Source: Qipengyuania sediminis (lineage in GTDB: Bacteria; Pseudomonadota; Alphaproteobacteria; Sphingomonadales; Sphingomonadaceae). From it: DNA of 64,000 nt. The stretch is taken from positions 1,860,001-1,924,000 of the forward strand of contig NZ_CP037948.1 of NCBI RefSeq assembly GCF_004358425.1, in the 5' to 3' direction. Made by a program: the position numbers and the translations under genes. The notes below the pieces were generated by a model. The model was not told the DNA's origin. It made no database searches and saw nothing but the letters and a program-made list of their open reading frames with translations. This document shows positions 1 to 64,000 of this stretch, piece by piece; within the stretch, counting starts at the first letter, position 1, and every line of letters starts with the position of its first letter.

Positions 1-52
1 AGCAGGCGGCCAGCATCAGGGCGAGCGCGATGGTGAGCGATCGGCGTATCAC
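1..52 (-). CDS. N-terminus of a lipoprotein (cut by window edge)
   Basis: Reading leftwards from a GTG at 52-50, the sequence gives MIRRSLTIALALMLAAC before the window ends. This is a lipoprotein signal peptide: two arginines, a hydrophobic run of about 11 residues, and a lipobox (LAAC) whose Cys would be lipidated by Lgt and cleaved by LspA. The GTG overlaps the recX stop as GTGA, so the gene is probably translationally coupled to recX. The mature protein lies outside the window and its function cannot be named. Confidence 0.6.
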   Translation of the reverse strand, partial: MIRRSLTIALALMLAAC

Positions 53-675
53 AGGCGGCCCTCCTCCTCGCGCGCCTCGGCGATCCATGCCTCGACCTCG
101 TCGTCCGACGCGGCGGCAAGCACCCTGCGCGCATCGCCTGCGTCATGACCTGCACGCAGCAGGGCGGCAAGGTGCTTTTCGCGCTGGCGGGGGTCGGGCG
201 TGGAACCGGTGTCGCGCGCATAGGGCCCGAAGCGGCGCCGCCGGGCATAGGCCGCGGCAGCCTCGCGCCGTGCGGCCGCTTGGGGTGCGGTCGCGGCGCG
301 CAGATCCTCGCCGATCCCATCCGCGCGGAGCGCCTGGCCGACCCGACGCGCACCATAACCACGGCGCAGCAGGCTGTCGCTCCGCGCGCGCGCAAAACCG
401 GCATCGTCGACATAGCCGGCCTCCACGAAACGTTCGACCAGTGCAGAGACATCGGGCGGGGCTGCGCCCTCTTCCGCCCCGACATGGCCGCGTTCGCGCA
501 GCTTTCGCCGGCAATAGGCCGCAAGCCGCCCGGCGGAGGCGGCGAAGCGCGCGACATAGGCGAGCGCCAACTCCTCCAGCCGTGCAGCGTCGAGCGGCGG
601 GGGCGGGCCACTCCCTGCCCTCCGCGCGCCGCGCGCCTGCTTCGCTGTGCCCGGTTGTGACCTGTCCATTGCCAT
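49..675 (-). CDS. recX: Regulatory protein RecX
   Basis: This 208-residue protein looks like RecX, which binds RecA filaments and limits recombinase and coprotease activity. The family pattern of short three-helix repeats is visible: a segment around residues 50-65 with RLAAYCRRKLRERG, then YVDDAGFARARSDSLLRRGYG followed by ARRVGQALRADGI around residues 88-120, typical of the RecX core. The N-terminal 30 residues are basic and Pro-rich and probably disordered. It is not next to recA here. The stop overlaps the start of a downstream lipoprotein gene. Family assignment is by motif; ATG at 675 is one of two close candidates (the other is at 669). Confidence 0.85.
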   Translation of the reverse strand: MAMDRSQPGTAKQARGARRAGSGPPPPLDAARLEELALAYVARFAASAGRLAAYCRRKLRERGHVGAEEGAAPPDVSALVERFVEAGYVDDAGFARARSDSLLRRGYGARRVGQALRADGIGEDLRAATAPQAAARREAAAAYARRRRFGPYARDTGSTPDPRQREKHLAALLRAGHDAGDARRVLAAASDDEVEAWIAEAREEEGRL

Positions 676-793
676 AATGGTGCCACAGTGAGTAACGAGA
701 GGGAAAGGATAGTGCGGCTCGCGGAGTTTGCCGCGACCATGCAGGGGAGGGGAAGCCGCTGCGGAAGCCTGCCAACACGCTGGGATTCACCCG

Positions 794-2536
794 ATGACGA
801 CCGACGCCGCTTTTTTGCCGACGCCGAACGACTGCCCCTTGCCGCGCCGACGGGCCGATTTCGCAACGCTGACCGAAGCGATCGATTACGCCGCGCGGAG
901 CGAGAAGGGGCTCAATTTCTACGACATGCGCGGCACGCTCGAACGCGCCTATCCCTTCGCCGAGCTGCGCGCCGATGCTCTGGCGATGGCTTATCGGCTG
1001 GGTGCGGAGGGCATCGGCAAGGACGATCGAGTCGCTCTGGTGGCGCAGACCGGGCCCGAATTCGCGGCGCTGTTTTGCGCGTGCATCTATGCCGGTGCCT
1101 GGCCTGTGCCCCTGCCGCTTCCCACGACCTTCGGCGGACGCGAAAACTATATCGAGCAGCTCGGCGTCCAACTCGAAAGTTGCGACCCTGCGATCCTGCT
1201 ATACCCGGCCGAGATCGCCGAAATGGGAGAGGCGGCGGCAGCGCGGCAGGGCTGCCGGGGCGAGGCCTGGGAGGACTTCGCGCTGCGCCAGGCGCCCGAA
1301 TGCCCGCTTTCGCAAGCGCAGCCCGACGACATTTGTTATCTCCAGTATTCAAGCGGTTCGACCCGCTTCCCCACTGGCGTCGCGGTTACGCACGAGGCCC
1401 TGTTGCACAACCTCTATGGCCATGCCGCGGGGGTCAATCTCGGCAGCAACGACCGGGTGGTGAGCTGGCTTCCCTGGTATCACGACATGGGGCTCGTCGG
1501 CTGCTTCCTGTCGCCGATCGCCAACCAGGTCAGCTGCGATTACCTGCGCACCGAGCATTTTGCGCGCCGCCCGCTGGCCTGGCTCGATCTGATCAGCCGC
1601 AATAAGGGCAATACGCTCAGCTACTCCCCCACCTTCGGTTACGATATCTGCGCGCGTCGCATCTCGAGCCAGAGCCATGTCGCCGAGCGCTTCGACCTTT
1701 CCCGCTGGCGCACTGCGGGCAATGGTGCGGACATGATCCGCCCCGACGTCATGCAATGCTTCGTCAACGCCTTCGCCGCTGCGGGCTTTCGCGCGAGTGC
1801 CTTTACCCCCTCGTACGGTCTCGCCGAAGCGACGCTTGCGGTCACCGTGATGCCGCCGGGCGAGGGCATCCGTGTTGAGCTGGTGGAAGAGGAGCGGCTA
1901 TCCGGCCGCCCGCGCGATCTGGAGCGGCCCGCACGCTACCGCGCCATCGTCAATTGCGGCAAGGCGCTGCCCGGCATGGAGGTCGAAATCCGCGGCGAGG
2001 ACGGAGCTACCCGAGCCGACCATCGCATCGGCAAGGTCTGGTGCCGCGGCAAGAGCGTCATGCACTCCTACTTCCGCAACGAGGAAGCGACGCGCGACTG
2101 CCTGGTGGATGGCTGGCTCGATACCGGCGACATGGGCTATATGGCCAAGGGCTATCTGTTCATCGTCGGGCGGGCGAAGGACATGATCATCATCAACGGC
2201 AAGAACCATTGGCCGCAGGATATCGAGTGGGCGGTGGAGCAGCTGCCCGGCTTCAACCACGGCGACATCGCCGCCTTCGCGATCGAGACCGAAACGGGCG
2301 AGGAAGCCCCGGCGGTACTGGTCCACTGCCGCGTCTCCGACCCCGAAGAGCGGGTGAAACTGCGCGACCAGATCGCCGACAAGGTGCGTTCGGTCACTGG
2401 CATGGCCTGTGTGGTCGAGCTGGTGCCGCCGCGCACCCTGCCGCGCACCAGCTCGGGCAAACTTTCCCGCGCCAAGGCGAAGCGGCTCTATCTCGCGGGC
2501 GAGATCGAGCCGATCAAGCTGATGGAAGCGGCCTGA
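794..2536 (+). CDS. Fatty acyl-AMP ligase (FAAL), stand-alone
   Basis: A 580-residue member of the adenylate-forming superfamily. Visible core motifs are YLQYSSGST near residue 182 (phosphate-binding A3), SYGLAEATLAV near 339 (A5), DTGDMGYM near 442 (A7), GRAKDMIIINGKNHWPQDIE (A8) and RTSSGKLSRAKAK near 551 (A10, catalytic Lys). The NGKNHWPQDIE form is typical of FadD32/DIP2-like FAALs, which activate fatty acids as acyl-AMP and pass them to acyl carrier proteins rather than CoA. No carrier protein or polyketide synthase is nearby, so the acceptor is unknown. Start ATG 794 (MTTDAAFLPTP) is preferred to the upstream in-frame ATG at 728, whose added residues do not look family-like. Confidence 0.85.
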   Translation: MTTDAAFLPTPNDCPLPRRRADFATLTEAIDYAARSEKGLNFYDMRGTLERAYPFAELRADALAMAYRLGAEGIGKDDRVALVAQTGPEFAALFCACIYAGAWPVPLPLPTTFGGRENYIEQLGVQLESCDPAILLYPAEIAEMGEAAAARQGCRGEAWEDFALRQAPECPLSQAQPDDICYLQYSSGSTRFPTGVAVTHEALLHNLYGHAAGVNLGSNDRVVSWLPWYHDMGLVGCFLSPIANQVSCDYLRTEHFARRPLAWLDLISRNKGNTLSYSPTFGYDICARRISSQSHVAERFDLSRWRTAGNGADMIRPDVMQCFVNAFAAAGFRASAFTPSYGLAEATLAVTVMPPGEGIRVELVEEERLSGRPRDLERPARYRAIVNCGKALPGMEVEIRGEDGATRADHRIGKVWCRGKSVMHSYFRNEEATRDCLVDGWLDTGDMGYMAKGYLFIVGRAKDMIIINGKNHWPQDIEWAVEQLPGFNHGDIAAFAIETETGEEAPAVLVHCRVSDPEERVKLRDQIADKVRSVTGMACVVELVPPRTLPRTSSGKLSRAKAKRLYLAGEIEPIKLMEAA

Positions 2537-2611
2537 CGCGCGCGCTTGAAGATCGTGTCTTAGCGGCTTAATACAGAGGGCGAGCCACTTACGGGAGCGA
2601 TAGCCGCCGCC

Positions 2612-3844
2612 ATGACCGATACGCCCCTCGCCCCCAGCCCGGCCAAAGCGCCGGTTGCGACTGCAACCGCCACCGAATTCTCGCTGACCCCGCCCGATCC
2701 CGTGCCCGTCGTGGCGCCGGAGCGTGCCGCGGGGCTGGTGCCGATCTCAGCGGAAGTGAAGAGCAAGCTTCAGACCAAGGTCGATGCCTTCGTCGATGAA
2801 TTGGTCTCAACCGACGCGAACTCGCCCGAATTCGGCAAGAAGGTCGATCAGCTCACCAATATGGGCCGCAAGGAGATCGCGGCGGCGGCGGGCATGTCCA
2901 ACCGCTTTCTCGACCGCCCGGTGCGGGCGATGGACAAGGATGATGGCGTCGGCAGCAATCTCGCCGAGCTGCGCCGCGTGGTCGAGGACCTCGATCCCGG
3001 CAAGCGCGGCAAGCTGTCGGGAACGCGCAAGATACTCGGCATCATCCCCTTCGGCAACAAGCTCACCAATTACTTCCGCAGCTATCAGAGCGCGCAGACG
3101 CATATCCAGTCGATCCTCACTAATCTTGCGAGCGGCAAGGACGAGCTTCTGATGGACAATGCCGCGATCGATGTGGAGCGGCAGAAGCTGTGGGAGGCGA
3201 TGGGCAATCTCGAGCAGATGATCGAGATCTCGAAGACGCTCGACACGCGGATCGAGGAGAAGGCCGCGGAGCTCGACATGACCGATCCCGCCAAGGCGAA
3301 GGCGCTGCGTGAGACCGCGTTGTTCTATGTCCGCCAGCGCACGCAGGACCTGCTTACGCAGATGGCGGTGAGCGTGCAGGGCTATCTCGCGCTCGATCTG
3401 GTCAAGAAGAACAATGTCGAGCTGGTGAAAGGTGTCGATCGCGCCAGCACCACCACCGTCGCCGCGCTGCGCACCGCGGTCACGGTGGCCGAGGCGATGA
3501 CCAACCAGCGCCTGGTGCTGGGCCAGATCACCGCGCTCAACGACACCACTGCGGGCATCATCGATTCGACTGGCAAGCTGCTCCGCGAGCAGACCGCAAA
3601 GATCCATCAGCAGGCTGCCGCGAGCACGATCCCGCTCGAAACGCTGCAGCGCGCCTTCCAGAACATCTACGACACCATGGACGAGGTCGATCAGTTCAAG
3701 CTGAAGGCATTGGACAGCATGAAGCAGACCGTCGGCCTGCTGTCCGACGAGGTCGAAAAGTCCAAGGGTTATATCGCCCGCGCCGAAGGGCAGGCACAGG
3801 CGGCGCGGCAGGTGGGCGAATCCGCGCTGCTGACAGCGGAATAG
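2612..3844 (+). CDS. telA: TelA/KlaA family toxic-anion resistance protein
   Basis: A 410-residue soluble, mostly helical protein. It has a Pro/Ala-rich N-terminus, then the TelA family core from about residue 45 to the end, including the region GTRKILGIIPFGNKLTNYF and long amphipathic helices. The family is named for tellurite resistance determinants on plasmids, but chromosomal copies are linked more generally to envelope stress; the biochemical activity is unknown. It is followed after 7 bases by an XpaC-like membrane protein, the usual partner, so the two are probably cotranscribed. An Ala/Pro-rich leader before residue 45 is probably disordered. Confidence 0.85.
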   Translation: MTDTPLAPSPAKAPVATATATEFSLTPPDPVPVVAPERAAGLVPISAEVKSKLQTKVDAFVDELVSTDANSPEFGKKVDQLTNMGRKEIAAAAGMSNRFLDRPVRAMDKDDGVGSNLAELRRVVEDLDPGKRGKLSGTRKILGIIPFGNKLTNYFRSYQSAQTHIQSILTNLASGKDELLMDNAAIDVERQKLWEAMGNLEQMIEISKTLDTRIEEKAAELDMTDPAKAKALRETALFYVRQRTQDLLTQMAVSVQGYLALDLVKKNNVELVKGVDRASTTTVAALRTAVTVAEAMTNQRLVLGQITALNDTTAGIIDSTGKLLREQTAKIHQQAAASTIPLETLQRAFQNIYDTMDEVDQFKLKALDSMKQTVGLLSDEVEKSKGYIARAEGQAQAARQVGESALLTAE

Positions 3845-3851
3845 CGCGCAC

Positions 3852-4622
3852 ATGGCCGACCTCACCCGCGACAGCGAACGGATCATGGGCAGCAGCCGCG
3901 CGGTCCTCGCCGACAACCGCGCGGGCGGACGGCACCGGCGTGCCCGCTCGATCGGGCGACAATCGGCTCGCCTCAAGCGCGTCAATATTCTGAAGCGGCT
4001 GCGCAACATCCTGATTGCCATCGCCGCGATCTGGATCGCAGGCGGGATTGCAGGCGCGGTCCTGTCGGGCATCGGCATCATGGGCGTGGTGGGGATTATT
4101 CTTGCTTCAGTCGCGGCGGTTTTCATCTTCGGCAGCTATCCGAAGCTGAAGACGCCGACGCGCAGTGATCTGACCCGTAGCGGCAATGTGCGCCAGCTCC
4201 TGGGGCGCACCGAGCTGTGGCTCGAGGCGCAGCGTCCCGCCTTGCCGCCCCCTGCGGCCGGTCTGATCGATCAGCTGGGCGTGCAGCTCGACGGGCTCGG
4301 GCTCCAGCTCGAAGGGCTCGATCAGAACCACCCAAAGGCCCGCGAGGTGAGGAGCCTGGTCGGTGAACAATTGCCCGAGATAATCGACAGCTACCGCCGC
4401 ATTCCGGCCCAGATGCGGACAGAGACGCGCAGCGGCTCGACTCCTGACCAGCAGCTGACGCAGAGCCTCGCCACCATCAGCAACGAGATCGAATCGACCA
4501 CTCGCCAACTCGCCGAAGGTTCTTTGGACAACCTCGCGATCAAGCATCGCTTCCTTGATACCAAGTTCGGCACCGGCGCCGATGCCGCGCCGCAGCTCGA
4601 ACATCGCGCCAAGGATATTTGA
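3852..4622 (+). CDS. XpaC-like membrane protein, telA partner
   Basis: 256 residues. A basic N-terminus (about residues 1-50, rich in Arg) precedes two adjacent hydrophobic segments near residues 50-70 and 74-94. A cytoplasmic helical domain follows, with a repeated L-GVQLDGLGLQLEGL pattern. Size, topology and position directly behind telA fit the XpaC family (named after 5-bromo-4-chloroindolyl phosphate hydrolysis in Bacillus), though no catalytic residues can be pointed to. It lies 7 bases after telA and 3 bases before the next gene, so all three are likely one transcript. Function beyond an association with TelA is unknown. Confidence 0.65.
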   Translation: MADLTRDSERIMGSSRAVLADNRAGGRHRRARSIGRQSARLKRVNILKRLRNILIAIAAIWIAGGIAGAVLSGIGIMGVVGIILASVAAVFIFGSYPKLKTPTRSDLTRSGNVRQLLGRTELWLEAQRPALPPPAAGLIDQLGVQLDGLGLQLEGLDQNHPKAREVRSLVGEQLPEIIDSYRRIPAQMRTETRSGSTPDQQLTQSLATISNEIESTTRQLAEGSLDNLAIKHRFLDTKFGTGADAAPQLEHRAKDI

Positions 4623-4625
4623 ACG

Positions 4626-4928
4626 ATGCGCGTTCCCATCCCGCACAGCGTGCCCCGCGAAGAGGTGCGCCGCCGGCTATCCTCGCGCAGTCACGAGCTC
4701 GCCAATTTCATACCGGGCGGCATGGCCGATGTGACGACGGGCTGGCCGAATGAAGATACGATGACGCTCTCGGTACGCGCTATGGGCCAGAGTGTGAACG
4801 GGCGCGTGTTGGTCGAAGAGCGCCAGGTCGTGTTCGAGGTCGATCTGCCGCCGGCGCTGGCCTTCGTCGAACCGATGGTCGCAGGCGCGATCCGCAAACA
4901 GGGCACCAAGCTCCTCGAACATAAATGA
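4626..4928 (+). CDS. Polyhydroxyalkanoic acid system family protein
   Basis: A 100-residue protein matching the small family linked to polyhydroxyalkanoate granule regions: an N-terminal IPHSVPREEVRRRL segment, a central beta-rich stretch (MTLSVRAMGQSVNGRVLVEE), and the C-terminal LPPALAFVEPMVAGAIRKQG. These resemble the START-like minimal domains found near phasins and PHA synthases. No PHA synthase or phasin gene is in this window. It is the last gene of the telA-xpaC group, separated from xpaC by 3 bases. Confidence 0.75.
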   Translation: MRVPIPHSVPREEVRRRLSSRSHELANFIPGGMADVTTGWPNEDTMTLSVRAMGQSVNGRVLVEERQVVFEVDLPPALAFVEPMVAGAIRKQGTKLLEHK

Positions 4929-5126
4929 TTGTTAGCTGGAAGACGGCCTTTCGCGCCGCCGACCTGCATTAGGCTTGACCTTCGCGATTTTTCGCGTCCA
5001 ATCCGGGGCAGCGGGGTTGGGGCGGCCCACCCGCCGCGCAAAGCGCGATGATGCGCGGATGCGAAGCACAGGACGGCGGACCTAGCGGCACAACCGTGCT
5101 GTGTGTCCGGGGGCGAGAGAGAACGA

Positions 5127-5498
5127 GTGGACGGACAGCGCCGAAGCGCGGATTGCGTGCTGCTGGTCGAAGACAGCATGATCATCGCGCTCGATACCGA
5201 AGAGTGCCTGCTCGATCTCGGGATCGGTCGCGTGGTCGTTTGCGATACCGTCGCTGGCGCCTTGTCGGCGGTCGAGAGCGAGCGTTTCGCATTCGCGGTG
5301 CTCGACTACAGCCTCGGCGGCGAGACGAGCGAGGAGGTCGGGCACCGTCTTAATAAATGCGGCGTCCCCTTCTGGCTCGCCACGGGCTATGGCGAGATGG
5401 AGGACAAGATTGCCGAGCTTGGTGCGCGCGGCGTTCTCGTCAAACCCTATGGCCGGGCCGAGCTGACCAGGGTGCTGGCGGAATTCGCAGGGGGCTAG
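5127..5498 (+). CDS. Single-domain response regulator
   Basis: A 123-residue stand-alone CheY-like receiver domain. The acidic pair follows the first strand (VLLVEDS), the phospho-acceptor Asp lies in VLDYSLGG, the conserved Thr/Ser position is in LATGYG, and the switch Lys is in LVKPYG. With no output domain it must act through protein contacts, as receiver-only regulators often do in alphaproteobacteria. No histidine kinase is adjacent. GTG at 5127 is chosen because GAGAGAG lies just upstream and the receiver fold begins 11 residues later; an in-frame GTG at 5103 is possible. Its stop overlaps the convergent manA stop. Confidence 0.85.
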   Translation: MDGQRRSADCVLLVEDSMIIALDTEECLLDLGIGRVVVCDTVAGALSAVESERFAFAVLDYSLGGETSEEVGHRLNKCGVPFWLATGYGEMEDKIAELGARGVLVKPYGRAELTRVLAEFAGG

Positions 5499-6289
5499 AC
5501 GGCGTTCGAGACCAGCAAAGTCCGCCGAGCGGCGGCGAAATCGACCATGTCGAGTCGGTCCGCATATCCGCATTCGCCCGGCGCAATGATCTCGCCGGCG
5601 ATCGTCACTCGCCCATCCAGCGGCAGTGCGAGCACAGCGCCGGGATGGGCGGCCGCCAGTTCCGCTTCCGGCGCACCGGCGACTTGCGCGAAACGAAAAT
5701 GCGGTCCTGCCACCAGGAGGCGGCTTTCCTCAGCCGCCACTGCGCTGCGGCAGGCGGCGGGATAAGGCTCGCCCCGGGCCACCGCGATCCCTTCTTCGAG
5801 ATGAAGCTCGCGGGGGCGACCGTAGTCGTAAAGGCGATAGGTGATGTCGCTGTTTTGCTGCACCTCGACCAGCGTAAGCCCCGGGCCGATCGCATGGACG
5901 GTGCCGGCGGGCAGGTAGAAAAAGTCGCCAGCGGCAACCTCATGCCAGACCATCAGCTGCTCGATCGACCCGTCGAGCGCAGCGGCACGCATGGCCTGCG
6001 CATCGATGGCCTCCCGAAAGCCGATGCCGAGCATTGCGCCAGGCTCGGCGGCAAGCACCAGCCAGCATTCCTCCTTGCCCCGGCTGCCGGGTGGCGCCTG
6101 CGCATCGGTGGGATGGACCTGGATCGAAAGCTTCTCGCTGGTGAACAGATATTTGATCAATACTTGGGGCAGCGCGGGCGGCGGATCGAACCAGATCTCG
6201 CCAATCGTGGTGTCGCCCGGCGCGGCGAAGGGGGCGGGGAGATCGCGGCGGCCCCATGGTTTTTCGACCGTCTTCGTCGCCAGCTTCAT
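5495..6289 (-). CDS. manA: Class I mannose-6-phosphate isomerase
   Basis: A 264-residue cupin-type isomerase interconverting fructose-6-phosphate and mannose-6-phosphate. Zn-binding elements are visible: IQVHPTD (the QxH motif), the Glu-rich EECWLV segment, and GTVHAIG, followed by VEVQQNSDITYRLYDYGR. It is shorter than E. coli ManA (about 390), matching the compact alphaproteobacterial form. The ATG overlaps the stop of manC as ATGA, so the two are translationally coupled and supply GDP-mannose, presumably for surface polysaccharide. It converges with the response regulator gene, the two stops overlapping by 4 bases. Confidence 0.9.
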   Translation of the reverse strand: MKLATKTVEKPWGRRDLPAPFAAPGDTTIGEIWFDPPPALPQVLIKYLFTSEKLSIQVHPTDAQAPPGSRGKEECWLVLAAEPGAMLGIGFREAIDAQAMRAAALDGSIEQLMVWHEVAAGDFFYLPAGTVHAIGPGLTLVEVQQNSDITYRLYDYGRPRELHLEEGIAVARGEPYPAACRSAVAAEESRLLVAGPHFRFAQVAGAPEAELAAAHPGAVLALPLDGRVTIAGEIIAPGECGYADRLDMVDFAAARRTLLVSNAV

Positions 6290-7320
6290 TGCTGCGCTGC
6301 TCCGGTGAGCTTGCCGACATGCTGTGCCGCATTGCGCGCGGTTACCAACACCTCTCCCCCGTCGATCACCACGATCACGTTCTCGAGGCCGATTACTGAG
6401 ACGCGCGGCCCGTCGCTTTCGACCATAACGTTGCGGCACTGAGCGAGCTCGACTGAACCTCTCGTGTGATTGCCTGCATCGTCCCTGTCGCGCGCCGCCA
6501 TCAGCGCGTCCCAATTGCCGATATCGGACCAGCCCATGTCCGCAGCGACGACCGCGGCGCGGTCGGTGTTCTCCATCACCGCGTAATCGACCGATTCGCC
6601 GGCGATAGCGGCAAAGGCCTCGGCATCGGGATGCAGTTCCCACCCCCGGTCCTCGGCCCTGGCGAATGACTGGGCGACTGCGTCGGCCATCGCAGGCCGG
6701 TGCGTCGCCAGTTCGCTCAAGAAGGCACCGGCGCGGAAGGCGAAAATGCCGCCGTTCCAGACATAGCCGCCATCGGCCAGGAACGCCTCGGCCGTCGCGA
6801 GGTCGGGCTTTTCGACAAACTGCGCGACTGCGTGTCCGGTCGCGAGCGGCGCGCCCATGCGGATATAGCCATAGCCGGTCTCCGGACCGGTCGGCGTGAT
6901 CCCGAAGGCGACCATGTAATCGCCGCTGGCCAGCGAAGCGGCTTGTTCCACCCCGCTAAGAAAGGCGGTCTCGTCGGCGATGTGGTGATCGCTCGGGCAG
7001 ACCAGCATGATCGCATCGGCGGGCAGGGCATGGGCGGCGAGCGCGATTGCGGGGGCAGTGTTCTTCGCCTGCGGCTCGACGATCAGCCGTGCGCCGGGGC
7101 GGCTTTCCGCTTGGCTCTCGATGAGCTCGCAATGCGCGCTCCCGGCGACGATGACGGGGGGTGCGAAACGGCGCGGATCGGCGGCCCGGTCGAGACTTTG
7201 CTGAAACAGTGTGCGCTCGCCGAGCAGCGGCAGGAACGGCTTGGGCCGGTGCTTGCGGCTGCGCGGCCACAACCGCGTGCCGCTGCCGCCGCAAAGGATG
7301 ACGGGATGGATCGTTTGCAT
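6286..7320 (-). CDS. manC: Mannose-1-phosphate guanylyltransferase
   Basis: A 344-residue nucleotidyltransferase making GDP-mannose from GTP and mannose-1-phosphate. The N-terminus ILCGGSGTRLWPRSR is the GTP-binding signature loop, with PKPFLPL following; LIVEPQAKNTAPAIALAA, CPSDHHI and FVEKPDLATA are family-typical, and GWSDIGNWDAL lies near the C-terminus. The length matches the monofunctional form, lacking the C-terminal phosphomannose isomerase domain of AlgA-type fusions. That activity is provided by the overlapping downstream manA. Start ATG 7320 places the signature loop at residues 8-21 as expected. Confidence 0.92.
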   Translation of the reverse strand: MQTIHPVILCGGSGTRLWPRSRKHRPKPFLPLLGERTLFQQSLDRAADPRRFAPPVIVAGSAHCELIESQAESRPGARLIVEPQAKNTAPAIALAAHALPADAIMLVCPSDHHIADETAFLSGVEQAASLASGDYMVAFGITPTGPETGYGYIRMGAPLATGHAVAQFVEKPDLATAEAFLADGGYVWNGGIFAFRAGAFLSELATHRPAMADAVAQSFARAEDRGWELHPDAEAFAAIAGESVDYAVMENTDRAAVVAADMGWSDIGNWDALMAARDRDDAGNHTRGSVELAQCRNVMVESDGPRVSVIGLENVIVVIDGGEVLVTARNAAQHVGKLTGAAQQ

Positions 7321-7360
7321 GGTTTCGTCTTAGGCCCGATGGCGCAAAGCTGCCAGCCCG

Positions 7361-8116
7361 CTAGCGCGCGAACCATTCCTGGCGCCAGCCATAGGTCGCG
7401 GGGACGGGATTGCCATTCCCGTCCGTCGCCGGGCGGAAGCGGAAGCGCTGTTCGGCGAGACGGCAGACGATCGCATCGGCTTCCGCATCGGGGCTGGGGC
7501 GCAGGACCCGACAATTGCGCGCGCGTCCATCGGTGCCGACGGTCATGACAACCGTGACGGAGGTGCCGAAGCGCGCCTGCCGTCCGCCGGGTGGGACGGG
7601 AAAGTCGGAGGCGGAACTGATATCGCCTGCGATCTTGACCGGCTTGGTCGCGGGCGCGCCCCCGCCCTGCCCGCTGCCGCCGCGCCCGCCGCCCGTGCCG
7701 AGACCCGAACCGGCTGCCCCGGTCCCCAAGCCGCTCTCCACCGCGCCCGACGAGCTGGCGCTTCCGGTGGAGGAGGCGCGCGGGACGGGGGCAGGGCGCG
7801 CCGGGATCCGCGCGGGCGGGGCGGTCACGGCTTTGGGGACGGCTTCCTCGCCCGGATCGCCCGCCGCGCCCTCATCCGGCTTGGGCTCGCGTGCGGGCTG
7901 CGGCGGCTTCGGCGGCGGCGGGGCAGTGATGGTGACGTTGAAGGTTGCGAGCACATCCTTCTCGACCGCAGCGACCGTATCGGGCGCAAAGGCACGCACC
8001 AGCCCGTAAAGCGCCGCGATATGCGCCAGCACGATAAGGGCGATGACCCACCAACGCGGGCGGCGGCGCGCTTCGAGAAAGCTGTTCCCGATGGGTTGGG
8101 AGTGTGGCGGCGGCAC
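7361..8116 (-). CDS. TonB-family energy transducer
   Basis: 251 residues with classic TonB layout: a short cytoplasmic basic start, one membrane segment near residues 23-45, and a long periplasmic Pro/Lys/Glu-rich spacer (APPPPKPPQP, then Ala/Pro and Gly/Ser repeats). The C-terminal domain at about residues 165-251 has VVMTVGTDGRARNCRVL and EQRFRFRPATDGNGNPV. TonB couples the ExbBD proton channel to outer-membrane transporters. No exbB/exbD or receptor gene is adjacent, so it is an orphan paralogue or serves a distant system. The Gly-rich stretch (GLGTGAAGSGLGTGGG) is an unusual spacer element. Confidence 0.85.
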   Translation of the reverse strand: MPPPHSQPIGNSFLEARRRPRWWVIALIVLAHIAALYGLVRAFAPDTVAAVEKDVLATFNVTITAPPPPKPPQPAREPKPDEGAAGDPGEEAVPKAVTAPPARIPARPAPVPRASSTGSASSSGAVESGLGTGAAGSGLGTGGGRGGSGQGGGAPATKPVKIAGDISSASDFPVPPGGRQARFGTSVTVVMTVGTDGRARNCRVLRPSPDAEADAIVCRLAEQRFRFRPATDGNGNPVPATYGWRQEWFAR

Positions 8117-8149
8117 CGGGCGGAAACGCGGTGCCCTACGGCTGCGTTC

Positions 8150-9079
8150 CTAGGCGAGCTTGATCTCGCGCAGCCGCTGCTGGAGGAAATCGTGGCTGGA
8201 GATCGGCGCGGGGTGATCGTCGGGCCGCGCCGGGTCCACGCATTGCGGCAGTGTCTCGATCACGAAATCGGGCCGAAAATGCAGGAAGAACGGCATCGAA
8301 TAGCGCGCGCGGTAGGCCGCTTCCCCGACCGGGTTGACCACGCGGTGGGTGGTCGAGCGCAGGCGGTGGTTGGTCAGACGGTCCAGCATGTCGCCGATAT
8401 TGACCACCAATGCGCCCGGCGGCGGGTCGATCGCCAGCCATTCGCCGCTTGCGGTCAGAAGTTCGAGCCCCGCCTCCTCCGCACCCAGCAGCAGGGTAAT
8501 GGTATTGATATCCCCATGAGCGGCGGCACGGATCGCGCCTTCCGCATCCTTGCCCGTCAGCGGCGGGTAATGGAGCAGGCGCATCACCGAATTGCCATCT
8601 TCCACCGTCCTTGCGAACCAGTCCTGCGGCAGGCCGAGATGGAGCGCGATCGCCTCCAGCACCCGCGCGCCGGCCTTCTCGAAAGCGGCGTAGAGCGCGG
8701 TGAACGTCTCACGGAACGCCGGCAATTCGTCGGGCCAGACATTGGGGCCCATATATTGCGCCAGCGGGTGGCCCGCAGGAAGTTCGCGTCCGACGTGCCA
8801 GAACTCCTTGAGATCGTGGACCTTGGCGTCCTTCGCGGTCTCGACCCCGAAAGGGGTATAGCCTCGCGCGCCGCCGCCGCCTTCGACCTTGTAGCGCCGC
8901 TTCACGTCGTCGGGCAGCGCGAAGAAAGCCTTCGACATCGCTTCCGCACGGTCGATCAGGTCCTGCGGGATGCCGTGATCGCGCACGACCGCGAAGCCGT
9001 ACTCCTCGAAGCTGTGGCCCAGCTCCTCGGCGATTTCGCCGAGCGGGCGATTGAGCGAAACGGAAGCGATCTCGGACAT
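8150..9079 (-). CDS. 2-oxoglutarate/Fe(II)-dependent dioxygenase, isopenicillin-N-synthase-like
   Basis: 309 residues of the non-haem iron oxygenase family. An N-terminal DIOX_N-like region (FEEYGFAVVRDHGIP) is followed by the double-stranded beta-helix. The Fe ligands are visible as HGD in AAHGDINTITLLL (His and Asp) and a distal His in LRSTTHRVVNP, and the 2-oxoglutarate-binding Arg/Ser occurs in RARYSMPFFLH. Substrate cannot be deduced; bacterial members act on varied small molecules. It lies 10 bases upstream of the nucleoside transporter gene on the same strand, so the two may be cotranscribed. Confidence 0.85.
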   Translation of the reverse strand: MSEIASVSLNRPLGEIAEELGHSFEEYGFAVVRDHGIPQDLIDRAEAMSKAFFALPDDVKRRYKVEGGGGARGYTPFGVETAKDAKVHDLKEFWHVGRELPAGHPLAQYMGPNVWPDELPAFRETFTALYAAFEKAGARVLEAIALHLGLPQDWFARTVEDGNSVMRLLHYPPLTGKDAEGAIRAAAHGDINTITLLLGAEEAGLELLTASGEWLAIDPPPGALVVNIGDMLDRLTNHRLRSTTHRVVNPVGEAAYRARYSMPFFLHFRPDFVIETLPQCVDPARPDDHPAPISSHDFLQQRLREIKLA

Positions 9080-9089
9080 GGCTCGGGTC

Positions 9090-10406
9090 TCAATAGGGGA
9101 GGAACAGGCCGGCGAGCGCCGCGCTCATCAGATTGGCGAGGCTGCCCGCGGCGAGCGCGCGCAGGCCCAGCCGGGCGATAACCGGCCGCTGGTTCGGCGC
9201 GAGCCCGCCCGTTACCGCCATCTGAATGGCGATGGAACTGAAATTGGCGAAGCCGCAGAGCGCGAAAGTGACGATCGCGCGGCTGCGTTCGGAGAGCGCA
9301 TCGGGGCCCAACTGCCCGAGTTCGATGAAGGCGACGAATTCGTTCAGGACCACCTTGGTGCCGAAAAGGCCACCCGCGGTGATCGCCTGATCCCAGGGGA
9401 TGCCGAGCAGGAACATGACCGGCGCGAAGAGATAGCCGAGCAGCATCTGGAAGGAGAGCTCGGGGTATCCGAACCAGCTACCGATCCCGCCGAGGATCCC
9501 ATTGGCGAGCGCCACCAGCGCCACGAAGGCGAGCACCATCGCGCCCACCGCTACGGCGAGCTTGACCCCCGTTTGCGCGCCCTGCGCCGCGGCCTCGATC
9601 ACATTGGCCGGCTTGTGCCCCTCCTCGAAGGTTTCGGCGACAGCGACTTCATGCGGCTTTTCCCCTTCGGTAAGCGCCGCGGGCCCCTCCGCGCTGATCC
9701 GCGCCTGCGGCAGCGCGATCGGTCCCACCACCTCGTCACCCCGCTCCCCGTCCTCCTCGGGCATGATGATCTTCGCGATCAGGATGCCGCCGGGCGCGGA
9801 CATGAAGGCGGCGGCGAGCAGGAAGGGCAGATACCGCTCACCCAGCAGCCCGGCATAGGCAGCAAGGATCGTCCCCGCGACGCCCGCCATGCCGACGCTC
9901 ATCAGCGTGAACAGCCGCGCCGGGGAAAGCGCTGCCAGATAGGGGCGCACCACCAGGGGGCTTTCCGATTGGCCGACGAAGATGTTGGCCGCCGCCCCCA
10001 GCGATTCGACCCGGCTGATCCCGGTCACCCAGCCGATCGCGCCCCCCACCCAGCGCACCACCCGCTGCATCACACCGAGATAGTAAAGGATCGAGACCAG
10101 CGCCGCGAAGAACACGATTACCGGCAGCGCCCCCAGCGCAAAGGTGTTGGCGAGGGGGTTTTCCGTGCCGAACAGGAATTCAGTGCCACGATTGGCATAA
10201 CTGAGCAGCGCCGAGACCCCGTCCGCCATGCCCTGGATCACGAAGCGCCCGCCGCTGGTGCCGAGCACCAGGAATGCCATCAGCGCCTGCAACGCGAAGG
10301 CGGCGAAGATCACTCGCGGGCGGATGCGCCGCCGTCCGACCGAAAGCAGGACGGCGATGGCGAGGATCGCGACGATCCCGAGCAGGTTGGCGAGAATGGG
10401 CGGCAA
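9090..10406 (-). CDS. CNT-family concentrative nucleoside transporter
   Basis: A 438-residue inner-membrane protein with repeated hydrophobic segments. CNT signature regions are visible: [17 protein letters not shown] (nucleoside-binding QSE), [26 protein letters not shown], and [15 protein letters not shown]. It imports nucleosides with H+ or Na+. I place the start at TTG 10406 because an AAGAAGG ribosome-binding site sits 8 bases upstream and the family begins at about this point. The longer in-frame version from 10529 adds 41 unconvincing residues and would overlap the divergent YhhQ gene. The 2-oxoglutarate oxygenase gene follows after 10 bases. Confidence 0.87.
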
Positions 10407-10492
10407 GAATCGAGCCTTCTTATTGGGCGAGCCTGGGGGATAAGCGCCGCCTTCTCTTGCCGTTTGCGGTGGCCTCGTCAAATTGGGCCGCG

Positions 10493-11206
10493 ATGCCCTC
10501 CCCATCCGCCCCCGATCGCTTGCTCTCACAGCCCGTCCCCATGCCGCAAGGCCTGTTCACGGGCCTGCTCCTCTACGGCGGCATGACGGTGCTGGCGGGC
10601 TTCCTGGCCTTCAAGCAGGTCTCGCTCGGCATCGGCGGCCTGGCGGTGGAGGCGGGGATCTTCGCCTTCCTGCTGCTGGTCGTCATCAGCAGCACCGTCG
10701 CCCAGCTTTACGGGGAGGGGACGGCGAGGCGATTGGTATGGTGGGGGTTCCTGCCGCTCGTGTTCTCGATCGGGCTGATGGCGCTGGTCCTCGCGCTGCC
10801 CCCCTCGCCCGACATGCTGGAGGGACGGCCGGGCGCGAACGAGGCTTTCGAACTCGTCCACGGGCAGTTCTGGCGCGTCGTCGCTTCGGGGCCAGTGGCC
10901 TATCTCGTCTCCTTGCTGCTCAATGTCTGGATCTTTTCGCGCCTGCGCGGTTCGGGAGAGACGCGCACTTTCGGCCTGATGCTCCGAGGCGCGATCGCCA
11001 GCGCGCTTTCCCAGGCGATCGATTCGGTCATTTTCGTGACGCTCGCGTTCTATGGCGAATTTCCGATCACCAATCTGCTCTTCGGCCAGGTGCTCGCCAA
11101 GGTCGTGTTGAGCCTCGTCCTGGTCCCCTTCCTGATCGCGGGCGGGGTCGCGGTGGCGCGCAGGCTCGACCGCAGGAACGGAACGGCGGCGCCGACGCTG
11201 CATTGA
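10493..11206 (+). CDS. YhhQ-type queuosine precursor transporter
   Basis: A 237-residue VUT family membrane protein with about six hydrophobic segments. The characteristic charged/polar stretch [23 protein letters not shown] sits in a late helix, and [16 protein letters not shown] follows. E. coli YhhQ (QueT family) imports preQ0/preQ1. This fits the presence of queG, the last step of queuosine synthesis, 26 kb away, although queG alone does not prove full de novo synthesis. Start ATG 10493 excludes 73 upstream in-frame residues that are Arg-rich read-through. It is divergent from the nucleoside transporter. Confidence 0.85.
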
Positions 11207-11225
11207 CCTTCCGCGAGGACAGGAC

Positions 11226-11489
11226 ATGGCAGGCGGCTGGACGCGCGACGGCGCGGTGCAGGATCAGATCGACGATAGCGTGACCGATGCGGTGCTGGCT
11301 GCACGCGCGCGCCTGCCCTCGGGCGAAAGCGAGCCTTTCTGCGAGGAATGCGGCGAACCGATACCCGAACGCCGCCGCGCCGCGCTTCCTGGCGTGCGCA
11401 CCTGCATCGCCTGCCAGTCCGACCGGGACAAGACGGTCGCCCACTCCGCCATCAATCGGCGTGGCAGCAAGGATAGCCAGTTGCGCTGA
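11226..11489 (+). CDS. DksA/TraR-type C4 zinc finger protein
   Basis: 87 residues ending in a DksA-like zinc finger: FCEECGEPIPERRRAALPG followed by CIACQ gives the four Cys ligands (CxxC...CxxC) separated by 17 residues. It is much shorter than E. coli DksA (151) because it lacks the long coiled-coil, and resembles the YbiI/TraR-size members. Such proteins can bind the RNA polymerase secondary channel, but whether this one regulates transcription is not shown. It begins 19 bases after the YhhQ gene and may share its transcript. Confidence 0.8.
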   Translation: MAGGWTRDGAVQDQIDDSVTDAVLAARARLPSGESEPFCEECGEPIPERRRAALPGVRTCIACQSDRDKTVAHSAINRRGSKDSQLR

Positions 11490-11680
11490 TTGCGCCGCCG
11501 TTCACGAAGCGGGACGGATTATAGCTAGGGTTAACATCTTAACGCTCGGCGTTAACGATATTTAGAGATGTAAGGCCCATAACGGCGTTCGAGGGCGCTC
11601 CGGCTTTTCCGAACCGCCAGGCTCCGGATGTGCCGAACGCCCTCACCCACGCCCCGGACAACGGCGCTGTGGTCGAGCTT

Positions 11681-11756
11681 TGGTGAGCCCTGCTGGGTTC
11701 GAACCAGCGACCTACTGATTAAAAGTCAGTTGCTCTACCGACTGAGCTAAGGGCCC
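11681..11756 (-). tRNA. tRNA-Lys (anticodon TTT)
   Basis: On the minus strand the sequence folds as a complete cloverleaf. The acceptor stem is GGGCCCT with AGGGCTC (one G-U pair), the D arm is GCTCAGTCGGTAGAGC, the anticodon arm is ACTGA-CTTTTAA-TCAGT, and the T arm carries the TTCGAAC loop. The anticodon at positions 34-36 is TTT, so it decodes lysine AAA/AAG codons. The 3' CCA is encoded (tgg at 11681-11683). The 190 bases to its left contain a GGCGTTC/GAACGCC inverted pair at 11584-11590 and 11636-11642 but no gene. Confidence 0.97.
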
Positions 11757-11779
11757 CCGCGGCGCGCCGGGCGGTGAGA

Positions 11780-12274
11780 TCACCTAGGCAGGGGACTTCC
11801 AACAATCAAGCGCGCGGCAAGCTGGCGCAGCGTGCGCCGGGTCACAGGGTCGCGCCAGCCGCCTGCGATTGCGGCCGCGGGACCAAGCACGAAGTCGCGG
11901 GCGCGAAAGGCAGGGTGCGGGATCGTCAGCCCTTCACCGGCCCAGATGCCGCCGCTCCACAGCAGGATGTCGAGATCGAGGGGACGCGCACCCCAGCGCC
12001 GGCCGCGCCGGCGGCGGCCGAAGGCGCGTTCGATCGCTTGCAGGCCCGCCAGCAAGGCAGGGGGGTCGAGGCGGGTTTCGAGGACGGCCGCTCCATTGGC
12101 GTATCGGCGGCGCGAGGGGCCGAGCGGCGCGCTGTCGATGATGCGCGATGCCGCCGCGACCTCCAGCCCCTGCGCGTCCAGAGCAGCCAGTGCCGCAACC
12201 AGTACCTGTCGTGGCCCGCCGATTCCCGGCACGCGCATATTGGAACCAAGCCCGATCAGATAGCGACGGGTCAG
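11780..12274 (-). CDS. folK: 6-hydroxymethyl-7,8-dihydropterin pyrophosphokinase (HPPK)
   Basis: About 164 residues catalysing pyrophosphate transfer from ATP to hydroxymethyl-dihydropterin in folate synthesis. Motifs in order: YLIGLGSNMR near the N-terminus, RRRYANGAAVLET, RRWGARPLDLDILLW (metal-binding Asp pair), and IPHPAF. No ATG/GTG/TTG lies where the family starts; the most plausible initiation is CTG 12274-12272, which overlaps the aguB stop as CTGA. The upstream in-frame ATG at 12424 would require 50 residues of Arg-rich aguB antiphase reading. The product is clear, the start is not. Confidence 0.8.
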   Translation of the reverse strand: MTRRYLIGLGSNMRVPGIGGPRQVLVAALAALDAQGLEVAAASRIIDSAPLGPSRRRYANGAAVLETRLDPPALLAGLQAIERAFGRRRRGRRWGARPLDLDILLWSGGIWAGEGLTIPHPAFRARDFVLGPAAAIAGGWRDPVTRRTLRQLAARLIVGSPLPR

Positions 12275-13146
12275 ACGTCCTCGCAAAGCCTGCCGTAAAG
12301 CTGCGGGCGGCGGTCGCGGAAGAAGCCCATGCCGGCGCGGTGCCTGGCGGCGCGATCGAGGTCCAGCGTCGCGATCAGTGCGCCTTCCTCCTCGCAGCCG
12401 AAGAGCGCCAGATCGTCGCCCCACTCGTCGCAGATGAAGCTGTGGCCGTAGAATTTTTGCGGCCGGTCCGCCGGTCCTTCATGCCCGATGCGGTTGGCGG
12501 CAGCGACCGGCATGCAGTTCGCGACCGCGTGCCCGATCATCGCCCGGCGCCACATGCGGCTGGTGTCGAGATCGGCGTCATAAGGTTCGGAGCCGATGGC
12601 GGTGGGATAAAACAGCACCTCCGCGCCCATTAGCGCCATGACGCGCGCGGTTTCGGGATACCACTGGTCCCAGCACACCCCGACACCGATCCGCGCGGTG
12701 CCGCCGTTGCACGGGACGTCCCAGACCTTGAACCCGTCGTTCCCGGGGCGGAAGTAGTACTTTTCCTCATAGCCGGGCCCATCGGGAATGTGGCTCTTGC
12801 GATAGGTGCCCATGATCGCGCCGTCGGGGCCGATAATGGCGAGCGAATTGTAATAGTGGTGCCCGTCCCGCTCGAAGAAGCTCGTGGGAATCGCGACCTT
12901 CAGCCGCGCGGCGAGGTCTTGCATGGCGATGACGCTCGGATGCTCGGCGGTGGGGCGGGCGAGCGCGAACAGCGCCTCGTCTTCTTCGCGGCAGAAATAT
13001 TCGCCGCTGAAGAGCTCGGGCGGCACAATCACCTGCGCGCCCCGCCCCGCCGCCTCGGCCACCAAAGCCTCGACCGCGGCGATGTTGGCGGCTTCCTCCT
13101 GGCGCGCGAGCGCGAGCTGAAGCACAGCGATGGTAAGCGTCCGCAT
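12271..13146 (-). CDS. aguB: N-carbamoylputrescine amidase
   Basis: A 291-residue carbon-nitrogen hydrolase (nitrilase superfamily). The catalytic triad is readable: Glu in VPPELFSGEYF, Lys in TYRKSHIPDGPGYEEK, and Cys in GVGVCWDQWYPE. The substrate-specific IPDGPGYEEKYYFRPGN stretch is characteristic of AguB, which converts N-carbamoylputrescine to putrescine, CO2 and ammonia. Its partner agmatine deiminase (aguA) is encoded at 24.1 kb on the other strand, not adjacent as in many bacteria. It overlaps folK downstream. Confidence 0.9.
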   Translation of the reverse strand: MRTLTIAVLQLALARQEEAANIAAVEALVAEAAGRGAQVIVPPELFSGEYFCREEDEALFALARPTAEHPSVIAMQDLAARLKVAIPTSFFERDGHHYYNSLAIIGPDGAIMGTYRKSHIPDGPGYEEKYYFRPGNDGFKVWDVPCNGGTARIGVGVCWDQWYPETARVMALMGAEVLFYPTAIGSEPYDADLDTSRMWRRAMIGHAVANCMPVAAANRIGHEGPADRPQKFYGHSFICDEWGDDLALFGCEEEGALIATLDLDRAARHRAGMGFFRDRRPQLYGRLCEDV

Positions 13147-13155
13147 GGCGGCGAG

Positions 13156-13499
13156 TTAGGTTTCGCGCAGGGCGAAGTCCACCTGGATATAGACATCGGA
13201 GCGCGTTGTGCCGGCCATCATCCCGGCGCGGCCCTGCTCCGCGGGAGGGGGCGGCGCGGCGGAGCGCGGCGACGATCTCCTCGATCTTCTCCCGCGTTCG
13301 CGCCGCTCGCCTCGCGCGCGGTTCGGGCGATGGTCTCGACCCCAGCCTGGAACTGTGCGCGGTCGGGGCGGGACTCCGCCTGGCCCGCCGCGCTGACCGA
13401 GAGCAGCGTCTCGCGGCGATCGAGCCCGCGCGGATCCCGCGGCCCGTCCCCGCAACCGGCAAGCACAAGCGCCAGCGCGAGAGGGGTGAGAGCCTTCAC
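13156..13499 (-). pseudogene. Remnant of a SIMPL-domain lipoprotein
   Basis: A GTG at 13499 (overlapping the upstream methyltransferase stop as GTGA) begins MKALTPLALALVLAGCGDG, a clear lipoprotein signal with lipobox LAGC. SIMPL-like sequence follows (LLSVSAAGQAESRPDRAQF, then GVETIARTAREA). At about 13300 the reading shifts one frame into REKIEEIVAALRRA. The last part resumes in a third frame as SDVYIQVDFALRET, like the SIMPL C-terminal strand. Only about 115 codons remain of a family normally near 230, so besides frameshifts an internal deletion is implied. Not expected to make a functional protein. Confidence 0.6.
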
Positions 13500-14338
13500 G
13501 GGCGTTTGCGGAACAGCAAGGTCATGCGGTCACTTTCGCCGAGGCCCTTCAAGTCCTCGCGTTTGGTGCGCAGCACCGGGGGCATCTCCCACACCCCCTC
13601 GGCATGATTGGCTGTGTCGCGCGGATTGGCATTGATCTCGCTGGTGCCGACGAGCTCGAAACCATGCGCTTCGACGAGCGCGATCACATCCTTCTGCCGC
13701 ATGTAGCCCTTGCTGCCATTGGCGTAGCTGAAGGGCGCGTCGGCTTTCGCGCGGTGCTGCTCGATCCCGAGCATGCCGTCGTCCTTCAGGAGCGCGCGCA
13801 TGGCGAGAAGCTCGCTGTCGGCGACGCCCCGCTGGACCAGATTGTGCATCATGCGAGGCACGATGATGCGGTCGAAAGTGCCCTTCTGATCGGCGGGAAC
13901 GCTGTCGAGGGTATAGGCGCGGAAGCGGTCAGCGGCGAGGCCGGTGAAGCCCGCGACATCGGCGGGGAACTTCGCCGCAGCGGCGCTCAGCCGTGCCTTC
14001 GCGGCATCGTCCGGCGCGATGCTGCTCGAGAAGAACAGGCCGACGAGCTGCCCCTCGCCGCCAAGATAATGGCCGAGCAGGCGCGAGAACCACTGTCCAC
14101 CGGGCGCATATTCGCCCACCGTCATGTCTGGCGCGATCTGCCAGAAGGCGAGCGTTTCGGCCGGGTGGCGATAAGCGTCGCGGGCCCGGTCCTCCTTGCG
14201 CGAGGGGTGGTTGATCGCGCCCGACATCGCCTCTCCGTGCTGGCGCAGGAAGGCGGCGCTTTGCGGGGTGGGGGCGGCCTGGCCGGCCAAGGCGGGGGCA
14301 GCGGTCAACAGCAGGGCGGCGGCAATCAGGCGGCGCAT
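13496..14338 (-). CDS. Exported methyltransferase-like protein
   Basis: 280 residues with an N-terminal signal peptide (MRRLIAAALLLTAAPALAG). The mature protein resembles a family of predicted class I SAM-dependent methyltransferases common in sphingomonads: HPSRKEDRARDAYRHPAETL, then MTVGEYAPGGQWFSRLL in place of the canonical glycine-rich SAM loop, and FDRIIVPRMMHNL. A periplasmic location is odd for a SAM enzyme, because SAM is cytoplasmic, so its activity is doubtful. GGAGGAGAAA lies just before ATG 14338. The stop overlaps the start of the SIMPL remnant. Confidence 0.75.
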   Translation of the reverse strand: MRRLIAAALLLTAAPALAGQAAPTPQSAAFLRQHGEAMSGAINHPSRKEDRARDAYRHPAETLAFWQIAPDMTVGEYAPGGQWFSRLLGHYLGGEGQLVGLFFSSSIAPDDAAKARLSAAAAKFPADVAGFTGLAADRFRAYTLDSVPADQKGTFDRIIVPRMMHNLVQRGVADSELLAMRALLKDDGMLGIEQHRAKADAPFSYANGSKGYMRQKDVIALVEAHGFELVGTSEINANPRDTANHAEGVWEMPPVLRTKREDLKGLGESDRMTLLFRKRP

Positions 14339-14436
14339 CGGTTTCTCCTCCGGTTTGCGGCGCACTCTACGCAGGCCCCCGGCGATGACAAGCAGCGCTG
14401 CGGTCCCTATCTCGCCAGCAAACAAGGAGATCAGGC

Positions 14437-15000
14437 ATGGCCGAATTGCAGACCGCTACCCTCGCCGGGGGATGCTTCTGGTGCACAGAGGCGGTGATGA
14501 AGGATGTCGTCGGCGTCGGACACGTCGAGAGCGGTTATATCGGCGGCGATCGGCCCAACCCGACCTACAAGGAGGTGTGCGGCGGCAAGACCGGCCATGC
14601 CGAGGCGGTGAAGGTCGCTTTCGATCCCGCCGCTATCTCCTACGCCGATCTCCTCGACGTGTTCATGGGCACGCATGACCCGACCCAGCTCAATCGGCAG
14701 GGGAACGACATCGGCACTCAATATCGCAGCGCAATCTTCATCGCCTCTGAGGCCGAGCGTGCCGAGGCGGAGGCTGCCATCGCGCGCTGGGAGGCCGACC
14801 ATCCGGGCCAGCGTGCGGTCACGACGATCGAAGGGCCGGCGGAATGGTATCCGGCGGAAGATTACCATCAGGAATATTGGCAGGGCGAGGGGCAACGAAA
14901 CCCCTATTGCCTGGCCACCATTCCACCCAAGCTGATGAAATTGCGCCGTTCCTTTCAGGCCAGGGTGCGCGGCCACGAACGGGATGAAGAAGGAGCTTGA
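14437..15000 (+). CDS. msrA: Peptide methionine sulfoxide reductase A
   Basis: A 187-residue MsrA reducing the S-epimer of methionine sulfoxide. The catalytic signature GGCFWCTEAV is at residues 11-20, followed by GVGHVESGYIGG, HAEAVKVAFDP and the FMGTHDPTQLNRQGNDIGTQYRS block that shapes the active site. EDYHQEYW is present near the C-terminus. Resolving cysteine candidates are few (one in NPYCLA), as in short MsrA forms. An msrB with an export signal lies 26 kb away, so the two are not an operon. AAGGAG precedes the start. Confidence 0.93.
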   Translation: MAELQTATLAGGCFWCTEAVMKDVVGVGHVESGYIGGDRPNPTYKEVCGGKTGHAEAVKVAFDPAAISYADLLDVFMGTHDPTQLNRQGNDIGTQYRSAIFIASEAERAEAEAAIARWEADHPGQRAVTTIEGPAEWYPAEDYHQEYWQGEGQRNPYCLATIPPKLMKLRRSFQARVRGHERDEEGA

Positions 15001-15189
15001 CAAAAATAACCGATTAGGTGATAACCAGGCCGGTTCTTTGACATTGTGATTCGGTCAGCTTTGCTTCCTCGAGCGTGATCGCGTCGCCGAGCCGGGTGGG
15101 CCTCAACGCCCGGCAAGGTGGGCGTGGTCATGGTTGTCTGGACGCGGAGAGTCCTGCATACTCCCGCGTACTGAATTGGGGGGGCATTC

Positions 15190-16130
15190 ATGCATAAGAC
15201 GATCCTTGCGCTCGCGCTCGCAACTTGCGCCGTCGCTGCACCAGCACAAACGACCGGACCCGGCGGCCGCGCGGTCGATTGGGAAAAGGTCAACCCGACA
15301 CTCCATGCCTCAATGCAGGCGGACCGGGCGGCACCCAAACCCGACGCGGTGATCGCCTATGGCAGCGGACCGCAGCATCGCGGTGAGTTGCGCGTTCCTG
15401 TTGGACCGGGTCCGCACCCCGTCGCGATCGTGATCCACGGGGGGTGCTGGCTTTCACGTTTGGGCGATCAGTCCATGCCGGCCTTCAGCGAGAGCCTGCG
15501 CCGCCGCGGGATCGCCACCTGGGATATCGACTACCGCCGCGTCGGCCATGCGGGTGGCGGGTGGCCGGGCACGTTTCAGGACATTACGGCCGGAGCCGAT
15601 CACCTTCCGCGCCTCGCGAAAGAGCATGGGCTCGACATGAGCCGTGTCATCGTCGTCGGCCATTCCGCGGGTGCGCATCTGGCGCTATGGAACGCGTCGC
15701 GCCCCAGGCTCGGCGGCGAATGGGCCTCGGGGGCCGAACAACCCAAGCCCATGTCCGTGGTTGCAATCGATGGTCCGGCGGCGCTTGCGCCCTTCGTCGG
15801 CATCGATGCCCAGGTTTGCGACGAACCGGTCATCGTTCCGCTGATGGGCGGAACGCCTGCAGAGCGCCCGGCGGAGTATCGCCTCGCCACCCCCGCCGCG
15901 CACCTGCCGCTCGGACCCGGCAATTGATCGTGCTCGGCGACTTCAAGCCGATGCTGGCGCCCTATGTCGAAGCCGCCAGGGGCGCTGGCGACGAGGTGCT
16001 GGTGCTTGCGCCCGAAAAGGCCAACCACTTTGATATCGTGACGCCGGGCACGCCCAATGGCGATGCGGTGGCCGACTGGATCGCCGCGAACGCCTTCGGT
16101 TCGCCGATCGCGACGCCCAAACCGCGCTGA
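15190..16130 (+). pseudogene. Alpha/beta hydrolase with a frameshift
   Basis: The first frame (15190-15927) gives a signal-peptide-bearing alpha/beta hydrolase. The oxyanion region is VIHGGCWLS, the nucleophile elbow VVGHSAGAHLALW, and it then stops. The sequence immediately continues in another frame as LIVLGDFKPML...EKANHFDIVTPG, supplying the missing C-terminal domain with the catalytic His. The shift lies around 15911-15920 and corresponds to one missing base (or two extra). Resemblance is to kynurenine-formamidase-like carboxylesterases. As written the product lacks its His and should be inactive. A sequencing error is possible. Confidence 0.75.
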
Positions 16131-16140
16131 AACGTAGCGC

Positions 16141-16400
16141 TAGGCGCGTCAGCCCGCCGACGATGGTCGAATGCGCGCGCGCTGGTTGGCCAGCGAGCTC
16201 GATCGTCCCAATCCGGTCGAGCAGCACCTCGAACAGGATACGCATTTCCATCCGCGCGAGGTGCAGCCCCCAGGCACTGATGCGCCCCCGCCCCGAAGGC
16301 GAGGTGGCGGTTGGGGCTGCGGCACTGGCTGATGCTCAATTATGTCGCGGCGAACCACCACCCGGCCCAGTTCGCCGACCCGCGGCGCTTTGCGCCAGCA
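16141..16400. pseudogene. Rearranged cytochrome P450 remnant
   Basis: Minus strand 16317 to 16141 encodes a P450 haem-binding loop, NRHLAFGAGAHQCLG. After a one-base frameshift at a five-base homopolymer (16267-16271) it gives the P450 C-terminal helix and tail (HLARMEMRILFEVLLDRIG, then STIVGGLTRLALRF). Directly beside it, plus strand 16311-16400 encodes LMLNYVAANHHPAQFADPRRF, the segment that normally precedes the haem loop in a P450. The two pieces are therefore in opposite orientation, so the gene has been rearranged as well as truncated. The remaining 80 bases up to the acyl-CoA synthetase stop carry nothing I recognise. Confidence 0.65.
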
Positions 16401-16479
16401 TCGCGCCCGCGGTCGAGGCGCTGTTGGTGTCTGCCCGGCGGCGGCGATGACGATGTGATAGCCCATCATATCGCCGCGG

Positions 16480-18024
16480 TCATGCCGCGGCGGCCTCCTC
16501 GGCAGCGCGCGCGAATTCCTGGCGCAGCTCGCGTTTGTAAAGCTTGCCATTGGCCTCGCGCGGCAGCTCGGCGCGGAATTCGAACAGGCGCGGCATTTTG
16601 ATCCGGCTTAGCTGCGGAGCGAGGAAGGCGCGCAGCTCCTCTTCAAGCCCCTCGTCCGCGCGCTCCACGTCCACCGGCTGCACCACGGCGACCACGATTT
16701 CGCCCAGATCCGGATCGGGCGCGCCGATCACCGCCGCATCCATCACCGCGGGATGCGTCACCAGCAGGTTCTCGATCTCCTGCGGGTAGATATTGACCCC
16801 GCCGCAGATGATCATGTGGCTCTTGCGGTCGGTGAGGTAGAGATAGCCGTCCTCGTCCACATGGCCGATATCGCCAAGCGTCATCCAGCCCGCCGCGTGC
16901 ATCGCCTCTGCAGTCTTTTCCGGATCGTTGTGATAGGTCGGGATCACATCGTTCTCGAAATAGATGAGGCCATCTTCGCCCGGCGCTGCCTCGCTGCCAT
17001 CGGCGCGGCAGACGTGCAGCTTACCATGAATCGCCTTGCCGACGCTGCCGGGATGGGCGAGCCAGTCCTCGGCCTTGATCAGCGTCATGCCGATGCCTTC
17101 GCTGCCGGCGTAATATTCGGTGACGATCGGCCCCCACCAATCGATCATCGCGCGCTTTACCGGCACCGGGCAGGGCGCGGCGGCGTGGATCGCGCGCTTG
17201 TGGCTCGAAAGGTCGTAGCGGGTGCGGACCTCTTCGGGGAGCTTGAGCAGCCGCACGAAATGCGTTGGCACCCACTGGCTGTCGGTGACGTGGTAGCGTT
17301 CAATGGTCGCAAGGGCGTGCTCGGGCTCGAACTTCTCCATCACCACCACAGTGCCGCCCAGGCGATGCGCGGTGGTGCACCAGCCGAGCGGCGCGGCGTG
17401 ATAGAGCGGCGCGGGCGACAGATAGACCATGCTGCCATCCGCCGACATCCCCGCGCCCATCACCGCGAGCCCGACCAGCGGATTGATGGCCAGCACATCG
17501 TCGGTTTCGGGCGGGCGCGGGCGCACGCCTTTGGGCCTGCCGGTGGTACCGCTCGAATAAAGCATATACTGACCCGGTAGCGGATCATCGAGCGGGGCGG
17601 CAGTCTCCGCTCCCAGCGCAGCTTCCAGATCGTCCGCCCCGCCCGAGCCCAGCGTCAGGATCGCGCATTGCGGAAGCTCCTCACGCAGGACTTCGGCGGT
17701 GTCGGCATATTGGACCGAAGTCACCAGCAGCCGCACGTCCGCATCGCGCAGGATATAGGCGATCTCCGGCGCAGTCAGCCGGGTGGAGATCGGCACCATC
17801 ATGGCGCCCGAACGCTGCGATCCCCACACCAGCTGCAAGTAGAGCGCATTGTTCTCCATCAGCAGCGCCCAATGCTCGCCCGAACCCACACCCTGCGCGC
17901 GCAGCAGCCGCGCGAAGCGGTTGGCATTGGCGTCCATCTCGCCATAGCTGACGCTCTCGCCGCTTGCCGCCATCACGATCGCGCGATGATCCGGCCGCGC
18001 GGCGGCATGAGTTATCGGATGCAT
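16480..18024 (-). CDS. Acyl-CoA synthetase (AMP-dependent)
   Basis: A 514-residue acyl/aryl-CoA ligase of the ANL superfamily. Motifs in order: MLYSSGTTGRPKGV (A3, about residue 154), EYYAGSEGIGMT (A5), GWMTLGDIGHVDEDGYLYL (A7), DRKSHMIICGGVNIYPQEIE (A8), and PREANGKLYKREL (A10, catalytic Lys). Substrate is not readable; the fatty-acid or cyclohexane/benzoate-type ligases common in sphingomonads are possible. It lies next to a P450 remnant, which suggests a former oxidation-activation gene pair. ATG 18024 gives the family's usual start. Confidence 0.85.
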   Translation of the reverse strand: MHPITHAAARPDHRAIVMAASGESVSYGEMDANANRFARLLRAQGVGSGEHWALLMENNALYLQLVWGSQRSGAMMVPISTRLTAPEIAYILRDADVRLLVTSVQYADTAEVLREELPQCAILTLGSGGADDLEAALGAETAAPLDDPLPGQYMLYSSGTTGRPKGVRPRPPETDDVLAINPLVGLAVMGAGMSADGSMVYLSPAPLYHAAPLGWCTTAHRLGGTVVVMEKFEPEHALATIERYHVTDSQWVPTHFVRLLKLPEEVRTRYDLSSHKRAIHAAAPCPVPVKRAMIDWWGPIVTEYYAGSEGIGMTLIKAEDWLAHPGSVGKAIHGKLHVCRADGSEAAPGEDGLIYFENDVIPTYHNDPEKTAEAMHAAGWMTLGDIGHVDEDGYLYLTDRKSHMIICGGVNIYPQEIENLLVTHPAVMDAAVIGAPDPDLGEIVVAVVQPVDVERADEGLEEELRAFLAPQLSRIKMPRLFEFRAELPREANGKLYKRELRQEFARAAEEAAAA

Positions 18025-18101
18025 GGCTCTCTCCCTCCGCGGCGCTTATTGAGCCGTCGGTTGCGCCATGAAACCTAGCTTTGCCCCGCGCCCGGGCAAG
18101 C

Positions 18102-18128
18102 AAAAAGGCGGCAGGTTGCCCCGCCGCC
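18102..18128 (-). terminator. Rho-independent terminator after the M23 peptidase gene
   Basis: Read on the minus strand, GGCGGC at 18128-18123 pairs with GCCGCC at 18112-18107 around a 10-base loop and is followed by five Ts. It begins 50 bases beyond the M23 peptidase stop, so it ends that transcript. Confidence 0.8.
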
Positions 18129-18177
18129 TCTTGGGGAGCCCGCAGGCTCCCGTCCCGTCCAGGGGATCAGATGCTGT

Positions 18178-18846
18178 TTACTTCGAGCCGCCGAGCGCCA
18201 GGGCATAGGCGCGCTGGCCGCCGGTCTCGGTCATGAAGGGGGAGGGATCGACAGCCACGCCCGCCACGCGGACTTCGTAATGGAGATGCGGCCCGGTCGA
18301 GCGGCCGGTCGAACCGACATAGCCAATGAGATCGCCCTTGCGGACCCGCTGGCCGGCGCTGACCGCCATGCGGCTCATATGCGCGAAGCGAGTCTCGAGC
18401 TCCGCCCCGTGAGCGATCGCGATGAAATTGCCATAAGCGCCAAACCATTCGGCCTTGCTGACCACGCCATCGGCGGTGGCATAAATCGGGGTGCCGACAG
18501 GCGCGGCAAGATCGACGCCCTTGTGACCGCGCAGCCCACCGAGCACCGGATGCGTACGCAGGCCGAAGCTGGAGGTCGCGCGGAAGATATCTAGCGGCAT
18601 CCGCGAAGGCACGGTCACCGACGGAGCGATCGTGGTGCGCTCCGCCGTGGTGCGGTCCCAGCTCGAGAAGAGCTGCTGGAATTGGCGGTCGGCCCCCTCG
18701 GTCGCGATACCGGTACCCGCGGCAGGTGCATGGCTGTGCGGAACGAGGTTCGCGCTCTCGGCCTGCGCCGGCGCGGCGGCAATGCCCACCATGCCGATCA
18801 GTGCGGCCATCGCAGCGCGCAGGGTTTTCGCTCGGAAAGTCAGCAT
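18178..18846 (-). CDS. M23 family metallopeptidase (LytM-type)
   Basis: A 222-residue secreted peptidase with a signal peptide (residues 1-29, ending APAQAE). The LytM/M23 domain begins near residue 92: FGLRTHPVLGGLRGHKGVDLA supplies the first His and Asp Zn ligands, and GPHLHYEVR carries the HxH motif. All ligands are intact, so it should cleave peptidoglycan cross-bridges, acting in cell-wall remodelling or division. It is monocistronic with a terminator just downstream. GAGACGGG lies about 10 bases upstream of the start, a weak ribosome site. Confidence 0.9.
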   Translation of the reverse strand: MLTFRAKTLRAAMAALIGMVGIAAAPAQAESANLVPHSHAPAAGTGIATEGADRQFQQLFSSWDRTTAERTTIAPSVTVPSRMPLDIFRATSSFGLRTHPVLGGLRGHKGVDLAAPVGTPIYATADGVVSKAEWFGAYGNFIAIAHGAELETRFAHMSRMAVSAGQRVRKGDLIGYVGSTGRSTGPHLHYEVRVAGVAVDPSPFMTETGGQRAYALALGGSK

Positions 18847-19162
18847 GAATTAGACCCGTCTCTACCAAGCGGCTTCGGCCGCGACCCATTATCTGCCCGG
18901 CGTTCCCGCCCCCGCGGGAGTGTCGCCACGCGTTTTTTTACCGAGCCGCCGGGAACCACGGGCCGCTCGATGTGTTGGGGGTAGGTCGTGAAAGGTTAAC
19001 GAGGCAACACCTCGCTGGCCGTATGCGCGACCAAACGGATGGCCGGCGGGTTGAACCGTTTAAACCGGCCTTAACCGCGCTGCTAAAGCGCGTGACCCGC
19101 ATATGAGCCGATCGGATGGCCGCGACGGTGGATCGCTTCATCGTGCGCGCCGCGGCCGCGAA
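18847..19162. other. Intergenic region, 316 bases
   Basis: No convincing open reading frame or RNA is seen between the M23 peptidase and peroxiredoxin genes. It holds the upstream region of the M23 gene, a T7 run at 18934-18940, and an AACCGTTTAAACCGG stretch near 19056 that is partly self-complementary. Confidence 0.5.
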
Positions 19163-19633
19163 TCATGCCTCCAGCGCCGTTGCCAGAACGGTTTCCGCAT
19201 GGCCGGCTACTTTGACCCGCTCCCAGACCCTCAGGATCGTTCCATCCGGGCCGACGAGATAAGTGGTGCGCAGCATTCCCATGAAGCGGCGGCCGTAAAG
19301 TTGTTTTTCGGTCCAGATGCCGAGCGTCTCGGCCAGACCCGGCTCGGCATTGTCGCTCGCGAGGTCGACCGTCAGCCCCTGCTTCTCGGCAAAGCTGCGC
19401 AGCCTGGCGGGCGGGTCCTTGCTGATTCCCAGCAGCGTGATGCCCGCCGCGTCGAAGCGGGGTTTGAGCGCGGAAAAGTCCAGCGCCTCGCGCGTGCAGC
19501 CGGGGGTGGCGGCCTTGGGATAGAAGAACAGGATTGCGCGCTGCCGGGCGAAATCGCTGATACGCACTGTGCCGCCCCCGGCGCGTTCGAGGGGGATGTC
19601 GGGCATGGGATCGCCTGGTGCGGGCCTGGTCAT
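19163..19633 (-). CDS. Peroxiredoxin, BCP/PrxQ type
   Basis: A 156-residue thiol peroxidase. The peroxidatic motif is FFYPKAATPGCTREALDF. Many BCP proteins have a resolving Cys five residues later (TPGCTxxAC); here that position is Leu, and no other Cys is present, so it should work as a 1-Cys enzyme recycled by an external thiol. Also visible are GISKDPPARLRSFAEK and RTTYLVGPDGTILRVW. The start ATG overlaps the glnE stop as ATGA, so expression is coupled to glnE, an uncommon partnership. Confidence 0.88.
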   Translation of the reverse strand: MTRPAPGDPMPDIPLERAGGGTVRISDFARQRAILFFYPKAATPGCTREALDFSALKPRFDAAGITLLGISKDPPARLRSFAEKQGLTVDLASDNAEPGLAETLGIWTEKQLYGRRFMGMLRTTYLVGPDGTILRVWERVKVAGHAETVLATALEA

Positions 19634-22278
19634 GAAACTATCTCCAAGGGTTCGCCAAAGACTTCCGTCCAGATGGCCGCGACGCCCGCCCTCGCGGCGT
19701 CGAGCCGGGCAAGAAGCTGTGCCATATCCCTCGTCCCGGTTTGCTGCGCCAGTACCGCCTCCGCTCTCCCTATCGGCACGGCGAGATCGGGGGCGAGCAC
19801 CCGAGCGCCAACGAGAATGCGAGTCATCAATCGCAGATGATCGACCAGTGTCGGCGGAACGAGCCCCGCGGCGTGAAGCGCGCCGAGCGCCGCGACCAGC
19901 TCCGGATCGAACCCCTCGCGCTCGCGCAGTTGCAAGTAATGGACCAGGAACTCGAGATCGACGAGCCCCCCGCGCAGCAGCTTGGCATCGAGCGGGCCGC
20001 GCGGGGGCTTGTGCGCCGCCATTTCGGCGCGCATCTCGAGTACGTCAGCCCGCAGCTTCGCCGCATCGCGCGGCTGGGACAGGATGCCGCGGATGGCGCT
20101 TTCGACCAGTGCGCGCGCGGCGGGAGTGCCAGTCAGCACGCGCGCGCGAGTCAACGCCATGTGCTCCCAGGTCCAGGCGTCCTCGCGCTGATAGCGGACG
20201 AAGGCTTCGAGGCTGACGGCGAGGGGCCCCTTGTCACCCTGCGGACGCAGCCGGGTATCGATATCGTAAAGCGCGCCTTCGGCGGTCGGCACGCTCAGCG
20301 CCGCGCCGAGGCGTTGCGCGAGGCGATTGAAATAGAGCGTGCGGCCGAGCGGCCTTGCCCCGTTCGATTCGTCCGCCCCTTCGGTAAAAAGATAGATGAG
20401 GTCGAGGTCGGAGGCATGGGTAAGCGCGCCGCCGCCGAGCCGCCCCAGGCCCAGCACTACAAGCTCGCTTCCTTCGACTCGGCCGTGCGCGCGAGCGAAC
20501 TCGCGCTCCGCCTGCACCTGGCCGGCCGCAATCGCGGCCTCCGCCAGGCGCGACAGGCCGGCGGCGATGTCGAGGGGATCGTGCGATGCTTCGATAAGCT
20601 GCACGCCGAGTGCAAAGCGGCGTTCCCCGACCACCAGCCGTATCCGGTCGAGCGCGGCTTCATAGCCGAGCCCGGCATCACCCCCGCGCATTTCCGCTTC
20701 CAGTTCCGCGACGGGGCCCGGCAGGTCGAAAGCGCTGCGATCGATCAGCGCGCCAAGCAATTGCGGCCGCCGCGCAAGTTCGTCGGCGAGCGGCGGGGCG
20801 AGCGTCAGGCAAGCGAGGAGAAGCGCGAGCAAGCCCGGCCGCGCCTCGAGCAGGCGGAATACGTTGATCGCAGCGGGCATCCGCTCGAGCAGCATTTCCC
20901 AGCGGGCCAGGGCTACATCGGGATCGGACGCCTCGGCGAAAGCGCCGAGGAGCTGTGGGCGTATCGCCTCGAATGCGGCAATCGCGGCCTCGCTCCGCAG
21001 CGCGCGGTAGCGCCCGTCGCTCCACCGCGCCGCCCGTTCCGCGAATGCGGGCGGGACGGCGATCCCGGCACCACTGGGTCCATCGACACCCAGCATGGCG
21101 TCGTAACGGGCAGCCACCTCGGCGCAGAGCGGCCTCAGCTCGTCCGCCAGGGCGGGGCCGTCGCCATGGCCGTCCAGCCGGGCGACCGCATCGAGTGCCC
21201 ACCCCTCGCCCAATACATGGGTCTGCTGGTCGGCGATCATCTGAATGCGGTGCTCGACGGTGCGAAGCCGGTCGTAGGCAGCGCCGAGCACGTTCGCGTC
21301 CACCGTGCCGATGACTCCCGCCGCCGCGAGCGCGTCGAGCGCCGCGCGGGTTCCGCGCTGTCGCAGCGAAGAGTCGCGCCCGCCGTGAATAAGCTGGTGC
21401 GTCTGCGCGAAGAATTCGATCTCGCGGATGCCGCCGCGGCCCTGCTTCACATCGAAGCCGGGCCCTGGCACCCCGGGCCCCGCATAGCGGTCGCGAATGC
21501 GCAGGCTCAACCGCCGGACCTCCTCGATTGCGCCGAAATCGAGGCTGCGCCGCCAGACGAACGGGCGAATATGCTCGAGGAAGGCGTCGCCCGCGCACAC
21601 ATCCCCCGCCGCGGCGCGCGCGCGGATGAAGGCGGCACGTTCCCAGGCGAGGGCCGAGCTTTCGTAATGCGAGATCGCGGCGTCGATGGAGAGCGCCAAG
21701 GCGCTGATCTCCGCAGCCGGGCGCAGGCGCAGATCGACCCGGAAGACATAGCCTTCGCTGGTCACTTCGCTCAGCAGACGCACGATTTCGCGTGCATAGC
21801 GCTGCGCGGCCTCGGCAGGTTCGTCGCGCGCGCGGCGGGGCAGGCGCTCGGGATCGTAGAGCAGGATTGGATCGATGTCTGAGCTGTAGTTGAGCTCCTG
21901 CGCCCCGTGTTTTCCCAGCGCGAGCGCGATGAAGCCATCGGGTGCTGCGTCGGGGACGCGCGCGTTGATTGCGGCGCCGATGGCCTGGTGGAGCGCACGG
22001 TCGGCGAAGCTGCTGAGCTCGGCCATCACGCGGGCGAGCGGGAAAACTTTGGCGAGATCGCCGATGCCCAGCACCAGCGCCAGAGCGCGCCGCTCGCGCC
22101 GGAGCGCGACGCCAAAATCCGATACGCCCTCGCCCGCCCCTTTCGCCCGCTCGAGCGCCGCCTCGCCCTGCCCCTCCGATAAAAGAGCGGCAAGCTCCGG
22201 CTCGCGCTCGAGCAGGCGCGCGAGGAAGGGGCTGTTCGTCCGCGCCCGCTCGATCGCGCCCTGCCAGTCGTGGCTCAT
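19630..22278 (-). CDS. glnE: Bifunctional glutamine synthetase adenylyltransferase/adenylyl-removing enzyme
   Basis: 882 residues with the duplicated nucleotidyltransferase architecture. The N-terminal adenylyl-removing domain has ALGKHGAQELNYSSDIDPIL (about residue 120), and KQGRGGIREIEFFAQTHQL follows. The C-terminal adenylyltransferase domain has VLGLGRLGGGALTHASDLDLI and LRPQGDKGPLAVS. It covalently controls glutamine synthetase under PII signals; no glnA or glnB is nearby. ATG 22278 (MSHDWQGAIERAR) is preferred because farther in-frame starts extend across the divergent M28 gene's start. The protein is slightly shorter than E. coli GlnE (946). Confidence 0.92.
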   Translation of the reverse strand: MSHDWQGAIERARTNSPFLARLLEREPELAALLSEGQGEAALERAKGAGEGVSDFGVALRRERRALALVLGIGDLAKVFPLARVMAELSSFADRALHQAIGAAINARVPDAAPDGFIALALGKHGAQELNYSSDIDPILLYDPERLPRRARDEPAEAAQRYAREIVRLLSEVTSEGYVFRVDLRLRPAAEISALALSIDAAISHYESSALAWERAAFIRARAAAGDVCAGDAFLEHIRPFVWRRSLDFGAIEEVRRLSLRIRDRYAGPGVPGPGFDVKQGRGGIREIEFFAQTHQLIHGGRDSSLRQRGTRAALDALAAAGVIGTVDANVLGAAYDRLRTVEHRIQMIADQQTHVLGEGWALDAVARLDGHGDGPALADELRPLCAEVAARYDAMLGVDGPSGAGIAVPPAFAERAARWSDGRYRALRSEAAIAAFEAIRPQLLGAFAEASDPDVALARWEMLLERMPAAINVFRLLEARPGLLALLLACLTLAPPLADELARRPQLLGALIDRSAFDLPGPVAELEAEMRGGDAGLGYEAALDRIRLVVGERRFALGVQLIEASHDPLDIAAGLSRLAEAAIAAGQVQAEREFARAHGRVEGSELVVLGLGRLGGGALTHASDLDLIYLFTEGADESNGARPLGRTLYFNRLAQRLGAALSVPTAEGALYDIDTRLRPQGDKGPLAVSLEAFVRYQREDAWTWEHMALTRARVLTGTPAARALVESAIRGILSQPRDAAKLRADVLEMRAEMAAHKPPRGPLDAKLLRGGLVDLEFLVHYLQLREREGFDPELVAALGALHAAGLVPPTLVDHLRLMTRILVGARVLAPDLAVPIGRAEAVLAQQTGTRDMAQLLARLDAARAGVAAIWTEVFGEPLEIVS

Positions 22279-22384
22279 GCGCTCGGCCCTGCCCACCGCT
22301 GCCCCCGCTTGCAAGCTTGCCCCCGCCCGGGTGCTCTGCAACAGACCGGCGAAACCGCCGCAAATGCCCATGGGATGCGCTGCC

Positions 22385-24094
22385 ATGATCACGAACGCCC
22401 GCCTCCTTTCCGCCTTCCTCGCCGCAGGTGCGCTCGCGCTTTCGGGCTGCGCCACCGTGCGGGCTGACCCGGCCCCGGCCGGCCTGTCGATTCCCGAGGT
22501 CGCGCCCGGGCAGCTCAGCGAAGCGGACATGAAGGAGATGACGCGAGTCCTTTCCAGCGACGCTTTCGAAGGCCGCGCGCCCGGCACTGCAGGCGAGGAA
22601 AAGACCGTCGCCTATCTCATCGAGCGCTTCCGCAAGGCGGGCCTGCAGCCGGGCAATCGGGGGAGCTGGGTGCAGGAGGTGCCGCTGGTCGAGATCACCG
22701 GCCGCGATTATTCACCGCTGACGGTCTCGGGCGGCAAGGACAGCGCGCCGCTCAGCCTCGCTTTCGCGACGGACTGGGTCGGCGTCACCTACCGCGAGGA
22801 CCGCGCGACCCGGCTCGACAACAGCGAGCTGGTCTTCGTCGGCTATGGCGTGGTCGCGCCCGAGAGAGGCTGGAACGACTACGCGGGCGTGGACATGCGC
22901 GGCAAGACCGCGGTGATCCTGGTCAACGACTCGGACTTCGGTGCGACGGAGGAGACCGGGCTCTTCAACGGCAAGGCCATGACCTATTACGGCCGCTGGA
23001 CCTATAAATACGAGGAAGCCGCGCGGCAGGGGGCGGCAGGGGCGATCATCATCCACGAGACCGCGCCCGCGGCCTATGGCTGGAACGTCGTCGAATCGAG
23101 CTGGACGGGTCCTCAGGCCTATCCGCAAGCCGGGCCGGATGCGCCGCCGATGACGCAGCTCAACGGCTGGGTGCAGAAAGCCGCGGCGGAAAAGATCATG
23201 GCCGCCGCCGGGCGCAACCTTGCGGATCTCAGCGCCCAGGCGCGGCGGCAGGGCTTCCGCGCGGTGCCGCTCGGCCTCACCGCCTCGACCAGCTTTGCCA
23301 GCGATATCCGCAAGTTCGCCTCGAAGAACGTGATCGGCATGCTGCCCGGGCGCGCCGCTGCGGACGAATATGTCATCCATACCGCGCATTGGGATCACCT
23401 TGGCCGCTGCACCCCCGCCCCCGATGGCGACGACATCTGCAATGGCGCTGTCGATAACGCGACCGGCACCGCCGCGCTTGCGGCGCTGGGCGAAGCGCAT
23501 GCCAAGGCCGGGCCGGCGCGGCGCACGTTGGTGTTCCTGGCGGTGACCGCGGAGGAATCGGGCCTGCTCGGCGCGCATTATTATGCGACCAACCCGGTCT
23601 TCCCGCTCGAACGCACGGTGGGCGGGATCAATATGGACGCTTTCCTGGTCGGCGGGCCGAGCCGCGACATCACGGTCGTCGGCGGAGGCAAGAGCGAGCT
23701 CGACGCTTTCCTCGCGGCCGCGCTCAAGGCTGACGGGCGCTATCTGACGCCCGATCCGAGCAGCGAGGCGGGCTATTACTATCGCTCCGACCATTTCGCC
23801 TTCGCCAAGCGCGGGGTGCCGATGCTCTATGTCGACGGCGGGGAGGATCTGGTGAACGGCGGCCGCGCCGCGGGCGAGGCACTGGCGGCCGAGTATCGCG
23901 CAAAGCGCTACCACGGGCCGCAGGACGAATATGACCCCAACTGGAACTGGGGCGGGGTGATGCAGGATCTGCAGCTGTTCTACCGTATCGGGCGCAGCCT
24001 GGCGCAATCGACCAGCTGGCCGAGGTGGATGCCCGGCGACGAGTTCCGCGCCACGCGCGACGCGGCCTGCGCGAAGCCGAACACTCCCTGCTGA
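22385..24094 (+). CDS. M28 family peptidase, lipoprotein
   Basis: 569 residues with a lipoprotein signal (LLSAFLAAGALALSGCAT, lipobox LSGC). A PA-type insert lies around residues 130-260 and the M28 zinc aminopeptidase core at about 320-530. Metal and catalytic residues are all visible: HTAHWDHLG (His, Asp), GAVDNATG (bridging Asp), TAEESGLLG (catalytic Glu and ligand Glu), NMDAF (Asp), and YRSDHFAF (His). It is a probable periplasmic or outer-membrane aminopeptidase/carboxypeptidase for nutrient peptides. It is divergent from glnE and followed by aguA after 23 bases. Confidence 0.9.
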   Translation: MITNARLLSAFLAAGALALSGCATVRADPAPAGLSIPEVAPGQLSEADMKEMTRVLSSDAFEGRAPGTAGEEKTVAYLIERFRKAGLQPGNRGSWVQEVPLVEITGRDYSPLTVSGGKDSAPLSLAFATDWVGVTYREDRATRLDNSELVFVGYGVVAPERGWNDYAGVDMRGKTAVILVNDSDFGATEETGLFNGKAMTYYGRWTYKYEEAARQGAAGAIIIHETAPAAYGWNVVESSWTGPQAYPQAGPDAPPMTQLNGWVQKAAAEKIMAAAGRNLADLSAQARRQGFRAVPLGLTASTSFASDIRKFASKNVIGMLPGRAAADEYVIHTAHWDHLGRCTPAPDGDDICNGAVDNATGTAALAALGEAHAKAGPARRTLVFLAVTAEESGLLGAHYYATNPVFPLERTVGGINMDAFLVGGPSRDITVVGGGKSELDAFLAAALKADGRYLTPDPSSEAGYYYRSDHFAFAKRGVPMLYVDGGEDLVNGGRAAGEALAAEYRAKRYHGPQDEYDPNWNWGGVMQDLQLFYRIGRSLAQSTSWPRWMPGDEFRATRDAACAKPNTPC

Positions 24095-24117
24095 CGCCCG
24101 CCATGGAGGGCGCAACC

Positions 24118-25074
24118 ATGCCGCCCGAATGGGCGCCGCAGGACTGGCTCTGGATCGGCTTCCCGCATGATCGGGACGAATGGCCCGAAGTTCTCGCCCG
24201 CGCGCAGGAGCAGATTGCCGCCTTTGCCAATGCCGTCGCCGAGAGCGGCCAGCAGGTCCGCCTGCTGGTCCGCGACGCTGCGAACGAGGCGCGGGCGCGA
24301 TCACTCGTCAGTGCCGCAGTCGGGCTCGAGCGGCGCGAGTTCGGCGATGTCTGGCTGCGCGACACTGGGCCGCTGGTTCGCGCCGACGGCACCGCGCTGC
24401 GACCCCGTTTCAACGGCTGGGGCGGCAAATATCTCATGCCTGGAGACCAGGAGATCGGCGCTGAGCTCGCGCGCGATGCCGGCCTGACGGTCATCGAAAG
24501 CGATTGGGTGCTCGAAGGCGGCGCGATCGATACCGACGGTACTGGCCTGGTCGTCACCACCGAGCAATGCCTGCTCAATCCCAATCGCAATCCGTCCCTA
24601 TCCCGCGCCGACATCGAAGCCCGGCTCGCGCGGGATCTCAGCTTTACGCGCGTGCTGTGGCTCGGCGAAGGGCTGGTGAACGACCACACCGATGGCCATG
24701 TCGATAATCTCGCCCGCTTCGTGGCGCCGAACCGGCTGGCACTGCCGCGTGCGACCGGAGCTGGCGACCCCAATGCCGCGATCTATGCCGATGCCATGGC
24801 GCGTGCCGGGGCGTTCGGTGTCGAAATCGCGGAGATCCCCTCCCCCGGTCTCATTTCGCGGGGGGGCGTGATCGAGCCTGCCAGCTACGCCAATTTCGCC
24901 GTTACGACGACCCTCGTAGTCGTGCCCACCTTCGGCAGCCCGCACGATGAGGAGGGGGTGGCCGCGATCGCCGCGCTTTTCCCCGATCGCGCCACCATCG
25001 GCCTCCCCGCCGACGCCATTCTGGCAGGCGGCGGCGGCTTCCACTGCGCCAGCCAGCAGATGCCGCGGCTATAA
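24118..25074 (+). CDS. aguA: Agmatine deiminase
   Basis: A 318-residue guanidino-modifying enzyme of the peptidyl-arginine deiminase fold converting agmatine to N-carbamoylputrescine. Visible motifs are FGDVWLRDTGPL, NGWGGKY, DWVLEGGAIDTDG, NDHTDGHVDNLARF (catalytic His), and GGGGFHCASQQMP with the nucleophilic Cys at residue 311. At 318 residues it is the shorter form of the family. ATG 24118 follows GGAGGGCG at suitable spacing. Together with aguB (12.3-13.1 kb) it completes the arginine-derived putrescine route except for arginine decarboxylase, which is not in the window. Confidence 0.9.
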   Translation: MPPEWAPQDWLWIGFPHDRDEWPEVLARAQEQIAAFANAVAESGQQVRLLVRDAANEARARSLVSAAVGLERREFGDVWLRDTGPLVRADGTALRPRFNGWGGKYLMPGDQEIGAELARDAGLTVIESDWVLEGGAIDTDGTGLVVTTEQCLLNPNRNPSLSRADIEARLARDLSFTRVLWLGEGLVNDHTDGHVDNLARFVAPNRLALPRATGAGDPNAAIYADAMARAGAFGVEIAEIPSPGLISRGGVIEPASYANFAVTTTLVVVPTFGSPHDEEGVAAIAALFPDRATIGLPADAILAGGGGFHCASQQMPRL

Positions 25075-25109
25075 CGAAGCGTTAGGATTTTCGGGCCAGG
25101 ATCGCGACC

Positions 25110-25232
25110 ATGGCCCGCGCCTTCACCTTTGCGCGCAGAGCGTCGCTCGATCCCATGCCGCTGCTGCGCCTGCTGATCGTTTCGGGTTGCGGTATCTCGC
25201 TGCTCGCGGCGGGGCCGGTGCTGCCTATCTGA
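25110..25232 (+). CDS. Possible 40-residue membrane peptide
   Basis: A short frame MARAFTFARRASLDPMPLLR followed by a hydrophobic stretch (LLIVSGCGISLLAAGPVL) in the gap between aguA and the convergent thrS stop. It ends one base before thrS ends. It could be a small single-pass membrane protein or the remnant of one; there is no strong ribosome-binding site. I do not recognise a family. Confidence 0.25.
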   Translation: MARAFTFARRASLDPMPLLRLLIVSGCGISLLAAGPVLPI

Positions 25233-27257
25233 TCAGCGCAGGTCCGGGGGCGTCGCCTCCGTGGTCAAAAGTTCGATCGCTTCGGCAAGCGGCATTACTT
25301 TCTGATGCTCCAAGCCTAGCGTGCGCAGCGCAACCGTGCCTTCCTCGGCCTCGCGCTTGCCGACGACCAGCAGGTGCGGAACCTTGGCGAGCGAGTGTTC
25401 GCGCACCTTGTAGTTTATCTTCTCGTTGCGCAGGTCGCTTTCGACCCTGAGCTTTGCCGCCGCCAGCTGCGCGGTCACCTCGCGGGCATAGCCGTCCGCA
25501 TCCGACACGATCGTCGCGACCACCGCCTGCGTGGGTGCGAGCCAGGTGGGCAGGCGCCCGGCGAAATGCTCGATCAGAATACCGATAAAGCGTTCGTAGC
25601 TGCCGAAGATCGCGCGGTGAAGCATCACCGGGCGGTGCCTCTCGCCATCCTCACCCACATAGCTCGCGTCGAGCCGGTCGGGCAGCACGCGGTCGCCCTG
25701 GATGGTGCCGACCTGCCAGGTGCGCCCGATCGCATCGGTCAGATGCCATTCGAGCTTGGGCGCGTAGAAAGCGCCTTCGCCGGGCAGCTCCTCCCAGCCG
25801 TATTCTGCATTCGCCATGCCGGCTTCGGCGACCGCATCGCGCAATTCCTGCTCGGCCTTGTCCCAATCGGCATCGCTGCCGAAGCGCTTCTCGGGCCGCA
25901 GGGCCAGCTTGACGTGATAGCTGAAGCCGAAGTCGCGATAGACGCTGTCGGCGAGCGCGCAGAACGCCCGCACCTCCTCGACCACCTGTGCTTCGGTGCA
26001 AAAAATATGCGCGTCGTCCTGCGTGAACTGGCGCACCCGCATCAGCCCGTGAAGCGCGCCGTGCGGCTCGTTCCTGTGGCAGCAGCCCATTTCCGACAGG
26101 CGCAGCGGCAGGTCGCGATAGGAGGTGATGCCCTGATTGAAGACGAGGACGTGCGCCGGGCAGTTCATCGGCTTGATCGCCAGCCATGCCGCATCCGCCG
26201 CCACCCGCGGAGCGGCCGCCCCGCTCGCCTCGTCGACCTCGGGCACGATATCGGGCACCGCGAACATGTTCTCGGCGTATTTTCCCCAGTGCCCGGACTG
26301 GGTCCATTGCCGCACATCCATGAGCTGTGGGGTTTTGATCTCGCGGTAGCCTGCCGCATCCATCTTGCGGCGCATATAGGCTTCGAGCTCGCGCCAGATG
26401 CGGAACCCCTGCGGGTGCCAGAAGACAGAGCCGTGTGCCTCTTCCTGCAGGTGGAAGAGGTCCATCTCGCGCCCCAGCTTGCGGTGGTCGCGCTTGGCGG
26501 CCTCCTCGAGCCGCGTGAGGTGCGCGTCGAGCTGTTTTTTGGTCAGCCACCCGGTGCCGTAGATGCGGGTCAGTTGCGCATTGTTCTGGTCGCCGCGCCA
26601 ATAGGCGCCCGCGACGCGCATCAGCTTGAAGGCCTGCGGGTCGAGCTTGCCGGTCGAGGGGAGGTGCGGGCCCCGGCACATGTCGAGCCAGGCCCCCTCC
26701 TCCCCCGGCTGTCCCGAGTGATAGACCGTCAGTTCCTCGCCTTCGGGCAGCTCCGCCGCCCATTCGGCCTTGAAGTGCTCGCCGTCCGCCTGCCATTTCT
26801 CGATCAGGCGCTGGCGGTCCCAGACCTCGCGCACCAGCGGCTTGTCGGCGCGGATGATGTCGCGCATCTTCTCTTCGATCGCGGGCAGATCGTCCATTGA
26901 GAAAGGCGGGCGGGTCGCGGGTGCGAGAACGTCGTAGTAGAAGCCGTCCTCCGTCGCGGGGCCGAACGTGATCTGCGTACCCGGCCACAGCGCCTGCACC
27001 GCTTCGGCAAGCACATGCGCGTAATCGTGGCGCGCAAGCTCGAGCGCCTCGGCCTCGTCGCGGTTGGTCACCAGCGACAGGGCCACATCGCCGTCGAACG
27101 GGCGGGTAAGATCGCGCAATTCGCCATCAACGCGTGCGGCCAGCGCGGCCTTGGCGAGACCAGGACCGATCGCGGCGGCAATATCCGCCGGGGTTGAGCC
27201 GGGCGGCACCTCGCGCACCGAGCCGTCGGGCAACGAAATTCGGAACATTTGAGACAT
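25233..27257 (-). CDS. thrS: Threonyl-tRNA synthetase
   Basis: 674 residues with full class II ThrRS layout: N-terminal TGS domain (residues 1-65), editing domain with [20 protein letters not shown] (HxxxH), and a catalytic core. The core includes [15 protein letters not shown] (motif near the Zn Cys), [26 protein letters not shown] (motif 2), and [18 protein letters not shown] (motif 3). A C-terminal anticodon-binding domain ends the protein. The sequence upstream contains paired GAACAGA/TCTGTTC at 27308-27314 and 27327-27333, a 7-base inverted repeat that could form a leader hairpin or operator. Confidence 0.96.
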
Positions 27258-27380
27258 GGGGGCCGCGTCTATTGCGGCCGCCCCGCCAGGGCAACGCAGG
27301 AGTTCCCGAACAGAAGGTGCTGACTATCTGTTCAGGTGCTGCGGCGGCACTGCGCCGCGAAGTTTCTACCGGGGTGGAAC

Positions 27381-28232
27381 ATGGCCGATATCAACGACGT
27401 GCGCCAACACATGGATGTCATCGATTTCGATGGCCACACCATCGGCAAGGTGGATTCGGTCGATGGGACGCGGATCAAGCTGACGCGGCGCGATTCGCCC
27501 GACGGTCAACACCACTATGTCGACGCGTCGGACATCGCGCGGGTCGACAGCCATGTCCATCTGCTGCGGTCCGGCTCCGCGATCTTCGGCACTGCGGCGG
27601 GGCTTGGCGCCGGTGCGGCGGCCGGCGCGGCGACCTATGATTCGACGCCGCATCACCACGATGATCGCAAGAAGACCAACTGGCTTCCCTGGGTTCTGGG
27701 CGGCGCGGCGCTGCTGGCCCTGCTGGCGGCGCTCAGCCAGTGCGACGATCGCGATGCGGCGAGGACCGGCACCGATCCGGTCGCGACCGCCACTACGACG
27801 ACGACGACCACCACGGCAGTGGGGGCCTATGCCACCGGCACCACCGCGTTCGAGGTCGACCGTTATCTCGCCGGGGCCGAAGCCGCGCCGCGGACCTTCC
27901 AGTTCCAGAACCTCAATTTCGATAGCGGCGCGGCGACCATCCGCGATGCCGATCAAAGCGATCTTAACGACATCGCGCGCGTGCTGAACGCCTACCCGCA
28001 GGCGCGCGCGGCGGTGGTCGGCTATACCGATGCCGAGGGACCCGCGGCGAGCAACACCGAGTTGGGTGCCGAGCGTGCCCGCGCGGTGATCGCGGCGCTA
28101 GGTGAGCGGGGCGTCGCGGCCGATCGGCTCGAAGCGCGTACGGGGGGCGAAAGCGATCCTGAAGCGAGCAACGCCAACGACGGAGGAAAGTTCGCCAATC
28201 GCCGCACCGAGCTGGTGATCCTCAGCCGCTAA
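27381..28232 (+). CDS. DUF2171-OmpA fusion protein
   Basis: 283 residues. Residues 1-65 form a DUF2171 domain (HMDVIDFDGHTIGKVDSVDG, a PRC-barrel-like fold seen in alphaproteobacteria). A Gly/Ala stretch and a His-rich turn follow (TPHHHDDRKK), then one membrane segment (about 102-118) and a Thr run. A C-terminal OmpA-like peptidoglycan-binding domain ends the protein (FDSGAATIRDADQSDLNDIA, then NTELGAERARAVIAAL and FANRRTELVI). The periplasmic C-terminus should anchor to diaminopimelate, leaving DUF2171 in the cytoplasm. GGGGTGG precedes ATG 27381, and a terminator follows the stop. Confidence 0.8.
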   Translation: MADINDVRQHMDVIDFDGHTIGKVDSVDGTRIKLTRRDSPDGQHHYVDASDIARVDSHVHLLRSGSAIFGTAAGLGAGAAAGAATYDSTPHHHDDRKKTNWLPWVLGGAALLALLAALSQCDDRDAARTGTDPVATATTTTTTTTAVGAYATGTTAFEVDRYLAGAEAAPRTFQFQNLNFDSGAATIRDADQSDLNDIARVLNAYPQARAAVVGYTDAEGPAASNTELGAERARAVIAALGERGVAADRLEARTGGESDPEASNANDGGKFANRRTELVILSR

Positions 28233-28240
28233 GCATGATA

Positions 28241-28271
28241 GGGGGCCGGGCCGGCCGCGCCGCCCCTTTTT
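28241..28271 (+). terminator. Rho-independent terminator after the OmpA-family gene
   Basis: A GC-rich inverted repeat from GGGGGC (28241) to GCCCC (28262-28266) is followed by a T5 run, starting 9 bases after the OmpA-family stop. It separates that gene from the alpha/beta hydrolase group. Confidence 0.7.
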
Positions 28272-28307
28272 CTTGCGAAGGGCTTCTGCCTCGCCCAGGT
28301 CCCGGCC

Positions 28308-29048
28308 ATGTCGTTGAGCGACTATCTCGCCCTGCCCGACGGGCGCCGGATCGCCTTCCGCTACCAACCGGGACGGGGGCCGCTGATCGTCTTTCTGCCC
28401 GGCTATATGTCCGACATGGCGGGCAGCAAAGCCTGCGCGCTGCTCGCCTGGGCGCGCGCGGCACGACGGGCCTGCCTGCTGTTCGACTATTCGGGCTGCG
28501 GTGAAAGCGCGGGCGATTTCGCCGACGGAACGCTAAGCCGCTGGCGCGAGGAGGCATTGGCGCTGATTCGGGCGCATGGCGAAGACGACCCTGTGCTGAT
28601 TGTCGGCTCCTCCATGGGCGGTTGGCTGATGCTTCTGGTGGCGGAAGCCTTAGGTGCTCGGGTGGCCGCCCTCGTGGGTATCGCCGCCGCCCCCGACTTT
28701 ACCCGCTGGGGCCGCACCAGAGCGGAGCGCGCGCGGCTCACAGCGGGCGAGGTGCTGTTTGACGAGAACCCCTATGGCCCGGATCCCACCCCCATGCATC
28801 CCGGCTTCTTCGCCGATGCGGAGCGGCAACTGAGGCTCGAGACCCTGGTTCCGATCGATTGCCCTGTGCGCCTGATCCACGGCCAGCGCGACAGCGACGT
28901 GCCTTTCGACATCAGCTTGCGGTTGGCCGCCGCGCTGCGTTCGGACGACATACAGGTTTTGCTGGTCAAGGACGGCGATCACCGCCTGTCGCGCCCGCAG
29001 GATATCGCGCTGCTGCTGCGCACGATCGGCGCGCTCTTCGAGGGTTGA
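28308..29048 (+). CDS. Alpha/beta hydrolase
   Basis: A 246-residue serine hydrolase. Nucleophile elbow VGSSMGGW (Ser about residue 104), lid/oxyanion region FLPGYMSDMAGSKA, catalytic Asp probably in HGQRDSDVPF, and His in DGDHRLS. The FLPGYMSDMxGxK opening resembles ABHD10-like/palmitoyl-thioesterase and BioH-size esterases. Substrate is unknown. It is followed 4 bases later by a TPR protein gene and then the LLM oxidoreductase, a probable three-gene unit. Confidence 0.82.
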   Translation: MSLSDYLALPDGRRIAFRYQPGRGPLIVFLPGYMSDMAGSKACALLAWARAARRACLLFDYSGCGESAGDFADGTLSRWREEALALIRAHGEDDPVLIVGSSMGGWLMLLVAEALGARVAALVGIAAAPDFTRWGRTRAERARLTAGEVLFDENPYGPDPTPMHPGFFADAERQLRLETLVPIDCPVRLIHGQRDSDVPFDISLRLAAALRSDDIQVLLVKDGDHRLSRPQDIALLLRTIGALFEG

Positions 29049-29052
29049 ACTC

Positions 29053-29883
29053 ATGTCCGTGCTGCTGCCCATTTCGCTGATGCTGATGCAGGTCGGGATT
29101 GACCCGCGCGGCGGGCAGGTTCCGGGCGTGCCCGAGGAGCTGCGCGATCGTCCACCACGCAAAGCCACTCCAGACACCCCCACGCCCGCCCCGCCGCCCG
29201 CGCGGCTGACCCAATGCCTTGATGCCGTGCGCGCAGGATCGGCGGAGGCGCTGGAAGAAGCGAGAGCCTGGTTCGCAGCGGCGAAGGGGATAGAGCAGGC
29301 GAATGCGGGTCATTGCCTCGGCGCGGCGCAGGTCGAGATGGGGTCCTTCCTCGCGGCTGCCGACAGCTTTGCCGCGGCCCGCGAGGCCGTACCGGTAGCC
29401 AGCCGCGCCTATCGTACGCGCCTGGCATTGCTGAGCGCGGCTGCCGCTCTCGAGGGCGGCGAAGCTTCCCGGGCGCTGGAGACGGTGGAACGCGCCAAGG
29501 CGGATGACGGGGCGGATGCGCGCCTGCGTGCCGATGTCGCGGTCGAGCAGGCGCGCGCGCTCGTTGCTTTGGGCCGCACACAAGAGGCTGCGGCTGCGCT
29601 TCGCGACGCGCGCGCTCTCGATCCTCAGGATGAGCTCGCCTGGCTGCTCTCTGCCACGCTGTCCCGCCGCCAGGGCGATCTTGCGAGCGCACAGGCTGAA
29701 ATCGAACGCGCCGCGACCCTGGCACCGCGCGATCCCGCTGTGGGGCTGGAGGCGGGCGTCATCGCAGTGCTCGCCGGCAACGACGCCGCCGCGCGCAAGA
29801 GCTTCCATTCGGTAGTGTCGCTCGCTCCCGAAAGCGAGGAAGCGGCAAGGGCGAAGGCCTATCTGGCCCAGCTGCCTCAATGA
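29053..29883 (+). CDS. Tetratricopeptide-repeat protein, exported
   Basis: 276 residues. A weak signal sequence (MSVLLPISLMLMQVG) precedes a Pro-rich linker and then several TPR-like helical pairs, for example RLTQCLDAVRAGSAEALEEA, ARALVALGRTQEAAAALRDA, ATLSRRQGDLASAQAEIERA and AGVIAVLAGNDAAARKSFHS. TPR arrays make protein contacts; the partner is unknown. The stop overlaps the LLM gene start as ATGA and the gene begins 4 bases after the hydrolase, so all three should be cotranslated. Confidence 0.75.
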   Translation: MSVLLPISLMLMQVGIDPRGGQVPGVPEELRDRPPRKATPDTPTPAPPPARLTQCLDAVRAGSAEALEEARAWFAAAKGIEQANAGHCLGAAQVEMGSFLAAADSFAAAREAVPVASRAYRTRLALLSAAAALEGGEASRALETVERAKADDGADARLRADVAVEQARALVALGRTQEAAAALRDARALDPQDELAWLLSATLSRRQGDLASAQAEIERAATLAPRDPAVGLEAGVIAVLAGNDAAARKSFHSVVSLAPESEEAARAKAYLAQLPQ

Positions 29884-30878
29884 CCCGTTTCTCTGTCCTC
29901 GATCTCGTCCCGGTGCGAGAGGGCGGCACGCTGGAGCAAGCCTTCGCGGCAACCGCCAGCCTCGCCCGTGCGGCGGAGGCGGCGGGGTGCCACCGGTTCT
30001 GGATCGCCGAGCATCACGCGATGGAGGGGATCGCCGGCGGTGCGACCGCGGTGGTGCTGGCGCATATCGGTCATGCAACGCGCAGCATTCGCATCGGTTC
30101 GGGCGGGATCATGCTACCCAATCACACGCCCTTCCAGATAGCCGAGCAGTTCGGGACGCTGGCCGCGCTGTTTCCGGCGCGCGTCGACCTCGGGCTCGGC
30201 CGGGCACCCGGGGCGGGGCCGGAACTGCAGCGCGCGCTTCGCAAAGACCTCCACCGCGCCGCCGAGATGTTCCCGCAGGATGTCGCAGAGCTTCGCGCGC
30301 TGCTGACCGGCGAGCCGGCGCTGCCGATCCGCGCCACACCGGGGCACGGCGCCGGTGTTGAGCTGTGGATGCTGGGTTCGAGCCTCTTCGGCGCGCAACT
30401 CGCCGCGCGGCTCGGCCTGCCCTATGCCTTCGCCAGCCACTTCGCGCCCGATCAGCTTGATGCGGCGCTCGCGCTCTATCGCCGCGACTTCACCCCATCC
30501 GGGGCGCTCGAACGGCCGCATGTCATGGTGGCGATGAACCTCTTTGCAGAGGAAAGCGCAGAGGAAGCGGAGACACTCGCGAGCTCGCAGCTCCAGGCCT
30601 TCGTGCGGCTGCGTACGGGCACGCCCGGCAAGCTCCCCCCGCCCATTGCGGGATACCGGGAGACGCTGCCACCGCAGGCCCGGATGCTGCTCGACCATGT
30701 CGGGCAGGCGAGTGCCATCGGCACCCCTGCCGAAGCGGCGGCACAGGTCCGCGCCTTCATCGCGCGCACCGGGGCGGACGAGGTGATCTTCGCCGGCGCC
30801 ACCTTCGATCCCGCGGCGCGTGAAAGATCGCTTGCCCTGACGATGGCGCAGCTTGCGGACGCGGGCGCAGGGTCCTAA
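29880..30878 (+). CDS. LLM-class flavin-dependent oxidoreductase
   Basis: 332 residues of the bacterial luciferase-like superfamily with a TIM-barrel fold. Visible: FSVLDLVPVREGG at the N-terminus, FWIAEHHAMEGIAG (conserved EHH), IRIGSGGIMLPNHTPFQIAEQF, and ARVDLGLGRAPG, which match the YhbW/MsnO8 subgroup. These use FMNH2 to oxidise small organic substrates, mostly unidentified. It is coupled to the upstream TPR gene. Confidence 0.87.
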   Translation: MTRFSVLDLVPVREGGTLEQAFAATASLARAAEAAGCHRFWIAEHHAMEGIAGGATAVVLAHIGHATRSIRIGSGGIMLPNHTPFQIAEQFGTLAALFPARVDLGLGRAPGAGPELQRALRKDLHRAAEMFPQDVAELRALLTGEPALPIRATPGHGAGVELWMLGSSLFGAQLAARLGLPYAFASHFAPDQLDAALALYRRDFTPSGALERPHVMVAMNLFAEESAEEAETLASSQLQAFVRLRTGTPGKLPPPIAGYRETLPPQARMLLDHVGQASAIGTPAEAAAQVRAFIARTGADEVIFAGATFDPAARERSLALTMAQLADAGAGS

Positions 30879-30961
30879 CGCCCGCCCGACGAAGCCGGCG
30901 CGCCGAGCGCCCAGCAAAGGAGCGCGCGGCCTCACGCCCCCCAAGGCCGCCAAACGACTGC

Positions 30962-33900
30962 ATGGCCGCGAGGAACGACGCCACGAAATCGGCGGAATTG
31001 CCCCCCAAACTGGTCAAGGCGCTGGCACGGCGAATGCGCGCCTCGCTGCTCCCCGGCGAAACCCCGCTCGACACCGAGCAGCTGGAGGAGGCCACGCGCT
31101 TCGTCCTCGCCGCCGCTTCCGGACGACGGGAAGGTGCGGCCTTGGCGATCGAATCGGTGGGCGCGCCGCGCCGCCTGCTTCGTATCGCCATCGCCAACCC
31201 CGACATGCCTTTCCTGGTCGATTCGGCGGCCGCCGCGATTGCGGGCGAAGGGCTTGCCATCGATACGCTGCTGCACCCGGTCGTGCCGGTCGAACGGGCC
31301 AAGGACGGAGTCATCAGGGCTACCCCGGCAAACGACGCCGAGGACGCGGATTACGAATCGCTCATCTATATCGAAACCGGCCGCGTCGATGCGAAGAAGC
31401 GCGCGGCCCTGCGCGAAACGCTCGCCGCGACCATGGCCGATGTCCACGCCGCGGTCGGGGATTGGCCGCGACTCCAGGCGGCGATGCGTGCCGATGCCGA
31501 CGGGATCGAGGCGGCGGACAGCGAAAGCGCGGCGCTGCTGCGCTGGCTCGATGGCGGGATGCTGACCCAGCTCGGCCATCTGGTCCGCCACCGCGACGGG
31601 ACAGTGAGCGCACGCGAAGGTATATGCCGTGCCGATGGGGCGGACCTTCTCGCCGAAGCGAGCTTCGAGCGGGCCTTCGCCTGGTTCGACGACAAGGCCG
31701 AGACTCGCGAGTTGCTGATCGTCAAAGCCAACCATCTGTCTCGTGTCCACCGCCGGGTGCCGCTCGACCTCTTCCTCGTGCCGCGCCGCGAGGACGGAAA
31801 GGTGACCGCGCTTTCGCTCCACGCCGGTGTCTGGACCAGCGCCGGCCTTGCCGCCCCGCCGCGCGCGGTGCCGCGGCTGCGGGCCGAGCTTGACGGGATC
31901 ATGTCCCGCCTCGATCTCGATGCCGGCGGACATACCGGCAAGGCGCTGGTCCATGCGCTGACCGCGCTGCCGCACGATCTCATGATCGGTTTTGCCGAGG
32001 CGGACGTCGAGCGCGTCGCGACCACGATGATGAGCCTCGTCGACCGGCCCAGGCCGCGGCTGGTGCTGGTGGAAGCGCCGCTCGCGCGCCATCTCTTCGC
32101 CTTCGTCTGGCTGCCGCGCGACACGCTTTCCACTCAGATCCGCCATCAGATCGAGGCGCTTCTGGCCGAAGGCGCGCAGGCGCAGCTGCTCGACTGGAGC
32201 CTGGAGGTCGAAGGCGGCAATCTCGCGCTCCTGCGCTTCGTGCTCGACATCCGCGACGGCAGCCGCGCGCCCGACGAGGGCAAGCTCGACGCCCAGCTTC
32301 AGACGCTGCTGCGCGGCTGGAGCGAGGCGGTCGAAAGCGAGCTTGGTGGCCTCGTTGAACCCGGCCGCGCCGCGGCGCTCGCGCTGCGTTGGGCGGATGC
32401 CTTCCCCACCCCCTTCCGCGGCCGTTTCGGTGCGCGTGAGGCGGCGCGCGATATCGCCCGCCTGCGTGCGCTCGGCAGTCACGACGACATCGAGGGCGGG
32501 CGCGAGCGCGACGCGCGCCTCTATCTCGCGGAGCGTGAGCATCCCGATGCCCTGCGGCTCAAGCTCTACCAGGCGGAAGGCAGCCTGCCGCTTTCCGACG
32601 CGGTGCCGACACTCGAGAACTTCGGCTTCCATGTTCTGACCGAAGCACCGACCGAGCTCGACGGCGGCAAGCTCGGCACCATCCACGATTTCCATCTCGC
32701 CCCAGCCTCCGGCATCAAGCCCGGCGATCTCGTCGCGCGCGCCGAAGGGATCGAGAGCGCGGTCGCCGCGGTCCTCAATGGCGAGGCGGAAAACGACAGC
32801 TTCAACCGCCTGGTCCCCGAAGTCGGTCTGACGGCACGCGAGGCCAATTGGCTGCGCGCGTTCTATCGCTATCTGCGCCAGGCCGGCCTCAGCTACACGA
32901 TCTACACCGTGGTCGATGCGCTCGCCCGCGCGCCCGAGATCACGCGAGCGCTCGTCGCGCTGTTCACCGCGCTCCACGACCCCGCCTTTGCCGGCGACCG
33001 CGAAGCCGAAGCCGAGGATGCACGCGGTGTGATCCGGCGGGGCCTGTCACGCGTCGTCGCGATCAACGACGACCGATTGCTGCGCCAGTATCAGGCGCTA
33101 ATCGGCGCGATCCTGCGCACCAATGCTTTCGCCCCCGCGGCAGAGGAGGCGCTGGCGTTCAAGATCGATTCCGCGCTCGTCCCGGGTCTACCTAAACCCG
33201 TGCCCTGGCGCGAGATCTGGGTCTATTCGCGGCGGGTGGAGGGCATTCACTTGCGCTCCGGCCCGATCGCGCGGGGGGGGCTGCGCTGGTCCGACCGGCG
33301 CGATGATTTCCGCACCGAGATCCTGGGCTTGATGAAGGCGCAGCGGGTCAAGAACGCGGTCATCGTGCCTACGGGCGCTAAGGGCGGCTTCTATCCCAAA
33401 CAGCTGCCGGATCCGGTGAAGGACCGCGACGGGTGGGCAGCCGAAGGCCAGGCCAGCTACCAGATCTTCATCCGCACTCTGCTGTCGGTCACCGACAATC
33501 TTATCGACGATCGCGTGGTGCATCCTGCCGGGGTCTCGATCCGCGACGGCGACGACCCCTATTTCGTGGTCGCGGCGGACAAGGGCACGGCGAAGTTCTC
33601 CGACGTCGCCAATGCCATCGCGGAAGAGCGCGACTTCTGGCTGTACGATGCCTTCGCGAGCGGCGGGTCGAAGGGTTACGACCACAAGGCGATGGGGATC
33701 ACTGCGAAAGGCGCCTGGGTCTCCGTTCAGCGCCATTTCCGCGAGATGGGGGTCGATATCCAGGCCGAGACCATCCGCGTCGCGGGTTGTGGAGATATGT
33801 CGGGCGATGTCTTCGGCAATGGCATGCTGCTCAGCAAAGCGATCAAGCTGGTCGCCGCCTTCGATCACCGGCACATCTTCCTCGACCCCGATCCCGATCC

Positions 33901-35665
33901 TGCGGCGAGCTTTGCAGAGCGCGCGCGGATGTTCGCGTTGCCACGGTCGAGTTGGGACGATTACGACAAGGCTTTGATTTCCAAGGGTGGGGGCGTGTTC
34001 CCGCGCGATGCCAAGACGGTCAAGCTGTCGCGCCAGGCGCAGGCGGTGCTCGGCCTCGACGCGAAGGAGCTGGAGCCCGAAGCGCTCATCACCGCAATCC
34101 TCAGATCGCCGGTCGATCTCCTGTGGTTCGGCGGCATCGGCACGTATGTGAAGGCCTCGGGCGAAAACAACGTCCAGGTGGGTGACCCGGCGAACGACGC
34201 GATGCGCATCAACGGCGCCGAACTTCGCGCCAAGGTGCTGGGCGAAGGCGCGAATCTTGGCGTCACCCAGGCGGGCCGGATCGAATTCGCGTTGGCGGGC
34301 GGTCGCATCAACACCGATTTCATCGACAATTCCGCGGGCGTCGATTGCTCGGACCACGAGGTCAATATCAAGATCGCGCTGGCTGCGGCGAAGCGCGCGG
34401 GGCGGCTGACTGAGGCCAAGCGGGTTCAACTGCTGGCTTCGATGACCGATGAGGTGGCGGCGCTGGTGCTCGAGGACAACCGGCTGCAGGCGCTCGCACT
34501 CTCGATCGGAGAGCAGGGCGGCTCGGGCGCGGTCCCGCCTCAGTTGCGGCTGATCGAAGCGCTGGAGGATCGCGGCACGCTCGACCGCCAGACCGAGGGG
34601 CTGGCGGCGGGCGACGTCTTCGAGCGGCGCGCGACTGAAGGTTTCGGTCTTACCAGGCCGGAGCTGGCGGTGCTGCTGTCCTCTGCGAAACTGGTGCTGC
34701 AGGATGCGATCGAGGCGAGCGTGCTGCCCGATGATCCCTGCCTCGCCGAGACGCTGCTTGGCTATTTTCCCGCGCCCATGCGCAAAAGCTTCCAGCGCGA
34801 GATCGAAGGGCACCGGCTGCGCCGCCAGATCGTCGCGACCAAGCTTGCCAACCGCATCGTCAACCGTCTGGGCATGGTGCACCCCTTCGAGATCGCGGAA
34901 GAAGAGGGCGTCGGCCTTGCCGAGGTTGCCGCCGCCTTCGTCGCGTCCGAGCGGCTGTTCGACGCGGCCGATCTTTGGGCGGAGCTCGACACCGCCCCCA
35001 TGCCCGAGACCGCGCGGCTCTATCTCTTCCGCCATACGGCGGGTGCGCTGCGCAGCCAGATGGCGGACCTGATCCGCGTCGGCGGCGGCGCGATGCGCCC
35101 CAGCGAGCTGATCACACAACTCGAAAGTCGCGTGCGCCAGCTCTCGGAAGGAGTGAAGGACCTCTTGACCGCCGGCTCCACACAGCAGTCGAACACGCTC
35201 ACTGCGGAGTTCGTCGCGATGGGGGCGCCCGAGCGTTTGGCGGCGAGGGTCACGGAACTCTATGATCTCGACGGGGCGGTGGGGCTGGCCGCGCTGTCGC
35301 GCAGCGCGGAGATCGATGCCCGCGCGCTGACTGCGGCCTTCACCGGGCTCGGTGAGCGGATCGGTCTGGATTGGGCCCAGAGCGTGTCGGCCCTGATGAA
35401 CCCTTCCGATGTTTGGGAACGGCTGCTGGTCGCGGGGCTGTCGCGCGATTTTCAGCAGATGCGGCTCGATTTCCTGCGCCGTCTGGCGCGCCGCAAGGGG
35501 GCGAAGGACGATCCGGAGGGCGCGGTCGGCGAATGGGCGGAGCGCAATGGCGAAGCGATCCGGCGGTTCCGCGCCATGATCGATCGCGCCAAGGCCCAGG
35601 GCGATGTCGCGCCCGCAATGCTTGCGCAGATCGCGAGCATGGCGCGCAATCTCCTCGGCCGCTAG
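30962..35665 (+). CDS. gdhB: NAD-specific glutamate dehydrogenase, large (about 170 kDa) type
   Basis: 1567 residues of the large NAD-GDH family (GdhB/RocG-unrelated L-180 class) converting glutamate to 2-oxoglutarate and ammonia. The N-terminal two-thirds is the regulatory ACT-rich part; the catalytic core has HLRSGPIARGGLRWSDRRDDF, then PTGAKGGFYPK (active Lys), VAADKGTAKFSDVAN, SGGSKGYDHKAMGITAKGAW, and LLWFGGIGTYVK. The C-terminal region is helical. It is the largest gene in the window and appears monocistronic with an FAD enzyme 12 bases behind. The gene symbol follows family usage and is tentative. Confidence 0.92.
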   Translation: MAARNDATKSAELPPKLVKALARRMRASLLPGETPLDTEQLEEATRFVLAAASGRREGAALAIESVGAPRRLLRIAIANPDMPFLVDSAAAAIAGEGLAIDTLLHPVVPVERAKDGVIRATPANDAEDADYESLIYIETGRVDAKKRAALRETLAATMADVHAAVGDWPRLQAAMRADADGIEAADSESAALLRWLDGGMLTQLGHLVRHRDGTVSAREGICRADGADLLAEASFERAFAWFDDKAETRELLIVKANHLSRVHRRVPLDLFLVPRREDGKVTALSLHAGVWTSAGLAAPPRAVPRLRAELDGIMSRLDLDAGGHTGKALVHALTALPHDLMIGFAEADVERVATTMMSLVDRPRPRLVLVEAPLARHLFAFVWLPRDTLSTQIRHQIEALLAEGAQAQLLDWSLEVEGGNLALLRFVLDIRDGSRAPDEGKLDAQLQTLLRGWSEAVESELGGLVEPGRAAALALRWADAFPTPFRGRFGAREAARDIARLRALGSHDDIEGGRERDARLYLAEREHPDALRLKLYQAEGSLPLSDAVPTLENFGFHVLTEAPTELDGGKLGTIHDFHLAPASGIKPGDLVARAEGIESAVAAVLNGEAENDSFNRLVPEVGLTAREANWLRAFYRYLRQAGLSYTIYTVVDALARAPEITRALVALFTALHDPAFAGDREAEAEDARGVIRRGLSRVVAINDDRLLRQYQALIGAILRTNAFAPAAEEALAFKIDSALVPGLPKPVPWREIWVYSRRVEGIHLRSGPIARGGLRWSDRRDDFRTEILGLMKAQRVKNAVIVPTGAKGGFYPKQLPDPVKDRDGWAAEGQASYQIFIRTLLSVTDNLIDDRVVHPAGVSIRDGDDPYFVVAADKGTAKFSDVANAIAEERDFWLYDAFASGGSKGYDHKAMGITAKGAWVSVQRHFREMGVDIQAETIRVAGCGDMSGDVFGNGMLLSKAIKLVAAFDHRHIFLDPDPDPAASFAERARMFALPRSSWDDYDKALISKGGGVFPRDAKTVKLSRQAQAVLGLDAKELEPEALITAILRSPVDLLWFGGIGTYVKASGENNVQVGDPANDAMRINGAELRAKVLGEGANLGVTQAGRIEFALAGGRINTDFIDNSAGVDCSDHEVNIKIALAAAKRAGRLTEAKRVQLLASMTDEVAALVLEDNRLQALALSIGEQGGSGAVPPQLRLIEALEDRGTLDRQTEGLAAGDVFERRATEGFGLTRPELAVLLSSAKLVLQDAIEASVLPDDPCLAETLLGYFPAPMRKSFQREIEGHRLRRQIVATKLANRIVNRLGMVHPFEIAEEEGVGLAEVAAAFVASERLFDAADLWAELDTAPMPETARLYLFRHTAGALRSQMADLIRVGGGAMRPSELITQLESRVRQLSEGVKDLLTAGSTQQSNTLTAEFVAMGAPERLAARVTELYDLDGAVGLAALSRSAEIDARALTAAFTGLGERIGLDWAQSVSALMNPSDVWERLLVAGLSRDFQQMRLDFLRRLARRKGAKDDPEGAVGEWAERNGEAIRRFRAMIDRAKAQGDVAPAMLAQIASMARNLLGR

Positions 35666-35677
35666 GACAGGGCGCTG

Positions 35678-36904
35678 GTGGACCACGGCGATGTGGTTAT
35701 CGTCGGTTCCGGCCACGGCGGCGCGCAGGCCGCGATCGCGCTGCGCCAGGGAGATTTTGCGGGCACCGTCCTGCTGCTGACCCGCGATCGCACCCCGCCC
35801 TACGAACGCCCGCCGCTGTCGAAGGATTATCTTGCGGGCGAGAAACCGCTCGAACGAATCCTTATCCGGCCCGAAGTCTTCTGGGCGGAGCGGGCTATCG
35901 GGCTGCGGCTCGGCACGGAGGTCGTTGCGATCGACCCGCGGACGCGCACCCTGACCACCGCGAAGGGCGAGCAATTCAGCTATGGTACGCTGATCTGGGC
36001 TGCCGGGGGCGAGGCGCGGCAGCTCGCCTGTCCGGGCTCCGATTGCGCGGGGCTTCACACCATCCGGCACCGCCACGACGTCGATGCCCTGCGGCGAGAA
36101 CTCGCTACCGGCGCCCGGCGGGCAGTGGTGGTCGGCGGCGGCTACATCGGGCTCGAAGCCGCGGCGGCGCTTCGAAAGCTCGGCTGCGAGGTCACGCTGA
36201 TCGAACAGCAAAGCCGCCTGCTCGCGCGCGTCGCCGGCGAGATGCTGGGCAGCCTTTTCCTCGCCGAACACCGGCGGCAGGGGGTCGACGTCCGGCTCGG
36301 CACCGCGGTTGCGGAGATCGTTTCGGCCGGGGGGCGGGTCTCCGGCGTAATGACGGAGGCGGGCGACGTGATACCCGCGGATATCGTTATCGTGGGTATC
36401 GGCATCGCGCCCGCGATCGCCCCGCTGATCGCAGCGGGTGGCGCGGGCGAGAATGGCGTGGAGGTGGACGCCTTTTGCCGCACCTCGCTACCCGGCATCT
36501 ATGCCATCGGTGACTGCGCCATGCATGCAAACCCCTATGCGGAAGGGGCGCTGATCAGGCTGGAATCGGTGCAGAACGCGAACGACATGGCCAATTGCGC
36601 AGTTCGCGCGATCATGGGTTCGCCCGCGCCCTACCAGTCCGTGCCGTGGTTCTGGTCGAACCAATATGACCTGCGCCTGCAAACGGTGGGGCTCGCGCGG
36701 GGGTATGACGCCGAAGTGCTTCGCGGCCGTCCGGAAGATCGCGACTTCTCCGTCGTCTATCTGCGAAAAGGCCGGGTCGCGGCGCTCGATTGCGTCAACC
36801 GCACCCGCGATTACGCGCAAGGACGGAAGCTGGTCGAGGCGGGCGCGATCATTCCAGCAGAGGCGCTGGCGGATACGGAAAGACCGCTGAAGGACTTCCA
36901 TTGA
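35678..36904 (+). CDS. FAD-dependent ferredoxin/rubredoxin reductase-like oxidoreductase
   Basis: 408 residues with GTG start. Two Rossmann motifs: [19 protein letters not shown] (FAD) and [19 protein letters not shown] (NAD). Also [25 protein letters not shown], and a C-terminal reductase domain with [12 protein letters not shown]. Such reductases pass electrons from NAD(P)H to a [2Fe-2S] ferredoxin for P450 or ring-hydroxylating oxygenases. A CYP153 P450 lies 3.4 kb downstream, but no ferredoxin is visible, so pairing is an inference. The 3' end overlaps the convergent queG by 56 bases. Confidence 0.87.
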
Positions 36905-37949
36905 GCCGCCCCAAGGCCCAGTGCGCCGCGTCCGCGACCACAGGATCGGGGTCTCGTGAAAGTGCGGCCACATGCGGCGCGAGCGCCTGCGACCCACTGT
37001 TTCCCGCGGCATAAAGGCAATTGCGCACGAAGCGGTTGCGGCCGATCCGCTTGATCGGGCTGGCTGCGAACTTCGCGCGAAAGGCTGCATCGTCGAGTGC
37101 GAGCAGCGCTGCGAGGTCGGGCGCGACCAGATCTTCGCGCGGCAGAAACCTCGAATGCGCCTGCGCCGCGCTCGCGAACTTGTTCCAGGGGCACACCGCC
37201 AGGCAATCGTCGCAGCCGTAGATTCGGTTACCAATCGCGGTGCGAAACTCCTCGGGCACCGGCCCCTTGTGCTCGATGGTGAGGTAGGAGAGGCAGCGGC
37301 GGGCGTCGAGGCGATAGGGCGCGGGAAAGGCGGCGGTGGGGCAGGCGTCCTGGCACGCCCGGCACGATCCGCAGCGATCCTCGTGCGGCGCATCGGGCGC
37401 GAACTCCAGCGTCGAGAAGATCGAACCCAGGAACAGCCAGCTGCCATGCGTAGTGGAAACGAGATTTGTGTGCTTGCCCTGCCAGCCGATCCCCGCCGCC
37501 TCCCCCAGCGGCTTTTCCATCACCGGCGCGGTGTCGACGAAAACCTTCAGCTCACTTGAGCTTTCGCGCGCGATGAGCCAGCGGGCGAGCGCCTTGAGCG
37601 CCTTTTTCACCACGTCGTGATAGTCGCGGCCCTGCGCATAGACGGAAATCCGCGCCTTGTCGGATGCGCCCGCCAGCGCCAGCGGATCGTGCGGCGGGGC
37701 ATAGCTCATGCCGAGCGCGATCACGCTCCGCGCCCCGGGCCACAGCCCCTGCGGCGTCGCCCGCTCGGCGGCCCGCGCCGCCATCCATTCCATTGATCCA
37801 TGTGCCCCTTCGGCGAGCCATTGCTCGAGCCGTCGGCCCTGCAGATCGTAGCCCGCAGCTGGCGCGAAGCCGATGGTGGCGAAGCCCAGCCGCATCGCTT
37901 CCGCGCGCAGATCGCGTTGCAGGGCAATCCTGTCGCCGCTGTTAACCAT
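36849..37949 (-). CDS. queG: Epoxyqueuosine reductase
   Basis: 366 residues performing the final step of queuosine formation in tRNA (epoxyqueuosine to queuosine) with cobalamin and iron-sulfur centres. Two ferredoxin-type 4Fe-4S motifs are clear: [16 protein letters not shown] and [28 protein letters not shown] and [11 protein letters not shown] are typical of QueG. The C-terminal HEAT-like region ([18 protein letters not shown]) binds tRNA. ATG 37949 is preferred; a start at 37970 is possible and would overlap the divergent ABC gene more. It overlaps the FAD oxidoreductase 3' end. Confidence 0.92.
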
Positions 37950-37992
37950 GCTTGCTGACGCCGATGCCATCGCGCCGGCCTATGGCACGGCC

Positions 37993-39000
37993 ATGCTGAC
38001 CGACGCCATGCTTGCTTCGCGCGAAGTGCCCGCCGCCGAGCCCCCACCGCGCCGCCTCGCGATCGAGGCGCGCGGACTGGTCAAACGGTTCGACGGCGCG
38101 CTGGCAGTGGACGGGATCGACATCATGGTCCCTGAAGGCGCGATCTACGGCATTCTCGGCCCGAACGGCGCTGGCAAGACGACGACGCTGCGCATGCTGC
38201 TCGGGATAATCGATCCGGACGAAGGGGTGCGCCGCATCTTCGGGCACGATCGCCCCCACGATATCGCCAAGCTGATCGGCTATCTGCCCGAAGAACGCGG
38301 GCTCTACCCGGCGATGACCTGCGTCGAGGCGATCGCCTTCCTCGGCGCTTTACGGGGTCTGCCGCTTGCCGAGGGGCGGGCGCGAGGGCGCGATTTGCTC
38401 GAGCGCCACGGCATGGGCCACGCTGTAGGCCGGCAAATCCGCCAGCTTTCGAAAGGCATGGCGCAAACCGTGCAGCTGCTTGGCACCTTGGTCCACCGCC
38501 CGCGGCTGGTGATTCTGGACGAGCCGTTCAGCGGCCTCGACGCGATCAATCAGGGCAAGCTCGAGCTTCTGATCCGCGATCTCGCGGCAGAGGGCGCGAC
38601 GGTCATTTTCTCGACCCATGTCATCCACCATGCCGAGCGATTGTGCGACGATGTTGCGATCATTGCAGCCGGGCGCGTGCCCTATGCCGGTTCGGTCGAT
38701 GCGGCGCGCGACCGTATTCCGGCGCAGGTGCGGCTGGAGACCGCGCGGGGCGACGGCAGCTGGCGCGCCGCGCTCCCCGCCGCTGCGCGCCACGATGCGC
38801 GCGAGAACGGCAGCCATTTCTGGTACTTCGCCCTTCCCGACACGGGCACCGAGGCGCTGCTGCGCGCACTCATCGAAGGCGAAGCCGGGGTGCTCTCGCT
38901 CTCCATAGAGCGCGCGGGCCTCCACGACGCCTTCGTCGCCATCGCGGGTGAAGCGGCGGCGAGAGCGCTCGAGGAGAGCAAGGAAGAGGTGCGGCGGTGA
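37993..39000 (+). CDS. ABC transporter ATP-binding protein (NatA-like)
   Basis: 335 residues: Walker A GPNGAGKTTTLRML, Q-loop region GYLPEERGLYPAM, a degenerate signature LSKGMAQTVQLLGTL, Walker B RLVILDEPFSGLD, and the H-loop STHVIHHAERL. A C-terminal extension of about 90 residues follows, typical of NatA/EcsA-type exporters. GYLPEERGLYP is the classic stretch in this subgroup. Its stop overlaps the GTG of the permease gene (GTGA). ATG 37993 is chosen; 37948 and 38008 are alternatives. Substrate unknown. Confidence 0.87.
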   Translation: MLTDAMLASREVPAAEPPPRRLAIEARGLVKRFDGALAVDGIDIMVPEGAIYGILGPNGAGKTTTLRMLLGIIDPDEGVRRIFGHDRPHDIAKLIGYLPEERGLYPAMTCVEAIAFLGALRGLPLAEGRARGRDLLERHGMGHAVGRQIRQLSKGMAQTVQLLGTLVHRPRLVILDEPFSGLDAINQGKLELLIRDLAAEGATVIFSTHVIHHAERLCDDVAIIAAGRVPYAGSVDAARDRIPAQVRLETARGDGSWRAALPAAARHDARENGSHFWYFALPDTGTEALLRALIEGEAGVLSLSIERAGLHDAFVAIAGEAAARALEESKEEVRR

Positions 39001-40232
39001 CCAATCCCCTCCCTTCCGCCCGCCTTTCGCGGTTCCAGGCTGCCGGGGTCATCGCGCGGCGCGATTTCGTCGCCATCCTGTTCAGCCGCGCCTTTCTGTT
39101 CTTCCTGCTCGGCCCGCTGTTTCCGGTCGCGGTGGGCAGCCTTGCGGGCAATATCGGTGGCCAGGTGGAGGCGGTCGCGCGCTCAAACACCGTGGCGCTG
39201 GCGATGACGCCCGCCGATGCAGCGCGCATGGCCGCGGCGGCGAATGCGATCGGGCCGCGGCTTGCCGCCAGTATTCCCGCCCTGGAGCCGGTCGCCCCCG
39301 GCCAGCCGCGCGCGATCCTGGCTGCCAGGGGCAAGGCCTATGCCGCGGTCGTTTCCGGCACCCCGGCGGCACCGCTCCTGACCGGACCTCAGGACCAGCT
39401 CGACCGTCTGGGCGGCGGGATCGCGCTCATTGCAGCGAGCGCGTCGGGCGAAGCGCGGGTGGCCTTTGCTCCGCTGGCAACGGAAGTGGTGCGCGAAACC
39501 GCCGCCGCTGCGCGCAGCGATCGCATCCGCACCGCGCAGGCGGGGCAATTGCTGCTGTTCCTCCTCACCATGCTGCTTGCGGGCATGGTGCTTTCCAACC
39601 TCGTCGAGGAGAAGGCGAACAAGATCATCGAGGTGCTGGCCGCCGCGATCCCGATGGATGCGGTTTTCATGGGCAAGCTCTTCGCCATGCTGGGCGTCAG
39701 CTTTGTGGGCATCGCGGTGTGGGCGGGGGCGGCGGGGGCGTTTCTGTTGGCGAGCGGCGGCGCGGCGGCCTCTCTCCCCGCCCCGGCGCTTGGCTGGCCG
39801 CTGTTTCTCGCTCTCGGCATCGCCTACTTCGCGCTCGCCTACCTCTTGCTCGGCGCGCTGTTCCTCTCGATCGGCGCGCTCGCGAGCACGGTGCGCGAGG
39901 TGCAGACGCTGTCGATGCCGGTCACCATGATGCAGCTCATGGTCTTTTTCCTCGCCGCCTATGCTCTGACCGTGCCGGGCTCTTGGGTCGAGCTTGCGGC
40001 AATGGTCTTCCCGCTCTCGAGCCCTTTCGCCATGCTCGCCCGCGCGGCACTGTCGGACTCGTTCTGGCCCCACTTGGTTGCGCTCGCCTGGCAGGGGCTG
40101 TGGGTTCTGCTGGTGGTGCGCGGCGGCGCGGCGCTGTTCCGACGGCGGGTGATGAAATCGGGCCGCCCGGATGCACGGCGTTCGCGAAAAGGTTTCGGAT
40201 CGCTACGGACTGTTGACTCGCCCGCGCGATAG
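38997..40232 (+). CDS. ABC transporter permease (NatB-like)
   Basis: 411 residues, GTG start overlapping the ATPase stop. One N-terminal membrane segment (FLFFLLGPLFPVAVGSLAG) precedes a large extracytoplasmic domain (about residues 60-180). Five or six membrane helices then follow (from LLLFLLTMLLAGMVLSNLVEEKANKIIEVL). The LVEEKxNKxIExL motif is the ABC-2 family permease hallmark. With the ATPase it forms a homodimeric exporter of the Na+/multidrug NatAB type; the cargo is not predictable. Confidence 0.85.
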   Translation: MTNPLPSARLSRFQAAGVIARRDFVAILFSRAFLFFLLGPLFPVAVGSLAGNIGGQVEAVARSNTVALAMTPADAARMAAAANAIGPRLAASIPALEPVAPGQPRAILAARGKAYAAVVSGTPAAPLLTGPQDQLDRLGGGIALIAASASGEARVAFAPLATEVVRETAAAARSDRIRTAQAGQLLLFLLTMLLAGMVLSNLVEEKANKIIEVLAAAIPMDAVFMGKLFAMLGVSFVGIAVWAGAAGAFLLASGGAAASLPAPALGWPLFLALGIAYFALAYLLLGALFLSIGALASTVREVQTLSMPVTMMQLMVFFLAAYALTVPGSWVELAAMVFPLSSPFAMLARAALSDSFWPHLVALAWQGLWVLLVVRGGAALFRRRVMKSGRPDARRSRKGFGSLRTVDSPAR

Positions 40233-40285
40233 TGCAGCATCTGGCCGTGAGAGGGCGACGGGAATCGCCCATCCGGGAGACGATC

Positions 40286-41620
40286 ATGGCAACCCTGGCC
40301 GCCGACAAGCCGCAGTTCCGCACCTCCCCGCGTGCGTATGACGCGCTGGTCAGGCACCTCGCCGATCATCCGGAAGTGCAATGGCAGCACACCGAGCGCT
40401 ACGACGTCAGCCGCAGCGATATCTATGTGGAGGATCGCTGGCAGCCGATCTTTGCCGAGATGCGTAGCAAAGGCCCGCTGCATCATGTGCAGGAAAGCCC
40501 CTTCGGTCCCTATTGGAATGTCGTCAGCCACAAGGCGGTCGCGCATGTCGAGGCGCTACCCGAATTGTTTTCCTCCAGCTGGGAATATGGCGGCATCACC
40601 ATCATCCCGCGCCCGAGCGACGAGCGATTGCAAGAGCTGGGGCGCGAGCGGTTCGAGCTTCCCATGTTCATCGCTATGGACCGGCCCAAGCACACCGGGC
40701 AGCGGCGTACCGTCGCGCCCAAGTTCACGCCATCCGCCATGGCCGACATGGAAGGCGCGATCCGGGCCCGCACTGGTGAACTGCTCGACAGCCTGCCGCG
40801 GGGCGAGGTGTTTGATTGGGTCGACCGGGTCTCGATCGAGCTCACCACCGGGATGCTGGCGCTTTTGTTCGGCTTCCCGTGGGAAGACCGCCGTTTGCTG
40901 ACCTTCTGGTCCGACTGGGCCGGCGATACAGAGATCGCGCTGGTCCCGGGCCTCGACCAGGAGCGCCGCGCGGTGCTGCACGAGATGGCGGCTTATTTTC
41001 AGATGCTGTGGATGGAGCGCGCGCAAAACCCCGGCGGCGACGATCTTATCTCCATGATGCTGCAATCCGAAGCCATGAACCAGATGGAACCGCAGGAATT
41101 CATGGGCAACCTGGTGCTGCTGATCGTGGGCGGGAACGACACCACGCGCAACACCATGAGCGGCATCATCCACGCGCTCGACAAGTTTCCGGATCAGCGG
41201 AAACTGTTCGAGGAGGATGCGGGGCTGATCCCAAATGCAGTGCAGGAGTGCCTTCGCTACCAGACCCCGCTCGCCCATATGGCGCGCACCGCGACCGAGG
41301 ATACCGAACTGTTCGGCCAGACGATCCGCAAGGGGGAGCGGCTGGTGCTGTGGTATCTCTCCGCCAATCGCGACGAGGAGGTTTTTGCCGACCCCGACCG
41401 GCTCGACATCCGGCGCGAGAATGCGCGCCGGCATCTCTCCTTCGGCTACGGCATTCATCGCTGTGTCGGCGCACGGCTCGCCGAATTGCAGCTGCGCGTT
41501 TTGCTGGAGGAGATGCACGCACGCCGGATGCGGGTGCATGTGGCGGGCGATGTGGAGCGCGTGCGCGCCAACTTCGTGCACGGCTTCCGCAAGCTGGAAG
41601 TCGAGGTGACGCGGTTCTGA
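40286..41620 (+). CDS. Cytochrome P450, CYP153-like
   Basis: 444 residues. Oxygen-binding I-helix LLIVGGNDTTRNTMSG, K-helix/ExxR region ECLRYQTPLAHMARTA, WYLSANRDEEVFADPDRLD, and haem loop HLSFGYGIHRCVG with the axial Cys. The GGNDTTRN form and SPFGPYWNVVSHK near the N-terminus are typical of the CYP153 family, terminal (omega) hydroxylases of alkanes and fatty acids in marine bacteria. Electron donors are missing from the immediate neighbourhood. GGGAGACG lies just before ATG 40286. Confidence 0.87.
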   Translation: MATLAADKPQFRTSPRAYDALVRHLADHPEVQWQHTERYDVSRSDIYVEDRWQPIFAEMRSKGPLHHVQESPFGPYWNVVSHKAVAHVEALPELFSSSWEYGGITIIPRPSDERLQELGRERFELPMFIAMDRPKHTGQRRTVAPKFTPSAMADMEGAIRARTGELLDSLPRGEVFDWVDRVSIELTTGMLALLFGFPWEDRRLLTFWSDWAGDTEIALVPGLDQERRAVLHEMAAYFQMLWMERAQNPGGDDLISMMLQSEAMNQMEPQEFMGNLVLLIVGGNDTTRNTMSGIIHALDKFPDQRKLFEEDAGLIPNAVQECLRYQTPLAHMARTATEDTELFGQTIRKGERLVLWYLSANRDEEVFADPDRLDIRRENARRHLSFGYGIHRCVGARLAELQLRVLLEEMHARRMRVHVAGDVERVRANFVHGFRKLEVEVTRF

Positions 41621-41663
41621 TGCGTTCGGACCCGGTTCAGCGCGGTTCGTGCAGATTGGCAGG

Positions 41664-42155
41664 ATGACGATACCGCCCGACCGCCGCAGCTTTCTCTCCA
41701 TCCTCGGCATTGGCAGCGTCAGCGCTGCCCTCGCCGCCTGCTCGGGCAGCCCGGCGCAGGCGAAGAGCTTCCCCGTGGCCCGCAGCGAGGCCGAATGGAG
41801 AAAGAGGCTGACTCCGCAGCAATTCGCTGTCCTGCGCCAGGAGGCGACCGAGCGCCCCTATTCGAGCCCGCTCAATGGCGAGAAGCGCAAAGGCGTCTTC
41901 ACCTGCGCGGGCTGCGGCAATGCGCTCTATGCGAGCCGGACCAAATTCGACAGCGGCACCGGCTGGCCGAGCTTCTGGGATGCGCTGCCCGGGGCCGTCG
42001 CTACCAAGACCGATCGCAAGCTCCTTTACGCCCGCACCGAAGTCCACTGCGCCGATTGCGGCGGGCATCTGGGCCACATCTTCGACGACGGCCCCAAGCC
42101 TACCGGCAAACGGCATTGCATCAACGGGGTGGCGCTAGCGTTCCGTCCGGCGTGA
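41664..42155 (+). CDS. msrB: Peptide methionine sulfoxide reductase B, exported
   Basis: 163 residues reducing the R-epimer of methionine sulfoxide. The N-terminus has a twin-arginine-like DRRSFLSILGIGSVSAALAAC ending in a lipobox-like AAC, so the enzyme is probably periplasmic and lipid-anchored. The MsrB core has two CxxC zinc motifs (CAGCGN and CADCGGHLGH), FDSGTGWPSFWDA, and catalytic Cys in RHCINGVAL. Its last 35 bases overlap the convergent GT-C gene. The short upstream in-frame start at 41649 would put three non-signal residues before the Arg pair. Confidence 0.9.
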   Translation: MTIPPDRRSFLSILGIGSVSAALAACSGSPAQAKSFPVARSEAEWRKRLTPQQFAVLRQEATERPYSSPLNGEKRKGVFTCAGCGNALYASRTKFDSGTGWPSFWDALPGAVATKTDRKLLYARTEVHCADCGGHLGHIFDDGPKPTGKRHCINGVALAFRPA

Positions 42156-43953
42156 TCCGCCACAGCAGCAGACCGGACTCGCGCGGCAGCGGGACCGGTT
42201 CGAGCCAGGCCGGCACCCGGCCGGCGGCAAGCTGCGCCGCGAACCCTGAAGGCGCGCGTTTGCGATACAGAGCAAGCTCCTGCACGCCCGGGCACAGCAT
42301 GACGTAGCTGAGGCCGTTCGCGGCCATGATCGCGCGCGCCTGGGCGGGCGGGCCGGTGAAGGCGTCGATCACTTGGCGCATCGCGGGCGCGCCGCGGTGA
42401 TGCCCCGTCGCGAGCACGCCTTTCCTCGAATGCAGCAGCACATTGGGGCCAAAGTCGAGCGGACCGAGGATATCGCCCGCCGGCAAGGCATCGAGCGCGC
42501 CCCCCGCCTTGCGCACCGAACAGGCGAGAGTCTTTGGTTGCTCCTGCGGCCCTGCCTTGCCCGCGAAGAGCTGCTCGGCCGCGAGCACGGGCACCGCGGG
42601 GAAGAGGACGCTGAAGGTCAAGGCGGCCATGCCGAGCAGCTCGCCCACGCGGAGCAGCGGCTTCGACGGGCGCTTCATGCCCCCGAGCCAGGCCGCGATC
42701 CGCCAACCAAGCGGCAGCGCGCCAAGTGCGCCCGCGAAGGCCGCGCTGCGGGCTACCAGCAGCGAGACCGCGAGCGCGCCGCCAAGCATCAAGGCGTAGA
42801 ACAGCCACCATTGCCGCATCGCCCCGTCATTCCGCTGCGCCAGGGTGAGCGCGGCCCACAGCCCGATGAGCGGCGGCAGAAGATATTGCGCCAGCACCTG
42901 CGGCTCCGCCTGCCACAGCGGGCGGCCTTCCTTGACGTTATCGTACCAGTAGCTGCGCACCACAGGATCGAGCATGTCAAAGGACCCGGCGGCGCATTGC
43001 GGCGCCGCTGCGAGCAGCAAGGCCAGCGCCCCCGCCCCGGCTGCCCCGAAGCCTGCCAGCAGCGCGAGGCGCGATTGCGGCCGCAGTCCGGCAGCCATGG
43101 TGATCGCCGCCGCGCCCCAGCCGAACATCGCGAGGTGTACGGGCGCGATCGCATCGCAATGCGCGGCAAGGTCGCCCGTGCCGCGGGTGGCGAGGAACAG
43201 CGCGAGCGAGGTCGCGGCAAGCGACTGCATGGTCGCGGTCAGCCGCGGCAGCATCGCGGGTTCGAGCAGTGACCACCCGGCGAGCACGGCGATGAACCAG
43301 GCGGAGAACGGCAGCCCTTCGAAAGAAATCGCCATCCACGCCGCCAGCGCCGCGCCCGACAGCCAGCCGCCGCGCCGCGCATCGGGAACCAGAAAGGCCG
43401 CGACCGACGCCAGCGCCAGCACGATCTGCCAGCCATGATGATCGATGCGCAGCGGCTGCACTTGCACCACGGCCGCGGCCGCGAAGCCAAGCGCGATGAG
43501 CGGGAACACCCGCTCCCCCTTCGCCAGCGTGCGCGCGGCCATCCAGCCCATGAGCGCAAGCATCGCCAGCAGCGTGAGCGCCGGTACGATAAGGATCGCC
43601 GCCTGTTCGGCCGGGGCCGAGCCGATCAGCGGGCGCAGCGCCAGCACAAGGGCGGCGATGGGCAGATCGACCAGCCGCGACCAATGCATCGCCACCCCGC
43701 CGCTTGCCGCGGCGACCCGGTACTGAGAAACGTCGAACCAGCTCTGCCCGGCGAGAAGGTCACGAACCTGGACCAGCCGCAACTCATCGTCCGGGTCGTG
43801 GAACTCAAGGGTCGCGATCGCGCTCCAGTTGAGCGCCAGGAACAGCGCTTGCAGCAGCAGCCAGGCGATGAGCACCCCCGGCAGCCAGTCGAGGCGTCGG
43901 CGCGCCAGGGACGATGCCGCCCGCATGGGAGGCGAGGCAGTCGCGGCGGTCAT
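42121..43953 (-). CDS. GT-C-like polytopic membrane protein
   Basis: 610 residues with about 12 hydrophobic segments and a C-terminal periplasmic domain (from about residue 470). An acidic motif in the first loop (EFHDPDDELRLVQVRDLL), followed by VQPLRIDHHGWQIVL, resembles the acidic loop and the DHH element of the STT3/AglB/PglB and related GT-C enzymes. No further catalytic residue can be assigned. It sits next to GtrA and a UDP-galactopyranose-mutase-like flavoprotein, suggesting a role in glycan or lipid-linked sugar transfer. Function is an inference. Confidence 0.55.
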   Translation of the reverse strand: MTAATASPPMRAASSLARRRLDWLPGVLIAWLLLQALFLALNWSAIATLEFHDPDDELRLVQVRDLLAGQSWFDVSQYRVAAASGGVAMHWSRLVDLPIAALVLALRPLIGSAPAEQAAILIVPALTLLAMLALMGWMAARTLAKGERVFPLIALGFAAAAVVQVQPLRIDHHGWQIVLALASVAAFLVPDARRGGWLSGAALAAWMAISFEGLPFSAWFIAVLAGWSLLEPAMLPRLTATMQSLAATSLALFLATRGTGDLAAHCDAIAPVHLAMFGWGAAAITMAAGLRPQSRLALLAGFGAAGAGALALLLAAAPQCAAGSFDMLDPVVRSYWYDNVKEGRPLWQAEPQVLAQYLLPPLIGLWAALTLAQRNDGAMRQWWLFYALMLGGALAVSLLVARSAAFAGALGALPLGWRIAAWLGGMKRPSKPLLRVGELLGMAALTFSVLFPAVPVLAAEQLFAGKAGPQEQPKTLACSVRKAGGALDALPAGDILGPLDFGPNVLLHSRKGVLATGHHRGAPAMRQVIDAFTGPPAQARAIMAANGLSYVMLCPGVQELALYRKRAPSGFAAQLAAGRVPAWLEPVPLPRESGLLLWRITPDGTLAPPR

Positions 43954-43957
43954 GGCC

Positions 43958-44362
43958 TCAGACCGCGAAGACGATGCGTGCGCGCAGCAGCCAGGTGGCG
44001 GTGAAACTGACCCCCACTGCCGCGATCTTGGCCAGCCGGGGGTCGAGCCCCAGCGCGGCGCCGAGACCCACGATGCCCGCGGTCAGCGCCAGCCCTACGA
44101 GCGCCGAGGCGACGAACAGCGCCTTCTGCCGCGTCCGCGCCGGACCGCGTTCGGCGACGCCCGCGACGAAAACCGCACGGCTCGAGATGAACCAGTGGAC
44201 CCCGATGCCTAGCGCGTAGGAGAGAGCGGCGGCGGGTGCCGCGGCGATCCCCAGCGCCAGCAGCATGAGGAAGCTCCCCATGTCGAAACCCAGCGCCACT
44301 GCGCTCGCCGCCAGATAGCGGGACGGGGCGGCGTGCCGCAAAAAGCGCTTCACCTCGTCCAT
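43958..44362 (-). CDS. GtrA family membrane protein
   Basis: 134 residues with four hydrophobic segments (near residues 16-35, 40-58, 76-97 and 103-123 counting from ATG 44362). FMLLALGIAAAPAAALSYALG and FTATWLLRARIVF follow the GtrA pattern. GtrA proteins are thought to flip or supply lipid-linked sugars (undecaprenyl-P-glucose) for O-antigen modification. A GTG at 44389 would overlap the upstream gene's stop as GTGA and add nine Gly-rich residues, an equally possible start. It is 4 bases from the GT-C-like gene. Confidence 0.82.
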   Translation of the reverse strand: MDEVKRFLRHAAPSRYLAASAVALGFDMGSFLMLLALGIAAAPAAALSYALGIGVHWFISSRAVFVAGVAERGPARTRQKALFVASALVGLALTAGIVGLGAALGLDPRLAKIAAVGVSFTATWLLRARIVFAV

Positions 44363-44385
44363 GACCCCGCCCCCGCCGGCCAAGC

Positions 44386-45954
44386 TCACGCCGCCTTGCG
44401 CACACGCGCGGGCACCTCACGCACGGAGGCGAGCGCGGCCGCCTGGTCGGCGCTGACGGGTTCGCTTTCGCGTGCTGTCAGGGTCTTCGCCGCCCCCTCG
44501 TCGCCTGCCTCGTGATACTCCGCGTCCTCGTTGACGCACCAGGTGTCGTAGCGGCGCACGCCGGCGAGGATGTTCTCGACCGTCAGCATCGCGGTCATCA
44601 TCGCATGGTCCTGGTTGTTGTAGCGATGCATGCCGTTGCGCCCGACGAGGTGAAGGGTCGGATGCCGGTCCTCAAGCTCGCGGCGCATGGCATCGACATT
44701 GGCGGCATAGTCCTCGTCATAGACGGGATAGGCCTTTTCCTGCCGCACCACCGCGCCGCCGATCACCTTGTCGGGACTGACGAGGCCGAGGATATCCAGC
44801 TCCTTCGCGGCGAGCGAGATGAGATCATCGTCGCTCATGGACCACAGCCCATCGCCTTCGAAGCAGAAGTATTCGAGGCCGACGCAGGCCACGCCCTCAT
44901 CCGGCACCATCTCCGGGCTCCACGAGCGGAAGTTCTGCACGCGGCCGACCTTCACCTTGCTGTCGTGGATGTAGATCCAGTTGTCGGGAAACAGGTCTTG
45001 CGAGCGGATCTTGAGCGCGACGGTCAGGAAATCGCGGTATTTGAGATTGTTCGCCTGGATCGTGGTCGCGGGCAGCGGGTGAAGCCGCGCGGCAAGCTCG
45101 CGCATCGGGGCCGAACTGATGGCGTTCGCCGCGGTGATCACGACATCGCCATCCGGCCCTGTGGCGGAAAGCCGCCAGCCGCCCTGCCCGTCGCTCGCCA
45201 GCTGCTTCAGCGCGTGGCCCATCAGCACCCGGCCCCTGCCCGTGGCCAGGATCTTGTCGCGCGCCGCGTCCCACATCATGCCGGGGCCGAGGCGGGGATA
45301 GCGGAAGGTCTCGAGCAGCGTTTTGACTGCCTGCCCGTCGTTGGGCCGCCTGTTAAGGCCGAGGCTGCGCTTCAGCCCGTCGACGACTGCGCCCCAGAGC
45401 GAAAGCCCCTTGATCCGCTGCGCCGCCCAGTCCGCGCTCATCTCGTTGCAGGGCATGCCCCACACCTTCTCGGTGTAGGTCTTGAAGAAGATCGAATAGA
45501 GTTTCTTGCCGAACTGGTTGCTGGTCCAGTCCTCGAAGCTTTTGACCTCGCGCACGGGAAACAGCTTCGACCAACCGTAGCTCAGCATGCAGGCGGTCGA
45601 GCGCAGGATGCCTAGGTTCGTCAGCGCCTCGAACGCGCGCAGCGGGTAGCTGTAGAACTTGCCCTCGTAATAGATGCGGCTCATCCGCGGGCGCTGGATG
45701 AAATCGTCAGGCAGGATCTCGTTCCAAAGGTCCACAACCTGCTGGCTTTTCGAGAAGAACCGGTGCCCGCCGATGTCGAAGCGATAGCCCTCGTGCTCCA
45801 CCGTGCGGCTGATGCCGCCGACATAAATCGCGTCCTTCTCGATGATCGCGACGGATTTGCCCTGCTTCGTCAGCAGGTAGCCGGCGGTGAGGCCCGCGGG
45901 GCCCGCCCCGATGATCGCCACATCGACGGCGAGCTCTTGCGCTGGTGCAGCCAT
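44386..45954 (-). CDS. FAD-dependent UDP-galactopyranose-mutase-like oxidoreductase
   Basis: 522 residues. N-terminal Rossmann fold VDVAIIGAGPAGLTAGYLL, then the signature DIGGHRFFSKSQQV shared with UDP-galactopyranose mutase and related amine-oxidase-fold flavoproteins. Other conserved parts are SYPLRAFEALTNLG, KVWGMPCNEMSADW, and HRYNNQDHAM. Members occur in polysaccharide clusters, where some convert nucleotide sugars and others have unknown redox roles. Its neighbours GtrA and GT-C-like protein support surface-glycan work. ATG 45954 follows a poorly matching ribosome site. Confidence 0.8.
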   Translation of the reverse strand: MAAPAQELAVDVAIIGAGPAGLTAGYLLTKQGKSVAIIEKDAIYVGGISRTVEHEGYRFDIGGHRFFSKSQQVVDLWNEILPDDFIQRPRMSRIYYEGKFYSYPLRAFEALTNLGILRSTACMLSYGWSKLFPVREVKSFEDWTSNQFGKKLYSIFFKTYTEKVWGMPCNEMSADWAAQRIKGLSLWGAVVDGLKRSLGLNRRPNDGQAVKTLLETFRYPRLGPGMMWDAARDKILATGRGRVLMGHALKQLASDGQGGWRLSATGPDGDVVITAANAISSAPMRELAARLHPLPATTIQANNLKYRDFLTVALKIRSQDLFPDNWIYIHDSKVKVGRVQNFRSWSPEMVPDEGVACVGLEYFCFEGDGLWSMSDDDLISLAAKELDILGLVSPDKVIGGAVVRQEKAYPVYDEDYAANVDAMRRELEDRHPTLHLVGRNGMHRYNNQDHAMMTAMLTVENILAGVRRYDTWCVNEDAEYHEAGDEGAAKTLTARESEPVSADQAAALASVREVPARVRKAA

Positions 45955-46057
45955 GGTCTTCGCACTTCCCCCACATGAGATGTGAGGACCCGTCTGAAGG
46001 AAACTGGTTAGCGACCGGTTAAACCGGGACGGCGAATTTCGCCGCCGCGGCTGTCGC

Positions 46058-46735
46058 TCAGCGGGCGAGCAGGGAAGGGGCCTGAAGGCGCGCCGCCGCG
46101 AGCGCGAATTCGCTGAGCGAAAACGTATCGTCGAAGACCAACCCACACGACGATCCGCGCCGCCAGCGTACCTTGGCGCGGATCGCGGGAATGCCCCGCC
46201 CCTCCACGATCACCGGCTGCGCCAGCGCCAGCGGGACGGCGCTCGTCAACCGGCAGCCTTGCTGCGCGATATTCTCGGTCATCGCGGCGACTGGCCCCGC
46301 CAATGTGCGCAGGGTCAGGGGGATGGCGACATTGAGGCGCAGTTGCCGCCGCGGAAAGGCCAGCGTGTCGTGCACCAACCGCTCCACAGGCACGGGCTGA
46401 GCGAAGCGGAAGCTGACCCCGCCCTCGTCCTCGCGCACGCGCTCGAGCGCGAAGGTTTCCCCGTTCTGAAGCTCCAGCGTGCAGCCACCCCCGGTCGGCA
46501 GCGGATGGAAGCACCGCAATCGCACGCCGGTGCTCGATACGTCGCGCAGCACGCAGACAAATTCGCCTTCGGGGCTGATCAGCTTGGCGGCGCGGATGAG
46601 CGAGGTGAAGCGCGGCGCTGCGCGCATTTCGCGTGGAGATTCCGCCTCGAAGCCATTCGCGCAATCAGCTGCAGCGGTCGCCATCGTCTCACCTTCGTCC
46701 CACCCCGCCGCCCGTCGTTCGGCATCGGCGATCAT
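46058..46735 (-). CDS. PilZ domain protein
   Basis: 225 residues with a PilZ-type region: RAAPRFTSLIRAAKLISPEG starts a beta-rich domain with DVSSTGVRLRCF (a D/NxSxxG c-di-GMP-contact motif). A second, more diverged domain follows (RLNVAIPLTLRTL, then ENIAQQGCRLTS with the same D/NxxxxG pattern). Tandem PilZ-like domains suggest a c-di-GMP effector, although the Arg-rich RxxxR switch is weak. A better ribosome-binding site (GAAGGTGAG) precedes the in-frame ATG at 46684, which may be the true start. Confidence 0.7.
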   Translation of the reverse strand: MIADAERRAAGWDEGETMATAAADCANGFEAESPREMRAAPRFTSLIRAAKLISPEGEFVCVLRDVSSTGVRLRCFHPLPTGGGCTLELQNGETFALERVREDEGGVSFRFAQPVPVERLVHDTLAFPRRQLRLNVAIPLTLRTLAGPVAAMTENIAQQGCRLTSAVPLALAQPVIVEGRGIPAIRAKVRWRRGSSCGLVFDDTFSLSEFALAAARLQAPSLLAR

Positions 46736-46847
46736 GCACCGGCAAATCCTATGATCGCGATGCTGCGGCGCTAGGGGTAAAGGCGTAGTTCGGGCGCAAG
46801 GTGAACGCGGCTTTAGCCATCCCGTCTTGAGCTTGGCGGGCGGCGCG

Positions 46848-46903
46848 TGCGGGTGGTGGGATTCGAACCCACACGATCATGGATCAGGGGATTTTAAGTC
46901 CCT
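46848..46903 (-). tRNA. 3' half of a tRNA-Leu gene (anticodon TAA), attachment-site remnant
   Basis: On the minus strand, from right to left, these bases contain the anticodon loop CTTAAAA with 3' stem TCCCC, a long variable arm, the T arm GTGGG-TTCGAAT-CCCAC, and the 3' acceptor strand CACCCGC plus discriminator A, without CCA. The 5' half (acceptor, D arm) that should follow to the right is absent; sequence there is unrelated. This is the usual sign of integration of a mobile element into a tRNA gene, and it marks the left boundary of the island. Confidence 0.75.
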
Positions 46904-47147
46904 TAAACTCTGAGATATCGTGTTGAAAATAAACGATAAATCAGGCCTTTCAAAAAGACTGTGTAAGAGAGTGTGTAAAAAACGACCTATTTTTTTGCAC
47001 CAATCGCCTGCGACCATATAAAGCGTAGCACTCGGATTTGTACGGCTCAACACGCTTGATGAGCTGTCTGCGCCTCATCTCATTCGGGAGGGGTTCCGGG
47101 GCTTGGGGCGGAAGAAGAAAGCCGCGCCTTTGACGCGGTTTCCCTCC
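46904..47147. other. Non-coding left end of the element
   Basis: About 240 bases without a gene. A near-direct repeat (tgtgtaagagagtgtgtaa at about 46961-46979) resembles integrase arm-type or core-flanking repeats near attachment sites. Nothing else is recognised. Confidence 0.45.
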
Positions 47148-47444
47148 CTAAAATAATTCGCCTTGGCGGCTTCTAGCCGCGTATGCGCGCCATTCGGGCT
47201 TTGCCGCCTCCTCGTCCAGCCATGCAATGATCTGCGCCACCACGTCGCCGCTATTGGCCTCAACGGTGCCGCAGGGGTGGTAGTGGGATTTGTAGCCAGT
47301 TTCGGTGATTGGTAGCGGCGCGCGCGGCGGCTGGATGCTTTCGATCTCAAGATGGGCGATCACGCCTCCCCAACTGCGGGGAACATAGGTCGCCTCGATC
47401 TCGATGCCTTCCCAATGAAAGCGATAAACCTGCGATGGGTGCAT
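47148..47444 (-). CDS. Conserved hypothetical protein downstream of ardA
   Basis: 98 residues from ATG 47444 (MHPSQVYRFHWEGIEIEATY). It has a beta-rich N-terminal half and a C-terminal helix (VVAQIIAWLDEEAAKPEWRA). I do not recognise a named family; the size and its place immediately after the ardA stop (2 bases away) suggest a mobile-element accessory gene. A GTG start at 47453 is possible and would overlap the ardA stop. Confidence 0.6.
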   Translation of the reverse strand: MHPSQVYRFHWEGIEIEATYVPRSWGGVIAHLEIESIQPPRAPLPITETGYKSHYHPCGTVEANSGDVVAQIIAWLDEEAAKPEWRAYAARSRQGELF

Positions 47445-47446
47445 GG

Positions 47447-47977
47447 TCAGCACCCCGCGAACACATGAACAGCGTCATGTGCGGTTTGAATGGTGAACAG
47501 GTCGCCGTTGAGTTCGCAATCCCGCGCCATTGCTTGCCAGTCGATATAATAGCGCAGGCTCTGCGGAATCGCTGTCGTTTCCTCGGTGATGTCCTGCACG
47601 TAGTCGGCAAGGCTCTGATACTGCCCAAGGTGACGATCATCGAGCGCGCTGCGCGCCTCCTCCAATTCGCCGCAAAAGTGGTCAATCAGCTCTGCACCTA
47701 GCGCGCCATGCTCTGCGATGAACGTGGCCAGTTCTGCCACGCGGTCAAAGCTGTCGTATTCGCTGATGCGGATAGAGGCAAAGCCCTCATAGTCATGGAT
47801 AGCCCATTCCTCGGCGTTCGGGATTGGTGAATTGGCCAGCATGTCGCGGGTCGCCTCCCACATGCTCCACGCCTCGGTTGCCTCAATCCATGCGCCATGC
47901 AGGATTCCGTTGTTGTAGGCCGCAAGACAGGCCACATAGATGCGCGGTGGTTCAGTGTGATTTTGGTAGGTTTTCAT
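47447..47977 (-). CDS. ardA: Antirestriction protein ArdA
   Basis: 176 residues of the DNA-mimicking ArdA family: PRIYVACLAAYNNGILHGAWIE near the N-terminus is the family signature, and the protein is strongly acidic (many Asp/Glu), as expected for a B-DNA mimic that blocks type I restriction enzymes. ArdA helps an incoming element survive restriction. AAGGAGGG lies 7 bases before ATG 47977, a strong ribosome site. Several hairpins stand upstream (47978-48260), which matters for early expression. Confidence 0.9.
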   Translation of the reverse strand: MKTYQNHTEPPRIYVACLAAYNNGILHGAWIEATEAWSMWEATRDMLANSPIPNAEEWAIHDYEGFASIRISEYDSFDRVAELATFIAEHGALGAELIDHFCGELEEARSALDDRHLGQYQSLADYVQDITEETTAIPQSLRYYIDWQAMARDCELNGDLFTIQTAHDAVHVFAGC

Positions 47978-48362
47978 GATTTTGCCCTCCTTCGGCAACG
48001 GGTTTCAGATGCGTTTCTGAAACCCTGCCTCGTGGCGAACAGCGGGGGGCAAGCGGAGTAAGTCCCTTCGCGGGGAACCGGCTGCACTGAGCGCAGCGTA
48101 GGAAGCTGGGCGGAAGGGACTTCGCAGCGCGCGAGGGGCAGAGCCCCAGCCTTCTGCGTCAGGGATCGTTACCCGAATGGGCGGAAACCGCCACACGGGT
48201 TCCGTCGCGCCAGCGATAGAGCGCGGCCCGCAGGGGATGCCCTGATAAGATTGAACTTTAGAATGCTCCCGTCGGCATAGTATGCTCTATCAGAACAATA
48301 CGAATCTTAGGCCTTTTCAGGCACCGACATTTAGACAGACAAGATTTCAGGGACGGGAATAA
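47978..48362. promoter_or_regulatory. Hairpin-rich region upstream of ardA
   Basis: No gene. Inverted repeats: GGTTTCAGA/TCTGAAACC at 48001-48009 and 48016-48024; AAGTCCCTTC/GAAGGGACTT at 48060-48069 and 48113-48122 enclosing GCTGC/GCAGC; nested ACCCG(..GGCGG/CCGCC..)CGGGT at about 48171-48201. They lie just upstream of ardA on its strand and may form a single-stranded-DNA promoter, as known for leading-region genes of conjugative plasmids (inference). The last 100 bases serve the DUF262 gene start (GGGACGGG before ATG). Confidence 0.45.
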
Positions 48363-50249
48363 ATGGCGGGTGCGACTTTTCAGACCAATCCAATCGACCT
48401 CCACCGGCTGCTTGACGAATGCCATCGTGGCATCATCCAGTTGCCGGACTTTCAGCGGAGCTGGGTTTGGGACGAAGATCGTATCAAGAGCCTGATCGCG
48501 TCTATCTCGCGCGCCTTCCCTGTTGGTGCATTGATGTCGCTGGACACTGGCGGGCCGGTGAATTTCAAGCCGCGTCCTGTAGAGGGTGCGCCAGCGGAAG
48601 CCCGGCAAACATCTCCGCAATCCCTGCTGCTCGATGGTCAACAGCGCATGACCTCGCTCTATCAGGTGACGCTGCGCGGCAAGGTGGTTGAAACCGTCAC
48701 GCCCAAAAAGAAGCGGGTCAAGCGGTGGTTCTACATCGACATTGCCAAGGCGATTGACGAGTCAGTTGACCGCGAGGAAGCCGTGATCGGCGTTCCCGAG
48801 GATCGCATGGAGCGAAAAGATTTCGGTCGCGATGTCACCCTCGACCTCTCGACCCCGCAGAAGGAATACGCCGCGCTCATGTTCCCCGTGAGCCAGGTGT
48901 TTGATTGGGACAGTTGGCAGGACGGGTTTAACGATCACTGGTCGGGCTACGAGCACAAGGCCGTGCGCGAGCAATTCCGCACCTTCAAGAAAGAGGTGCT
49001 GGAAAACTTCAAGATGTATCGGGTTCCGGTCATCGCGCTTGACCGCTCGACCTCCAAGGAAGCCGTGTGTGTTGTTTTCGAGAAAGTGAATACCGGCGGC
49101 AAGGCACTCGATGCGTTCGAGCTGGTCACAGCCATGTATGCGGCCTCGGGTCACGAGCTCCGCAAGGATTGGTATGGCGATGACGGCGTGAAAGGTCGTC
49201 ATCAAAGGTTCGCAGATACACTGCGGCCGGCGGATTCTGATGCGGGCATTCTGGCAGGGGTCGGCAACACCGACTTCCTGCAAGCGGTATCGCTGTTCTA
49301 CACCCGCGAACGTCGCCGCATGGCAGAGCAAGCAGGCAAGGAAGGCAAAGAGTTACCAGCGGTTTCAGGAAACCGCCAAGCCCTGCTCGATCTGCCGCTA
49401 GAGGCCTACAAGAAATATGAAGCGCAGGTGGAGCGCGGCTTCATTCAAGCCGCCAAATTCCTGCACATGCAGCATATCTACCGTATTTTCGATCTGCCCT
49501 ATCAATCGCAAATAGTGCCATTGGCGGCAATCCTCGCGGACATCGGCGATGCATGGGAGCATGAAGCGAACCGCGCAAAGCTGGTGCAGTGGTATTGGAA
49601 CGGCGTGTTTGGCGAACTGTATGGATCGTCAGTTGAAACGCGCATCGCCAAGGACTTCATGGAAGTGCCGGGCTGGCTGAAAGGCGGCACGGAGCCGACA
49701 ACAGTGAGCGAAACGATGTTCCGCGCTGACCGTCTCAAGACCATGCGGATGCGGTTGTCAGCGGCCTATAAGGGCGTGAACGCGCTTTTGATGAAAGAAG
49801 GCGCGAAGGATTTTCGCTCCGGCCAGAAATTCGATCATACGGTGTTCTTCGGCGAGAACGTTGATATCCATCATATCTTCCCGCAGGATTGGTGCAAAAC
49901 GCAGGGTATCAAGCCTGCCATTTTTGACTCGATCATCAACAAAACGCCGCTGTCCTATCGCACGAACCGGATTATCGGCGGGGTAGCGCCAAGTGAATAT
50001 CTAGCGAAGCTGGAAACTGGCAATTCCTCGACACCGCCGATCAGCGGCGACAACCTTGACGGATATTTGCGCTCGCACCTGATTGACCCGTCCCTCCTCC
50101 GCGCCGACCAATTCGATGCATTCATGGAGGATCGGCAAAAGCGTCTGCTTGGTCTGATCGAAGCGGCTATGGGCAAATCGGCATACACAGGGAATGTGCC
50201 TGAGGAAGGCGAGGATATTGAAGAAGCCGAAGATCCGAACGCCGGTTAG
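48363..50249 (+). CDS. DUF262/DUF1524 (GmrSD-like) nuclease protein
   Basis: 628 residues. An N-terminal DUF262 domain has LPDFQRSWVWDEDRIKSLI and LLLDGQQRMTSLYQ (near residue 89), the nucleotide-sensing/ParB-like motif of GmrS. A C-terminal DUF1524 region has VDIHHIFPQDW (near residue 500), the H-N-H-like nuclease motif of GmrD. Single-chain DUF262-DUF1524 proteins act as modification-dependent (type IV) restriction enzymes against glucosylated hydroxymethylcytosine or related DNA in phages. No partner gene is needed. It stands 100 bases before a type II R-M system. An antiphage role is inferred from the family. Confidence 0.82.
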   Translation: MAGATFQTNPIDLHRLLDECHRGIIQLPDFQRSWVWDEDRIKSLIASISRAFPVGALMSLDTGGPVNFKPRPVEGAPAEARQTSPQSLLLDGQQRMTSLYQVTLRGKVVETVTPKKKRVKRWFYIDIAKAIDESVDREEAVIGVPEDRMERKDFGRDVTLDLSTPQKEYAALMFPVSQVFDWDSWQDGFNDHWSGYEHKAVREQFRTFKKEVLENFKMYRVPVIALDRSTSKEAVCVVFEKVNTGGKALDAFELVTAMYAASGHELRKDWYGDDGVKGRHQRFADTLRPADSDAGILAGVGNTDFLQAVSLFYTRERRRMAEQAGKEGKELPAVSGNRQALLDLPLEAYKKYEAQVERGFIQAAKFLHMQHIYRIFDLPYQSQIVPLAAILADIGDAWEHEANRAKLVQWYWNGVFGELYGSSVETRIAKDFMEVPGWLKGGTEPTTVSETMFRADRLKTMRMRLSAAYKGVNALLMKEGAKDFRSGQKFDHTVFFGENVDIHHIFPQDWCKTQGIKPAIFDSIINKTPLSYRTNRIIGGVAPSEYLAKLETGNSSTPPISGDNLDGYLRSHLIDPSLLRADQFDAFMEDRQKRLLGLIEAAMGKSAYTGNVPEEGEDIEEAEDPNAG

Positions 50250-50311
50250 GGGTTTGTTTTGCCCAATTTTGTCACCGCCTTACCAGTCAGTCATGCGGTG
50301 AAGCTACTTAA

Positions 50312-50323
50312 AGTCTGTAGACT
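50312..50323. promoter_or_regulatory. Possible controller-protein operator (AGTCT-AGACT)
   Basis: AGTCT at 50312-50316 and AGACT at 50319-50323 form a compact palindrome in the promoter region of the controller gene. Its GACT/AGTC half-sites resemble C-boxes bound by restriction-modification controller proteins. A related site precedes the methyltransferase gene. Confidence 0.4.
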
Positions 50324-50451
50324 GAAAGGCGTCTCAAATGGAATATGGTAGCCGTCATGCCTTGCGGTAGGGGGAAACTCTGGGGAAGCTTAGATCGCCG
50401 AGTAAAGAGCTAGTCGCTGTTCTTGCGAACAATGTTCGTCATCTAAGAAAG

Positions 50452-50637
50452 GTGAAGGGCATTTCGCAGGAGGAGCTTGCCGATCTTTGCGAAATTCATC
50501 GCACTTACATTGGTTCAGTCGAACGATGTGAGCGCAATGTTACCCTCAGCACCCTAGAACTACTTGCTAATGCCCTCGGCGTGTCAGTGACACAACTTTT
50601 GACGCCGATGATTGATGACACAAAACCCAAGTCCTGA
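50452..50637 (+). CDS. Controller-type HTH (XRE) regulator of R-M system
   Basis: From GTG 50452 this gives 61 residues containing the recognition part of an HTH_3 domain (ISQEELADLCEIHRTYIGSVERC, then LELLANALGVSVTQLL). The reading frame is open upstream to about 50371 and encodes the expected first helix (NNVRHLRKVKG), so the real start is probably farther up, perhaps CTG 50380 behind an AGGGGG site. It overlaps the restriction gene by 23 bases. Overlapping C and R genes are the rule for controlled type II systems, where the C protein delays nuclease expression after entry. Confidence 0.75.
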   Translation: MKGISQEELADLCEIHRTYIGSVERCERNVTLSTLELLANALGVSVTQLLTPMIDDTKPKS

Positions 50638-51682
50638 AACCTTTATCGCTGCAATCAAAGCCAGTGGGCTTTCGATCTATGATGAAATCCCGATAGGGCA
50701 CCCGACCCTATGGATTCCAACCACACAGCTTGAGCAGCTTTTGCAGGAAGGGTTGCAGGGAATTGCTTTGGAGGGGTTGCCACTACGCACACGATCAAAG
50801 GTCGTGAAGGAAAGCGTTTGCCGCGTACTAGGCTACCCGATCCCCAAATCATTCAAAAAAACACAGCCGCGCTTTCCAGGGCAATTTTTTGACATCTACA
50901 CCCAGAAATCGAACAACCTACAGATATGGAACGAGGAGCTTTCGCCTTCGCGTCGCTACGTGATTATCAGGGTTTCAGACGTGGATGAAATCACGCGGGT
51001 TAAGGTGGTGACAGGCGATATGCTCGCAATCTTGGACACCACGGGCACGCTGACCCAAAAATACCAAGCACGGTGCATCGTAGGCGAGCAGCAGGCCGAG
51101 CTTATCAGTGACACCGACACCGCCCAGCTCGCGCCGTTCGTGAAGCCTGGAATCGATTTAGCCAAGATCGGATCACCAGTTACACAGCCGCAGGTTGGCG
51201 GCTTGCTACCTGTTGCCGAGATTTTCGAGCGCCTTGTGCCATTACTCGGCGAGCAGTTTCCCGATGCGGGAGCCGACCAAGAGCGAAATCGCGGCGCAGC
51301 CTTGCATAGTTTGGTATGCAAGGCACTGGGATATGCCACTTATCAGGATGATGGCCAATTCCCAGACGTTCGCCACCAGCTCTTAGAGGTGAAGCTCCAA
51401 ACGTCACCGACGATCGACCTAGGCCTAGTTACGCCCGAAAGCAGAGAGCTGCTTGACGTGCCCATGCTTGACGGGGTTCAAGTCCGTCATTGCGACGTTC
51501 GATATGCGATTTTTTATGCCCAGATCGAAGGTGGCAACGTCACCTTGACCCATCTTTTTGTTTCACCTGGGGCAGACTTTTTCAAACGATTCCCGCAATT
51601 TCAAGGTAAAGTGCTGAACGCGAAATTGCAGATACCGTTACCGGCTAGGTTCTTCGCCCAGACCGAAGGCCTGCCAGACTAA
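50615..51682 (+). CDS. Type II restriction endonuclease (family unassigned)
   Basis: 355 residues, ATG 50615 within the controller gene. The N-terminal third has FFDIYTQKSNNLQIWNEE. The likely catalytic PD-(D/E)xK core is in the C-terminal third: PDVRHQLLEVKLQTSPTIDLG near residue 250, giving Asp...Glu-x-Lys. Its position between a controller gene and a convergent N6-adenine methyltransferase makes restriction activity very likely, though recognition sequence and fold subgroup cannot be told. Its last 45 bases overlap the methyltransferase gene. Base composition is lower in G+C than the chromosome. Confidence 0.75.
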   Translation: MTQNPSPETFIAAIKASGLSIYDEIPIGHPTLWIPTTQLEQLLQEGLQGIALEGLPLRTRSKVVKESVCRVLGYPIPKSFKKTQPRFPGQFFDIYTQKSNNLQIWNEELSPSRRYVIIRVSDVDEITRVKVVTGDMLAILDTTGTLTQKYQARCIVGEQQAELISDTDTAQLAPFVKPGIDLAKIGSPVTQPQVGGLLPVAEIFERLVPLLGEQFPDAGADQERNRGAALHSLVCKALGYATYQDDGQFPDVRHQLLEVKLQTSPTIDLGLVTPESRELLDVPMLDGVQVRHCDVRYAIFYAQIEGGNVTLTHLFVSPGADFFKRFPQFQGKVLNAKLQIPLPARFFAQTEGLPD

Positions 51683-53383
51683 CTTATCGAGTTCACGCTC
51701 CATGCCTTCGACGGTGGGCGCATGGTTCGCCTCATAAATCGCCTTTGCTTTGGCGATGATAGTTTGCGCTAATGGTGTCGCAGGATCAGGCAGCGGGAAT
51801 TGCTCAACGTATTGAGTGATGAAGCGGCGGCGTCCCGAGTAGAGCTTGTTATTGAAGCAATGATCGTAAAACGCTTCGATAAAGGTCGAATTGGCGACGG
51901 CTACTGCCAGCCAGAGCAATTCCGTCTCACGCTCGTCTGCGGCGATCATCCAATAGCAATCACCATTGACCACGCTGCCATCGAGATCGAGCCAAAATGT
52001 CGGCCGCTCCGAAATGTCACGAAAAACAAGCTTTGGGCACGACCAGGATGCAGGGTCTTGAGGCACCCAAATTTCATACCATTTCCGCCCGCCCTCGATA
52101 ACGTAAGTCCGCCCCTCTAGCGCCGCTCGATTGCCTTCAAGGTAAGCTCGACTCTTAGGGAATTGATCGAGGTCACTTGCTCGCCTTTGCCCGTCGATCA
52201 CAGCGTGCGGGTAGAGGATATGGCGCACCTTTTTTGGTGTTGTCGCCCGGTATCGCCCAGCGCCGTGGTGAGTCGTAAGAGGCCGCAGAAGCTCAGGCAT
52301 TGCGCCATTGGTTGCGGCTTCCCAATCATGACGGATGAAGATCTTGTCGGCGCAGGTTTTCACACCGACGCGGATCTTGCCAATTTGCCCGAACGTACGT
52401 GCCGTGTGTCGCTGCACGGTTGCCATCCATGCGTCACCCGTAGCCGTAGCAACGCGCCAGACAGCATCAGCCCCGCCAGAACTATCGAGCGTCCCAGACT
52501 TCACCAAAAAGCGCCGCCCGTCATCAACGGCAACAACTCCTTCCATGGACAGAGCCAGAATAGGGCTTGCCGCCGTCAAATCGCTTTGATCTCGTGTTTC
52601 ATAGATCGAGGTGAACGCCACGGCGGCATCGTCATTTTCTTCGCACTGCTTTCCGTTCGCTACGATTACAGCAGGCAGCACAGCGGCATTAAAAAGTTTT
52701 GTATCGCCCAAGTCCCAGACTTCCCGCAGGGCAAGCATCTGGCGCAGCTTTTCGCGCAAAGAACCGCCGCCCTTGATCGACATGAAACGATTGGAAACGA
52801 TGAACCCCGCAGCGCCTTTCGGCGCGAGGACCTTTGCCATCGCAAGCAGAAATGCCTGATAAAGATCGACCCTGCCAGTGAGGCCGAACGTAGCGGCTAG
52901 CCGTTGGGCTTCGTCCGCTCCCATAATTTGAGTGCGCACATAAGGGGGATTTGCGATTATCAAATCGAATGACGGCTTATCACGGTTGTTTTGCATTGAA
53001 AGCAAATCGGGCTCCCGATCTTCTTCAATAGAAAACTGCAAAAAATCTTTGTTTTCAAAATGTAGTATGCAATCTGGATGAATGCCTTCAATCCTAGATT
53101 TGGCCATCGCAAGAGCTAGGGAGTTTGTATCGAATGCATATAACTCGATATTTCCGCTATAATGAGTTCGAATCTCATTTAGCAATGAACATGATAATTC
53201 GCCATCGCCGACTGAGGGGTCGAGTATCTTTATCGTGTCTCGATCAGTAAAATCAAAATTTTCGCATATTTTTCGCGCGACGAAATCTGATAGCTCAGCA
53301 GGCGTGTAAGTTTCCCCATTGGCTTTGGTCATGGAAACATCTTGATAGCGCTTGACAGACTCATTGATCGCAGATTGGGACAT
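51638..53383 (-). CDS. N6-adenine DNA methyltransferase of type II R-M system
   Basis: 581 residues, gamma-class architecture like M.TaqI/Eco57I methylases. SAM-binding motif I is ILDPSVGDGELSCSLL, the catalytic NPPY motif is IIANPPYVRTQ near residue 146, and then FIVSNRFMSIKGGGSLR. The C-terminal half is a TaqI-like target-recognition domain (FRDISERPTFWLD, LPDP). It protects host DNA from the convergent endonuclease. AGGAG precedes ATG 53383, and a controller-box-like site lies 19 bases upstream of that. Confidence 0.88.
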   Translation of the reverse strand: MSQSAINESVKRYQDVSMTKANGETYTPAELSDFVARKICENFDFTDRDTIKILDPSVGDGELSCSLLNEIRTHYSGNIELYAFDTNSLALAMAKSRIEGIHPDCILHFENKDFLQFSIEEDREPDLLSMQNNRDKPSFDLIIANPPYVRTQIMGADEAQRLAATFGLTGRVDLYQAFLLAMAKVLAPKGAAGFIVSNRFMSIKGGGSLREKLRQMLALREVWDLGDTKLFNAAVLPAVIVANGKQCEENDDAAVAFTSIYETRDQSDLTAASPILALSMEGVVAVDDGRRFLVKSGTLDSSGGADAVWRVATATGDAWMATVQRHTARTFGQIGKIRVGVKTCADKIFIRHDWEAATNGAMPELLRPLTTHHGAGRYRATTPKKVRHILYPHAVIDGQRRASDLDQFPKSRAYLEGNRAALEGRTYVIEGGRKWYEIWVPQDPASWSCPKLVFRDISERPTFWLDLDGSVVNGDCYWMIAADERETELLWLAVAVANSTFIEAFYDHCFNNKLYSGRRRFITQYVEQFPLPDPATPLAQTIIAKAKAIYEANHAPTVEGMERELDKLVWQAFGLGEEPSR

Positions 53384-53401
53384 GAAAACTCCTGATTAAT
53401 C

Positions 53402-53412
53402 TACTCATAGTC
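53402..53412. promoter_or_regulatory. Controller-box-like site before the methyltransferase gene
   Basis: TACTCATAGTC at 53402-53412 differs at one base from the classic controller box consensus (GACTYATAGTC, from memory of the PvuII-type literature). It would put the methyltransferase promoter under the same controller protein as the nuclease. Confidence 0.45.
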
Positions 53413-53489
53413 ATCTATTTGAGCGAATGCGTCAAGAGGAAACCGTGGCCCGATGTTTACGTGGATTGCACAGCGATTTGCGGACAAAA

Positions 53490-53864
53490 CTAACCTAGAA
53501 ACGGGGGTTTGAGGAAGTGCCGCGCACGGAAACGTGCGCGCAAACGGCGCGCGGATCGCGGCCTTGGGCTGGGTCGCGGCGCCATCGGCGGAGCAAGGAA
53601 CATCGACCCTAAATCCGCCCCTTCCACGGCGTCGCCCGCCGTCGTGCCGGAGCTGCTGAAGAACCTCGAATTGGCCTCGCTGTGGCTTGCGCTGCCCTTG
53701 TCGTCGTCAGTTTTTTTAGTGGGTCGGGCAACCGCCATGAAGCGCGACACAAGGCTAGGCAGGATGGCTGCTGCCATGCTGCGCGCAAAACGCGATACCA
53801 AAGTGGCAGTTTGAGGCACAAGGCTGGCAATCTGCTTGAGAAGCAGGCCCGGTTCCGATTGCAA
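53490..53864 (-). CDS. Small hypothetical protein behind the relaxase gene
   Basis: A 124-residue frame (TTG start) 14 bases after the relaxase stop. The N-terminal half is helical and partly hydrophobic (LLKQIASLVPQTATLVSRFA, then SMAAAILPSLVSRFMAVARP). The C-terminal half is low-complexity Ser/Pro/Arg-rich and may be disordered. I recognise no family. Position and coding style make it plausible as the last mobilization-operon gene, but the start is weak. Confidence 0.4.
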   Translation of the reverse strand: MQSEPGLLLKQIASLVPQTATLVSRFARSMAAAILPSLVSRFMAVARPTKKTDDDKGSASHSEANSRFFSSSGTTAGDAVEGADLGSMFLAPPMAPRPSPRPRSARRLRARFRARHFLKPPFLG

Positions 53865-53878
53865 GAAGCGCGAGCCCG

Positions 53879-55327
53879 TCAGCGTGCGCGGTCATCGCGC
53901 TCCGGTCCCACGCGTTCACGGGCCAATGCCTCGATGCGGCGGCGCTCATATTCGCGCTCAAGCGCGACAGCCCGCTGATCATCGGCAATGCGGCGTTTCA
54001 AGTCTTTGTCCTGCTCGTCGAGCAAATCGGCGCGCTCTTGCCCCTGCCGCTTAACGAGGTTGTCGATCTCCTGCCGCTGGGCGGCCTGCATTCCACCGAC
54101 CATGATGCGGATTTCATCGGATCGGCGATCTTCGGCGTCGCGGGCATGCTGCGCCTCGATGGCGAGCCGCTGGGTCCGCGCCTCCTCATTTACGGCTTCG
54201 CGAATGCTGCGCCAGAGGCGGTCAAAACCGCCCGGAACTTGCGGACGCTCCGCAACAGTGCGTCGCGCCTGTTCCTTCGAGAAGGACTTGATAGCTTTGT
54301 CGGCGGCGGCTTGCTGGCTGGTCTGCAACTCCGTCACTTCGCGGGCGTGGCGTAGCTCCTGCTCTTTCAGCTCCGCGCTGTGGCGTTCCGATATAGCTTT
54401 GCGTAGTGTGTCGAGACGTTGGCGATCAGCCTCAGTGTCTATCGGGGCGGCGTCATTCTTATCCGGCGCGGGCGCTTCGGCTTGTGACTGTCCCGGTGAT
54501 GGCTCTGCTCGCGCATTTTCTCGCACGGCGGCGCGGGCCTCACTGACACTCGGCAGCATGTCGGGGTTGATGTCGGCCATGAAGGCGCAAAGGTCTTTGG
54601 CGGTCACGCCGGGAAGCTGACGGCCAAGGCTGTGAACTTTGGTGTCAGAGTCCAAGATCACGAAGTCGCGGCGGTCGCCGCGCGCCAGCACATAGCCCGC
54701 ATCTTCAAGCGCAGCTTTGAAGGCTGGGCCGGTATCGCTGGCCTCGTATAGCCCCTTCACCTGCGCCTTTCGGTCGCGGTGGTTCATGCCGCCGCGCTCG
54801 CCCTGTTGCCATTCGTCGTGTTGGGCTTCGGCGGAGGGGAACTCGGGCTGGGCCTGCCGATCACGCTTGGCGTGTTTGCCGGGCACATGCTCGTGCCCGA
54901 ACTCCTGCTCAAGGCGCAGGCTGGCCCGTTCGTGGGCTTGATAATTCATGCTATCGGAGCGGAGCTTCATGGTGTCCATGTCGGTGCGCGCCCAGACCAC
55001 ATGGATGTGCTCCCGTCCGTTCTTTTCATGCATGACGATGGCGCGGGGCTGGCCTTGCAGGCCAAGCTCCTCTTCCAAAACCTCGACCGCCCGCAACCAT
55101 TGGTCGCGGGTCATGGCGTATTTGGCGTCCGGGTCGATGTTGGCGTGATAGAGGCCGAGCCTGCCTTTGGTGCCCTCGGAGATCACCTGCCAGTCGCGGA
55201 AGGCTTCCTGCACGGAATTGCCGCCCCACGCCAATTCGAGAAGCTCGACGCGCTCGTTGGTGTCGGCGCGGCCAAGGTGACGGGCGAGCTGGCTAGGGCC
55301 AGCCCGGCTCTTTCCCTTGATGATCAC
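53879..55327 (-). CDS. Relaxase / mobilization nuclease
   Basis: 482 residues from GTG 55327, preceded by AAGGAG. The N-terminal domain (residues 1-170) has ARHLGRADTNERVELLELAW and the metal-binding HIHVVWARTD (near residue 108) of MobP-type relaxases, which nick at oriT and pilot the strand. The catalytic Tyr cannot be pinpointed. A DUF3363-free middle region and a long charged coiled-coil tail (from about 290, e.g. ERHSAELKEQELRHAREVTE) follow. It overlaps mobC by 35 bases and is on the same strand as the coupling protein gene, all three reading leftwards. Confidence 0.85.
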   Translation of the reverse strand: MIIKGKSRAGPSQLARHLGRADTNERVELLELAWGGNSVQEAFRDWQVISEGTKGRLGLYHANIDPDAKYAMTRDQWLRAVEVLEEELGLQGQPRAIVMHEKNGREHIHVVWARTDMDTMKLRSDSMNYQAHERASLRLEQEFGHEHVPGKHAKRDRQAQPEFPSAEAQHDEWQQGERGGMNHRDRKAQVKGLYEASDTGPAFKAALEDAGYVLARGDRRDFVILDSDTKVHSLGRQLPGVTAKDLCAFMADINPDMLPSVSEARAAVRENARAEPSPGQSQAEAPAPDKNDAAPIDTEADRQRLDTLRKAISERHSAELKEQELRHAREVTELQTSQQAAADKAIKSFSKEQARRTVAERPQVPGGFDRLWRSIREAVNEEARTQRLAIEAQHARDAEDRRSDEIRIMVGGMQAAQRQEIDNLVKRQGQERADLLDEQDKDLKRRIADDQRAVALEREYERRRIEALARERVGPERDDRAR

Positions 55328-55685
55328 CGGCTGGCTCCTTGCCGAGGGCTTCAAAGATTGCGTCGCGTGCTTGCAGGAGGGCGCGGGCTGCGTCGCGCAG
55401 CTCGGGCACTTCGGGCACCTCACCCATGTTCATGCCACGGGCTAGCTGGTTGAGGTTATTGCCGACCCTGCCAAGGTCGGCGAGGACGCGGCGCAACATG
55501 ACATGATCTGCGGGTGGCAGGCGGCGGGCACGAAGGCCGGGGTCGCCTAGTAATGCGGCACGAGCGAAGGCGGCGCGGGTATATCCCGCGCGGTCGGCTT
55601 TGGCCGCAAGGATGCCCAGTTCTTCGGTCGTCAAGCGAACAAGGAGCTGGGCTGTCCTCTGCCGCTTGTCACTTCCTGTCGCCAC
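55293..55685 (-). CDS. mobC: MobC-like relaxosome accessory protein
   Basis: 130 residues from GTG 55685, behind GGGAGGGCG. RTAQLLVRLTTEELGILAAKADRAG at the start is a ribbon-helix-helix-like DNA-binding segment. Further on, LRRVLADLGRVGNNLNQLARGMN is the MobC family signature (GxNxNQLAR). MobC proteins bind oriT and help the relaxase nick. The gene overlaps the relaxase start, so both are cotranslated. Confidence 0.85.
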   Translation of the reverse strand: MATGSDKRQRTAQLLVRLTTEELGILAAKADRAGYTRAAFARAALLGDPGLRARRLPPADHVMLRRVLADLGRVGNNLNQLARGMNMGEVPEVPELRDAARALLQARDAIFEALGKEPAGDHQGKEPGWP

Positions 55686-55708
55686 CCGCCCTCCCGTAAT
55701 GAAGGGTT

Positions 55709-56069
55709 CCAAGGCACCGCCTTGGTCGGTTGCAGGCGCGAAATGCCTGCCGGGGGGCCGGGGTTCGCAATCCCCGGTCTGGTTTCCAAAGGGCACGAAG
55801 GCTCTTTGGTTGTGGCCGCTGCAATCAGCGGTCATGGGTTTCCAAGGGAGAATGAAATCTCTCTTGGCGGGATAACGAACAAACGCGGGGGGCGCGTATG
55901 TTCGTTATCCCGGTCCAGGGTGCAGGGGCGGGAAGGCTCTGCTCTGGGGGTCCAACGGGGGGCACGAAGGCTCCCCTTGGTCTGGGGATGCAACGGGGAT
56001 GAAATAACCCCTTGCCAAGCCGCGCGGATAAGCGCGCATGGCTTGCATCTCCTGTTATTATCATAACAG
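55709..56069. repeat. Block of 12 consecutive hairpins, candidate oriT region
   Basis: Inverted repeats in order: CCAAGGC/GCCTTGG (55709-55725), GCAGGC/GCCTGC (55732-55750), CCGGGG/CCCCGG (55758-55777), CCAAAGGGC/GCTCTTTGG (55786-55809), CCGCTG/CAGCGG (55816-55831), CCAAGGGAGA/TCTCTCTTGG (55842-55867). Then the large GGATAACGAACA/TGTTCGTTATCC (55870-55910), CCAG/CTGG (55915-55947), CCAACGGGG/CCCCTTGG (55952-55980), GCAACGGGG/CCCCTTGC (55990-56015), CAAGCC/GGCTTG (56016-56045), and CTGTTAT/ATAACAG (56052-56069). The loops ACGAAG (55795-55800, 55964-55969) and ATGAAA (55852-55857, 55999-56004) recur. Confidence 0.75.
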
Positions 56070-58726
56070 AGGACTTCGCAGAAATCGTTAACAAAGTTAA
56101 CAGGCTGCGTCATTTGGCTAAAGTAGCACTTTAGCTGAGTCGCTATGGCGACGTCTATTTTCTTCTTTCCGCGCAACAGGTCGCGGGCTTGGTTGAGCTT
56201 TTGGGCAAGGTAGTTGGTGCCGCCGCGATCAGGATGAAGCATTCCCATCAGCCGCTTGAGTGCCTCGTTCACCTGATCGTCGGTCGCGCCCTCTTCCAAC
56301 CCGAGCATGGCCAGTGCTTCGGCCCGATCCATCGCGCCCGATGTCTTTGCGGCCTGTTCCTGCTCGCGCCGCGCCTGATCGTAAAAAGGGTTAAGATCGA
56401 AAGCATCAAGGTCGGGCAGCTTCACTTGGGCTTTCGCCTGTTCCAGACGCGGCGATAGGTAAACCGACAGGTGCCAGTAATCGACCGGCTTGAGGTAATG
56501 GGCACGTCCGCGCGGCTGGAAGGCAAAGGCTGTGCCCTTGCCCATCGACATGATCTCGTCGGGAAAGAGGAGTGCGCGCCCTGTCTCGCCAAGGGTGCGG
56601 CCAGTCGAGCCATCGGCTCCGCTGATGGTCTGGCTGACCGTCTGAACCGTCATTTGGCCAAGTGCCTTGCTGACGTATTCTGCGGTTTGCAGGTCTTTGA
56701 CGTTGCAGAACCACTTGTAGCCGCAGTTGCTGATGATGGTATCGGCGGATGTGCCGTAGAGGGCGCGTATCTGATCCAACCCCTGCACGATCAGGGTCAG
56801 GTCAAGACCCGATCCCCCGACGAGGGCGATGTCGGTGACGATGCTTTCTACCCGCCCCAGCACGGGAAACTCGTCGATCATCAACATGCCGCGCACCCCT
56901 TGCGCGGCTGGCCGATGGCGCTTGAAGGTCTGGGTCACGGCTTTGACCATGAGCTTAAGCCAGATGGCCTGTGCCTGCATCTGGTCGTCGGGAATGACGA
57001 TGTAGAGGGTGGTTCGCCCGTTCACCAAGTCAGCCAGATTAAAGCTGGAATGGTCGGTCGCGGTCGTGATCTGGTCGTCGGCGAGGAATTGCAGGGATTT
57101 TGAAAGCTGGGCAATTACGCCGCTATAGGTCTTGTCGTCCATTTGAACGAAGCGCCCGACCAACTTGCGCATAGCGCCGCGATAGGATGAACTTGCGACC
57201 ATGCGGGGGAACAGGGTTTTGCGCAGGTCGTCAGCCTTTTCGCCCCCGCTGACAATATCGGCTACATGCCCCAATGTTTTAGTTTCGCCGGGGGCGTCTG
57301 TCACCCACAGCATAATTCCCGCCAGCATGGCGGTGGCATTGTCCTGCCAGAAGCTGTCATTGACGCTGCCCTGATGGCAGACGGTAACGGCAAGGCTGTT
57401 GGCGATACCGACGATGTTAGGGTCTTTGGGATCGAGAACATCGAGCGGATTAAAAGTGGCGCGGCCAAAGCCGTAGTCCTGAAACAGCGAGCCGTGGACA
57501 CTCCACGGGTTAAGAATATGGACCGTATGCCCGAGCTGGTCGCGCCGGTAGCGCGCTGTGATCGCGGCATTCTCGCCCTTGGGGTCGATGGTGAACAGCG
57601 AGCTTTTATAGAGCAACAGCGTTGGCAGGATAACGCGCGTGCCCTTGCCCGTGCGCGATGGCGCGACAACCAGCGTATGCGATTCCGGCGATGACAGAAC
57701 GGGGCCGAAATAGGCCTTGGGGAAGATCGTATGCGCCGATGCCCCGAGGAACACGCCTTTGAAGAGGCCGTCATCGATGGTCGATGAAATCGGCGCATAA
57801 TCGGCGGTGCCGTAGGTGCCGCTGGTGCCGGACTCTCCTCCTTTGGAGCCGACCAGTTTCATCAAAAACCCCACCATGAGGATGAGGCCAAAGATAACGA
57901 TCAGCACAACCGCCGGGCCGATTGACGAGCTATTGCCTGCCGCCTGTTGCTCTCGTGCTTCGCGTTGCTCGCGAAGCTGGGCTTGATATTCTTTGTGGCC
58001 TGCGCGGCTGCCGCCAACCCCTGTGGAATCCACGAAGCGTTCGCGGAAACCCTCTGGGAAATAGAGCGCGGCTGTTTCTTCTGCGCGCGCAAGGTCGTGT
58101 TGGTATGAGCCGCGCGCGCTGTTGTATTCCTGCGCACGGGTGCGGCACCAGAACTGCCAGCGCGGGCATGTATCGGTGAAAGTCGGTTCAATCCGGGCGC
58201 GGATATCGTGGAAGTGCAACCAATAAAGGCGGATGCGTTGATGAACGTCGGCAGGCCAACGGCTCTCAGGGATATTGCCCTGCAATCCTTCGAGCGAGCT
58301 GCCCAGCATGGCCATGCGACCAGCTTGGCGGCCTGCCAGTTCTGCATCGTCGATGCCGGGAGAGCTGGCGGCAAGGTCAGCACGCACGCGCTGTGGTTCT
58401 GGGTAGCTTCGCAGATAGTCGGTGCGCGGCGTCGCACGGATCGTGCGGCTGGCAATCCGCTCTGCCTCCTGCCGTATGGCGCGGCCCTGTCCTGATCGGT
58501 CGGCGAGTGCGTAGTTTTCAGCAAGCCGTTGGCGCGCAAGGGCGAGCGTTTCTTGTGCGAAGTCGTCGGGCACATCGGCGCGCGCACGTTCGCGCTCGAT
58601 CAGTGCGATGTTGGTGAGCGAGTAGGTAATCACGCGCGTGATCTGGGCACGGTCTTGGGCGTGGCTGGCAGCGGGCCAGGCAAGGCAAAACGCGATCAAC
58701 AGCCAAAGACGAACGATGCGATTCAA
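55832..58726 (-). CDS. Type IV coupling protein (VirD4/TraG-like) with C-terminal J domain
   Basis: 964 residues from TTG 58726 (AGGA five bases upstream). A signal peptide (MNRIVRLWLLIAFCLAWPAA), a long periplasmic region, a membrane segment near 250-270, and the TraG ATPase follow. Walker A is VAPSRTGKGTRVILPTLL near 359 and Walker B GMLMIDEFPVLGRV near 613. Residues 805-857 form a J-domain (EEGATDDQVNEALKRLM, MLHPDRGG). An extra 107 residues run on through the hairpin block; removing one A at about 56155 would end the protein just after the J domain. It links the relaxosome to a helper secretion channel. Confidence 0.87.
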   Translation of the reverse strand: MNRIVRLWLLIAFCLAWPAASHAQDRAQITRVITYSLTNIALIERERARADVPDDFAQETLALARQRLAENYALADRSGQGRAIRQEAERIASRTIRATPRTDYLRSYPEPQRVRADLAASSPGIDDAELAGRQAGRMAMLGSSLEGLQGNIPESRWPADVHQRIRLYWLHFHDIRARIEPTFTDTCPRWQFWCRTRAQEYNSARGSYQHDLARAEETAALYFPEGFRERFVDSTGVGGSRAGHKEYQAQLREQREAREQQAAGNSSSIGPAVVLIVIFGLILMVGFLMKLVGSKGGESGTSGTYGTADYAPISSTIDDGLFKGVFLGASAHTIFPKAYFGPVLSSPESHTLVVAPSRTGKGTRVILPTLLLYKSSLFTIDPKGENAAITARYRRDQLGHTVHILNPWSVHGSLFQDYGFGRATFNPLDVLDPKDPNIVGIANSLAVTVCHQGSVNDSFWQDNATAMLAGIMLWVTDAPGETKTLGHVADIVSGGEKADDLRKTLFPRMVASSSYRGAMRKLVGRFVQMDDKTYSGVIAQLSKSLQFLADDQITTATDHSSFNLADLVNGRTTLYIVIPDDQMQAQAIWLKLMVKAVTQTFKRHRPAAQGVRGMLMIDEFPVLGRVESIVTDIALVGGSGLDLTLIVQGLDQIRALYGTSADTIISNCGYKWFCNVKDLQTAEYVSKALGQMTVQTVSQTISGADGSTGRTLGETGRALLFPDEIMSMGKGTAFAFQPRGRAHYLKPVDYWHLSVYLSPRLEQAKAQVKLPDLDAFDLNPFYDQARREQEQAAKTSGAMDRAEALAMLGLEEGATDDQVNEALKRLMGMLHPDRGGTNYLAQKLNQARDLLRGKKKIDVAIATQLKCYFSQMTQPVNFVNDFCEVLCYDNNRRCKPCALIRAAWQGVISSPLHPQTKGSLRAPRWTPRAEPSRPCTLDRDNEHTRPPRLFVIPPREISFSLGNP

Positions 58727-58744
58727 GCAGTTCCTAACGCACAA

Positions 58745-59011
58745 GATTCATGCGTCCTTTTCAGCGTCATTTCTGTGTTTGTTCAAGCAATTCTGTTGCG
58801 GGGTAAATGTGCGGCACGGTTTCTCCCGTCGCCGACGCCATGCGAGGCCTTCTTGATGGGCATCCTTGCGGGGGTTCGCCCTTCGGGCCGCAAGCCACTT
58901 CGCGGCTTCTTCACTGCGTTACGACCAAAGGTGCGGCCAGTGCGAACGCCCCGCTTTCTGTCTGCCATGAAGGCCCGCGATGGTCGCGGCTCAAGACAGG
59001 GAGAAAAAGCC
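58745..59011. other. Non-coding, hairpin-bearing stretch upstream of a small gene
   Basis: No gene. CTTGCGG/CCGCAAG near 58867-58896 with inner GCCC/GGGC forms a strong hairpin. It sits between the divergently read coupling-protein gene and the next plus-strand gene, in the promoter area of both. Confidence 0.45.
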
Positions 59012-59218
59012 ATGTCGCAATTTATCACCCCCGCTGAACTTGTTGGCATGAACGAACAGGAACTCCGCGCTCTCTACGGTCGCCTGCTGAGCGATCTGCG
59101 CCGCAACCCGCAGTCTCGCTTCTTGGCCTCTGACGTTCACGTTTCGCTCCGCCACGTCGAGCAAGCTCTGGCCCGCCTCGCGCAACGCCCTCGTCCCCCA
59201 CAGGGACCGCGCTTCTAG
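59012..59218 (+). CDS. Small conserved hypothetical protein
   Basis: 68 residues, MSQFITPAELVGMNEQELRA, with a helical core and a Pro-rich end (LARLAQRPRPPQGPRF). GGGAG lies 10 bases upstream of ATG 59012. It is the only plus-strand gene in the mobilization block. No family name is recognised; the size and place suggest a plasmid-type accessory protein. Confidence 0.6.
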   Translation: MSQFITPAELVGMNEQELRALYGRLLSDLRRNPQSRFLASDVHVSLRHVEQALARLAQRPRPPQGPRF

Positions 59219-59267
59219 CGCCAGCGCGAAGCCAGCGCCGCCGACGTCGCCGGCGGCGCTGGCTTGG

Positions 59268-59606
59268 TCAGTATTCACTGGCCAGCATGATAGTCAGCAC
59301 GCGAGTGGTCTGGGCAGGATCGGCCGGACACTCGGAGCCATAGCGGCAATCGCGGTCATAGTAGTCGATCTTCCAGAAAACCTTGCGGCCATCGACGGTG
59401 ACGCAACCGAAGTCGTGCTCACCGTAGGGATCGTTGTCTGCGGAAAAGTCGCTGAACCGTTGCACCGCTTCTACGCAGCCGCTCGTGAAATCCTGACCGA
59501 GAGCAGTGATGCCCTCGGTAATCAGGACGCGCCCGCCGATGAAGCAAGTCCGGAACAGGTCGTTCAGCGCGCGGATGCGGGATGCTGTTTGCAAAGGCGC
59601 GTTCAT
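59268..59606 (-). CDS. DUF3768 domain protein
   Basis: 112 residues fitting DUF3768: ALNDLFRTCFIGGRVLITEG at the start, then FSDFSADNDPYGEHDFGCVT, VFWKIDYYDRDCRYGSECPAD, and a C-terminal RVLTIMLASEY. The family is common on alphaproteobacterial plasmids and islands; function is unknown. ATG 59606 overlaps the upstream gene's stop as ATGA, and GGGAGG lies 7 bases before the start. Confidence 0.82.
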   Translation of the reverse strand: MNAPLQTASRIRALNDLFRTCFIGGRVLITEGITALGQDFTSGCVEAVQRFSDFSADNDPYGEHDFGCVTVDGRKVFWKIDYYDRDCRYGSECPADPAQTTRVLTIMLASEY

Positions 59607-59821
59607 ACCAGACCTCCCTGCGCCGCATCGCGGTCGGCCTTGGGGACAAAGGCGCGGGCAACCAGACGACCCTGCAACGGAATTGCATTGCAGCGCATAT
59701 TGAACCCCTTGCCGTCTTGGTGCAGCCACGCAGCCCCGATGCGGGTCCAGCGGGCATCCTTGCCGTCACCTTCCACGCACCAGAGCATGAAAGCGGGTGA
59801 GTTTTGATCGACGTTCGCCAT
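59603..59821 (-). CDS. Small hypothetical protein in operon with DUF3768
   Basis: 72 residues (MANVDQNSPAFMLWCVEGDG, then GRLVARAFVPKADRD) behind a strong AAGGAG site 8 bases upstream of ATG 59821. The stop overlaps the DUF3768 start. The pattern (short beta-strand protein with KDARWTRIGAAW) is frequent in sphingomonad mobile DNA, but I can name no function. Confidence 0.65.
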   Translation of the reverse strand: MANVDQNSPAFMLWCVEGDGKDARWTRIGAAWLHQDGKGFNMRCNAIPLQGRLVARAFVPKADRDAAQGGLV

Positions 59822-60191
59822 TGTAATTCTCCTTGTGATTGGAGGTGCGCAGACCATCTGCGGCCTCATGGGGAGAAGGCGGCGCGGCCCATCAAGCCAG
59901 TGGTCAACGCCGGGCGAAGCCCGCCCGAAGGTGCAAGCTGCACAAGCCGGTAGCGAAGCGAGAGGCGCGGAAGCGCAGGCGATTGACGACTGGCGGGGTT
60001 GTGCCAGAAGCGACCCATAAAGAGGCCGTAATGGCCTGAACGTGCCTCCCCTCGTCCTCAAGGAGTGCAAGGCGATCCGTCGAAAACGCACGACACCGCT
60101 TCCCAGTGCGTGGCGGATCTTATCGGCTAAAGGGATTCCCGCCCGAAATCGCGAGCGGCTGCTTTTCAGGTAGCTGGAGGGATGGCGCTGC
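59822..60191. other. Intergenic region, 370 bases, with hairpins
   Basis: No convincing gene. Small inverted repeats CGGGC/GCCCG (about 59912-59924) and AGGCC/GGCCT (about 60022-60036) are present. It holds the promoter of the small hypothetical/DUF3768 pair at its left and the fic stop at its right. Confidence 0.45.
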
Positions 60192-61301
60192 CTAGGCGAG
60201 CCTGTCGGGTGCAAGGGCATAGCTGGTGCTGCGCCCGCCCCCCGGCTCTTTGACCAAAATGGCGCGCTGGACGAGATCGGTGATGTCGCGCAGCGCAGTA
60301 TCGGGCGACGTTTTGGCGATGGTCGCCCATTTGGCGTTGGTTAGTTTGCCATCGAAGCCGTCAAGTAGACGGTTGAGGAGCTTGCGCTGGCGATCATTGA
60401 GTGGCTGGCCTGCGACGGAATCCCAGAACCGCGCCTTGCGCATGACGCTCGCGAGGATGATTTCGGCACCGTCGAAAGCACGATCAAGACAGCCGATGAA
60501 CCAGAGCAGCCAGGGCGTGATGTCAACGTCGCCCTTCTGCGTGGATTCCAGCATGTCGTAATAGGCGTTGCGCTCGGCCCTGATCTGCGCGGACATACTG
60601 TAGAACCGCTGTGCCGTGCCTTCCGCGCGCGCCAGCGCAAGATCGGCAATGGCGCGGGCAATACGGCCATTGCCATCGTCAAATGGGTGGATGGTAACAA
60701 ACCACAGGTGCGCGACACCGGCTTTCAGGACGGGGTCGGGCTGGGCAGTTTCAAACCATGTGAGGAACTTCCCCATTTCAGCGTCAAGCCGGTCGGCTTC
60801 GGGTGCTTCGTAGTGGACGCGCTCGCGGCCAATCGGCCCTGATACCACCTGCATCGGGCCATCATCACCGGTGCGCCAAGCGCCCACGGTGATCTTACTC
60901 ATGCCGCTGCGCCCTGTTGGAAACAGGGCTGCGTGCCAGTCATGCAACCGCTCGGCGGTCAGCGGCGCGGCGTAGTTCTGCGTGGCGTCGAGCATCATTT
61001 CGACAACGCCCTCGACGTTGCGATCTGCTGGAACCAGACCGCCAATATCCATGCCAAGGCGTCGGGCGATAGACGAGCGAACCTGATCGCGGTCCAGCAC
61101 TTCGCCTTCGATATCGCTCGATTTGATGACATCCTCGGTGAGGGCTTGCAGCACGGCTTCTTCGCGCAGCGGAAAGCCGAGGGCTTCCATGTGCCCGATC
61201 AATCGCCCTTGGCGGTGGCGCACGGCGGCAAGCGGCTGGGCAAGCTGCTCGTCGCTCCAACGCAGGTTTGGCCAATCGGCTCGTTCATGGATGTAGGTCA
61301 T
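60192..61301 (-). CDS. Fic family protein with N-terminal DUF4172
   Basis: 369 residues. DUF4172 (YIHERADWPNLRWSDEQLAQ) at residues 1-70, the autoinhibitory SSDIEGE motif at about residues 60-66 (S/TxxxEG, which blocks ATP), and the catalytic Fic loop HPFDDGNGRIAR near residue 204. C-terminal winged-helix part (LLNRLLDGFDGKLTNAKW) follows. All catalytic residues are intact, so it should AMPylate or otherwise modify a target, normally held inactive by its own helix. ATG 61301 sits inside the operator-like array, giving a very short leader. Found alone, without a separate antitoxin gene. Confidence 0.87.
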   Translation of the reverse strand: MTYIHERADWPNLRWSDEQLAQPLAAVRHRQGRLIGHMEALGFPLREEAVLQALTEDVIKSSDIEGEVLDRDQVRSSIARRLGMDIGGLVPADRNVEGVVEMMLDATQNYAAPLTAERLHDWHAALFPTGRSGMSKITVGAWRTGDDGPMQVVSGPIGRERVHYEAPEADRLDAEMGKFLTWFETAQPDPVLKAGVAHLWFVTIHPFDDGNGRIARAIADLALARAEGTAQRFYSMSAQIRAERNAYYDMLESTQKGDVDITPWLLWFIGCLDRAFDGAEIILASVMRKARFWDSVAGQPLNDRQRKLLNRLLDGFDGKLTNAKWATIAKTSPDTALRDITDLVQRAILVKEPGGGRSTSYALAPDRLA

Positions 61302-61401
61302 AATCACCGCACCTTCTGCGGCGATTATAGCCCGTATTCACCGCAAAATGCAAGGATATTCGCCGCATCTAATGCGGTGAATAAGCCCCTTAATCACCGC
61401 A
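61301..61401. promoter_or_regulatory. Operator-like array of ATTCACCGCA half-sites, 56-base period
   Basis: Six copies of an 11-base half-site (consensus TAWTCRCCGCA). Forward copies start at 61301, 61335, 61357 and 61391; reverse copies start at 61317 and 61373. The set 61301/61317/61335 repeats exactly as 61357/61373/61391, i.e. a 56-base period, with forward-reverse pairs 16 bases apart and the third site 34 bases from the first. It overlaps the fic start codon, suggesting tight autoregulation or a regulator binding site. Confidence 0.65.
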
Positions 61402-61599
61402 TATGTATGTCGGAATTAGTGCTACGGCGCTCAAGCCATTGACCCCCATGCGTAATTTTCGATCCATTTGAGACGAATCCGCGTTGCGTGAGACAATAAG
61501 AGCAAAGAAACCTCTCGCGGAAAATATGAGGATGAATGCTACGTGGTTCGTTTGGCGACACAGCTTTTGTAGACAAGAGAAGGACGATCGAGGGCGTAC
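61402..61599. other. Intergenic region between fic operators and unknown gene
   Basis: About 200 A+T-richer bases. A possible GAGGGCG ribosome site lies just before the next gene. I see no RNA or gene. Confidence 0.4.
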
Positions 61600-61860
61600 T
61601 TGCAGATTTTTAGCGGCCCACATACGCGCATGGACTGGCCATTCTACTTCTGCACCCTTCGTCTCGACAATGGCGAGCACGTCCAAACGTCGATCCGTGA
61701 TTGGGATGGAGGCCTGATGATCGGCCAACGCGTTCGCGGCCACATGCTTCCCAAGGGAATATTCACAGGCCACGAGCATATCGACGCACTCGAGCGCGTC
61801 GGACCACCATCTGCGTTCAAGCGATTACAGGCCGCTATTGCGCAAAAGTTCGGGCGTTGA
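61600..61860 (+). CDS. Hypothetical protein
   Basis: 86 residues from TTG 61600 (GAGG 7 bases upstream); ATG 61630 is an alternative. LRLDNGEHVQTSIRDWDGGL and GQRVRGHMLPKGIFTGHEHI look like a compact beta-rich domain, with a helical end (SAFKRLQAAIAQKFG). No family recognised. It precedes another unknown gene by 24 bases and may be in its operon. Confidence 0.5.
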   Translation: MQIFSGPHTRMDWPFYFCTLRLDNGEHVQTSIRDWDGGLMIGQRVRGHMLPKGIFTGHEHIDALERVGPPSAFKRLQAAIAQKFGR

Positions 61861-61884
61861 AAACAGAGGGCAGTTGGTGTGCGG

Positions 61885-62235
61885 ATGGATCAATGGATTC
61901 CCGCTACAGACTTCATCGCTGCTGATGTCGTCCGTTGGACGGAAGGCATCTATGATCGCAGAAAGCGTGGCAAAGCTCTGCGTATTGGCGAGCGCCTGGT
62001 CGCCGCCGAGGTTATCGAGCGTGGCAAGGATGGCTGGGTCAAATTACTGGTGCGAGCATGCACAATCACCAAAGATGAGTTTGCAGGAAAGTCTATTCTT
62101 CCGTTGAAAGCGGGTGAGCAAGTGAGACGCGGGGAAAGGACGATCCTGCGTGGGAAGGTTGAACGGTTGAAATGGAATGATGAGGGTGCCCGTGCGATGG
62201 TGCTTAGCAGTTTCGCTAAGTCACGCTTTACATAG
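61885..62235 (+). CDS. Hypothetical protein
   Basis: 116 residues from ATG 61885 (GTG 61879 also possible), behind AGAGGG. Strand-rich basic protein: DVVRWTEGIYDRRKRGKALR, then RLVAAEVIERGKDGWVKLLV and QVRRGERTILRGKVERLKW, the pattern of an SH3-like or small beta-barrel domain. I cannot assign it to a family. It is lower in G+C than the chromosome and follows the previous unknown gene closely. Confidence 0.55.
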   Translation: MDQWIPATDFIAADVVRWTEGIYDRRKRGKALRIGERLVAAEVIERGKDGWVKLLVRACTITKDEFAGKSILPLKAGEQVRRGERTILRGKVERLKWNDEGARAMVLSSFAKSRFT

Positions 62236-62369
62236 CGAGCTGAGTTTATGCATTATGAGACAAAAATGCGTTCTAAAAGAGATTGTAAGGGGTTAAGCTG
62301 CTTCTGTGACTCTTTCAAAAAAATATCCTTCATATAGGTAGGTTTGCCGGACGATTTTCTGGACAAAAA

Positions 62370-63152
62370 ATGTTTATATCAGATCAACGCATTATTGTTG
62401 GCACTAAAACCCTATTCGCCCGACGTTGGCAGCCCATCTCATCGTCATCAAACGCTCCCGTAATTCTACTCTTTCACGAGTCTCTCGGTTGCGTAGAATT
62501 ATGGCGCAGCTTTCCTAAAAAACTTGCAATCGCCACAGGACTGTCGGTCATAGCCTATGATCGCCTCGGATTTGGGCGTTCTGACGCACATGAGAGCAAG
62601 CTTCCGCTCGACTTTGTAGCTGATGAAGCAAAACGTCATATTCCACTGATACAGAGCCATATAGGGTTTTCGAATTTTATTGCTTGCGGTCATAGTATTG
62701 GCGGTGCGATGGCCTTGGAAGCTGCGGCTCACTTCCGCGACAGGTGCGACGCAGTCATCACGCTCGGGGCGCAGGCCTTCGTCGAAGAACAAACGATTGT
62801 TGGACTTAAATTAGCAAAAAAGACGTTTAGCGACTATTCCAACATATCCCGTTTGGAAAAATATCACGGTGATAAGGCCGAATGGGTCGTTAATGCATGG
62901 CTCGACACTTGGCTTGATCCAGCATTCGCTGAATGGACGCTAGATAAGGCGATCAGCTTGGCCTGTTGCCCTGTACTGGCTATACATGGCGAGCGCGATG
63001 AATATGGATCTTGCGAACACCCTCGACGCATCGCAGGTCATAAAGGCGAACTGGCGTTATTGCCGAATGTCGGTCACGTCCCCCATCGAGAGAATGGAGA
63101 AGTAGTCATTGAGCTCGTGACACGATTCTTAGATCGGTATTCGAATGTATAG
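62370..63152 (+). CDS. Alpha/beta hydrolase
   Basis: 260 residues. Nucleophile elbow FIACGHSIGGAMALEAA (Ser about residue 111), oxyanion region LLFHESLGCVELWRSF, Asp in AIHGERDEYGSC, and His in LPNVGHVPHREN complete the triad. No signal peptide. The YDRLGFGRSD segment near residue 65 is typical of HADH/epoxide-hydrolase-like fold-superfamily members; substrate unknown. Its codon use is distinctly A+T-rich compared with the rest of the window, supporting recent acquisition. Confidence 0.82.
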   Translation: MFISDQRIIVGTKTLFARRWQPISSSSNAPVILLFHESLGCVELWRSFPKKLAIATGLSVIAYDRLGFGRSDAHESKLPLDFVADEAKRHIPLIQSHIGFSNFIACGHSIGGAMALEAAAHFRDRCDAVITLGAQAFVEEQTIVGLKLAKKTFSDYSNISRLEKYHGDKAEWVVNAWLDTWLDPAFAEWTLDKAISLACCPVLAIHGERDEYGSCEHPRRIAGHKGELALLPNVGHVPHRENGEVVIELVTRFLDRYSNV

Positions 63153-63193
63153 TAAGGAACTCTCTCAGCCGGTAGAGACACCATGCGATGGCC

Positions 63194-63246
63194 ACTCCCC
63201 TTCGGGAGTTTAAGAGGCCAACGGCCCTGCCTGTTCAGGCTGGGCC
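63194..63246. repeat. Two hairpins after the alpha/beta hydrolase gene
   Basis: ACTCCC/GGGAGT with loop cttc (63194-63209), and GGCCCTGCCTG/CAGGCTGGGCC with a two-base loop and one mismatch (63223-63246), close behind the hydrolase stop. They may terminate that transcript or form part of the element end; a strong T run is lacking. Confidence 0.45.
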
Positions 63247-63340
63247 TTCGCTAAAAAGGGCAGCCGCCGGTATCGGCGATCTGCCTCATCGCGCACCGTT
63301 CGGTGCTCATCACTAATTCCATTCGTTGTCTAGCGGAACT

Positions 63341-63523
63341 CTAGACCGAACCTTGAAAGAAGCATTTTCGCGCCGTTAGCGCTCTGTGCGAGCCTTTTTT
63401 ATAAAGCAACATACCTGTGATGCCGTGCTGCTCGGTGTTGATCCTGCTTTTATCGAGAAGTAATTCCAGGGAGTTCTCCGACAGTAATGTCTTACTCGTG
63501 CTAGCGTATGCGATAAGATGCAT
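63341..63523 (-). pseudogene. Truncated BLUF-domain gene
   Basis: Minus strand from ATG 63523: MHLIAYASTSKTLLSENSLE, then SRINTEQHGITGMLLYKKG, which is the N-terminal half of a BLUF blue-light sensor (the first-strand Tyr and the ITGxLLY strand are recognisable). The family continues with FxQxLEG; here it switches to unrelated ALTARKCFFQGSV and stops after 60 residues. It lacks the flavin-contact strands, so it is a broken copy, probably cut by an integration or deletion event. Confidence 0.65.
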
Positions 63524-63575
63524 GTGAGCCTCACATCGCACCCTGGGGTGCTTCTATTAAGTCGGTTTTTCGAGG

Positions 63576-63890
63576 TGGTGCGGACGGGGGGACTTGAACC
63601 CCCAAGGGCAAAGCCCGACGGATTTTCTTACCTGCTACGGTTTTCACCGCCACTCGGTTGCCCGAGTGTTTGTGGTCTGGACTATCCCTTCACCGTGCCA
63701 CGGCAAGCCGTGGGTTAGGTGCTGCCCGTCTAGTCTCTACACCTTCCGAGGCGCTTTCGCGTCAAGGCTTGGCTCGGGATTGCCAGTTGAAAGGTTTCCC
63801 CGAATTTGAGCAGTTCTGCACCGCAGGTTTCCCTGCGAGCACTCAAGATTGGCCTAAGTCCGTTGCGTCTACCGATTTCGCCACGTCCGC
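63576..63890 (-). tRNA. tRNA-Leu (anticodon TAA) interrupted by a group I intron
   Basis: Exon 1 is 63890-63856 (35 bases, acceptor GCGGACG to ACTT), exon 2 is 63626-63576 (AAAATCCG to ACCA, with encoded CCA). Joined, the anticodon arm is ACGGA-CTTAAAA-TCCGT with anticodon TAA, the T arm GGGGG-TTCAAGT-CCCCC and acceptor CGTCCGC pair correctly, giving an 86-base tRNA with a long variable arm. The insertion lies between U34 and A35, the exact site used by cyanobacterial and plastid tRNA-Leu(UAA) introns. Confidence 0.93.
63627..63855 (-). ncRNA. Group I intron (IC3-like) in tRNA-Leu(UAA)
   Basis: 229 bases, from A after the exon-1 U to a terminal G (omega-G). Conserved core pieces are readable on the minus strand: GGGGAAACC (P5-like), ACTGGCAATCCCGAGCCAA (P4/J), and GTGTAGAGACTAGACGGGCA, which closely matches the P7/P3 core of the cyanobacterial tRNA-Leu intron. 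GGGATAGTCC follows near the 3' end. No homing endonuclease is encoded, so it should self-splice or need host help. Such introns are rare outside cyanobacteria, though others occur in alphaproteobacterial tRNA-Arg. Confidence 0.9.
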
Positions 63891-63958
63891 ATAGCCAGAT
63901 TCCAGTTTAGGCGGTTCGTTTGAATATGCCAAGGAAAACAAGATTAAGGGGGTGGCCG

Positions 63959-64000
63959 CTAGCGCGAACCCCGTCCTTTGGGGGTTGCGGGGCTGCGCCC
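63959..64000 (-). CDS. Possible C-terminal end of a gene (cut by window edge)
   Basis: Reading inward from the window edge on the minus strand, 13 codons (GRSPATPKGRGSR) run to a TAG at 63961-63959, about 70 bases before the tRNA gene. It may be the tail of a gene lying outside the window. Basic, Pro-rich tails of this kind are common in ribosome-associated or RNA-modifying proteins, but no identification is possible. Confidence 0.2.
   Translation of the reverse strand, partial: GRSPATPKGRGSR

Follow-up and report, generated by a model that had tools for sequence, protein, structure and literature searches.

A group I intron in the replacement tRNA-Leu(UAA) gene of an integrative element, and its probable role as a shield against the element's integrase

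The tRNA-Leu(UAA) intron of cyanobacteria is inserted between U34 and A35, and a tRNA-Leu(UAA) intron was reportedly described in a gammaproteobacterium in 2002. In a stretch of DNA from Qipengyuania sediminis (64,000 nucleotides, positions 1,860,001 to 1,924,000 of contig NZ_CP037948.1, hereafter the window), a reading made from the sequence alone had recognised such an intron in an apparently alphaproteobacterial tRNA-Leu(UAA) gene and had ascribed the likeness to shared descent, either very old or by transfer. The questions raised by this locus are to whom the gene belongs, and what an intron in the anticodon loop might do for its owner.

An intron-bearing tRNA-Leu(UAA) gene carried by an integrative element

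That this tRNA-Leu(UAA) gene holds a group I intron is confirmed, but the gene is not an old resident. The covariance-model search that had been proposed as a check on the intron, run over the window with RF00028, gives a match of 48.4 bits (E 2.7e-11 to 2.9e-11) at 63661-63865 on the minus strand, which covers the whole model (positions 1-253) and is far above chance. A default RF00028 scan misses the gene because this score is just under the gathering score of 50. ARAGORN also misses it by default and, with introns allowed, returns tRNA-Leu(taa) with i(36,229), in agreement with the 229-base insert after U34 that had been read from the exons (on the minus strand, 35 nt at 63890-63856 for the 5' exon and 51 nt at 63626-63576 for the 3' exon). 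The intron ends in G, and no sense-strand ORF of 60 aa or more was found inside it. The promoter-like site listed in Table 1 ends 14 bases upstream of the gene; one such site was found, against 0.2 expected in shuffles.

We aligned 28 intron genes, namely that of the window, 25 from related elements, one from a plasmid and one hit from a sample of the class. All 28 keep a U.G pair at their 5' splice site. A structure of 84 pairs, comprising the cloverleaf and the intron helices, is paired in 97.7% of cells of this alignment, and two-sided change is seen at 34 of the 84 pairs, where shuffles give 18.9, figures that lean in the structure's favour because the structure was derived from the same alignment. 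A terminal G was likewise found in 28/28 element genes with parsable ends, from 36 scanned, a set to which the window gene does not belong.

The gene lies in an integrative element of 18,460 bp from core to core, with a GC content of 57.1% compared with 67.5% in positions 1-46000 of the window (Table 1). The element sits in the native tRNA-Leu(UAA) gene, which has no intron, and breaks it within the anticodon loop; the two halves flank the element, the 5' half lying on the attR side outside the window at genome positions 1925378-1925333. The core common to both halves, GGGACTTAAAA, forms part of the anticodon stem and loop. On the evidence of this arrangement in the sequence, the intron gene can be placed with confidence as cargo of the element, set beside the integrase and replacing the split native gene, and not as a resident host gene. 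In a classical island a fragment of attP restores the target tRNA, and here the native halves remain split. At the level of genes the element has the site-specific integrase, att repeats and relaxase of an integrative mobilizable element. The integrase reading frame is broken after residue 54, while it is uninterrupted in a 99%-identical relative (L199); since the frame is interrupted in this genome, the element may be fixed here. A Pfam scan of the element took in 11 proteins, the integrase included.

Table 1. Features of the element and its surroundings (window positions unless marked as genome positions)
Feature	Position	Strand	Basis
Integrative element	46892..64000, on to genome 1925351 (1,351 bp past window end)	.	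att cores, GC
3' half of split native tRNA-Leu(UAA) gene (attL side)	46847..46902	-	shared core at 46892-46902
Tyrosine integrase gene, 3' end	63959..64000, on to about genome 1925214 (L164:1214)	-	
Intron-bearing replacement tRNA-Leu(UAA) gene	63576..63890	-	RF00028; ARAGORN with introns; same gene in related elements
Group I intron, 229 nt, at anticodon U34/A35 junction	63627..63855	-	
Sigma-70-like promoter candidate, upstream of replacement tRNA gene	63904..63932	-	consensus match only
ArdA antirestriction protein	47447..47998	-	Pfam PF07275, E 2.5e-43
GmrSD-N domain protein	48363..50249	+	Pfam PF03235, E 7.2e-28
Small helix-turn-helix regulator	50452..50637	+	Pfam PF01381, E 2e-12
Type II restriction enzyme	50612..51682	+	PADLOC PDLC03565, E 4.7e-147; Pfam: no match
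Type II DNA methyltransferase	51638..53383	-	PADLOC PDLC03226, E 6.6e-192; Pfam Eco57I
Relaxase (MobA/VirD2-like)	53879..55423	-	Pfam PF03432, E 1.1e-13
NikA/MobC-like mobilization protein	55293..55835	-	Pfam PF21983, E 1.5e-14
VirD4/TraG-type coupling protein	55832..58744	-	Pfam PF02534, E 4.8e-67
Fic-domain protein	60192..61307	-	Pfam PF02661/PF13776
Alpha/beta hydrolase	62370..63152	+	Pfam PF00561
PilZ-domain gene, flanking chromosome	46058..46735	-	Pfam PF07238

The native locus in congeners has no intron. The intronless pattern of tRNA-Leu(UAA) is matched in 58 of 59 congeners, every one of the 29 congener copies inspected is uninterrupted, and these copies are flanked by a relative of the same HU/IHF-type gene at 29/29 loci and by a PilZ relative at 25/29. 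An RF00028 search with stricter filters was negative in 36 congeners, as it was in 24 further genomes of the order. Because the intron gene is cargo of the element and the native gene of the congeners is intronless, transfer is shown for this genus.

Among 44 tRNA-model hits in this genome (G000) there is no other intact Leu(UAA), while Leu genes with GAG, TAG, CAA and CAG anticodons are present; as far as the assembled sequence goes, the intron gene is the sole intact gene of its kind. A search for 16S rRNA in the same genome found none, and some stretches may therefore be absent, making a second copy of tRNA-Leu(UAA) possible. UUA codons are rare in chromosomal genes, with one each in two of the five counted; of five element genes counted, three have them (4, 1 and 4).

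Targets, replacements and attachment cores in the integrase family

The order contributes 28 loci with an integrase relative, spread over 24 of the 396 genomes searched. In named genomes a relative is encoded by at least 381 candidate stretches; the best 80 of these were kept and span Alphaproteobacteria, Gammaproteobacteria, Acidobacteriota, Planctomycetota and others. Dozens of elements in Alphaproteobacteria, Gammaproteobacteria and Acidobacteriota share one layout of split host tRNA-Leu, integrase and complete tRNA-Leu. The 5' half of the host gene, broken in the anticodon loop, comes first, the integrase starts mostly 140-200 bases past the start of that half, and the complete tRNA-Leu follows mostly 50-190 bases beyond the integrase. 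In the rows from Planctomycetota the complete tRNA-Leu was seen and the split target was not.

A quick integrase tree was built from 102 of the 108 loci (28 of the order and 80 named). It leaves out the window's own locus (L198, interrupted frame), L199 and L301 (identical rows), L213 and L218 (where the ORF taken was another gene) and L221 (doubtful ORF), and it includes both L200 and L284, which are from the same species. Match coordinates in genome G381 equal those in G815, the genome of L284 (Sphingomonas echinoides ATCC 14820), and the two count as one species; the genome studied here belongs to the same family, as befits the alphaproteobacterial host that had been claimed. By class, the 102 loci comprise 37 with a UAA intron gene or UAA target, 2 that are UAA without an intron, 32 with an intronless CAA replacement, 10 with a CAA target for which no replacement was found, 17 'classic' loci with a non-Leu tRNA upstream (seen in 15 of the 17, L216 and L225 being placed by clade only) and 4 that are unclear. 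In three loci (L268, L277 and L294) the sequence ends before enough of the replacement gene is reached.

In the 'classic' set, complete Met, Lys, Arg, Phe or Asn tRNA genes adjoin the integrase in L210-L212, L214, L217, L219 and L220, the non-Leu tRNA of L220 reaching the end of the locus, and the same siting is seen in L222-L224, L273, L288, L303, L325 and L334. Family members at complete non-Leu tRNA genes fit a strategy of restoring the target, as expected.

Where both target and replacement could be seen, target type and intron agree in 59 of 59 rows, with 31 UAA targets accompanied by an intron and 28 CAA targets by none; among the 31 are L276 and L297, counted as intron-bearing with contigs that stop within the intron, and L318 and L320, which were assigned by ARAGORN or BLAST. 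These isoacceptor calls rest on the exon junction GACTT..AAAAT, because ARAGORN labels some intron genes Phe or Ser. The target changes 11 times on the integrase tree, and independent contrasts on its starred branches agree in 8 of 8 cases (sign test p 0.0078). The link between UAA and intron could partly be inheritance, and the eight contrasts therefore test the swapping of modules as well as need.

The attachment cores bear on what that need might be. The core of UAA targets is GACTTAAAA in 33 of 34, the remaining one having GATTT, and the replacement gene is without an uninterrupted core because the intron sits between GACTT and AAAA. For CAA the usual core, GACTC, is kept in 1 of 32 replacements, compared with 78 of the 101 places of Leu(CAA) type in the class (Fisher 1.4e-14), a test that ignores kinship and sets replacements, some from other phyla, against an alphaproteobacterial comparison set. 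That set consists of pattern matches, 101 places in 100 of 142 genomes (42 have no match), and some of these places may be copies carried by elements. The two intronless UAA replacements, L272 and L316, have the changed core GCACTTAAAATGC; their split targets were not found. The closest pairs of target and replacement are the most informative. In two UAA loci (L315 and L276) the 5' exon is the same as the host half, and therefore only the intron differs within the 5' half compared, while in two CAA loci (L282 and L333) the 5' halves of target and replacement differ only at base 32, which lies in the core. The core change is not universal, since L204 and L280 (2 of 28 CAA pairs) keep the same core in target and replacement, and a test in which core pairs were shuffled gave P 0.07.

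Rows with no replacement in the available sequence make up 10 of the 38 with a CAA target, and there are none among the UAA-target rows with enough sequence. UUG can be read by the UAA tRNA, and UUA has no other reader. It is for this reason that the confinement of replacement-free rows to CAA targets fits. The CAA-target elements for which no replacement tRNA was found are L293, L299, L309, L310, L311, L313, L322, L323, L326 and L330, a set from Acidobacteriota and Phenylobacterium.

We then asked of 27 element genomes (those of 24 of the 36 named UAA-class loci together with G000, G381 and G425, with G381 and G815 again one species) whether they hold a split native gene, seeking an uninterrupted stretch from anticodon to T arm. 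A 3' half without a complete 5' half of tRNA-Leu(UAA) was found in 17 of the 27, and 7 of the 27 gave no match to the anticodon-to-T-arm pattern. An apparently intact intronless Leu(UAA) is present in 4 of the 27 (G806, G810, G814 and G822), all MAGs, and G814 has a 3' half besides. Congener controls were intact in 5 of 5. Lone 3' halves were also found in two of 4 further element genomes tested from the class sample. One candidate that the script called intact (G821) was rejected by eye, for it is without an acceptor and the 5' strand of the D arm.

Two genomes carry a pair of 3' halves on one contig (G819:C90 at 7198 and 29624; G818:C4 at 358379 and 358507), a configuration that suggests tandem or repeated insertion at the split site. 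At another locus, L321, the split CAA target resembles the replacement tRNA of a different element, with a CACTC core and a 5' half like those of L285 and L296, which suggests that one element inserted into the replacement gene left by another.

Intron genes without the integrase

A tRNA-Leu(UAA) intron is less exceptional in the class than had been supposed. RF00028 matches occur in 31 of 385 genomes of the class sample and, judged by exon junctions, at least 15 of the 385 have a Leu(UAA) intron, the window included. This count leaves out L229 as plastid-like and L239 as ambiguous; L226, L228 and L251 are unclassified, and four further RF00028 matches are without a locus. Five of the 15 intron genes have a family integrase adjacent and 10 have none within their 1.5-kb flanks; in the genomes of these 10, the pattern search found no intronless gene or 3' half. 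Such integrase-free genes may be what is left of decayed elements, or they may be residents of longer standing. The intron tree, in which 5 of 44 inner branches are starred, mixes integrase-adjacent with integrase-free genes but is weakly supported; the intron of the window is 95% identical to that of another element (L256).

The plastid-like gene L229, in an alphaproteobacterial assembly (G503), adjoins tRNA-Cys and sits on a branch of 6.46 in this intron tree, in which no named cyanobacterial sequence was included; it is possibly contamination.

Similar genes also occur on other replicons. The window intron gene has matches in 1281 plasmid records, and in 1264 of these the match spans 80% or more of the gene. 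A conjugative plasmid of Bradyrhizobium sp. ISRA443 (L165) has an intron-bearing tRNA-Leu(UAA) gene at 6007-6296, and next to it an annotated hypothetical protein contains a stretch of 36 residues like the integrase family. Two further plasmids (L166, pCTX-M3, at 5001-5299, and L167 at 5001-5302) have, close to aac(3)-IId, a gene resembling tRNA-Leu(UAA) that contains a group I-type intron, shares ∼72% identity with the gene of the window and has no feature of its own among the annotations listed. In viral sequence there is a partial match in a 735-kb uncultured phage (LR756501, L363), weaker matches in Agrobacterium phage Atu_ph07 and Gordonia phage Daredevil, and at least 120 stretches in a pattern scan of viral contigs.

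What the intron may do

The reading we prefer, and consider probable, is that this is the replacement tRNA of an integrative element that targets a tRNA gene and also has mobilization genes, and that its intron shields the gene from the element's integrase. The intron gene would be transcribed, would self-splice and would supply a tRNA that reads UUA. Sitting in the middle of the attachment core (GACTT/AAAA), the intron would leave the replacement gene no DNA target, and the mature tRNA would be unchanged despite it. Where tRNA-Leu(CAA) is the gene split by a member of the same integrase family, base changes in the core would mostly serve the same end. To judge from the cores compared above, shielding of the replacement gene from the integrase, by intron or by core base changes, is likely. 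Because the native gene is split, losing the replacement would cost the cell its UUA tRNA, and the host would therefore be tied to the element.

The most serious competitor accepts the replacement tRNA and denies the intron a shielding role, proposing that one ancestral intron-bearing tRNA-Leu(UAA) was captured once and has since been exchanged. The intron is at the same site in 34 of the 36 readable UAA replacements (L272 and L316 being without it), the weakly resolved intron tree is compatible with one origin, and the shuffling of core pairs gives only P 0.07, all of which such a history would accommodate. It does not, however, predict the changed core in L272 and L316 or the avoidance of GACTC (1/32 against 78/101), and in L315 and L276 the intron is still kept with a 5' exon identical to that of the host. 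We therefore take a single capture with no further role for the intron to be possible but rather unlikely. An account in which the intron and the anticodon-arm changes guard the element's tRNA from tRNA-cutting nucleases of defence systems or toxins, not from the integrase, we find very improbable. It would have a precedent in anticodon-loop mutations that reportedly protect phage tRNAs (van den Berg 2023, as cited in PMC11476347), but the changed bases coincide with the DNA core common to attL and attR, and the intron could not protect the mature tRNA because the anticodon loop would be unchanged after splicing (CUUAAAA). Hardly credible at all is an old, vertical intron held in common with cyanobacteria, beside which an island inserted by chance: the tRNA and insertion point are identical, the core motifs are similar, and 10 of the sampled intron genes of the class are without a family integrase in their 1.5-kb flanks, their genomes showing no intronless copy by the pattern used, but the native gene of this genus is intronless and stands at the empty site, here it is split with the intron gene inside the element, and the intron is 95% identical to that of another element. 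Contradicted at this locus, the resident reading could still hold for some of the integrase-free intron genes.

The shielded replacement that we favour has partial parallels. With the cyanobacterial and plastid tRNA-Leu(UAA) introns ours has in common the tRNA, the U34/A35 insertion, a group I fold by covariance model and the want of a sense ORF of 60 aa or more inside, as seen here; unlike them, it is carried by an integrative element beside an integrase and replaces a split host gene. A tyrosine integrase, an anticodon-loop core and flanking att repeats are shared with the islands, ICEs and IMEs of tRNA genes, and a relaxase and coupling protein with mobilizable elements. Islands in tRNA genes are described as restoring the target with a fragment of attP (the Islander rule, in the parts of PMC4383910 and PMC8371274 that treat it), whereas in the present case no restoration is seen, and the split target is replaced by an entire foreign gene.

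The idea of a replacement tRNA is not new, since two S. meliloti prophages have been reported to inactivate tRNA-Leu(UAG) and to carry a replacement (PMC11476347). As in our element, insertion is in the middle of a tRNA-Leu gene and the replacement tRNA-Leu is element-borne; the isoacceptor is another, and the portion of that paper dealing with these prophages mentions no intron. In archaea, split and intron-bearing tRNA genes have been proposed to resist integration (Randau and Soll, as summarised in passages of PMC4390854 and PMC4033280), and an intron-bearing attP has been described (Sugahara 2012, as summarised in a passage of PMC8371274). According to these passages an interruption protects against integrating elements or travels with them, much as we propose, but ours is a bacterial case, with a group I intron inside the replacement gene that the element itself carries. 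Searches of one open-access library brought up no title or abstract describing a bacterial element family whose replacement gene holds such an intron.

Such elements, with hosts tied to them, would explain the scattered Leu(UAA) introns of proteobacteria as gains and remnants. A much wider proposal is that self-splicing introns of tRNA-Leu(UAA) arose or spread in bacteria as the shield of a split-and-replace strategy, with the integrase-free genes, possibly including the ancient trnL intron of cyanobacteria and plastids, as domesticated remnants of the elements concerned; this we regard as improbable. The layout itself breaks the restore-the-target rule on which island-finding programs rely, and makes the proposed role of tRNA introns as a guard against integration testable in a bacterium. 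Shielding would give tRNA introns of puzzling scatter and persistence a function, namely protection from integrase at the level of DNA, and it would give them a vehicle in integrative elements found in several phyla.
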